Program-made: the position numbers and the translations under genes
IMG/VR virus record: IMGVR_UViG_3300012917_000011
Location: 1-25,741 of that record
Source of the DNA: a virus
Direction: 5' to 3' (one strand)
Length of the DNA stretch: 25,741 nucleotides
In this document: piece after piece, positions 1 through 25,741 of the stretch
How positions within the stretch are numbered: position 1 is the first letter of the stretch
How the letters are laid out: the number at the start of each line of letters is the position of its first letter
The notes under the pieces: generated by a model
Database searches by the model: none
What the model saw: the letters and a program-made list of their open reading frames with translations, nothing else
Told to the model about the DNA's origin: nothing

Positions 1-359
1 ATATCGGCGTCTACTATCGCAGCCCCAACAGCTATGGAAAGACCCACCCCAACAGGATTGTTTGGCGAGGTGAAATTCGGTCCGGTCATCCACCAGGGAT
101 CACCGTTGATTGGGGTATCGAGCGTAACCGTACTTCCGGCCGCAGTGAGCGTATAGAGCGCGCCAATATTGTTCCCGGCCGTATCCTTGAATTGAAAACT
201 GGATGCGCCGCGAGCAACCAGAACCATGCGGAAAACACCCACTCTGTTAAATGTCAGTGGTAGCAACGTTGCCGCGACAAGCACAGTTGTTGTGGCGGCC
301 GGGAATCCCGCGGCAAGGCTCGAAACTAACTGCCCCTCTGGACGGAAACGGTAGCCCAC
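1..359 (-). CDS. Small beta-rich virion-type protein, partial (C-terminus beyond window)
   Basis: The reading frame is open from about 359 to the window edge, so about 119 residues are visible and the C-terminus is missing. I chose the GTG at 359-357, which lies four bases after the stop of the preceding gene and about 10 nt behind a GGAG. An ATG at 227 (MVLVARG) is the alternative. The visible protein alternates hydrophobic and small residues, with segments FNRVGVFRMVLVARG, SFQFKDTAGNNIGALYTL and TPINGDPWWMTGPNF. This reads as a beta-sandwich of the kind found in small phage decoration or tail accessory proteins. It is the last visible member of the leftward block. No specific function is recognised; a virion role is inferred from context and composition only. 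Confidence 0.6.
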   Translation of the reverse strand, partial: MGYRFRPEGQLVSSLAAGFPAATTTVLVAATLLPLTFNRVGVFRMVLVARGASSFQFKDTAGNNIGALYTLTAAGSTVTLDTPINGDPWWMTGPNFTSPNNPVGVGLSIAVGAAIVDAD

Positions 360-363
360 GGGA

Positions 364-759
364 TTACCACTCCAAAACAAGGATATTCGTGCTAGCGGTC
401 GCGAAGGCGTTCCAGGCAGCCCCGCCTCCGCCCGACGTGCCGCTTGCTGTTACGGTCGGCGGCGTGAAACATGTTAACGTGGTTATGGGAAGGCCGTTGT
501 TATTTGCCGGCGTGCCAGCCCCGGCTGGTAGCGCAAACACATTGCCTGTGCCTGGATTGCAGATTTGAATTGACCGCCTTGACGGATTGGCCCCAACAAT
601 TTGCGTGGAGGTAGTCACCCCCGTTGTGACGGTCGCAAACGGTAAGGCAAGGGTCGGCTGCGCTGCCAAGCGATCGACGTGCCACGACACCGCAAGCATC
701 ACGGCAAGCGCAAGCGCCGTGGCTACGCTCATAATAACCAATTTCTTTTTGTCGCTCAT
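364..759 (-). CDS. Membrane-anchored small beta protein, paralogue of the 10792-11145 product
   Basis: A 131-residue protein. The N-terminus is MSDKKK followed by a hydrophobic stretch at about residues 7-25, which is a signal anchor or uncleaved signal peptide, so the rest should face the periplasm. The body contains TSTQIVGANPSRRSIQICNPG-like sequence at about residues 50-70. It lines up with TSPTQVIGINPNRKKLTFHNPG-like sequence in the 10792-11145 protein, and both go on with Gly/Thr/Ser-rich beta sequence. Two cysteines (C67, C97) could pair outside the cytoplasm. The start ATG at 759 overlaps the stop of the preceding gene (ATGA). The family is probably a small virion fold; the membrane segment is what sets this copy apart. 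Its role is not known. Confidence 0.75.
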   Translation of the reverse strand: MSDKKKLVIMSVATALALAVMLAVSWHVDRLAAQPTLALPFATVTTGVTTSTQIVGANPSRRSIQICNPGTGNVFALPAGAGTPANNNGLPITTLTCFTPPTVTASGTSGGGGAAWNAFATASTNILVLEW

Positions 760-1172
760 GGCGTTTGTTCTCCGGTCTGTGGAAGCTTGTCGGCGTAGTC
801 CAACACTGCCCGAATTGCGTCAGCGTCTAACGAAGGTTTCGGTGCGTCATTTTGACGCGACATGGACGCAAAGGGGGCCAGCGATTCCCGCAACCGCTTT
901 GCCTCCCGCTCATGATAGGCGATTTGGCGGGTGACCGCAGCATAGATTTTGCCAACGGCGTCGATCAGGGCCGCGTTGCCATCAAGAGGGGCTTCCTCGA
1001 TTCCTTTGATGAGATGTGCCGCGGGCGACGGTGCGCGAGCAAGAGTCATGGCCGTTTCGTGTAAAGAGGGGGTGGCACCGTTGCCAATGCGCGCCGGCGA
1101 CTCGTAGGGCGTTTCCTTGTAGGCCGCCCTAGGGGGCTTAATCCTCTCCGAAGAAGCTTCCGTCATCGTCAT
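756..1172 (-). CDS. Hypothetical phage protein, charged, helical
   Basis: A 138-residue protein with a Pro/Ser-rich N-terminus and a helical centre at about residues 60-105 (LIDAVGKIYAAVTRQIAYHE..). The C-terminal end contains ADAIRAVLDYADKLP. No signal peptide, membrane segment or known motif is seen. It overlaps the upstream gene by 35 nt and shares an ATGA junction with the downstream membrane-anchored gene, so it is translated within the same operon. It could be a small virion or assembly factor, but nothing in the sequence fixes a function. Confidence 0.7.
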   Translation of the reverse strand: MTMTEASSERIKPPRAAYKETPYESPARIGNGATPSLHETAMTLARAPSPAAHLIKGIEEAPLDGNAALIDAVGKIYAAVTRQIAYHEREAKRLRESLAPFASMSRQNDAPKPSLDADAIRAVLDYADKLPQTGEQTP

Positions 1173-1455
1173 CGCCTTTGATTTTGGTTAAGATCGCAAG
1201 CAGCTTCACACAGTTGGCATAGAGCGCGTTGCGCTCCTTGAGGTCGTACGTCCGGCAGTCCTCTAGGTCCAGCTCCATTGAAGATTGCAGCAATGTGACA
1301 AACCGTTCCTCGCGCCTTTCACCTTCGACCTTCGTTTTGGCTATCTTGTCGGCGAATCGAGCGCGCTCAACCTCGGCCAATTCAGCAAGGGCGGCCGAAT
1401 CAAGTCCACCGTCCTCTGACTTCCCTGTTGAAGAACGCACCGCGCGAGGAGTCAT
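1138..1455 (-). CDS. Hypothetical charged helical protein with acidic C-terminus
   Basis: A 105-residue protein, mostly charged helix (ALAELAEVERARFADKIAKT.., then ERNALYANCVKLLAILTKIK), ending in an acidic tail, DDDDGSFFGED. A coiled-coil-type assembly or chaperone role is conceivable but unproven. Its 5' end overlaps the KTSC gene by 56 nt and its 3' end overlaps the next gene by 35 nt. These are unusually long overlaps for this window, so both reading frames are constrained there. Family not recognised. Confidence 0.65.
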   Translation of the reverse strand: MTPRAVRSSTGKSEDGGLDSAALAELAEVERARFADKIAKTKVEGERREERFVTLLQSSMELDLEDCRTYDLKERNALYANCVKLLAILTKIKGDDDDGSFFGED

Positions 1456-1747
1456 TCAACCACCTGAGAAAATTGAACATTGACACCCGGTGATAGGGGT
1501 ACACCGAACCGTCAGTGAAAGTCACGTCCAGATTGCCAGAAATCAGCCGGTAGCGGAACGCCGCGATGCAGGACGACGTAACTGGAATGTCTACCTCGCC
1601 CGACTCATCGGCAAGCGCCAGCACCTCTTGCGCGCGCAGCACAGCGCCGGAAGCGAGGGCGGCTAGGGCTGCCGCTGCGGCAGATGCCGCCTCTCCACCA
1701 AGCTCTAGCGGAGACTGGAAGGTGTTTTGCTGGTCTTCGGCCATCAC
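1400..1747 (-). CDS. KTSC-domain protein
   Basis: A 115-residue protein. Residues 1-50 are Ala-rich (AASAAAAALAALASGA). Residues 58-113 match the KTSC domain (Pfam PF13619): SSCIAAFRYRL, then LDVTFTDGSVYPYHRVSM, then a helix FNFLRWLNDSSRGAFFNREV. The conserved small Ser, the F-x-D/N-G-x-Y-x-Y strand and the G-x-F/Y-F-N motif are all present. KTSC domains are common in phage and bacterial small proteins and near lysyl-tRNA synthetase-like or nuclease domains, and their biochemical role is poorly known. The start at 1747 overlaps the stop of the Cys-rich gene by 4 nt. The Ala-rich leader could be a linker to another virion component, but that is inference. Confidence 0.8.
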   Translation of the reverse strand: MMAEDQQNTFQSPLELGGEAASAAAAALAALASGAVLRAQEVLALADESGEVDIPVTSSCIAAFRYRLISGNLDVTFTDGSVYPYHRVSMFNFLRWLNDSSRGAFFNREVRGRWT

Positions 1748-1971
1748 TTAGGTTTCCACCATTTGGCCGCCGGACCACAGTGCTCGGAATTAAATCTTAC
1801 CGTCTCCAATCGCGACGAGCAATCGCCCGCCACTCTCGACCCATCGGGTGCGGTTTCGCCGTACAGCAGCCTCGCAAGCGGCGTCACCTGTGGCGCAAAG
1901 CAGTGATACGACCTTTCCAGTTCGGCCCCGTGGTTTAAGCCCAAGTATCCGCACCCGATGCATGTTTTCAT
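1744..1971 (-). CDS. Small cysteine-rich protein, probable metal-binding
   Basis: A 75-residue protein starting MKTCIGCGYLG. Cysteines lie at 4 and 7 (CxxC), 24 (SYHCFAP), 51 (GDCSSR) and 65 (EHCGPAAKWWKPK). The spacing suggests a small zinc-binding fold. The closing C-G-P-x-x-K-W-W-x-P-K motif is one I recognise from many small phage proteins of unknown function. The ATG at 1971 is preferred over an overlapping frame starting at 1987, because it makes the 4-nt overlap with the KTSC gene and carries the Cys pattern. Function unknown; a role in protein-protein contacts or regulation is possible. Confidence 0.7.
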   Translation of the reverse strand: MKTCIGCGYLGLNHGAELERSYHCFAPQVTPLARLLYGETAPDGSRVAGDCSSRLETVRFNSEHCGPAAKWWKPK

Positions 1972-1979
1972 GAAAACAG

Positions 1980-2282
1980 CTAACCAAGACTATGGTGGTG
2001 AGTCGTTACTGTCTTCGCGTGCTTGCCCTGCGACGCGTGGGAATGGGCAACGCCAAGCATCGTTTCAGATTGCTGACGTAGTGCGTCCGCTTCCGATTGG
2101 TGTGCGGCCGCCCACGTGATCCATTCTGGCGTCAATATTTTAACGCCAAAAATGCCCAACCAAATGTTCATGGCGAGGATTTCAGTCAAATCGCGTGCTG
2201 CCATTTCGTTATATCCATCCATATATAACGAGTGAATTTTTTCCTGTTGGGGCTTAGTGCCCGTATCCGCCGCCGTGCTCAT
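1980..2282 (-). CDS. Hypothetical phage protein
   Basis: A 100-residue protein. A short polar N-terminus (MSTAADTGTKPQQEK) is followed by amphipathic helices (YNEMAARDLTEILAMNIWLGIFGVK, then WITWAAAHQSEADALRQQSETM) and a His-rich tail (TTHHHSLG). The central IWLGIFG stretch is too short and too flanked by charge to call a membrane segment. The start overlaps the end of the 459-aa gene by 29 nt, so translation is coupled. Family not recognised. Confidence 0.65.
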   Translation of the reverse strand: MSTAADTGTKPQQEKIHSLYMDGYNEMAARDLTEILAMNIWLGIFGVKILTPEWITWAAAHQSEADALRQQSETMLGVAHSHASQGKHAKTVTTHHHSLG

Positions 2283-3633
2283 AGCCTAAAACGTCATCAC
2301 TACTGAGCGGCCCGGCTGATAATACGTCCTTTGAAGGCGGCACTAGGGTCGGCTTTGATCCTCTCCGTGCCTTCAACTCTGCCGCCTTTGCTGCCTTCGC
2401 TTCCGTGGCCGCTGTCTCCGCCGCCCTGTGCCCTTCAAACGTGTCAAGGACACCCTGAGAACGCGCCTTTGTCGCCCCCCAATCGCGACGGCCACTACCA
2501 AGCCACGTACCAAGGAACGTTGACGCTCCACCCTCAATTAAAGCGCGCTCCAATGGTCCGAGACTAAGAACGTTGTCCCAGGCTCGCTGTACTTTCTCTT
2601 GCGCGCCGGGATCGCTCGATAGCTGCCCGACTACCATGTCGTAGAAATTCGGCATTTGCCCCATGATCCACGGGGCCGCCAAGCCGCCAGCTATTTCGGT
2701 TCCGCTGAACTGCCCCATTCCTTGGGCTTGCTTTAGGATATTCTCCGCAAGGTCGGCGTCTGCCTTACGGCCTTTCGAAGCTTTAGCTCCCGGCCCCCAC
2801 GCAGCACGAAAGGCTTCTTCCGCGTCGGTCGTTGCTTGTTTGATTGTGCTAGACCGACCTGCCGCAAGTTTGCCCGGTAGCAATGCTGCGCCCACCATAC
2901 CGGCCGCTTCAAGCCCCCCGACCGCTTCCGGGTATTTCTCGGCAATAGTCATGCTCGCTTGCTTGCGTTCCTCCATACCGCGATTAAACATTTCCTGCGC
3001 TTCGGGGAGCGATCCGGCCGCTTGAATCTGTTGCTGCCATTGCGGTTTCAGGCTCTTGATAGATTCGGAGTTTTGTGAGAACCAATCCTCGCGCTGTTGT
3101 TTGGTCTGGCCCCTTGCCTCTGTCTCGCGCTCTGTTGCGCGCTGTTCTTCAGCGGCCTTGCCCTGTTGCGCCATGAACGCCGCGGTGATTTCGCGCTTAC
3201 CTTTTGGTGAGGCTTCGTCGTATTGTTTTTGCAACGAGCGGCGCACTTTCGGGTCGGCGACCGAATCAAACATGCCGCCGGCTGTGGCGGTCGGGGCAGT
3301 CGCCGCCCCAAGACCGACCGCACCCGCTATTGCTTTTTTGGCGGGACCGGGGACGAACGGAGCCGCAGCAAGCCCCGCCTGCACGGCCGCCCCACCATAA
3401 TCACCACCCGCGGCTGATTTCATCGCGCCTAGACCTGGAACAAGCAAATCCTCAAGCTGTCCGGTGAACTCGCTTTCACCACGGCCGCCGGAGGGCTTCA
3501 CCGCTTGCCGCTGGCGCATTGCCGCAAGTTCGTTGGGCTCGCGTTCCTCTGCGGTGCGGAAAGCATCCTCTGACGAGGCACCCTCACCGTAGTATTCCGT
3601 TCCTTCCGGCGAGGTGAATTTGAAAATCGGCAT
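2254..3633 (-). CDS. Probable internal virion (ejected) protein A, 459 aa
   Basis: The N-terminus MPIFKFTSPEGTEYYGEG resembles the short beta leader that opens many phage internal or lysin-like proteins, where it is usually followed by a short helix, as here (SSEDAFRTAEER). The body is Ala/Gly-rich with hydrophobic helical patches (AAVQAGLAAAPFVPGPAKKA; about residues 80-120) and charged coiled-coil-like stretches (about residues 135-235). A second Gly-rich hydrophobic segment lies near GGLAAPWIMGQMPNFY. No enzyme motif is seen. It is joined by a TAATG overlap to the 523-aa gene. Mixed amphipathic, low-complexity and coiled-coil composition and the position behind the tail genes suggest a protein packaged in the head and ejected, but this is inference. 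Confidence 0.65.
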   Translation of the reverse strand: MPIFKFTSPEGTEYYGEGASSEDAFRTAEEREPNELAAMRQRQAVKPSGGRGESEFTGQLEDLLVPGLGAMKSAAGGDYGGAAVQAGLAAAPFVPGPAKKAIAGAVGLGAATAPTATAGGMFDSVADPKVRRSLQKQYDEASPKGKREITAAFMAQQGKAAEEQRATERETEARGQTKQQREDWFSQNSESIKSLKPQWQQQIQAAGSLPEAQEMFNRGMEERKQASMTIAEKYPEAVGGLEAAGMVGAALLPGKLAAGRSSTIKQATTDAEEAFRAAWGPGAKASKGRKADADLAENILKQAQGMGQFSGTEIAGGLAAPWIMGQMPNFYDMVVGQLSSDPGAQEKVQRAWDNVLSLGPLERALIEGGASTFLGTWLGSGRRDWGATKARSQGVLDTFEGHRAAETAATEAKAAKAAELKARRGSKPTLVPPSKDVLSAGPLSSDDVLGYEHGGGYGH

Positions 3634-5204
3634 TATTTCACCTCTTCAACTTTCCAGCCCGGAGGCCACGCGCCAATTCGAACGCCAGAGGACTCGCGAC
3701 GGCCTACGGAACCGGGCGCGGCACCCTCAGTTGCCCCGGTTGTGCGTTCAACAGTTTTGCGCGTGAGTTCTGGAACCGACGCTCGGCGTTCAGGACTGAT
3801 CGGTGGAATGTTGATAGGTGCCGACTCCCCGCCCGCCCGCAGGCTGCGAATATTCGCCGACTCCCGTTCTGCAAGCCTTTGGATGTTGCGCAAAATCGCG
3901 TCGTAAGCTTCCGGTCCGTCAGAGGCGGCAATCAACTGGCGCGCATGATCGAACGCGCTAACTGTGATCACACCGCTTCGTGGGTTCAACACCGCTGCGA
4001 ACAAACCTGCCAATTCTTCATTTGCCACTTTGAAATTACGGATGGCCGGGTCACTAATTTCTTCGGCCACAGTTTGGTATAGCTGATTGATACGCTTGAA
4101 CTCTGTGGCTGGCACAGCATTTGCGGCTTCCGCCGCATTCGTCAGAACAGGCCCCGCCCGGCTCATGACGATTTCGATGTTAGCGCCTGCGGTGTTGAAA
4201 GTGCGTGCCGCTGCGGTTTTCCCTGCCCGCTCTGCCGCTGCATCCGTTGTTGATTCGTATTTTTTCTTGAACCAGGTTGTTTCGTCATAATCGGGATATT
4301 TTTCCCTCACAAGGTTCATGATATTAGCGCCGCGCGCGCCACCAATCGGCGCATCCTTGTACTGTCCGATACCGTCGATCAGAGCCATTTCCTTGCCGGG
4401 CTGTACGCCAAGCGCGCGCATTTGGGCGATTGCAAGCTTGTTTCGCTCGCGTTGCTGCGATTGCTCATACTGAGATGACAGTTTATCGGCGCTTGTCTGT
4501 GCCGTTTCCGCGGCCTGCGCCCGCTTGTCGAAAAACTGCGCCATCACGAGGCTGTTTTTTGTTTTCGCGGCCGTTATCGCGGCCTGATCTTCATATTTTT
4601 GACCGGCGAGTTGCATAGCGATGGACATCTGGTCAATCGTTAGTTTTCGATTCTCTAAAACATCACGATATTCGTCCATCGCCTGTTTGTTGGTTTGCAG
4701 CGCCTTTTTGTTCTCTGCCTCCCATATTTTCATGTTCTGATCGAACTTTTGTTTAGATCCCTCCTGATACCCCTCCATTGCACCGGAGAACGCAGCAAGA
4801 GCGTTCGTTTGGTGACGGCGGGTGAATGCGCCAGAAAGGGAACCAAGCAGAGCGGAAGCAAACAGCCAAGTTTCGTCGTCATGTTGATTCTGACGTTTCG
4901 GTACTTCTGGCGGCCTTTCCTGCTTTGGAGGCTGCGGCAACGGCCGTTGGACCTCCGCAAGCGCCTTTTGCCGCAGAGGTTCCATCTCGCGCTGGCGTTG
5001 GTGCAAATTACCTTCTTCGAGCGCTTGCGCCTTTTCCATTTGCGCAATGTATGCGTCCGACCGGCTGCGATCTTGTTGAATTTGGGCTTGAAGATCAGGA
5101 CGCGCGGGCGGGGGTGCAGCGGGAGGCGCAGACGGAGGTGTGGTCACCATCGCGGACGACGGATCGAAGGATAGAACGTCATCCTGTGCGAGAACGTCGG
5201 GCAT
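3633..5204 (-). CDS. Probable internal virion protein B, long coiled coil, 523 aa
   Basis: The N-terminal 50 residues are Pro/Ala-rich. A strongly charged coiled coil follows (DLQAQIQQDRSRSDAYIAQMEK.. to about residue 105), then a short hydrophobic patch (WLFASALLGSLSGAF, about 112-126). A second long helical region (about 140-260) is rich in Gln, Lys and Glu. A more globular part runs from about residue 300 (YPDYDETTWFKKKYES..) through FKRINQLYQTVAEEI and FAAVLNPRSGVITVSAFDHA. I recognise this latter module from large phage virion proteins of unknown function. The gene starts at an ATG behind GGGAG and overlaps the MazG-like gene by 26 nt. A role inside the capsid or in DNA ejection is likely but unproven. 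Confidence 0.65.
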   Translation of the reverse strand: MPDVLAQDDVLSFDPSSAMVTTPPSAPPAAPPPARPDLQAQIQQDRSRSDAYIAQMEKAQALEEGNLHQRQREMEPLRQKALAEVQRPLPQPPKQERPPEVPKRQNQHDDETWLFASALLGSLSGAFTRRHQTNALAAFSGAMEGYQEGSKQKFDQNMKIWEAENKKALQTNKQAMDEYRDVLENRKLTIDQMSIAMQLAGQKYEDQAAITAAKTKNSLVMAQFFDKRAQAAETAQTSADKLSSQYEQSQQRERNKLAIAQMRALGVQPGKEMALIDGIGQYKDAPIGGARGANIMNLVREKYPDYDETTWFKKKYESTTDAAAERAGKTAAARTFNTAGANIEIVMSRAGPVLTNAAEAANAVPATEFKRINQLYQTVAEEISDPAIRNFKVANEELAGLFAAVLNPRSGVITVSAFDHARQLIAASDGPEAYDAILRNIQRLAERESANIRSLRAGGESAPINIPPISPERRASVPELTRKTVERTTGATEGAAPGSVGRRESSGVRIGAWPPGWKVEEVK

Positions 5205-5421
5205 TGTCGAATGACTCCCTAACGAGCTTTATTGCGCGCTCTAAATCATCAAGTTCAACAAACAAATCAATTATATTGTTATATTTTGTACCTGTTTTAG
5301 GATCGGTTGGATTTTCTCCAAATCGGTGTAATTTACCTATTATCTGTAATACCTCCCCGCATTCTTCTATTAAATAAGCGATCTTATCAGCCTGTGTTAT
5401 GGGAAGTAGATCGTGCCTCAT
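5179..5421 (-). CDS. MazG-like nucleotide pyrophosphohydrolase
   Basis: An 80-residue protein with the all-alpha NTP pyrophosphatase signature: E19-E20-x-x-E23 in YLIEECGEVLQ, and a second acidic pair in VELDDLERAI (E56, D59), giving the EExxE ... ExxD metal-binding pattern. Between them lies KLHRFGENPTDPKTG, the loop usual in short phage MazG-like proteins. Members hydrolyse (d)NTPs to NMPs and pyrophosphate, and phage forms may lower alarmone or non-canonical nucleotide levels. The length suits a single minimal domain. It sits between two probable internal virion genes, with a TAATG junction upstream and a 26-nt overlap downstream, an unusual place for a metabolic enzyme. Substrate cannot be told from sequence. 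Confidence 0.8.
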   Translation of the reverse strand: MRHDLLPITQADKIAYLIEECGEVLQIIGKLHRFGENPTDPKTGTKYNNIIDLFVELDDLERAIKLVRESFDNARRSRTG

Positions 5422-6680
5422 TATGCCGCCTTAACCGTAATCGTGTTCCCCGAATTTCCGAAAGCACCACCAAGCGCCGCAGTCGCTCGGATCAGATTGT
5501 TTGTGAACGCCGTATCAGATGCCATTTGCATCTGCGCTATCGAGGTAAGGGCAGTCGCGGCTTGCCCGGTTTCCGCAAGCGCGTTCGTGATGTTTTGCTG
5601 AAGTAGTTGCGCTGTTGCCGCGGTTACTTTCGCGTCAATGTCTGCCTGTATCTGCGGCCAACGCGCGTCTTTGCTGATGTCGGTCACGCCTTGATTGTAT
5701 AGCGTCTGCCGCCACTGATTCGTGATGTCTTGGCGCATCTGACCGATTTGCGCCGTCTGGCCTGCATTGAGTTGTCCGGCGCGAGCCGCCGCAAGGTCCG
5801 ACTGTCCTTGTTGGGAAAGGGCCGTAGCCTGCCCCTGTAGTTGCTGCGCCGAAGAAGGCAGTTGCGCTTGACCCATCCCGAGCGTAAGCGCGAGTGGCGC
5901 GACCGCGGCCCCATATTTCAGAATGTTGCCCCACCCGCCAGCCCCTTGAACAAGGCTATTAAGGCCGCCAGTAAATCCGCCGGCACCGGTCCCGGCTCCT
6001 GTCGTCGCACCCGACAATTCCGCGTCCGTGGGCGCAAAACCGGCAGGGGTGCCAGTTGCACCCGCCCCGCTTGGGGTCGTTCCCGCCCCACCTCCCGCAG
6101 ACGGCGGGGCCGTTCCAGTCAACCCGCTCGACAACTCCGCGTCGGTAGATGCAAATCCGCCCGGCGTCGTGCTGACATCAGCGTAGCTGGCAATCGCCGG
6201 ATCGCTGAGAACGTCGGAACCGAGGCCCGCGCCCGAAATGTCGAAAAGTCCAGCGGTGTCGATCCCTGCGGCTTCTGGCGCGAACGCCAACGCCTCAGAT
6301 GGCAAGCCGCCAGCGCCGAATCCGAAATCGGCCCCAAGTCCTAGCCCGGTCGCTTCCGCAGCGCCAAGGTCGGCCGCGCCCACCCCCGCCCCGATGTCGG
6401 CAATGCCAAGGTCAGCCGCCAGCCCTGCCTCCGCGCCAAGCCCAGCATCGACCGCGCCAGCTCCCAACGCTGCTTCGCCGCCAAGCTCCGCGCCGGTCTC
6501 AGCCGCCCCAAGAGCACCGAAGGCTCCCGGTCCCAGGGTTCCCAAACTCGCAATTGTTGCTATGGCCGCTGCTGTTTCAGCCCATTCCATAGGATGATCG
6601 GCAAACGACGACGGGGCATGGGAAATATCGGTCCCCAGGTTGCTCCAATTGCCCTCGAATGCGTCGGATAGAAAGGACAT
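5421..6680 (-). CDS. Gly/Ala-rich probable internal virion protein C, 419 aa
   Basis: The first 30 residues (MSFLSDAFEGNWSNLGTDI..) are polar. A very long Ala/Gly/Leu low-complexity region with regular small-hydrophobic periodicity follows (about 35-260). It includes two copies of a TP(G/A)GFA(S/P)TDAELS motif about 45 residues apart. From about residue 265 the protein becomes Gln/Ala-rich helix (SSAQQLQGQATALSQQ..), with DARWPQIQADIDAK, and ends in AALGGAFGNSGNTITVKAA. No catalytic motif. The repeated hydrophobic Ala/Gly segments could insert in a membrane, as expected of an ejection protein. Its GC-rich repeats create long antisense Pro-rich frames that I discount. Confidence 0.65.
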   Translation of the reverse strand: MSFLSDAFEGNWSNLGTDISHAPSSFADHPMEWAETAAAIATIASLGTLGPGAFGALGAAETGAELGGEAALGAGAVDAGLGAEAGLAADLGIADIGAGVGAADLGAAEATGLGLGADFGFGAGGLPSEALAFAPEAAGIDTAGLFDISGAGLGSDVLSDPAIASYADVSTTPGGFASTDAELSSGLTGTAPPSAGGGAGTTPSGAGATGTPAGFAPTDAELSGATTGAGTGAGGFTGGLNSLVQGAGGWGNILKYGAAVAPLALTLGMGQAQLPSSAQQLQGQATALSQQGQSDLAAARAGQLNAGQTAQIGQMRQDITNQWRQTLYNQGVTDISKDARWPQIQADIDAKVTAATAQLLQQNITNALAETGQAATALTSIAQMQMASDTAFTNNLIRATAALGGAFGNSGNTITVKAA

Positions 6681-6681
6681 G

Positions 6682-8109
6682 TCACGCCGCCATTCCTGGG
6701 ACGCCGGTTTGCTGCGTCTGCTGCATCTGTTGTTGTACCAGTTGCAAAACTTGCGGCCAGCGCGGATCGGTCGGGGGGATGATTTGTGCCCATTGTGCTA
6801 GCAAAGCTTCTTGCTGCTGTGATATTGCCGCGATTTGATCGGGAGAGAAAGCCCCTGAGAGCCAATCTGCAAATCCGCCGCCACCAAGGGCACTGCCAGC
6901 GGCCAAATCACCGGGCGACCCGCCCGTCAGTCCGAATCGCGACGTTAAATCGGCAAATACACCGCCTAGATTTCCCTGCGCTGGCGTCAGTTCCGGAACC
7001 GCAGCCGCACCACCGCCCAAGCCCAAAACATCGCCCCCGCCCGGCGACAGAACGTCAATTATGCCGGGAGTCCCGGCGAGGCCGGGCGTTACTGGCGTCA
7101 CCGCCGGGCCTGTACCCCCACCGCCATCGCCAGAAATACCGCCACCGCCGCCGGCCGCGCCTGCGTCAGTGGTTCCGGTTGCCCCGCCAAATCCACCGCC
7201 GAATATGCCGCCATCGGCAAAATTAGCGCCCGTACCGACTTGGCCTATTGCCTGGGAGGTTTGATCAGCGGTAGGGCCGCCAACCATGCTTTGCATCCCA
7301 CCGTATTGGCCTGACAACGCCGCTTGATCCGCCACCGACAGCCCCACGCCTTCAGTCGTCGCCCCCCAATCGACCACACCGCTTTCTGTCGTCACTGCAC
7401 CGGGATCGACCCCGCTGACATCTGCTGTTCCGGTTGGTCCACCGCCGACCGCCCCGCCGCCGAATGCGTCGCTTGTGCCGCCGGCTGAGCCGCCGACTCC
7501 AGACGCACCGCCCAAACTGTCAGCCGTACCCGTCGCGCCCTGTCCTGAAGCTGCGCCAGCGCCCGCAGCGGCGGATGTGGTACTTGTTGTGCCCATCCCT
7601 CCCGTACCAAACCCCGCACCACTTTGTCCGAAGTCTCCCGTTGCAGCGAGTCCGGTTTGACCACCTGTTGCGAAGCCCGTAGATGCCTCACCGGGATTAA
7701 AACCACCAAAGGCCCCGAATGTGGCCCCAAAATCAGGCGCGCTAAATGCTTCGGGTCCCACTCCCGAACCGGGGCCGGTGTAGCCAAATCCAGGGGCGGC
7801 GGCGTTGCTAAATGCTTCCGCGGCGCTTACCCCCGGAGCATCGCCTTCCGCGGCCGTTCCGCCGGGTGCTGCCCCGCCACCGCCCCCTTCGAGCCCCGCT
7901 TGACCCGCGCCCTCCCCGCCTTGACCGCCGGCTCCGGTTCCCTCAGTTCCGGCCCCCGCGCCGGAATCGCCGGGGCCTCCCCCGCTGCCGCCTTCGGCTC
8001 CGCCAGTTGCGCCACCCTCTCCTTCGCCACCCCCGCCATCGCCGCCCCCTCCGTCTCCGAAGTTGGCATTACGGATAAGTTTCCAGACGAAGGGAGGCCA
8101 GTCATTCAT
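6682..8109 (-). CDS. Gly-rich probable internal virion protein D, 475 aa
   Basis: The start chosen is the ATG at 8109 (MNDWPPFVWKLIRNANF), because it makes an ATGA overlap with the upstream stop and has AAGGA just upstream; an in-frame start at 8178 would intrude 69 nt more into the upstream gene. After a short hydrophobic leader comes an extreme Gly/Ala/Thr/Ser low-complexity region covering about 350 residues. A helical C-terminus follows (FADWLSGAFSPDQIAAISQQQ, then DPRWPQVLQLVQQQMQQ). The D-x-RWPQ motif recurs in the neighbouring 419-aa protein, hinting at a shared C-terminal module. No enzyme motif. A flexible virion or ejection protein is the best guess. Confidence 0.65.
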   Translation of the reverse strand: MNDWPPFVWKLIRNANFGDGGGGDGGGGEGEGGATGGAEGGSGGGPGDSGAGAGTEGTGAGGQGGEGAGQAGLEGGGGGAAPGGTAAEGDAPGVSAAEAFSNAAAPGFGYTGPGSGVGPEAFSAPDFGATFGAFGGFNPGEASTGFATGGQTGLAATGDFGQSGAGFGTGGMGTTSTTSAAAGAGAASGQGATGTADSLGGASGVGGSAGGTSDAFGGGAVGGGPTGTADVSGVDPGAVTTESGVVDWGATTEGVGLSVADQAALSGQYGGMQSMVGGPTADQTSQAIGQVGTGANFADGGIFGGGFGGATGTTDAGAAGGGGGISGDGGGGTGPAVTPVTPGLAGTPGIIDVLSPGGGDVLGLGGGAAAVPELTPAQGNLGGVFADLTSRFGLTGGSPGDLAAGSALGGGGFADWLSGAFSPDQIAAISQQQEALLAQWAQIIPPTDPRWPQVLQLVQQQMQQTQQTGVPGMAA

Positions 8110-8381
8110 TTCGGGTGATCCTTGGGCCAGCCGTTGCAGTGCGCCAGTTCGTGCCGTCGTAGAATATCCGCCATCCATTCTGGCAACACAACCTGTCCGC
8201 TCTTACTGACGATCATACTGCCGGCCTTCAGAACCCATATCTCGCACTTGCCCTTGTTGGGAACGGTGCACCCCATGTGGTCACCGCAATGGGCAACGAT
8301 CTCATCGTACCCCAAAACATGCTCGATTACCGGCACTGACGGCGGCACATCGTACTGAGGTGGCGGCAAAAATGGTGTCAT
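8106..8381 (-). CDS. Small HExxH-motif protein, possible zinc metallopeptidase-like
   Basis: A 91-residue protein with RRHELAHCNGWPKDHP at residues 75-90: HELAH (H77, E78, H81), then Gly at 84 and a further His at 89. HExxH is the zinc site of gluzincin/metzincin peptidases, and the third His two positions later than in classical metzincins could complete it. The N-terminal half is Pro-rich (MTPFLPPPQYDVPP) and has HCGDHMGC and C46. I recognise R-H-E-x-A-H-C-N-G-W as a recurrent motif in small proteins of alphaproteobacterial phages. It is too short for a full peptidase, so it may be a minimal or non-catalytic metal site. GGGAG lies about 8 nt before the ATG; an ATGA overlap joins it to the Gly-rich gene. 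Confidence 0.7.
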   Translation of the reverse strand: MTPFLPPPQYDVPPSVPVIEHVLGYDEIVAHCGDHMGCTVPNKGKCEIWVLKAGSMIVSKSGQVVLPEWMADILRRHELAHCNGWPKDHPK

Positions 8382-8402
8382 GGCGTTTCTCCCAATGGTA
8401 TC

Positions 8403-8477
8403 AGCGCTTTCGACTGCGCAAGCGCAGTGGTAGCGCTAACCTGCGAAAACGAGATACGCAATTAGACTTTAGTCTAA
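8403..8477. repeat. Cluster of palindromes in the 8382-8468 gene gap
   Basis: Three nested elements lie in an 87-nt gap. ACTGCGCAAGCGCAGT (8413-8428) is a perfect inverted repeat with a two-base centre. It is flanked on both sides by the self-complementary hexamer AGCGCT (8403-8408 and 8432-8437). TTAGACTTTAGTCTAA (8462-8477) is a second inverted repeat that contains the stop codon of the GNAT-like gene. There is no U-run, so this is not a standard terminator. It could be a processing hairpin, an operator or a weak attenuator between the tail accessory genes and the next operon segment. Confidence 0.5.
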
Positions 8478-8942
8478 GAGCGTTTTTCCCCATTTGTATC
8501 CGGCTACCTCAAAACCAAGGTCACGCATCAATTTGATGTGGCGAAATGTGTTTCTAACGGTGTCGCTCGTTTTCACGACACCATGTTTGCGCAACTCATC
8601 ATGGCCAATCAATTTCAGGGTGAAGCCGATTCCGAGGGAGCGCACCCTGTGATCGACAAACCACAGGCCGTCGGCGGCTACGCGTTCATTGAAATTAAGA
8701 TCGCGATACCAATAATGGCATGAATACCCAATCGGAGCATTGGATTTTATCCAACGCGCCACAACCCATATGAGACGCTTTTCAAACTCTATTTGGTGAT
8801 ACCGTTTGAAATCCAATTCAAACGGTATGCCGCGAACCTCTAACCCGTGATGAAAAAACAACCGATTGAAAGCGCTCACCGGACCTGGGAAAATCTCAGT
8901 TCCATACCGTATTTTCCCTGCATGTTGGTTAGGCGCTAACAT
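8469..8942 (-). CDS. GNAT-like acetyltransferase, phage type
   Basis: A 157-residue protein. The segment W-F-V-D-H-R-V-R-S-L-G-I-G-F-T-L (about residues 95-110) fits GNAT motif A, where an R/Q-x-x-G-x-G/A loop binds the acetyl-CoA pyrophosphate. It is preceded by beta strands (APIGYSCHYWYRDL). A later helix-strand ends in MRDLGFEVAGYKWGKTL, typical of the GNAT C-terminus. Similar small N-acetyltransferase-like proteins are found beside internal virion genes in many podophages; their substrate is unknown. Start ATG at 8942 follows the TAG of the upstream gene directly. Acceptor unknown; it could modify host or virion proteins. Confidence 0.75.
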   Translation of the reverse strand: MLAPNQHAGKIRYGTEIFPGPVSAFNRLFFHHGLEVRGIPFELDFKRYHQIEFEKRLIWVVARWIKSNAPIGYSCHYWYRDLNFNERVAADGLWFVDHRVRSLGIGFTLKLIGHDELRKHGVVKTSDTVRNTFRHIKLMRDLGFEVAGYKWGKTLLD

Positions 8943-9296
8943 CTACGCAACTCCGAACGCCTGATCTAATTCCTGATGTTCCAAAGAATGGATATTCAGC
9001 CAATCATAGAACGCCGACTGATTGTCCAAATCCACTTCGGATAGATTGATACCCGTGATGTTCGCGTAAGGGCGGATTTGTTCGTGCCATTTTTCGTGGG
9101 AATCAAGCCAGTCACGACGTCCGATAGGGCCGGCCTCCATATTGAGGATAGGAAACTCCGGTATCACGACCGCAGGAGATCGCGCTGCGAGAACGGCGTT
9201 ATACCTCAAATGTTGACGGAAATGACCGACAAGGAACTCTCCGCTTCCTGCGGCGTCTCCGAACTGGAACAAGTTGAATGAAAATTCAGTGCTCAT
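8943..9296 (-). CDS. Conserved phage hypothetical protein
   Basis: A 117-residue protein. The N-terminal part (EFSFNLFQFGDAAGSGEFLVGHFRQHLRYNAVLAARSP) is mixed. The C-terminal part, INLSEVDLDNQSAFYDWLNIHSLEHQELDQAFGV, has a D-L-x(n)-F-x-x-W-x-x-x-H-x-x-x-H pattern that I know from small proteins coded between tail and internal virion genes in other podophages. The start overlaps the tailspike stop (ATGA), so it is coupled to it. It may be a chaperone or linker for a neighbouring virion protein; function not established. Confidence 0.7.
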   Translation of the reverse strand: MSTEFSFNLFQFGDAAGSGEFLVGHFRQHLRYNAVLAARSPAVVIPEFPILNMEAGPIGRRDWLDSHEKWHEQIRPYANITGINLSEVDLDNQSAFYDWLNIHSLEHQELDQAFGVA

Positions 9297-10792
9297 TGGT
9301 TTTCATAGACCCCACTCAAGATGACCCTAGACGTGCCTGTCAGGTTGGCTGAAGACGAGCACGATCCTGTCGCCGTTGCTGCGGAAATAAAGCAAGTGAC
9401 GTTTCCTCCGGTGCTTACAGAATCACGGCCGACTAAACCAGCGCCTGAGTTGGCCGTATTAGGCAGCGAGAAAAAGAACACATTCGTGCATGTGCCTAAT
9501 GTTGCAATCGTAAAATCCAGTTGAACGGTCGTTGTCTTTGCAAGCGTGTTTGCCTTCCCAGAATTGACCGTGAATGTAGCCGAACCGCACGCTGGAGATG
9601 GCGTGTAAGTTTTCCAAGCTCCCCCAACTGTCGTTGTCGTGAATTGCGAATAATCGCCAAGCGCAACAAGCCCTGTCAGCGTGCCGGTATAGTCCGTCAA
9701 TATGGTGTGGCCGCTAGTCCCGATCCATTGATTCCCTTGGCTAAAAAGGGCAGTGCCGGCAGCGAGATTCACTCCGTTTGAAATGTTGTTATTGACCTGC
9801 TCGAAGTAAGCATTGGCGACCATAGTGTAGGGTGCGGTCGCGGTGCCGGATAGATCATAGGCGGCCCGACCGCTGTTTATCGGCCCCTCGACTTCGTTTA
9901 AAATCAGGCGTGTCTGGCCTGACGTAAGTTGAAACCCGTTTTGCAATCCGCCCTGAGTAATGCCGTTATAAATGTGCATCGTGTCAAAGATGCCGTCAAA
10001 GTACGTTCCTTGAATCCCGATGCTTGTTCCAACGATCTCGCAATCTTTAAATCGAGAATCAGCCGCGCCGACCGCGCTGTTAGGATCGGTGAAAATTCCG
10101 TAATTGCCGCTGACGACCGTTGGAACAACACTGATGTAATTGCGCAGCGTACAGTTCGTGATGTGGATTTCCAGCGAGTTCGCCGTGCTCGCTGCGCCCA
10201 GACGGATGAATCCACCGATCGACCCGTTGCCGGTGTGTCCGTTGCATCCGTACATACGGAAATCGCGAAGATGGATGCCCTGGAAATCAGGGAGCGCAAA
10301 ACCGGAATCGGTAACATTGGTGTTGCAATCCCATTGCCCCCCGATCAGCGACAGGTCAATGAGGGAGTTGGACAAGCCAACATTGCCCTTAAGCATTGTC
10401 GGGATCGAAACGTTTGCCTGGATATAAGCATCAGGGTCGGCCCAGATGCTGCAACCAGGAGACCAGACCAAGCCTGTCGAACCGATCTTATAGAAGCCTG
10501 CCGGGATGATGACCGTTCCGTTGTTGGCGATGCCAAGAGGTCCTGCCACTCGACACGCGGTCATTGCGGCATTGAACGCCGTTCCGAAGTTGGCTGTGAC
10601 GCCGGTCGGGTCCGCGTTGAACGGTGATCGCGTTACGTTGAATGTTTGAGGGGATGGGGTGCCCTGGACAAACGCCGTCGAGGCACAGGCATTGCTGTTG
10701 TCGCCGACCGGCCGCGTCGGGCACGTCGTATTTTGCGCGAGCGCAGCGTTGGCAACGAGGTTGAAAAACAGCGTGAGGAACAGACGACGCAT
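9293..10792 (-). CDS. Tailspike/tail fibre with pectate-lyase-like beta-helix and Sec signal peptide
   Basis: A 499-residue protein. Residues 1-19 form a standard Sec signal peptide: MRR, a hydrophobic core, then ANAALA with cleavage expected before Q20. Next comes CPTRPVGDNSNACASTAFV, a short repeat-like segment common at the start of phage tail fibres. From about residue 50, TFNVTRSPFNADPTGVTANFGTAF matches the opening of the pectate-lyase superfamily (PF12708-type), where a parallel right-handed beta-helix begins. Many short strands follow (HLRDFRMYGCNGHTG, IHITNCTLRN, RFKDCEIVGTSIGIQG, DTMHIYNGI). The C-terminal 120 residues are Thr/Ser-rich beta sequence. Likely role: receptor binding and possibly polysaccharide degradation. 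A signal peptide is odd for a virion protein assembled in the cytoplasm. Confidence 0.85.
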   Translation of the reverse strand: MRRLFLTLFFNLVANAALAQNTTCPTRPVGDNSNACASTAFVQGTPSPQTFNVTRSPFNADPTGVTANFGTAFNAAMTACRVAGPLGIANNGTVIIPAGFYKIGSTGLVWSPGCSIWADPDAYIQANVSIPTMLKGNVGLSNSLIDLSLIGGQWDCNTNVTDSGFALPDFQGIHLRDFRMYGCNGHTGNGSIGGFIRLGAASTANSLEIHITNCTLRNYISVVPTVVSGNYGIFTDPNSAVGAADSRFKDCEIVGTSIGIQGTYFDGIFDTMHIYNGITQGGLQNGFQLTSGQTRLILNEVEGPINSGRAAYDLSGTATAPYTMVANAYFEQVNNNISNGVNLAAGTALFSQGNQWIGTSGHTILTDYTGTLTGLVALGDYSQFTTTTVGGAWKTYTPSPACGSATFTVNSGKANTLAKTTTVQLDFTIATLGTCTNVFFFSLPNTANSGAGLVGRDSVSTGGNVTCFISAATATGSCSSSANLTGTSRVILSGVYENQ

Positions 10793-11145
10793 TATGATTC
10801 CTCCATGATCGTCAGCGGATTGCCAGAACCGCTAGCTGATAGCGCCTGCCATCCCTGTTTTGCGCCCTGCCCCTCTATTACTCTATCAGCCCCAGCGGCA
10901 AATATGCGAAAGCCTCCACCAAGTGCAGCGGTGGATGGCGTAAGCGTGGCGCTGGCACCACCAGGAGTGTTCTGAAGTACGGTTAATGGAAACACGAAAA
11001 TATCAACAGCGCCAGCGATCAATCCGGGATTGTGGAAAGTCAGTTTTTTACGATTCGGATTTATTCCTATTACCTGTGTCGGGGATGTACTAATATTGTT
11101 TAACGCCAGAATCGTCGAATTCGCTAGGTTTGTAGTATTCGTCAT
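10792..11145 (-). CDS. Small beta-rich tail-region protein
   Basis: A 117-residue protein starting MTNTTNLANSTILALNN. The ATG at 11145 is preferred because it makes an ATGA overlap with the tail hub gene; an upstream TTG at 11160 would lengthen it by five residues. Sequence around TSPTQVIGINPNRKKLTFHNPG matches a segment of the membrane-anchored 364-759 product, so the two are paralogues; this one lacks any signal. The rest (AVDIFVFPLTVLQN, GGGFRIFAAGADRVIEG, GWQALSASGSGNPLTIMEES) is a regular beta pattern. It ends in a TAATG junction with the tailspike gene. A tail-tip or tailspike adaptor or decoration role is likely from position. Confidence 0.75.
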   Translation of the reverse strand: MTNTTNLANSTILALNNISTSPTQVIGINPNRKKLTFHNPGLIAGAVDIFVFPLTVLQNTPGGASATLTPSTAALGGGFRIFAAGADRVIEGQGAKQGWQALSASGSGNPLTIMEES

Positions 11146-12923
11146 GGCGACGTTCCCCAAATATCTGCGTCGTTGTATTCGTTAGCTATCGCATTAATCG
11201 ACAGACCTAAGACGCTACCTTGCACGGTATTTCCGATGAATTTCCCATATCCTTCCGTGTCCTGATACGGGAATTTGAATCCTCCAGTGACGAAATTGAA
11301 GTTGCCGGGCACAGCATTAAGAAACTGCACGACTTGACCAAAATTGTTTACCCACGTGATGAGGGAAGCTGCGACGAATATATATGCGTTCGATCCGTTT
11401 TCTGTGTCCAGCGACATCGTAAGGTTTTGCGCCGTCTGCGTCGTCACTGCAATGCCGGATGTTACAGCTTTCTTTGCTGTCACCAAATTTCCATGCGGCG
11501 TCAGTGACGTGATCAGCAAAATAGGGACTGCCACAGCCTTATTGGCAAGTAATTGCGTGACATCTCCGCCGGATGATCCGAACGTCTCTACCTGCGTTGT
11601 CGATGCCAACGGCACGGAGCAAATAGACAACAGCGCGCCTTGCGAAACGACAAACCATTTATTTTGTTGAAACACGACAATGATTGAGCGCGTACCTAGC
11701 GTCGGGTCGATATACTTCAGCAAAAGCAAGTAACAGTGAATATTGCTTAAATCGTTGAGGGCTGCGGACGGTTCCAAACTAAAATCAGTGTTTTGCAAAA
11801 TTCCGTCCAGGTCATCAGATATTTTCTGCACCGTCGCTCCGAAAATTCCATAAACTCCTTGCTTGTTTGCCATCAAGACAATGCGATTGTACGACTGAAT
11901 TGACATCAGAAACGAAGTTCCAACATCCGAAGAAAGCGTAAGTATAGTAAATAGTGTGATTGACGACGATACAGTAATTGATCCGATTTGCTTAATACTC
12001 TGATCTCCAAAAATGTATAGGAAGTTGTTAAGCGCACGAAGCCCGGTAATGGAATGCACCAAATCCGCGTCAGTGATCGTGGTTGATCCGGCCGCGTCAG
12101 CGGGATTGATGTCATCGAAAGTTTGCCCTGTTGACGCACCCGTGCCAGTGAAATTGAGAATTCGCCCATTGGCCCACCACACACGACCAGCAAACACCGT
12201 TATTGTTGTTCCGGTGACTTGGGGCCACACAACGACGGTCGCCGTCGCTGGCGTGGTATTTGCTCCGGTGAAAACAACGGTAATTGCTGCGCCAGCGGCG
12301 TTTCCGGTTCCTGCATTGGTGACATTGACAGCAACGATAGAGCCCCCGGAAAGGACAGCCGTTGCCGTAGCTCCTCCGGCGTTTCCGCCAGCGCCTCCTG
12401 TAAAGCTGACTGCCGGCGGTGCGCCATAACCTGATCCTCCATTTGTGATGTTAATATTCGGAGAAATGCCACCGGACTTGACGAAAAGTGTCCCGTCCCA
12501 GGTTGCATATCCTCCCGTAGCGTCCATGATCAAAATGCGCTTGGACGCAAACAGCACCATATCAGGTTTGGCGGAAAACGTTCCGGGTCCCGCAATAGTA
12601 ACCTGCGCGCCGGTCAAAGCATTTATCTGTGTGGCGCTTCCGTCCGTCGCAAAGAAAATATCGTAATCGTTGTTGTTATAGTTTGCCTGAAACTGACGTG
12701 ATACGGTTTTACCGCCTACTGTTGTGAGCGCGGTCGCGGCTCCTGGAACTGTCTGAAAATCGTTAGCCGCAATTGGCTGTAGGTTTTCCATCCACGCCAC
12801 CTCTTTCTCTGAGAGGTTTTGGCGGGCTACCTTAGTGTTCATCTTCTCGAATTGTTGGAACAGAATAAATTTAGAGTTCCCGACCTGGGACGATTGGCGG
12901 AATGATTGCGGAGAGAGGCCCAT
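11142..12923 (-). CDS. Tail hub / stabilisation protein, P22 gp10-like
   Basis: A 593-residue protein. The N-terminus (MGLSPQSFRQSSQVGNSKF..) is followed by a repeating beta architecture with TGGYATWDGTLFV, GRVWWANGRILNFTG, RALNNFLYIFGDQSIKQIG and NRIVLMANKQGVYGI. This is the propeller-like arrangement of podovirus tail hub proteins of the P22 gp10 (packaged-DNA stabilisation) type. A Gly-rich insert at about residues 151-233 interrupts it and carries the GSGY beta repeat. It follows the gp4-like adaptor gene with a TAATG overlap, the order expected of adaptor then hub. The exact family match is a judgement from pattern and context. Confidence 0.7.
   Translation of the reverse strand: MGLSPQSFRQSSQVGNSKFILFQQFEKMNTKVARQNLSEKEVAWMENLQPIAANDFQTVPGAATALTTVGGKTVSRQFQANYNNNDYDIFFATDGSATQINALTGAQVTIAGPGTFSAKPDMVLFASKRILIMDATGGYATWDGTLFVKSGGISPNINITNGGSGYGAPPAVSFTGGAGGNAGGATATAVLSGGSIVAVNVTNAGTGNAAGAAITVVFTGANTTPATATVVVWPQVTGTTITVFAGRVWWANGRILNFTGTGASTGQTFDDINPADAAGSTTITDADLVHSITGLRALNNFLYIFGDQSIKQIGSITVSSSITLFTILTLSSDVGTSFLMSIQSYNRIVLMANKQGVYGIFGATVQKISDDLDGILQNTDFSLEPSAALNDLSNIHCYLLLLKYIDPTLGTRSIIVVFQQNKWFVVSQGALLSICSVPLASTTQVETFGSSGGDVTQLLANKAVAVPILLITSLTPHGNLVTAKKAVTSGIAVTTQTAQNLTMSLDTENGSNAYIFVAASLITWVNNFGQVVQFLNAVPGNFNFVTGGFKFPYQDTEGYGKFIGNTVQGSVLGLSINAIANEYNDADIWGTSP
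12225..12473 (-). repeat. GSGY beta-repeat insert in the tail hub gene
   Basis: Codes for about residues 151-233 of the hub protein. It contains NGGSGYGAPPAVSFTGG, then GGATATAVLSGGSIVAVNV and TNAGTGNAAGAAITVVFTG, which form two related units with the scheme G-G-S-G-Y-x-x-P-P-x-V-x-F ... A-x-A-x-V-x-x-G-x-I. The sequence on either side reads as uninterrupted hub protein (DGTLFV before, TITVFAGRVWW after), so the block looks inserted. The same type of unit occurs in the next two upstream genes. Confidence 0.6.
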
Positions 12924-13855
12924 TATCCGTTGAACGCTCTGTTGACCTTGCGCGCAAACGTCGTGTGGTACGGGTTGGGAATTCGAATCCCCGCCGACGT
13001 TGTGATGAAACGGGGCACGAGGTGGGCATAGCGATCTTCGAGTGCCGCGACCTGCCCGAAATTCTGATGCTTGTAGAGCAAGTAGGCGGCGGCCTTGAAT
13101 TGCACCGCCTTATCCCACGGATCGACAAGTTGCGTGTCAACATCTGTTGCTGCAACAAGCGGGGCCGGCAAAAATGACACATCCCACTCGGAAAGATACA
13201 TCTGATCGGGTGGGGCTTGGATGTAGACTTGCTGTCCTTGCTGATGTTGATTGTACACGGATGGCGGTTGCACAAATGCTGTTGTCGCCCACGCCCGTGC
13301 ATATGCTTGAAAAAGCTGAAACGGCAGGTAGGACAGCGAACGGCGTTGCTGATTCCATATGTAGGAAATCCCTATAATTGACAGAGGGTTGCCGATGATT
13401 GTTGACAGCGGATTAGCCTGGAACAGCGGAATCGCGGTCGCCGCCGCCCCAGAGCCTATGCCGCCAACCGTCACCGCCGGAACCGCGCTGTAGCCCTGCC
13501 CCCATTGCGTCATTGTGATTGACGTAAGGATGCCCGAGACAAGCGTTCCCACCCCAAGAGCTTGCACTCCGCCGGGCGGGGGCGCAGCAAACGTTACCGC
13601 GACCGTCGAGCCCGCACCGTAATTCGATCCGCCGGCCGTGACGTTTGCGCCCGTAACCGCGCCGTTGAGCGCGTAGATTTCCTTGCCCTGCAAAAGCTGT
13701 ATGCCAGTGACGTTTTGCCGCACGCACCACATGTCACGGGCGGCGTCAATCCGGGCGTCATTGATCCGGGAGATTACGCGGGAGAGCGGCCACGAGCTGT
13801 TCGTGCTGTCGTGCACGATTTCAAGCACATCGTTGATGTAGTCCTGCAATTGCAT
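12923..13855 (-). CDS. Head-tail adaptor, P22 gp4-like, with repeat insert
   Basis: A 310-residue protein. Residues 1-65 (MQLQDYINDVLEIVHDSTNS, then SRVISRINDARIDAARDMW) are the helical opening of podovirus adaptor proteins that dock on the portal. Residues 66-148 are a Gly/Ala-rich GSGY-type insert. The adaptor sequence resumes with STIIGNPLSIIGISYIWNQQ, ending in PWDKAVQFKAAAYLLYKHQNF and GQVAALEDRYAHLVPRFI, again the typical helical end of the family. GGAGC lies upstream of the ATG. It is followed directly by the hub gene. In P22 the equivalent protein closes the portal after packaging and carries the tail. Confidence 0.8.
   Translation of the reverse strand: MQLQDYINDVLEIVHDSTNSSWPLSRVISRINDARIDAARDMWCVRQNVTGIQLLQGKEIYALNGAVTGANVTAGGSNYGAGSTVAVTFAAPPPGGVQALGVGTLVSGILTSITMTQWGQGYSAVPAVTVGGIGSGAAATAIPLFQANPLSTIIGNPLSIIGISYIWNQQRRSLSYLPFQLFQAYARAWATTAFVQPPSVYNQHQQGQQVYIQAPPDQMYLSEWDVSFLPAPLVAATDVDTQLVDPWDKAVQFKAAAYLLYKHQNFGQVAALEDRYAHLVPRFITTSAGIRIPNPYHTTFARKVNRAFNG
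13412..13660 (-). repeat. GSGY beta-repeat insert in the adaptor gene
   Basis: Codes for about residues 66-148 of the adaptor. It has AGGSNYGAGSTVAVTFAAPPPGGVQAL-type sequence, then WGQGYSAVPAVTVGG and GSGAAATAIPLF. The PPPGGVQA segment recurs almost unchanged in the 14471-15664 gene (PPPPGGVQATF), which points to exchange or duplication between neighbours. It sits where the helical family sequence is interrupted. Confidence 0.6.
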
Positions 13856-13960
13856 TGGGCCTGCTCCGAGCGGGCCTCACGATGACAAACAACGAGCCGA
13901 CTGTCTAGGATAGGTGGAGGGGGCCGGGACACTTCCCTTAACCCACAGTCGCCCGCTCCG

Positions 13961-13978
13961 ATTTCCCCGTAGGGAAAT
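13961..13978. other. Intergenic hairpin between the neck protein and adaptor genes
   Basis: ATTTCCC (13961-13967), a CGTA loop, then GGGAAAT (13972-13978) form a perfect 7-bp stem in the 132-nt gap between 13988 and 13855. No U-run follows on either strand, so it is a weak terminator candidate at best. It could stabilise or process the mRNA. No convincing promoter was seen in the rest of the gap. Confidence 0.45.
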
Positions 13979-13987
13979 TCGTCAAAT

Positions 13988-14470
13988 TCAGTCTGTGGCG
14001 CGCCCTACGCGTTGCCGGTCGGTCCGAGGCTTCGCGCGCTTGCGCCGGCCAACCTTTGTCGTCGGGTCGCCTTCGGGTGGCGGATTCGGCCTGTCATCTT
14101 CCTCATTGCCAAGGTCAACCGGTATCGGGTCGTTCGGATTGCGCCGCACGAGGTCGTAGAAAATCGGCCGCAGCTCAATCTTTTCGGCAAGGATTTGGTA
14201 TAGAGGGGGGCCGTCCCCCAGCCCCTCGGGCTTCAAATAATCGCGCCCGGACCAGCCGTAGCGTTTTGCCATGTGCAGTGCGCGGTCCTGTAACTCGCCG
14301 GGATAGCCGAAACAATGCGTCGCTTGTTCCGCGGTCACATCAACACGCGTCTCTGGCGGAAACCTGATCGGAATCCCGTTGAACATGTCGTTGATAAGAA
14401 ATTCGTTGTGGTTGATCACCTCAACCATCATGACGGCCGGAGAGGGCCGGTCGGCTTCCGGTTCCGTCAT
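13988..14470 (-). CDS. Conserved small neck-region phage protein
   Basis: A 160-residue protein. VMMVEVINHNEFLINDMFNG, then IRFPPETRVDVTAEQATHCFGYPGE, follows a pattern I know from a small beta protein found near the portal and adaptor genes of other podophages (strand, polar turn, P-x-x-x-V-x-V, then A-x-H-x-F-G). The centre (YGWSGRDYLKPEG) is less clear. The C-terminus is disordered and basic (GRRKRAKPRTDRQRVGR), which could contact DNA. It sits directly after the 397-aa structural gene. Function unknown. Confidence 0.7.
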   Translation of the reverse strand: MTEPEADRPSPAVMMVEVINHNEFLINDMFNGIPIRFPPETRVDVTAEQATHCFGYPGELQDRALHMAKRYGWSGRDYLKPEGLGDGPPLYQILAEKIELRPIFYDLVRRNPNDPIPVDLGNEEDDRPNPPPEGDPTTKVGRRKRAKPRTDRQRVGRATD

Positions 14471-15664
14471 TTACTGCACCATTGCTTGCACGATAGATGT
14501 ATCGACGCGGCCACCATATTGTGTGTTCGTCACGGTGGCGAGAGTAGCGCCACCCACGTAGGTCACAGTGACAGCGGCACCCTGTAAACCATAACCGGGA
14601 TCTTCAACGGAGAAAGTTCCCGCCGCCGCGGTGGTGAGGCCGCGAGCCGGACGTGGGAAAAACGTGTTGTTGTTGTTCGTCCCCGCAACAATTCCGAGCG
14701 AGGTAATCGCGACTCCATTAGTGACGGCGGTTGACCCACCCGTCGCAGTCGCGCTTGTTCCAGTGATACAGAACGACATGATCGGGGTTGCCGCTGCCGC
14801 GCCGAGTGACGTGCCGCCAAACGAAATAGTTGCTTGGCTGTTGCCGGCATAGCCACCGCCGAAAGCGGTCATCACGATGGCGGTAAGCGTACCTGTGCCC
14901 GTTAGGGCGGCCCCTGTAAGAAGCGCTCCGGTCGTTCCGGTAACGAGATTGGCCTGATACGGCGATCCCTGCCAAGCGTTTGCTGGGTTGATAAGGCCCG
15001 GCGCGGGAACGGTTTGCGGTGTATCACCGGGAAAACGGATTGCGCCCTGATAGAACTGCGGCTGCGGGATGATGTAAAACTGCGGAATCGACGTATAACC
15101 CGCACCGGGGGCGAGCTGCGTCACTCCAGTAATCACGCCAGCCGCGGATATGGTTGCCGTAAACGTCGCCTGCACACCACCGGGAGGCGGGGGGTCGCAA
15201 ACGATGGTAGGGGGCACAAGGAAGCCAGAACCGCCCTGCGTAACCGTGGGCGCGGGAACCGTGCCGCCGACCACCACATAACCTTGCGCGGTTGCCGTGA
15301 CGCCGCCCGCGGCCGGAGCCGCGAAAGTGACCGTCGAGCCGGTTTGATTCGGGCCAATGCCGTTGGTGCCACCCGATCCAGCGTTCGTGATGCTGCCGCC
15401 GACGCACGTACCGGAGTTGTTCACCAAGCGGTAGTTGGTCCCATCGCAAGAAATCTGCGCCAGCGTTTCAGGGCCGGCATACTGTCGCCAGATGGCGTTA
15501 GTCGGGTCCCACCATTCCACAATCGTCTGCGAACCAGTCGTGATCAAATAGGTTCCTGACGGCGGATACCACACTCCACCGGAGGGAAGTGTCACTACAC
15601 CGGGAACGCCAATATTTTGCGGTGACGTGGGCGGAAGCGGGAAAACACCTCTTATCTGTGCCAT
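14471..15664 (-). CDS. Structural protein built largely of GSGY beta repeats, 397 aa
   Basis: Residues 1-75 (MAQIRGVFPLPPTSPQNIGV, then GTYLITTGSQTIVEWWDPTN) look like a small beta domain, possibly an anchoring part. From about residue 88 the protein is a run of Gly/Ala/Thr-rich beta units with TQGGSGFLVPPTIVC, APGAGYTSIPQFYI, AFGGGYAGNSQATISFGG and VEDPGYGLQGAAVTVTYVGG. Each follows the scheme G-x-G-Y/F-x-x-x-P/Q-x-V/I. These resemble the repeats inserted in the adaptor and hub genes. A decoration or neck-fibre protein is plausible. The ATG at 15664 follows the Tat-type mini-capsid gene by 11 nt. Confidence 0.7.
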   Translation of the reverse strand: MAQIRGVFPLPPTSPQNIGVPGVVTLPSGGVWYPPSGTYLITTGSQTIVEWWDPTNAIWRQYAGPETLAQISCDGTNYRLVNNSGTCVGGSITNAGSGGTNGIGPNQTGSTVTFAAPAAGGVTATAQGYVVVGGTVPAPTVTQGGSGFLVPPTIVCDPPPPGGVQATFTATISAAGVITGVTQLAPGAGYTSIPQFYIIPQPQFYQGAIRFPGDTPQTVPAPGLINPANAWQGSPYQANLVTGTTGALLTGAALTGTGTLTAIVMTAFGGGYAGNSQATISFGGTSLGAAAATPIMSFCITGTSATATGGSTAVTNGVAITSLGIVAGTNNNNTFFPRPARGLTTAAAGTFSVEDPGYGLQGAAVTVTYVGGATLATVTNTQYGGRVDTSIVQAMVQ

Positions 15665-15675
15665 GACGAGTTACC

Positions 15676-16068
15676 TCAGATTTTTATGTAGTCGAGGCCG
15701 CTGAATTTTCCGCAAGCCTTGGGGTTATCGGGACGCACCATGATGACGCAGCCCTCCTCACATTCCGCAACTGCACAGAAAGGAATTCCTGCAATCTCTA
15801 TTGCTAGATAACCTTCTTGCGTAACCGATAGACGGTCCTCTGACGCCGCCAATCTCTGTGGCATAAAATCTTCCGCCAGCATGGCCCATGTACCAGGACC
15901 CATCACCGCGTAATCAGGTATTTGACCGGATTTCTTTGTCACGCCCGCGAGATAGCGAATCATCAAATGGCATGTGGGTTGAATCGCTTCGCCGGTCGCG
16001 GCAGATAGGCATGGAATTGCCGCCAAAGATGCTATGGACCCTACAACGAAATTTCTACGCGTCGTCAT
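15676..16068 (-). CDS. Capsid-derived mini-protein with Tat-type signal sequence
   Basis: A 130-residue protein. Residues 1-27 (MTTRRNFVVGSIASLAAIPC..) have twin arginines, F two positions later and a mild hydrophobic core, which is a Tat-type signal peptide. Residues 34-71 align without gaps to residues 194-231 of the capsid protein encoded just upstream (LMIxYxAxVTK.. to GTWAxLAEDFxPQ); by hand 22 of 38 positions are identical. IEIAGIPF matches capsid LDIAGIPF, and the end CGKFSGLDYIKI matches HGKFAGLQFLPI, while capsid residues about 278-323 are missing. The would-be mature part has five Cys (33, 98, 103, 107, 119), against three in the whole capsid protein. A GAGG site overlapping the capsid stop precedes the ATG by 7 nt. 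It could be an exported decoy, an assembly modulator or a decaying duplicate. Confidence 0.75.
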   Translation of the reverse strand: MTTRRNFVVGSIASLAAIPCLSAATGEAIQPTCHLMIRYLAGVTKKSGQIPDYAVMGPGTWAMLAEDFMPQRLAASEDRLSVTQEGYLAIEIAGIPFCAVAECEEGCVIMVRPDNPKACGKFSGLDYIKI

Positions 16069-16077
16069 AGCGTCGCC

Positions 16078-17091
16078 TCAAATCGGAAGGAATTGCAGAC
16101 CAGCAAACTTGCCGTGACACTTCGGCTTGACGTTCACGACCTCAAGCAGAGACAGAATGGCGCTGATCCAACCAAACTGATTGTTCGGAAGCGTGCTCTC
16201 AAAGCCTGAGAACGAAAATGCAGCGCGTTCGTGCAGGAACAAATTCAGGTAGCTTGTGTTGATCAAGTAAATGGTGCCCTCCGGGCAGTACACATCCGCG
16301 TAGAATGGAATGCCCGCTATATCCAAAGCCTGGAACGATGAATGCCCGACGAAATTTGCGGAATCCAACTTGTCGGACGGGTTGATATTGTACCGTTCCT
16401 GCGGCGTGAAATCTTCCGCCAAAAGCGCCCAAGTACCTGCTCCAAGGATTCCAATAGTTGGCATTTCACCCGTGGTTTTTGTAACCTGGGCGATATATTG
16501 AATCATCAGGTTTCGTGTTGGAATGACGTTGCCGGTATTATTGACAAACGTCGATTTCCAAAACTGGTTTGTCAGACGGGGGATGCCGCCGTATGAATTG
16601 AGGAAAGTGCCGTCGTCGATTGCGCCGGGTAGACCGACCAATTGCGCGGTATTAGCGACGTTGTTGAACAACGCCGTTGCCATGGCATCGATTGTCACAT
16701 TAGTCGCGTCGTTAAATCGCGCATCAATCAGCGGCACGATGCTGTAATCGACCTGTACAAGGCCCTCGAAACCGAGGAATGGAATCGGAGTAACGAACGC
16801 CTTCAAATTGAATTCGGCGTTTTGAATTCCGGGGATTGCGCCGGGCTGTTGGAACGATCCGCTGTAGTCGGTCCACTGACCGGCCACCATCGGCGTGCCT
16901 TGCACAGGCGCGGTGATCGGTGAGAGCCCGCCGCTCGCGACCTGCGCCGCAGAGAGGAGCGCGCAAATTAGGGGCGCGGACTTCCAAATCTGCACGTACA
17001 CGCGGGGCATAAAAGCGCGGCGAACAACGGCCGTCAGCTCTTGGGTGATCGGACCTTGTGACGGGATTATGCCACTGCCGAATTGGGGCAC
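16078..17091 (-). CDS. Major capsid protein
   Basis: A 337-residue protein, a normal size for a tailed-phage major capsid protein. It starts at a GTG (17091) six bases behind a perfect AGGAGG, the strongest ribosome site in the window, as expected for the most abundant virion protein. Features include an N-terminal helix with ITQELTAVVRRAFMPRVYVQIW, then QTDYSG-like beta sequence and FLGFEGLVQVDYSIVPLIDARFND. A central region GTWALLAEDFTPQERYN and the C-terminal CHGKFAGLQFLPI follow. It comes straight after the putative scaffold gene, the standard order. An HK97 fold is expected for the family but cannot be shown from sequence alone. Its C-terminal part is partly duplicated in the next gene. 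Confidence 0.8.
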   Translation of the reverse strand: MPQFGSGIIPSQGPITQELTAVVRRAFMPRVYVQIWKSAPLICALLSAAQVASGGLSPITAPVQGTPMVAGQWTDYSGSFQQPGAIPGIQNAEFNLKAFVTPIPFLGFEGLVQVDYSIVPLIDARFNDATNVTIDAMATALFNNVANTAQLVGLPGAIDDGTFLNSYGGIPRLTNQFWKSTFVNNTGNVIPTRNLMIQYIAQVTKTTGEMPTIGILGAGTWALLAEDFTPQERYNINPSDKLDSANFVGHSSFQALDIAGIPFYADVYCPEGTIYLINTSYLNLFLHERAAFSFSGFESTLPNNQFGWISAILSLLEVVNVKPKCHGKFAGLQFLPI

Positions 17092-17097
17092 TTAACG

Positions 17098-17103
17098 CCT
17101 CCT
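17098..17103 (-). promoter_or_regulatory. Consensus Shine-Dalgarno of the capsid gene
   Basis: AGGAGG on the minus strand with a 6-nt spacer to the GTG start at 17091. It overlaps the TAG stop of the putative scaffold gene, so termination and re-initiation are coupled. It decides the capsid start, since the GTG is otherwise a weak codon. Confidence 0.8.
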
Positions 17104-17674
17104 ATCTTTGGAACGCGGCAGGGAGCCGGTTGCGTTTGAATTCCGTGATGACCTGGAACGCCGCGTTGCGCGTCGCTCCGTTAAGATTGTCCTTGAAGTC
17201 CTTGAAGCCCAACATCTTGCCATCTTGACCGGGAACCGTGGGAAACTCCCAGGTCGAACCGCCGTGCTGTAATTCTGGCGGTGGTTTCAAATCCGGATTC
17301 GGCGGCGGATTACGCTGCGCATAAATATCGGCACCGGCCACCCAATCGGGCAGGCCGTAATGCTGCATGATCTTGTCAATTTCCTTGACCTGATCTTCGT
17401 TCAATTTGCGCTTGGAAATGACCTCGCGCTTTTGTTGGTCGCGCGCGCGGGCAACGTGCTGCATCCGCTCGGCAAGACGGTCGTCCTCGAATTTCTTGGT
17501 GAACGCGTCGAACTTTTCTTCAAGCGCAACGTCACCGAAGGCGCGCGCGGCACCCGGATCGACTTGCTTGACGAGGCTGGCGAAATCCTTACGGGTTTTC
17601 TCATTGTGGGAGAGGTTGAACGCCAGCTTGGAAAGGCGGTCCATATCGGCCGGGCTGAGTTGCGGACCGTTCAT
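17102..17674 (-). CDS. Putative scaffolding protein
   Basis: A 190-residue protein, strongly charged and helical over about residues 1-110 (DMDRLSKLAFNLSHNEKTRK.., KFDAFTKKFEDDRLAERMQH.., SKRKLNEDQVKEIDKIMQHY). A Pro-rich linker and a small C-terminal basic helix follow (FQVITEFKRNRLPAAFQR). Small size, high charge, predicted helix and a position directly upstream of the capsid gene are the usual marks of a scaffold, whose C-terminus contacts the inner capsid. No protease is seen nearby. Sequence alone does not prove it; an internal capsid or packaging-associated protein is the alternative. Confidence 0.6.
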   Translation of the reverse strand: MNGPQLSPADMDRLSKLAFNLSHNEKTRKDFASLVKQVDPGAARAFGDVALEEKFDAFTKKFEDDRLAERMQHVARARDQQKREVISKRKLNEDQVKEIDKIMQHYGLPDWVAGADIYAQRNPPPNPDLKPPPELQHGGSTWEFPTVPGQDGKMLGFKDFKDNLNGATRNAAFQVITEFKRNRLPAAFQR

Positions 17675-17676
17675 AA

Positions 17677-17901
17677 TTACCGGCCCCCCAACGACCCGTT
17701 GCGATGCAATTTCTTTTCCATCGCGTTGATTTTCTGGCGTTCCGTGCCTTCCTCGCCTTCATTGGCCTGCTTAGGCCACTTGCCGGTGACGGAAGGAAGA
17801 TGCACGGGATTGCGCCAATGATCTTCGCCCTGATCCCCGATCATATCGAGGATCGTCTGGCGACTCGGATTCTTTGGTTCGAAAATGGGTCGGCTGGACA
17901 T
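17677..17901 (-). CDS. Small hypothetical head-module protein
   Basis: A 74-residue basic, polar protein (MSSRPIFEPKNPSRQTILDM, then EGTERQKINAMEKKLHRNG). No membrane segment, Cys cluster or known motif. It overlaps the preceding gene by a single base and lies two bases from the putative scaffold gene, so it belongs to the head operon. Probably a small virion or assembly factor. Confidence 0.6.
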   Translation of the reverse strand: MSSRPIFEPKNPSRQTILDMIGDQGEDHWRNPVHLPSVTGKWPKQANEGEEGTERQKINAMEKKLHRNGSLGGR

Positions 17902-18101
17902 CAGATTGGCCGCCCGCGAACCGCCTGTGGCCCACCCTTCTCAAGGGTCATCTTGTTCTTGTCGAACATGGATTTTGAGGCCGAAGAAAAACCGCCATAG
18001 TCCATGTACATTGGCGGGTTTCTAAATTGCCCGTCCTCCATGCGGCGACGGTCAAGGTCTGCGGTGTCTACGCCCTTGGGTTTCATGAATTCACCGGCCA
18101 T
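17901..18101 (-). CDS. Small hypothetical head-module protein
   Basis: A 66-residue basic protein (MAGEFMKPKGVDTADLDRRR, then YMDYGGFSSASKSMFDKNKM, ending GGPQAVRGRPI). No known motif. It overlaps the 59-aa gene upstream by 11 nt and the 74-aa gene downstream by one base. This close packing and the normal codon pattern support it as real. Function unknown. Confidence 0.6.
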   Translation of the reverse strand: MAGEFMKPKGVDTADLDRRRMEDGQFRNPPMYMDYGGFSSASKSMFDKNKMTLEKGGPQAVRGRPI

Positions 18102-18270
18102 TGTAGATAGCCTCCGTTAACGTCATAGATTCCGACGACGGGAAGTCGCCCTCAAAGGGAAATACAAAGCCAGGAACCGTGACTTCAGTTCCATCATCGA
18201 AACGAAGATTGCGCAAAATTTGCAACCGGTCGGGACCCCAATAGAGTTTGCTTGGTTGAACGCCAGTCAC
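18091..18270 (-). CDS. Short 59-aa protein with GTG start
   Basis: This gene is easily missed. The GTG at 18270 overlaps the TGA of the upstream gene (GTGA) and sits about 6-7 nt behind a strong GGGAGG-type site. The product has LYWGPDRLQILRNLRFDDG, then VTVPGFVFPFEGDFPSSES and MTLTEAIYNGR. It has a compact beta-then-helix look, with no known motif. A longer in-frame reading back to 18753 would run antisense-like through the Pro/Gly-rich gene and is rejected. Probably a small head protein. Confidence 0.65.
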   Translation of the reverse strand: MTGVQPSKLYWGPDRLQILRNLRFDDGTEVTVPGFVFPFEGDFPSSESMTLTEAIYNGR

Positions 18271-18674
18271 GCCTCGCCTCCCGGTGCGATCCCGGCGGGC
18301 GTGCCCATCGGGGGGCCACCTCCACCCGAAGGCATCCCGCCAGCCGGCGACGGCAGACCGCCCAGCCCTGCCCCTGGGGGTGTCGCTGGTACGGGTAACG
18401 GTTGCTTGGGGGCCTCCGGTGTCGATTTCTTCATGAGGCCGTTCAGCATCGAAATGACGCGTGCCAAGGTGCCAAATTCCGGCGTCCCGTTCGGGAATGC
18501 CGGACCGACCTCCATCAGCATGTCGATGACTTTGCCGATTTGCTGTTTTCCACGCGCCTGCATCCCCGCACCAGTGCCGGGCGACACCATCGGGGAGCCG
18601 CCGGGGCCGCTGGGGCCACCTATGGGCGACTTTGGAAGCCCGATACCGGGCTTGGGTTGGGGCATAAGTCCCAT
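18267..18674 (-). CDS. Pro/Gly-rich head-module protein with helical core
   Basis: About 135 residues. A Pro/Gly-rich N-terminus (MPQPKPGIGLPKSPIGG..) leads to a helical core, KQQIGKVIDMLMEVGPAF then FGTLARVISMLNGLMKK, and a second Pro/Gly-rich tail. The start is uncertain: ATG at 18674 is used here, while a TTG at 18686 in the same frame is possible; neither has a good ribosome site. It is the first gene after the terminator at 18754-18787, so it should begin a transcript. TTGACG near 18740 on the minus strand is a fair -35 element, but no clear -10 follows. A flexible virion-associated protein is a guess. Confidence 0.6.
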   Translation of the reverse strand: MGLMPQPKPGIGLPKSPIGGPSGPGGSPMVSPGTGAGMQARGKQQIGKVIDMLMEVGPAFPNGTPEFGTLARVISMLNGLMKKSTPEAPKQPLPVPATPPGAGLGGLPSPAGGMPSGGGGPPMGTPAGIAPGGEA

Positions 18675-18753
18675 GTAAATAGGCAAATCCGCATGAAAGA
18701 TATGCGTATTGGTATGCCTCCGTTGGACTTACGTCAATAGCTTCACAGCTCAC

Positions 18754-18787
18754 AAAAGAAAACAGCCCCGGACGAATCCCGAGGCTG
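18754..18787 (-). terminator. Rho-independent terminator ending the packaging/portal module
   Basis: On the minus strand CAGCCTCGG, a 7-nt loop (GATTCGT) and CCGGGGCTG form a 9-bp stem with one G-U pair, followed at once by TTTTCTTTT. This is a textbook intrinsic terminator. It lies about 25 nt after the stop of the 21-residue ORF and before the head module, so head genes likely rely on read-through or their own promoter. Confidence 0.85.
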
Positions 18788-18812
18788 CTGTACGGCAGGA
18801 CGTAAAACCCTG

Positions 18813-18878
18813 CTACCGGCGACCGCGCCGCTTATGGCGCTTGCCGCGCCGGTTGTGAACGATAACCTCGGAATTCAT
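18813..18878 (-). CDS. Tiny Arg-rich peptide ORF, 21 aa
   Basis: An ATG (18878) seven bases behind a clear AAGGAG opens a 21-codon frame that ends in TAG just before the terminator. The peptide starts MNSEVIVHN and continues RRGKRHKRRGRR, so 10 of its last 12 residues are Arg, Lys or His, with Gly as the rest. Such composition suits nucleic acid or capsid-interior binding, as in small basic packaging or antitermination peptides. The strong ribosome site and the position right before the terminator argue for real translation, either for the peptide or as a control of the terminator. No homologue is known to me. Confidence 0.5.
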   Translation of the reverse strand: MNSEVIVHNRRGKRHKRRGRR

Positions 18879-18949
18879 TTGGTTTCTCCTTGCTCTTACT
18901 TGCCCGGTTACGGGCGGGGGGTTGGGTCCGTCTGAGGGACATCCCCAAG

Positions 18950-19168
18950 TTAGATGAATCCGCTGTTTTTCGCAAGCCATTCCGGCAGTGTGAATGTACC
19001 GTCGCAGTTGTCTCTCACCTTAGACTTCGGAACCCACGCGGTGTGCTTGCCGTCATAGAGTTGGAACGCCAACGCTGTTTCAGCGCGCGTTTCAGCCCGG
19101 ATATCAATCGGCTTGGACGCCTTCGTGATACCAAACGCGCGGTCCATTTCGTCGAATGCTATCGCCAT
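18950..19168 (-). CDS. Conserved small phage protein, 72 aa
   Basis: MAIAFDEMDRAFGITKASKP, then FQLYDGKHTAWVPKSKVRD and a C-terminal GTFTLPEWLAKNSGFI. The W-V/L-P-K-S-x-V ... T-x-P-E-W-L-A pattern is one I recognise from small alphaproteobacterial phage proteins of unknown function. An AGAGGA site precedes the ATG by 8 nt and fixes the start, although the gene overlaps the winged-helix gene by 65 nt. The gap of about 70 nt behind it holds GC-rich short hairpins (GCCCG/CGGGC) but no U-run. Confidence 0.7.
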   Translation of the reverse strand: MAIAFDEMDRAFGITKASKPIDIRAETRAETALAFQLYDGKHTAWVPKSKVRDNCDGTFTLPEWLAKNSGFI

Positions 19169-19568
19169 CGTTCAATTCCTCTGACAGCATGATCTTGCGC
19201 AAGATGTAGCGGCAGGGCCGCCACCTAGTCGAACAGATTTTCCACCCCACTAGAATGCCGTTTATGTGGTGGATGTGTACGGCGACCGTTCGCTGCTTCA
19301 TGTCAAGATTGATTTGCAGCTCTGCCGATTCAACTCCCGCCGCCCCTCCAACCTCCACCACGTCGAAAATCTTCGCTTCCAGGAGAGTCAATTCAGCCCC
19401 TAAACGAAACGTAATTTCTGGTCTGCCAATAGGGCCAGGGAGCCACCTTCCTTGGCTGTCTCTCCGCTGTCTTGTTCCGCGTTTTATCGAGCAAAGCTTG
19501 GATAAATCCCGATCTTTACCGTGAGCCGTCACAATAGAGGGCGGGGGGGTGGGCTGCAAAACGTTCAC
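19104..19568 (-). CDS. Winged-helix DNA-binding protein, OmpR-type C-domain-like
   Basis: A 154-residue protein. LTLLEAKIFDVVEVGGAAGV, then ESAELQINLD and RTVAVHIHHINGILVGWKI (about residues 60-115), follow the winged-helix scheme of response-regulator effector domains: helix 1, helix 2, then the recognition helix with V-x-V-H-I-x-x-I/L-N/R-x-x-L. No receiver domain is present. The N-terminus is basic and Pro-rich, with RGTRQRRDSQGRWLPGP, a type of motif found in small phage DNA-binding proteins. The GTG at 19568 overlaps the portal stop (GTGA). It could be a late-gene regulator or, given its position by the portal and terminase, a packaging protein such as a small terminase; the latter is speculation. 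Confidence 0.65.
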   Translation of the reverse strand: MNVLQPTPPPSIVTAHGKDRDLSKLCSIKRGTRQRRDSQGRWLPGPIGRPEITFRLGAELTLLEAKIFDVVEVGGAAGVESAELQINLDMKQRTVAVHIHHINGILVGWKICSTRWRPCRYILRKIMLSEELNDGDSIRRNGPRVWYHEGVQAD

Positions 19569-21304
19569 TTTTTCTTTCCTCCGCCGGCTTGCTTCGCCAA
19601 CAGTTCCGGGTGTTGCTGCGCCATCTTCTTTTGCTGCCGCTTCCGCTTGTGAATCGAGTGCAACAGGTTGTCGCGAGACGGTGGGTTGGTCATGCGGATG
19701 AAGTCCTCGTCATCGATCGTACCGAACTTGCGATAGACCATTGCCATCTCGCGGGCTTCATCACCGAATAGGGGCGAGTGGGAATGTCCGTCTACCCGCA
19801 TTTTGACGTTACCGGCTTCACCCGGAAAGAACTCGTGTGACTTGTCGTTCTCATCTGGCGAGGTCCGCAGCCTGTCGTCGTCATGCGCCATCTTCAGTTT
19901 GAGGCCCACATCTCCGATCTTCACAAGCGCTGGCTCAATAGCGAGGGCCGCTTTCTTGATGCGACCGGAACCCGATTTCTTCAAATCCTGCGCGTGCTGC
20001 CGGGAGCGTACGCCGCGTTCGCTGTGGCCGGCGACAACCTCAGTTAGGCCAGATGCCTCCAGAAACTCGCCCTTGATCTCTTTGTACTCGGCAAAAATGT
20101 CGGGCGGCATATCGGGGGCCAGTTCCTTCACCGTCGCCTGTGGTAGCTGGTCGAATACATACGATCCCGCGCCACCGAAAGCGGCCATTTTTTCCTCGCT
20201 CAGGCCAAGAAAACCGGCACCGACCTTTGCCGGGTCTGCTTGGCGATCAAGAATGTCGTCAATCTGGTCTATCCGCTGCAACAGCCAATCTTGCAACGGA
20301 ATAAGAGCGTCAATATGCGCCTTGCCCCAAAAGTAGTTATACTTCGTGTAAGGCTGTATTTTCGAGAACGGGTGGCAACCCGGATAAAACGGGTTTGACT
20401 CTGATATTTTTTCGCCCGCCTTCAAACGTCCGAATAAATCAACAACATTGGATGTAGCCTTTTTGTACAGATTTATCGTATTAACGCTATCACCTACCAT
20501 AATGTCCGGTTCTAGAATATGGAATACTCGGTAATCCGTCGTACGATCATCCCATACATAAAGCTCGTTCCACCTCACCAGAGGCACAGACGACTTTGCT
20601 TGATATGTGGCGTTTGGCGCATAATCTGGATTGACTTGACCGAACAGCGTTCCCGACAGACTCGCCCCCGTCGATCCAGAAATAATCATGCGCTGAAGCA
20701 TTTCAGGGAACGGCGACATGGCTGCGGTGTGCGTAACCTTAAGTCGCTCTATTTCGTCATCCTTACCTGCCAAAATTAGTTTCCCCACTGCCTCTTGATA
20801 CTCGATAAAATACGTATGCACAAAACAACTTTGGCTATCCAAGTCCTTGATGTCCTCCCGATATACTCCGAAATTATGCGGAGGCACCAACTCAAGAAAC
20901 CACTCGCCTTTATCGCGATTCCACCCCTGTTTAGTTAGTATCGTATCGTAAACAAGGGACCACGGAATTGCGTCCATAATTGCTTCTGAAATCCCGCAGT
21001 CTTGGAAGTCCTCGTTGAAATCGTCCTGCAAAGCCTGCGCTTTCAGGATAGACAATTCATCTTCCGTATTCTCCGCTGCGATATGGAAAAACGCATGATC
21101 CGGGGCGTACAAAAACGAAGTCACAAGGTCGAGATGACTATTGATAACGTTTACGCGAGCTTGTTCTAAACCGGAGTTACCGAACAGATAATATTTTTCC
21201 CGCCACTGATATATTTTATCCCGTTCGTCACGCGTTGAAAGGCAGCGCTCAATGAGGTATCGCACGCACTTTTGCAGTTCCTCTTTTTCGGTCGGAAGGA
21301 TCAT
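19565..21304 (-). CDS. Portal protein
   Basis: A 579-residue protein, the usual size for a podovirus portal. The N-terminus is helical and charged (KEELQKCVRYLIERCLSTRD). It runs through LDLVTSFLYAPDHAFFHIAA, then VPPHNFGVYREDI and VRWNELYVWDDRTTDYRVFHI, into WLLQRIDQIDDILDRQADPAK (stem/clip helices). After that come GLTEVVAGHSERGVRSRQHAQ and a basic tail, HKRKRQQKKMAQQ. The position directly after the terminase/zinc-ribbon pair supports the call. It forms the DNA channel at the special capsid vertex. ATG at 21304 overlaps the zinc-ribbon stop (ATGA). The family is diverged, so the call leans on size, composition and order. Confidence 0.75.
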   Translation of the reverse strand: MILPTEKEELQKCVRYLIERCLSTRDERDKIYQWREKYYLFGNSGLEQARVNVINSHLDLVTSFLYAPDHAFFHIAAENTEDELSILKAQALQDDFNEDFQDCGISEAIMDAIPWSLVYDTILTKQGWNRDKGEWFLELVPPHNFGVYREDIKDLDSQSCFVHTYFIEYQEAVGKLILAGKDDEIERLKVTHTAAMSPFPEMLQRMIISGSTGASLSGTLFGQVNPDYAPNATYQAKSSVPLVRWNELYVWDDRTTDYRVFHILEPDIMVGDSVNTINLYKKATSNVVDLFGRLKAGEKISESNPFYPGCHPFSKIQPYTKYNYFWGKAHIDALIPLQDWLLQRIDQIDDILDRQADPAKVGAGFLGLSEEKMAAFGGAGSYVFDQLPQATVKELAPDMPPDIFAEYKEIKGEFLEASGLTEVVAGHSERGVRSRQHAQDLKKSGSGRIKKAALAIEPALVKIGDVGLKLKMAHDDDRLRTSPDENDKSHEFFPGEAGNVKMRVDGHSHSPLFGDEAREMAMVYRKFGTIDDEDFIRMTNPPSRDNLLHSIHKRKRQQKKMAQQHPELLAKQAGGGKKK

Positions 21305-21765
21305 ATTCCACGCTGTTTTGTTCGCGCCATGACAATAGCGTTTGCGTCGGGACCGGGGATGGACGCCGACCGATCGCGTGCGACGCCAATCTGCACCTTA
21401 CCACGAATGTCTACGGGCGAGGAAGATGGAACGCAGATGGCCCCATGCGCCGACACTGGAGAGGCAAAGCCGGGACCGAAATTTCTGATTCCCATCTCCG
21501 GAGAAATTGGCGGCGTGTTCACTTTTGGCATAGCGCGATTAAGTCGCGAGTGAGAAGGGCTATTAAGATTAGTAAGGCCGTGCTGGTCAGCAATACTACG
21601 AATGCGAGCGTCCATGCGTGGTGCAATAGAATTAACATGCCCGCCCCCAGGAACCCAATCAACGCGGATGCACCCGCAAGCAGGACATGGAGGATTGTCA
21701 TTCGCAAACGAGTGGAACGTTTCTCCACATCTCTCATTGAGACACCGCCAATCGCGAGAGATCAC
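21301..21765 (-). CDS. Zinc-ribbon protein between terminase and portal
   Basis: A 154-residue protein. The N-terminus has RDWRCLNERCGETFHSFAND then PPCPACGCIRVDWVPGGGHV, with Cys at 8, 13, 27, 30 and 32, and the W-V-P-G-G-G-H motif that I know from small zinc-ribbon proteins beside phage terminase and portal genes. The rest is polar and low in structure, ending in DANAIVMARTKQRGI. GTG at 21765 overlaps the terminase stop and ATGA joins it to the portal gene. Role unknown; the zinc ribbon may bind DNA or the packaging motor. A nested frame inside it (21519-21737) codes two hydrophobic segments and is treated as a finding, not a gene. Confidence 0.75.
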   Translation of the reverse strand: MISRDWRCLNERCGETFHSFANDNPPCPACGCIRVDWVPGGGHVNSIAPRMDARIRSIADQHGLTNLNSPSHSRLNRAMPKVNTPPISPEMGIRNFGPGFASPVSAHGAICVPSSSPVDIRGKVQIGVARDRSASIPGPDANAIVMARTKQRGI

Positions 21766-23603
21766 ATCGGCACCGTTATGTTGCTGCGGCGAAGGTAGTT
21801 AGAAATCAACTTATCAATCGGCTGATCCCCACCGCGTCTGTCGATCTCAAGCGCCTTCTCGCGCGTCATTCTGAGACCAATCAACATTGGTTGCAACCAC
21901 TTCCGCCAGCATTCATAGGCCATAGCCGCGGTTACCGCGCGGTCATCGTTGCCACCGCCTTCTGCTTCAATCGACCCTTCCTTGTTTACGAGGCGGCGCA
22001 TTTCCTCAATGAGAGGCAACGACCGGATGTGCATCCTCCCCAACTCCACCGCGTCCTTGAAGCGCGCCATCAACATGCGTTTTAGATCATCAGTTGTCGT
22101 CCATTGATAGGCCAACTCGCCGGACATTGAATCTATGCGCTGATAGTAAAAGTCACGCATATTCTTGAGACAGTTTTTTAGTTCGTAATTGTCTGAGTGC
22201 GGCGGCATTTCTCTCAAATAATCTCTGACCCTTTGTAGTTCCGAGAATACTGCTTTTCCAGGTCCGTTTATTTCAAGTATAACCCTACTATCTTTCTTGC
22301 CATAAAATCCGGCAAGATGCGCAATAACCCACGCTGTCTGGTATGTTGAAAATACAGATGTACAATATTCAGCCACCTGCACCATGCCGTCTGCGAAGGC
22401 TCTCCATACTTGTATACAATTGTTGTCAGCCTGATCAGACGAGCCGTAGGCAGGGTCACAAGATACGACGTAATAGCCGAATTTTGAAGAATGTTCCCAC
22501 ACACGCAATTCGGCCCGCAGGTCGTTGACGGAATATACATCTATTTCCTCCCACCTTCTCGTCATCTTGTAACGGTAAGTCTGAAACGGCCTCTTGTGAG
22601 CATCGCGTGTTATTTGCGTCAGTACCGGAGCGGTGAAATACTTCGAACCCGTAGATTGGAAAGCATCATCTTCAGTAAACGGGAACTCTTGATCCATAAC
22701 AGATTGATCATTTGCAAATTCATCCTCCATTTTCCAGCGATACCACGCTAGCTGTTGGAGGCTGACATCGAATTTGTATTGGTCCCGAACTGCACGCACG
22801 CGTTCACGCTCAAGTTGCGATAGTTTATTATTGGGAGCAAATATCTTGAAGCGATTGTCACGCACATGAAACTGGTTTCGCTCGTCTCTCCACCATCCCG
22901 AGAAAATAAAACGTACAGTTTTTGACGTTTTTGCTGACTGGCACTGATCATAGAAGTGATTAAATCCATTTGCGGTGCTCTCCCATATTTGCAGACGGTG
23001 CGTATAAATAGAAGAAATTGACGACTTGAACGCTTTCAAATCATCTTCGTTGGCGTAGAAAGCAACCTCCGTTCCGTGGACGTAATTAGCAGCAAGGGAG
23101 CGCCCTAAGCCCCCACCGCTGTTTTCGTTAACCCCACCTATCAGGTATGAGAAACTAGAATCATTATCGAACAATAGTATATTACGGTTATGGCTTATTA
23201 CATTAGGGCGGAACCTTTTGCCGTCAACCTTCTTAGGCATTGACGCGAGTTGTATTTCAATTTGGGCACGCCACTTCGCAAGCGCCTTTTCCTCATGAAG
23301 GATGAAGGTTCCGAGCAATCCCGGATGTGCAAGAGCATAGAAAAAATCTACCGCAAGAAATAGCGTAGTCGACCCTTGCTGCCGTCCCTTCAGAACAACG
23401 AACGTCGTGATCCCTTCTTTGAGACCCTTATCTACCTCGCTTAAAATGTATTGCTGACTTCCGAGCAGCCTAAGCGGAACCCGACCATAATCTCGGGACT
23501 GAATTTTAAGGTGCTTTATGTACCGCTTGAACTTAGCGAGCGGGAACTTGGCGACCTTGGTAGGGGCACCGATCTTGAAGTTTTGGCGTTGTGCAGACTT
23601 CAT
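21762..23603 (-). CDS. terL: Terminase large subunit
   Basis: A 613-residue packaging ATPase/nuclease. The Walker A-like loop is GRQQGSTT (residues 73-80), with the GRQxG(S/K)T form usual in phage terminases. A Walker B-like stretch near 172-182 ends in E179, and STAN (209-212) is motif C. The RNase H-type nuclease follows: D383 in VSCDPAYGSSD, E444 in VILEINGPGK and D553/D554 in GGNDDRAVTAAMA. All catalytic positions are present, so the enzyme should be active. It uses ATP to pump DNA into the prohead and cuts the concatemer. The ATG has GGTGG just upstream and overlaps the preceding membrane protein gene by 71 nt. No clear small subunit is found. Confidence 0.9.
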   Translation of the reverse strand: MKSAQRQNFKIGAPTKVAKFPLAKFKRYIKHLKIQSRDYGRVPLRLLGSQQYILSEVDKGLKEGITTFVVLKGRQQGSTTLFLAVDFFYALAHPGLLGTFILHEEKALAKWRAQIEIQLASMPKKVDGKRFRPNVISHNRNILLFDNDSSFSYLIGGVNENSGGGLGRSLAANYVHGTEVAFYANEDDLKAFKSSISSIYTHRLQIWESTANGFNHFYDQCQSAKTSKTVRFIFSGWWRDERNQFHVRDNRFKIFAPNNKLSQLERERVRAVRDQYKFDVSLQQLAWYRWKMEDEFANDQSVMDQEFPFTEDDAFQSTGSKYFTAPVLTQITRDAHKRPFQTYRYKMTRRWEEIDVYSVNDLRAELRVWEHSSKFGYYVVSCDPAYGSSDQADNNCIQVWRAFADGMVQVAEYCTSVFSTYQTAWVIAHLAGFYGKKDSRVILEINGPGKAVFSELQRVRDYLREMPPHSDNYELKNCLKNMRDFYYQRIDSMSGELAYQWTTTDDLKRMLMARFKDAVELGRMHIRSLPLIEEMRRLVNKEGSIEAEGGGNDDRAVTAAMAYECWRKWLQPMLIGLRMTREKALEIDRRGGDQPIDKLISNYLRRSNITVPM

Positions 23604-24165
23604 TTATCCACCGATCATATGCAATATCCACAAGTTTGTTCCACGCCATAACTTCCATGTCAACGCAACTATGCTCTAGTAATAAGTCAACGACTCGATC
23701 AATATTTACGACAACTTCAGAGTGAGTCACGGCCGCGCTGAGAGCAGATTCCGCAGCGTGTGTTTGCATGACCTCACTAGCGGTTTCTAACGGCCGTTTC
23801 TCTGGCATCACCTCCTTTCGTATTTTCCTATCAACGGCTCGTATTTGGGGCCGAACAACTCGCATCACCTCCTTTGCAATCGTAACGTTAGACCAGCACC
23901 TCCGCCCTTCGTGTCCACCTACGTGATATCCCCAATACGAATGAGCCGACATACCATGAACGGCGCGAACCTCTTTCGCGGATGATAGGCATTCTGAAGC
24001 GTGCGCAAAAGTAGATATGAAAATAATAATTAAAATACTCAACGCCAACGAAATCCAAAAGATACGGCGTTTCGCTGACGAATTCTGTTCTTCAATTCTT
24101 TCTAGTTGACGTAACAAATAGTTACGGCGTTCGCATATGTAATTAAGTTTGTCATAATCATTCAT
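23533..24165 (-). CDS. Single-pass membrane protein with Cys-containing exported region
   Basis: A 210-residue protein. Residues 1-32 are charged and helical, residues 34-52 form one strong membrane segment (IFWISLALSILIIIFIS), and AHA-SEC follows, which could be a signal peptidase site. The next part, CLSSAKEVRAVHGMSAHSYW, then GYHVGGHEGRRCW, matches from memory a small motif of rhizobial exported proteins (C ... G-H-E-G-x-x-C-W; C59 and C90 may pair). The remaining C-terminus is charged helix. It overlaps the terminase by 71 nt and shares ATGA with the upstream gene. Lysis (spanin-like), superinfection exclusion or a captured host gene are possible; none is proven. Confidence 0.65.
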   Translation of the reverse strand: MNDYDKLNYICERRNYLLRQLERIEEQNSSAKRRIFWISLALSILIIIFISTFAHASECLSSAKEVRAVHGMSAHSYWGYHVGGHEGRRCWSNVTIAKEVMRVVRPQIRAVDRKIRKEVMPEKRPLETASEVMQTHAAESALSAAVTHSEVVVNIDRVVDLLLEHSCVDMEVMAWNKLVDIAYDRWINEVCTTPKLQDRCPYQGRQVPAR

Positions 24166-24392
24166 AGCTCCCCCTTTGACATTTTCTCAAGGTCAGCGCG
24201 CATCTTTGCAAACGGCATAGCCGGTAAACCTTCCTCACCACGTTGGCGACGTGCCACGATGTCGAGCATTTGCAGCTCTCCGAGCATCTGACGATTTGCG
24301 CGCTCTATTCGCGTGATGTGCCGACGGAGGTTGCGGTCATACGCTGTAGGGGAAAGGCCCGCCATCTGGCGCAAGAGACGATTAGGGCGCAC
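24162..24392 (-). CDS. Small helical protein at the start of the morphogenesis operon
   Basis: About 76 residues from the GTG at 24392, which is 8 nt behind AGAGG; a TTG at 24410 would add six residues but lies upstream of that ribosome site. The product is basic and helical: PNRLLRQMAGLSPTAYDRNL, then HITRIERANRQMLGELQMLD and AKMRADLEKMSKGEL. LSPTAYDRNLRRHI has a helix-turn-helix flavour. It is the first gene after the 24432-24459 promoter and just upstream of the membrane protein and terminase genes, so a small-terminase-like or regulatory role is possible, though it is short for a small terminase. Confidence 0.6.
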   Translation of the reverse strand: MRPNRLLRQMAGLSPTAYDRNLRRHITRIERANRQMLGELQMLDIVARRQRGEEGLPAMPFAKMRADLEKMSKGEL

Positions 24393-24431
24393 GTTCAACA
24401 CCTCTTTCAAACTTGCAAAAAATTCCTGTTG

Positions 24432-24459
24432 ATAGTATCATAAACCGCTGAAAAGTCAA
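24432..24459 (-). promoter_or_regulatory. Sigma70-type promoter of the leftward morphogenesis operon
   Basis: TTGACT (minus strand, 24459-24454), a 16-nt spacer and TACTAT (24437-24432) give a good sigma70 match. Transcription should start near 24425, about 33 nt before the GTG at 24392. It lies in the only divergent gap before the packaging genes. Confidence 0.7.
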
Positions 24460-24467
24460 TGCATTAG

Positions 24468-24484
24468 GACATGCCTGACATGTC
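24468..24484. repeat. Inverted repeat between divergent genes, possible operator
   Basis: GACATG, a 5-nt spacer and CATGTC form a perfect 6-bp inverted repeat. It lies 8 nt upstream of the leftward -35 box and 15 nt before the ATG of the plus-strand 75-aa gene. Position and symmetry suit a regulator-binding site for the divergent pair. Confidence 0.4.
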
Positions 24485-24499
24485 TATTTGGGGATCACA

Positions 24500-24727
24500 A
24501 TGAGTGTCAACATTCACTGGCGTCCAACATCCGACAAGGGAAAGTGTTTCGACAGCGGAACATCGTCATCATGGGATCGCCTGCAAAGAGCGTGTGGAAC
24601 GAAACTTAATGAAAGCCATGTACCAAAACTTAGGGTTATGGCAATTTCAACAGACAATGAGTTTTATAACGAAGTGGCCGACGTAATTGAGAAAGTTGGA
24701 TCAATAGAGGTGTGGGGAGAATACTAG
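24500..24727 (+). CDS. Conserved small phage/rhizobial hypothetical protein, 75 aa
   Basis: The ATG at 24500 is chosen over a TTG at 24488, as it follows GGGGA by a normal distance. The product opens MSVNIHWRPTSDKGKCFDSG, continues TSSSWDRLQRACG and ends EFYNEVADVIEKVGSIEVWGEY. The W-R-P-x-S-D-x-G-K ... G-T-S-S ... V-x-V-W-G pattern is familiar from small phage and prophage proteins of alphaproteobacteria with no known function. It is the first plus-strand gene opposite the morphogenesis operon and is followed after 3 nt by the 89-aa gene, so the two form a small operon. Confidence 0.65.
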   Translation: MSVNIHWRPTSDKGKCFDSGTSSSWDRLQRACGTKLNESHVPKLRVMAISTDNEFYNEVADVIEKVGSIEVWGEY

Positions 24728-24730
24728 GCC

Positions 24731-25000
24731 ATGCCTATTCTAGATATTAACCTGACCGATCTTGACACACATCAAGTGCAGAGCGAAACTGGAATGGCGC
24801 ACTTCGCTGGTACGGGACCACGAGGTAAGACGTGCGGTCATTGTGTCTTTTGGGGATATAAAAGAGAAACTGGAAGATTTAAGAGCATGAAACCAGTCGA
24901 GGCTTGCCAAAAATATTTTATTCTAACAGGCAAGCACGGCCCCACTATTAAGGCCGCGCTGTTGTCGTGCAAATATTTCGAGGGAGGACCTAAACCCTGA
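24731..25000 (+). CDS. Small four-cysteine protein, probable zinc-binding
   Basis: An 89-residue protein with KTCGHCVFWGYKRETG, then PVEACQKYFILTGKHG and LLSCKYFEGGPKP, giving Cys at 35, 38, 59 and 80. The CxxC-x(20)-C-x(20)-C spacing suits a small zinc fold. I recognise T-C-G-x-C-x-x-W/F-G ... C-K-Y-F-E in small alphaproteobacterial phage proteins of unknown role. It starts three bases after the 75-aa gene. Its 3' end overlaps that of the convergent 154-aa gene by 11 nt, so no terminator separates them. Confidence 0.65.
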   Translation: MPILDINLTDLDTHQVQSETGMAHFAGTGPRGKTCGHCVFWGYKRETGRFKSMKPVEACQKYFILTGKHGPTIKAALLSCKYFEGGPKP

Positions 25001-25454
25001 AGCTCAATAGCTTCGATGTCTTCTTGCGGCCTTCGGTCGGCGCTTTGGCTTCCACAAATGACGCCTCCACGGTGTCGATCTTCTCGCGTAGAGTTGCGAA
25101 AATCTTGTCCTTTGCCTCTTCTGTCCAGTCGTAGGATTGTATGCTAGAAAGATGATTGAGGGCGTTAAGGGCATCGAGCGCTCGCGACACACGCGCGGAA
25201 GCGAGACGCGAGAAATCCGCAAGCTTTTCCTCTGGCGTTTTCTTTGTTTTTTTTGCCTCGTTGTCAGCGATTGCCTTTGGTAATCCACCGGCCTCAATAG
25301 GGTCTTCTCCGCCGTTGAGAACGCTCCTGGCGTAGCGCTCAGATTCTAAGAGTTCTGAGGCCATCTCGTTAATTGCGTCACGTGACAGACCAGTCTCAAT
25401 AGAGTCTGTTACGGCGTGTCCGTATTCTTCCTGATCACGTGGTTTCTTAGCCAT
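24990..25454 (-). CDS. Hypothetical helical, charged protein
   Basis: A 154-residue protein starting MAKKPRDQEEYGHAVTDS. The middle is Lys/Glu-rich (NEAKKTKKTPEEKLADFSRL). The C-terminal half, ARVSRALDALNALNHLSSIQ then YDWTEEAKDKIFATLREKID, is regular helix and reads like a conserved domain (R-V-x-x-A-L-x-A-L-x-x-L ... Y-x-W-T), but I cannot name it. GGAG lies about 10 nt before the ATG. Upstream is a promoter overlapped by a palindrome (25475-25521), so the gene is probably regulated. It converges on the 89-aa gene. Possible regulator or DNA-associated protein. Confidence 0.6.
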   Translation of the reverse strand: MAKKPRDQEEYGHAVTDSIETGLSRDAINEMASELLESERYARSVLNGGEDPIEAGGLPKAIADNEAKKTKKTPEEKLADFSRLASARVSRALDALNALNHLSSIQSYDWTEEAKDKIFATLREKIDTVEASFVEAKAPTEGRKKTSKLLSFRV

Positions 25455-25474
25455 TGTGGCGGTGCTCCGATTTG

Positions 25475-25521
25475 TGTAATAGAATACAGAATATTACAGC
25501 ACACCCACCGCCGGAGGACAA
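25475..25521 (-). promoter_or_regulatory. Promoter overlapped by a palindromic operator, divergent gap
   Basis: On the minus strand TTGTCC (25521-25516), a 17-nt spacer and TGTAAT (25498-25493) make a good promoter for the 154-aa gene. The -10 box is one arm of TGTAATA-N10-TATTACA (25475-25498), a perfect 7-bp inverted repeat. A bound regulator would cover the -10 and start site. Because the repeat is symmetric, it also places TGTAAT on the plus strand towards the GTG gene at 25525. Confidence 0.55.
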
Positions 25522-25524
25522 GCT

Positions 25525-25689
25525 GTGAGATTGGCGAACTGTCCTGTTCACGGATTATCAGAGGCCCCATGTCCTTGTTACCTGGAGAACACAGGGGATA
25601 TTGATGAATGGTGGGATCGTCCGAGCACGGCACCGGTACCCAGCCCCCTAAACCTCTCCCAACTCATTGATATCCCTCACACAATTTAA
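25525..25689 (+). CDS. Short 54-aa Cys-containing protein with GTG start
   Basis: GGAGGA lies six bases before the GTG at 25525, an ideal ribosome site. The frame runs 54 codons to TAA at 25687-25689. The product has LANCPVHGLSEAPCPCYLEN near the N-terminus (C6, H9, C16, C18) and then IDEWWDRPSTAPVPSP and LNLSQLIDIPHTI. The C-P-V-H ... C-P-C cluster could bind a metal. It is divergent from the 154-aa gene across the palindrome. No homologue recognised. The last 52 nt of the window hold no gene that I can see. Confidence 0.5.
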   Translation: MRLANCPVHGLSEAPCPCYLENTGDIDEWWDRPSTAPVPSPLNLSQLIDIPHTI

Positions 25690-25741
25690 TGGACTAACCA
25701 GTCAGTTAATCGGCACGGAGCGCGAACCTTCCGGCAACCTA

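Follow-up and report, generated by a model that had tools for sequence, protein, structure and literature searches.

What does a phage gain from a 130-residue protein that resembles part of its major capsid protein (MCP), is encoded directly beside it, and begins with a leader of the export type? The window, meaning the whole stretch of 25,741 nucleotides analysed here (IMG/VR record IMGVR_UViG_3300012917_000011), is a soil phage contig whose structural genes read on the minus strand. The features needed for the argument are the following.

21762-23603, minus strand: terminase.
19565-21304, minus strand: portal-like gene (weak match).
Minus strand: 190-aa gene with no family assigned, possibly a scaffold, judged by position.
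16078-17091, minus strand: MCP of 337 aa, HK97-fold, matching NF033394 (E 5e-30, over the curated cut-off).
16258-16533, minus strand: MCP codons 187-278, matching A-domain part 1 of the paralogue (MCP HMM).
16129-16257, minus strand: MCP codons 279-321, the 43 residues of the P-domain return, missing in the paralogue (HMM and comparison with PMC9710869 and PMC9965877).
16081-16128, minus strand: MCP codons 322-337, matching A-domain part 2 of the paralogue (MCP HMM).
16076-16079, minus strand: GAGG Shine-Dalgarno sequence over the MCP stop codon, 7 nt 5' of the ATG of the paralogue.
15676-16068, minus strand: A-domain-only capsid paralogue of 130 aa with an N-terminal export-type leader (homology to the MCP, orthologue in contig L004, dN/dS).
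15982-16068, minus strand: codons 1-29 of the paralogue (MTTRRNFVVGSIASLAAIPCLSAATGEAI), a Tat-like leader without MCP counterpart.
16048-16059, minus strand: twin-arginine motif codons RRNF (RRDF in L004).
15733-15981, minus strand: A-domain part 1, residues 30-112, homologue of MCP 187-278.
15679-15732, minus strand: A-domain part 2, residues 113-130, whose end is homologous to MCP 322-337 (1.0 bit alone, weak).
14471-15664, minus strand: 397-aa glycine-rich protein, probably a decoration protein or head fibre (position and weak similarity only).

The 130-aa ORF starts 9 nt past the MCP stop codon and in the same frame, and a single TGA is the sole stop that separates the two in both the window and L004 (GGC/GGT GAC GCT ATG). 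Its start is supported by the GAGG 7 nt upstream, which overlaps the MCP stop. In many relatives, too, the TGAGG at the MCP end provides the ribosome-binding site for the gene that follows; there the 397-aa decoration-like gene is normally the direct successor of the MCP at a median gap of 9 nt. Three virion proteins of the window, including the decoration-like one (11142-12923, 12923-13855, and 14471-15664, all on the minus strand), have common glycine-rich repeats (NAGSGG...GGSGF.VPP) with weak matches to tail-fibre and head-closure PHROGs.

An HMM of 24 related MCPs scores the 130-aa protein at 64.5 bits in all, a significant similarity to the MCP family. The main match covers MCP 187-278 (61.6 bits, E ~1e-20), and a second match lies in line with it at MCP 322-337. 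In a tblastn comparison, the protein and the MCP are 39% identical over 114 columns (E ~1e-19), and in the block PTCHLM...LAEDF, 22 of 38 residues are identical. These searches, together with the coordinates, confirm the capsid-derived ORF beside the MCP gene that a preliminary description had proposed from the letters. That description had aligned two capsid pieces with about 46 residues skipped between them; both pieces hold, but the skipped segment is about 43 residues. The NF033394 profile does not match the 130-aa protein alone, and a Pfam search gives it no match at E <= 1, PF08967/DUF1884 included. The N-arm, E-loop, and P-domain of the MCP have no counterpart in the protein, and its HK97 fold is thus incomplete.

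In solved coat proteins, the A-domain consists of a long stretch, an interrupting P-domain return, and a short C-terminal strand that comes last (PMC9965877, PMC9710869). Specifically, the A-domain of P22 gp5 comprises residues 128-221/346-357 and 417-430 (PMC9965877), while that of the Andhra capsid protein comprises residues 181-343 and 387-395, with a P-domain return of 43 residues at 344-386 (PMC9710869). The segment missing from the 130-aa protein, MCP 279-321, has the same length as the Andhra return. Because the first and last A-domain parts are kept and exactly the 43-residue return is missing, the protein is, as far as its sequence tells, one HK97-fold A-domain with the P-domain segment removed and not a random fragment. 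This assignment draws on the alignment and on published domain limits, since the structure models are weak. Two AlphaFold2 (AF2) runs on the 130-aa protein gave poor mean pLDDT values of 47 and 57; the better model (62 rows, mean pLDDT 57) reaches a pLDDT of 70-79 at residues 31-70 and contains two helices and several strands, as in A-domains. Fold searches with the AF2 models gave no significant match, and the phage capsid chains of T7, Sf6, and E1004 appeared in them with Z scores of just 2.4-2.9, no higher than noise.

The positions that are invariant among MCPs have not been kept evenly. The paralogue retains 17 of 23 non-polar invariant positions versus 7 of 24 polar ones (Fisher p 0.003), so that 17 of the 24 polar residues have disappeared within the matched region. 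A shorter paralogue in contig L024 has kept 12 of 21 non-polar versus 5 of 25 polar positions (p 0.014). Retention of non-polar and loss of polar residues is what would be expected if the fold stays while the putative shell contacts go. Since its invariant core residues are kept and the polar ones mostly lost, the 130-aa protein is probably no normal shell subunit.

The orthologue of the 130-aa gene lies at 7024-7416 of L004 (IMGVR_UViG_3300011269_000012, L003/L004) and keeps the leader. The MCPs of the pair are 99.4% identical and the 130-aa proteins 82%. By the Nei-Gojobori method on the single pair of window and L004, the 130-aa gene has a dN/dS of 0.176 (95% interval 0.10-0.32), with 0.20 (0.06-0.52) for the leader and 0.17 for the body. 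In the same pair, the MCP has 0.013 and the 190-aa gene 0.043 at similar dS (0.56-0.69), and the dN of the 130-aa gene is 0.099 versus 0.009 for the MCP. None of 500 neutral simulations reached so low a dN/dS, and 355 of the 500 gained stops. The 130-aa gene is maintained by purifying selection, body and leader alike. A chimeric assembly is unlikely because the same gene order is found independently in L004. A 67-nt run identical to L004 (15664-15735) covers the 3' end of the A-domain gene together with the ribosome-binding site that follows; it is not special, given two 71-nt identical runs in the MCP genes of the pair, and such runs perhaps reflect mosaic exchange.

The body of the 130-aa protein contains five cysteines (33, 98, 103, 107, and 119), and the MCP contains three (43, 269, and 325). 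All five are present in L004, while the L024 paralogue has two. Their conservation is weak evidence because it is often expected by chance at 82% identity. The counts given in the preliminary description are right, but its argument that the cysteines suit an oxidising compartment is weak.

Residues 1-26 of the 130-aa protein show no MCP similarity above that of shuffled sequences, in agreement with the earlier view that the first 27 or so have no capsid counterpart. The leader contains RRNFV (RRDFI in L004) followed by about 20 uncharged residues, which fits the RR-x-F-hydrophobic Tat pattern. Small residues near positions 22-24 would allow signal peptidase to cut after residue 24, a possible site predicted from the residues. 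Among 24,736 Pfam families, TAT_signal (PF10518) is the best match of both the window leader (E 0.42, 11.1 bits) and the L004 leader (E 0.037, 14.4 bits), each below the curated cut-off of 22.7 bits. The only NCBIfam match is that of the L004 leader to TIGR01409 (E 0.098), at 13.1 versus a cut-off of 16.7.

The leader passes an author-made, TatP-like rule (RR motif plus uncharged stretch). Of 20,000 shuffled leaders, 109 (about 0.5%) and 58 pass it, as do 17 of the 2834 ORFs of the loci, several of which are antisense or repeat the MCP N-arm. If it changed neutrally, the leader would keep to the rule with probability 0.13. Its retention in L004 is therefore modest evidence, and the case for the leader consists mostly of the dN/dS of one sequence pair. 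The Tat-type signal claimed in the preliminary description is borne out in its RRNF motif and hydrophobic core, which few shuffles reproduce, but not at the curated Tat cut-offs.

Candidate sources of the leader were rejected. Its RRAF and IP.L resemblance to the MCP N-arm or to MCP 164-190 does not exceed that of shuffles, which removes a relic of either as its origin. The leader DNA likewise shows no similarity to MCP or flanking DNA above shuffles save for one orientation of the stretch 17092-18800, which 4 of 200 shuffles equalled and which is not significant after six tests.

Signal-peptide-like starts also occur in other proteins of these phages. A late gene at 9293-10792 (minus strand) of the window encodes a 499-aa spike-like protein with a Sec-like start (MRRLFLTLFFNLVANAALAQNTTCPTRPVGDNSNACASTAFV); over the first 46 residues it is 78% identical to its counterpart in the contig of L004 and similar to that in L009, and its body is variable. 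In contig L078, a 119-aa structural-region protein at 5171-5530 (plus strand) has a signal-peptide-like start (MIRRLALAALASCALSGAALAQ).

Scans with MCP alignments yielded 100 distinct MCP DNA sequences; in 91, the DNA continues for 430 nt or more past the MCP. The leader-bearing A-domain gene is present in 2 of these 91, the window and L004. The start of the next gene is recognisable in 66, with a median gap after the MCP of 9 nt, and an A-domain ORF occupies this gap in the window, L004, and L024. The L024 copy, whose MCP is 72% identical, is a 101-aa A-domain-only paralogue that occupies this slot and has no leader; it contains the same two A-domain parts with more of the middle missing, and its frame differs from that of its MCP. 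Since this paralogue is leaderless and the leader occurs only in the window and L004, the leader is lineage-specific. Homologues lacking the leader were among the grounds on which the preliminary description would have given up its reading, and the leaderless copy in the more distant L024 partly answers to that. Fragment-based scans of viral contigs and genome contigs found no members beyond L004 and L024. A search for MCP relatives in the genomes of 84,980 species found none with the patterns used, and the named phages contain distant MCPs only.

In a tree, the copies of the window and L004 fall inside the MCP clade of the window, and the L024 copy falls elsewhere on a very long branch. At clade-diagnostic columns, the window and L004 copies share the states of the window's MCP clade 4:1, and the L024 copy shares those of its own clade 5:0. 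Six derived states occur in both paralogue types, and a single clade is compatible with the AU test (p 0.42). In L005 (7016-7234, plus strand) and also in L006, an unrelated 72-aa ORF lies between the MCP and the decoration-like gene, which suggests that small additional genes are tolerated at this junction. The MCP N-arm recurs in short ORFs away from the MCP gene in L053 (2083-2295, plus strand; MCP residues ~17-50) and L019 (8967-9053, plus strand; residues 8-46), and partial MCP copies seem to be recurrent in this phage group.

T4 gp24, a vertex protein, is an MCP paralogue encoded beside the MCP, as is the 130-aa protein; unlike it, gp24 has the full-length fold and is a virion subunit. 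Family 4 (A-domain) encapsulins (PF08967/DUF1884; 2PK8 of P. furiosus) consist of the HK97 A-domain only (PMC8346489) and resemble the 130-aa protein in that the other capsid domains are absent. They are cellular, mostly archaeal, and leaderless by description, and are encoded in two-gene operons with enzymes (PMC8346489). In contrast, the 130-aa protein is phage-encoded beside the MCP from which it derives, bears an export-type leader, and does not match PF08967, and its gene is flanked by the MCP and a decoration-like gene and not by an enzyme gene. SaPIbov5 Ccm, which diverts the assembly of helper capsids (PMC8569155), is likewise a second, diverged capsid homologue distinct from the major shell subunit. 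However, Ccm has the complete HK97 fold, is satellite-encoded, and occupies pentamers, whereas the 130-aa protein, from the phage's own morphogenesis operon, is an A-domain without P-domain, E-loop, or N-arm.

The leader resembles the Tat signals of PF10518 and TIGR01409 in its RR-x-F-hydrophobic motif, its uncharged, moderately hydrophobic core, and its plausible small-x-small site, although it scores under the curated cut-offs of both families. To our knowledge, no phage capsid-derived Tat substrate has been reported, and a search of the open-access literature found none. The combination of a phage-borne gene, a lone A-domain, and an export leader was likewise absent from the open-access papers. 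Lone A-domain proteins are already known; a phage-borne one with an export-type leader would be new. The preliminary description, which took the gene type to be undescribed, went too far for the lone A-domain and still agrees with the open-access literature on the phage-borne, leader-bearing form.

The best explanation, which we consider about evenly balanced between right and wrong, is that the phage repurposed the A-domain of its own MCP as a protein that folds in the cytoplasm, is exported by a putative Tat (or Sec) signal, and is used late at the envelope. The gene would have arisen by tandem duplication of the MCP 3' end, the copy likewise ending in TGAGG, the ribosome-binding site of the next gene. 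It would then have shed the N-arm, E-loop, and P-domain and acquired the leader, and its sequence would have drifted away from the shell interfaces. Made late with the capsid, the small alpha/beta domain may fold in the cytoplasm, and the Tat (or Sec) machinery of the host would carry it to the periplasm, there to be soluble or tethered by its leader. Its function late in infection might be a block to re-infection or a conditioning of the envelope, for example, which is a guess. The decoy, superinfection, or surface-antigen roles that the preliminary description offered would likewise be conjecture. Export of the protein is probable, as predicted from its leader, and the conserved signal-peptide-like start of the spike-like protein, a second late gene product, is consistent with it. 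Against this explanation stand the Tat profile matches, all below curated cut-offs, the leaderless paralogue of L024, and the poor structure models without a significant fold match. We also know of no periplasmic partner for a capsid domain. The fuller claim that a tailed phage uses the folded A-domain of its own capsid, exported via Tat, as a protein dedicated to the periplasm or the surface, and that its group made A-domain-only paralogues more than once, is tentative and somewhat more doubtful than not.

The alternatives, in falling weight, are an assembly factor, a capsid-sensing decoy, readthrough, and decay. As a minor capsid protein or assembly factor in the cytoplasm, the product would enter or cap a special capsomer (a vertex or the portal vertex) or poison misassembly, its hydrophobic N-terminus substituting for an N-arm or scaffold contact. 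The position of the gene between the MCP and decoration genes fits such a role, as do the L024 paralogue, a leaderless lone A-domain found at the same place, and the precedent of Ccm, a capsid homologue restricted to pentamers (PMC8569155). Yet the paralogue has lost most of the polar residues that MCPs hold invariant, lacks three regions that the full-length fold of Ccm retains, and has an N-terminus that looks like a signal peptide and unlike the MCP N-arm, which together make this an unlikely though serious rival. It is improbable, on the evidence at hand, that the protein is instead a cytoplasmic decoy whose A-domain surface, free of a shell subunit, titrates a CapRel-like capsid-sensing immune protein. 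Newly made MCP does trigger CapRel-SJ46, and one CapRel loop touches the MCP A-domain (PMC9712102); the rarity, patchy occurrence, and raised dN of the gene are also as in counter-defence genes. However, the leader would remove the product from the cytoplasm, binding might activate a sensor and not block it, and no sensor is known for the host.

The shared frame of the MCP and the ORF, in the window as in L004, would permit readthrough of the single in-frame TGA, with no further stop between, into a minor MCP form carrying a second A-domain, with the leader a mere linker. A shared frame has a one-in-three chance, though, and the ORF comes with a GAGG and an ATG of its own, the L024 paralogue lies in another frame, and a hydrophobic leader with two arginines would be an odd linker; this reading is very improbable. 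Least weight of all falls on decay of a duplicated MCP 3' end that has its leader by chance, the alternative that the preliminary description had offered. A partial copy adjoining its source, and the N-arm pieces in L053 and L019, are what such decay might leave. It is rejected on dN/dS, whose value of 0.18 has an upper bound of 0.32, and the frame has stayed open over a dS of ~0.56, across which most neutral simulations gain stops.

If export of the repurposed A-domain is true, the phage would have recruited a capsid domain for an extracytoplasmic task, and the gene would be seen near its birth, beside its parent. It would also bear on how pieces of the HK97 fold left virions, as proposed for the A-domain encapsulins. 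A phage paralogue of the MCP that consists of the A-domain only and is under selection, together with a leaderless second case in the same slot, suggests even without export that this domain can live alone.
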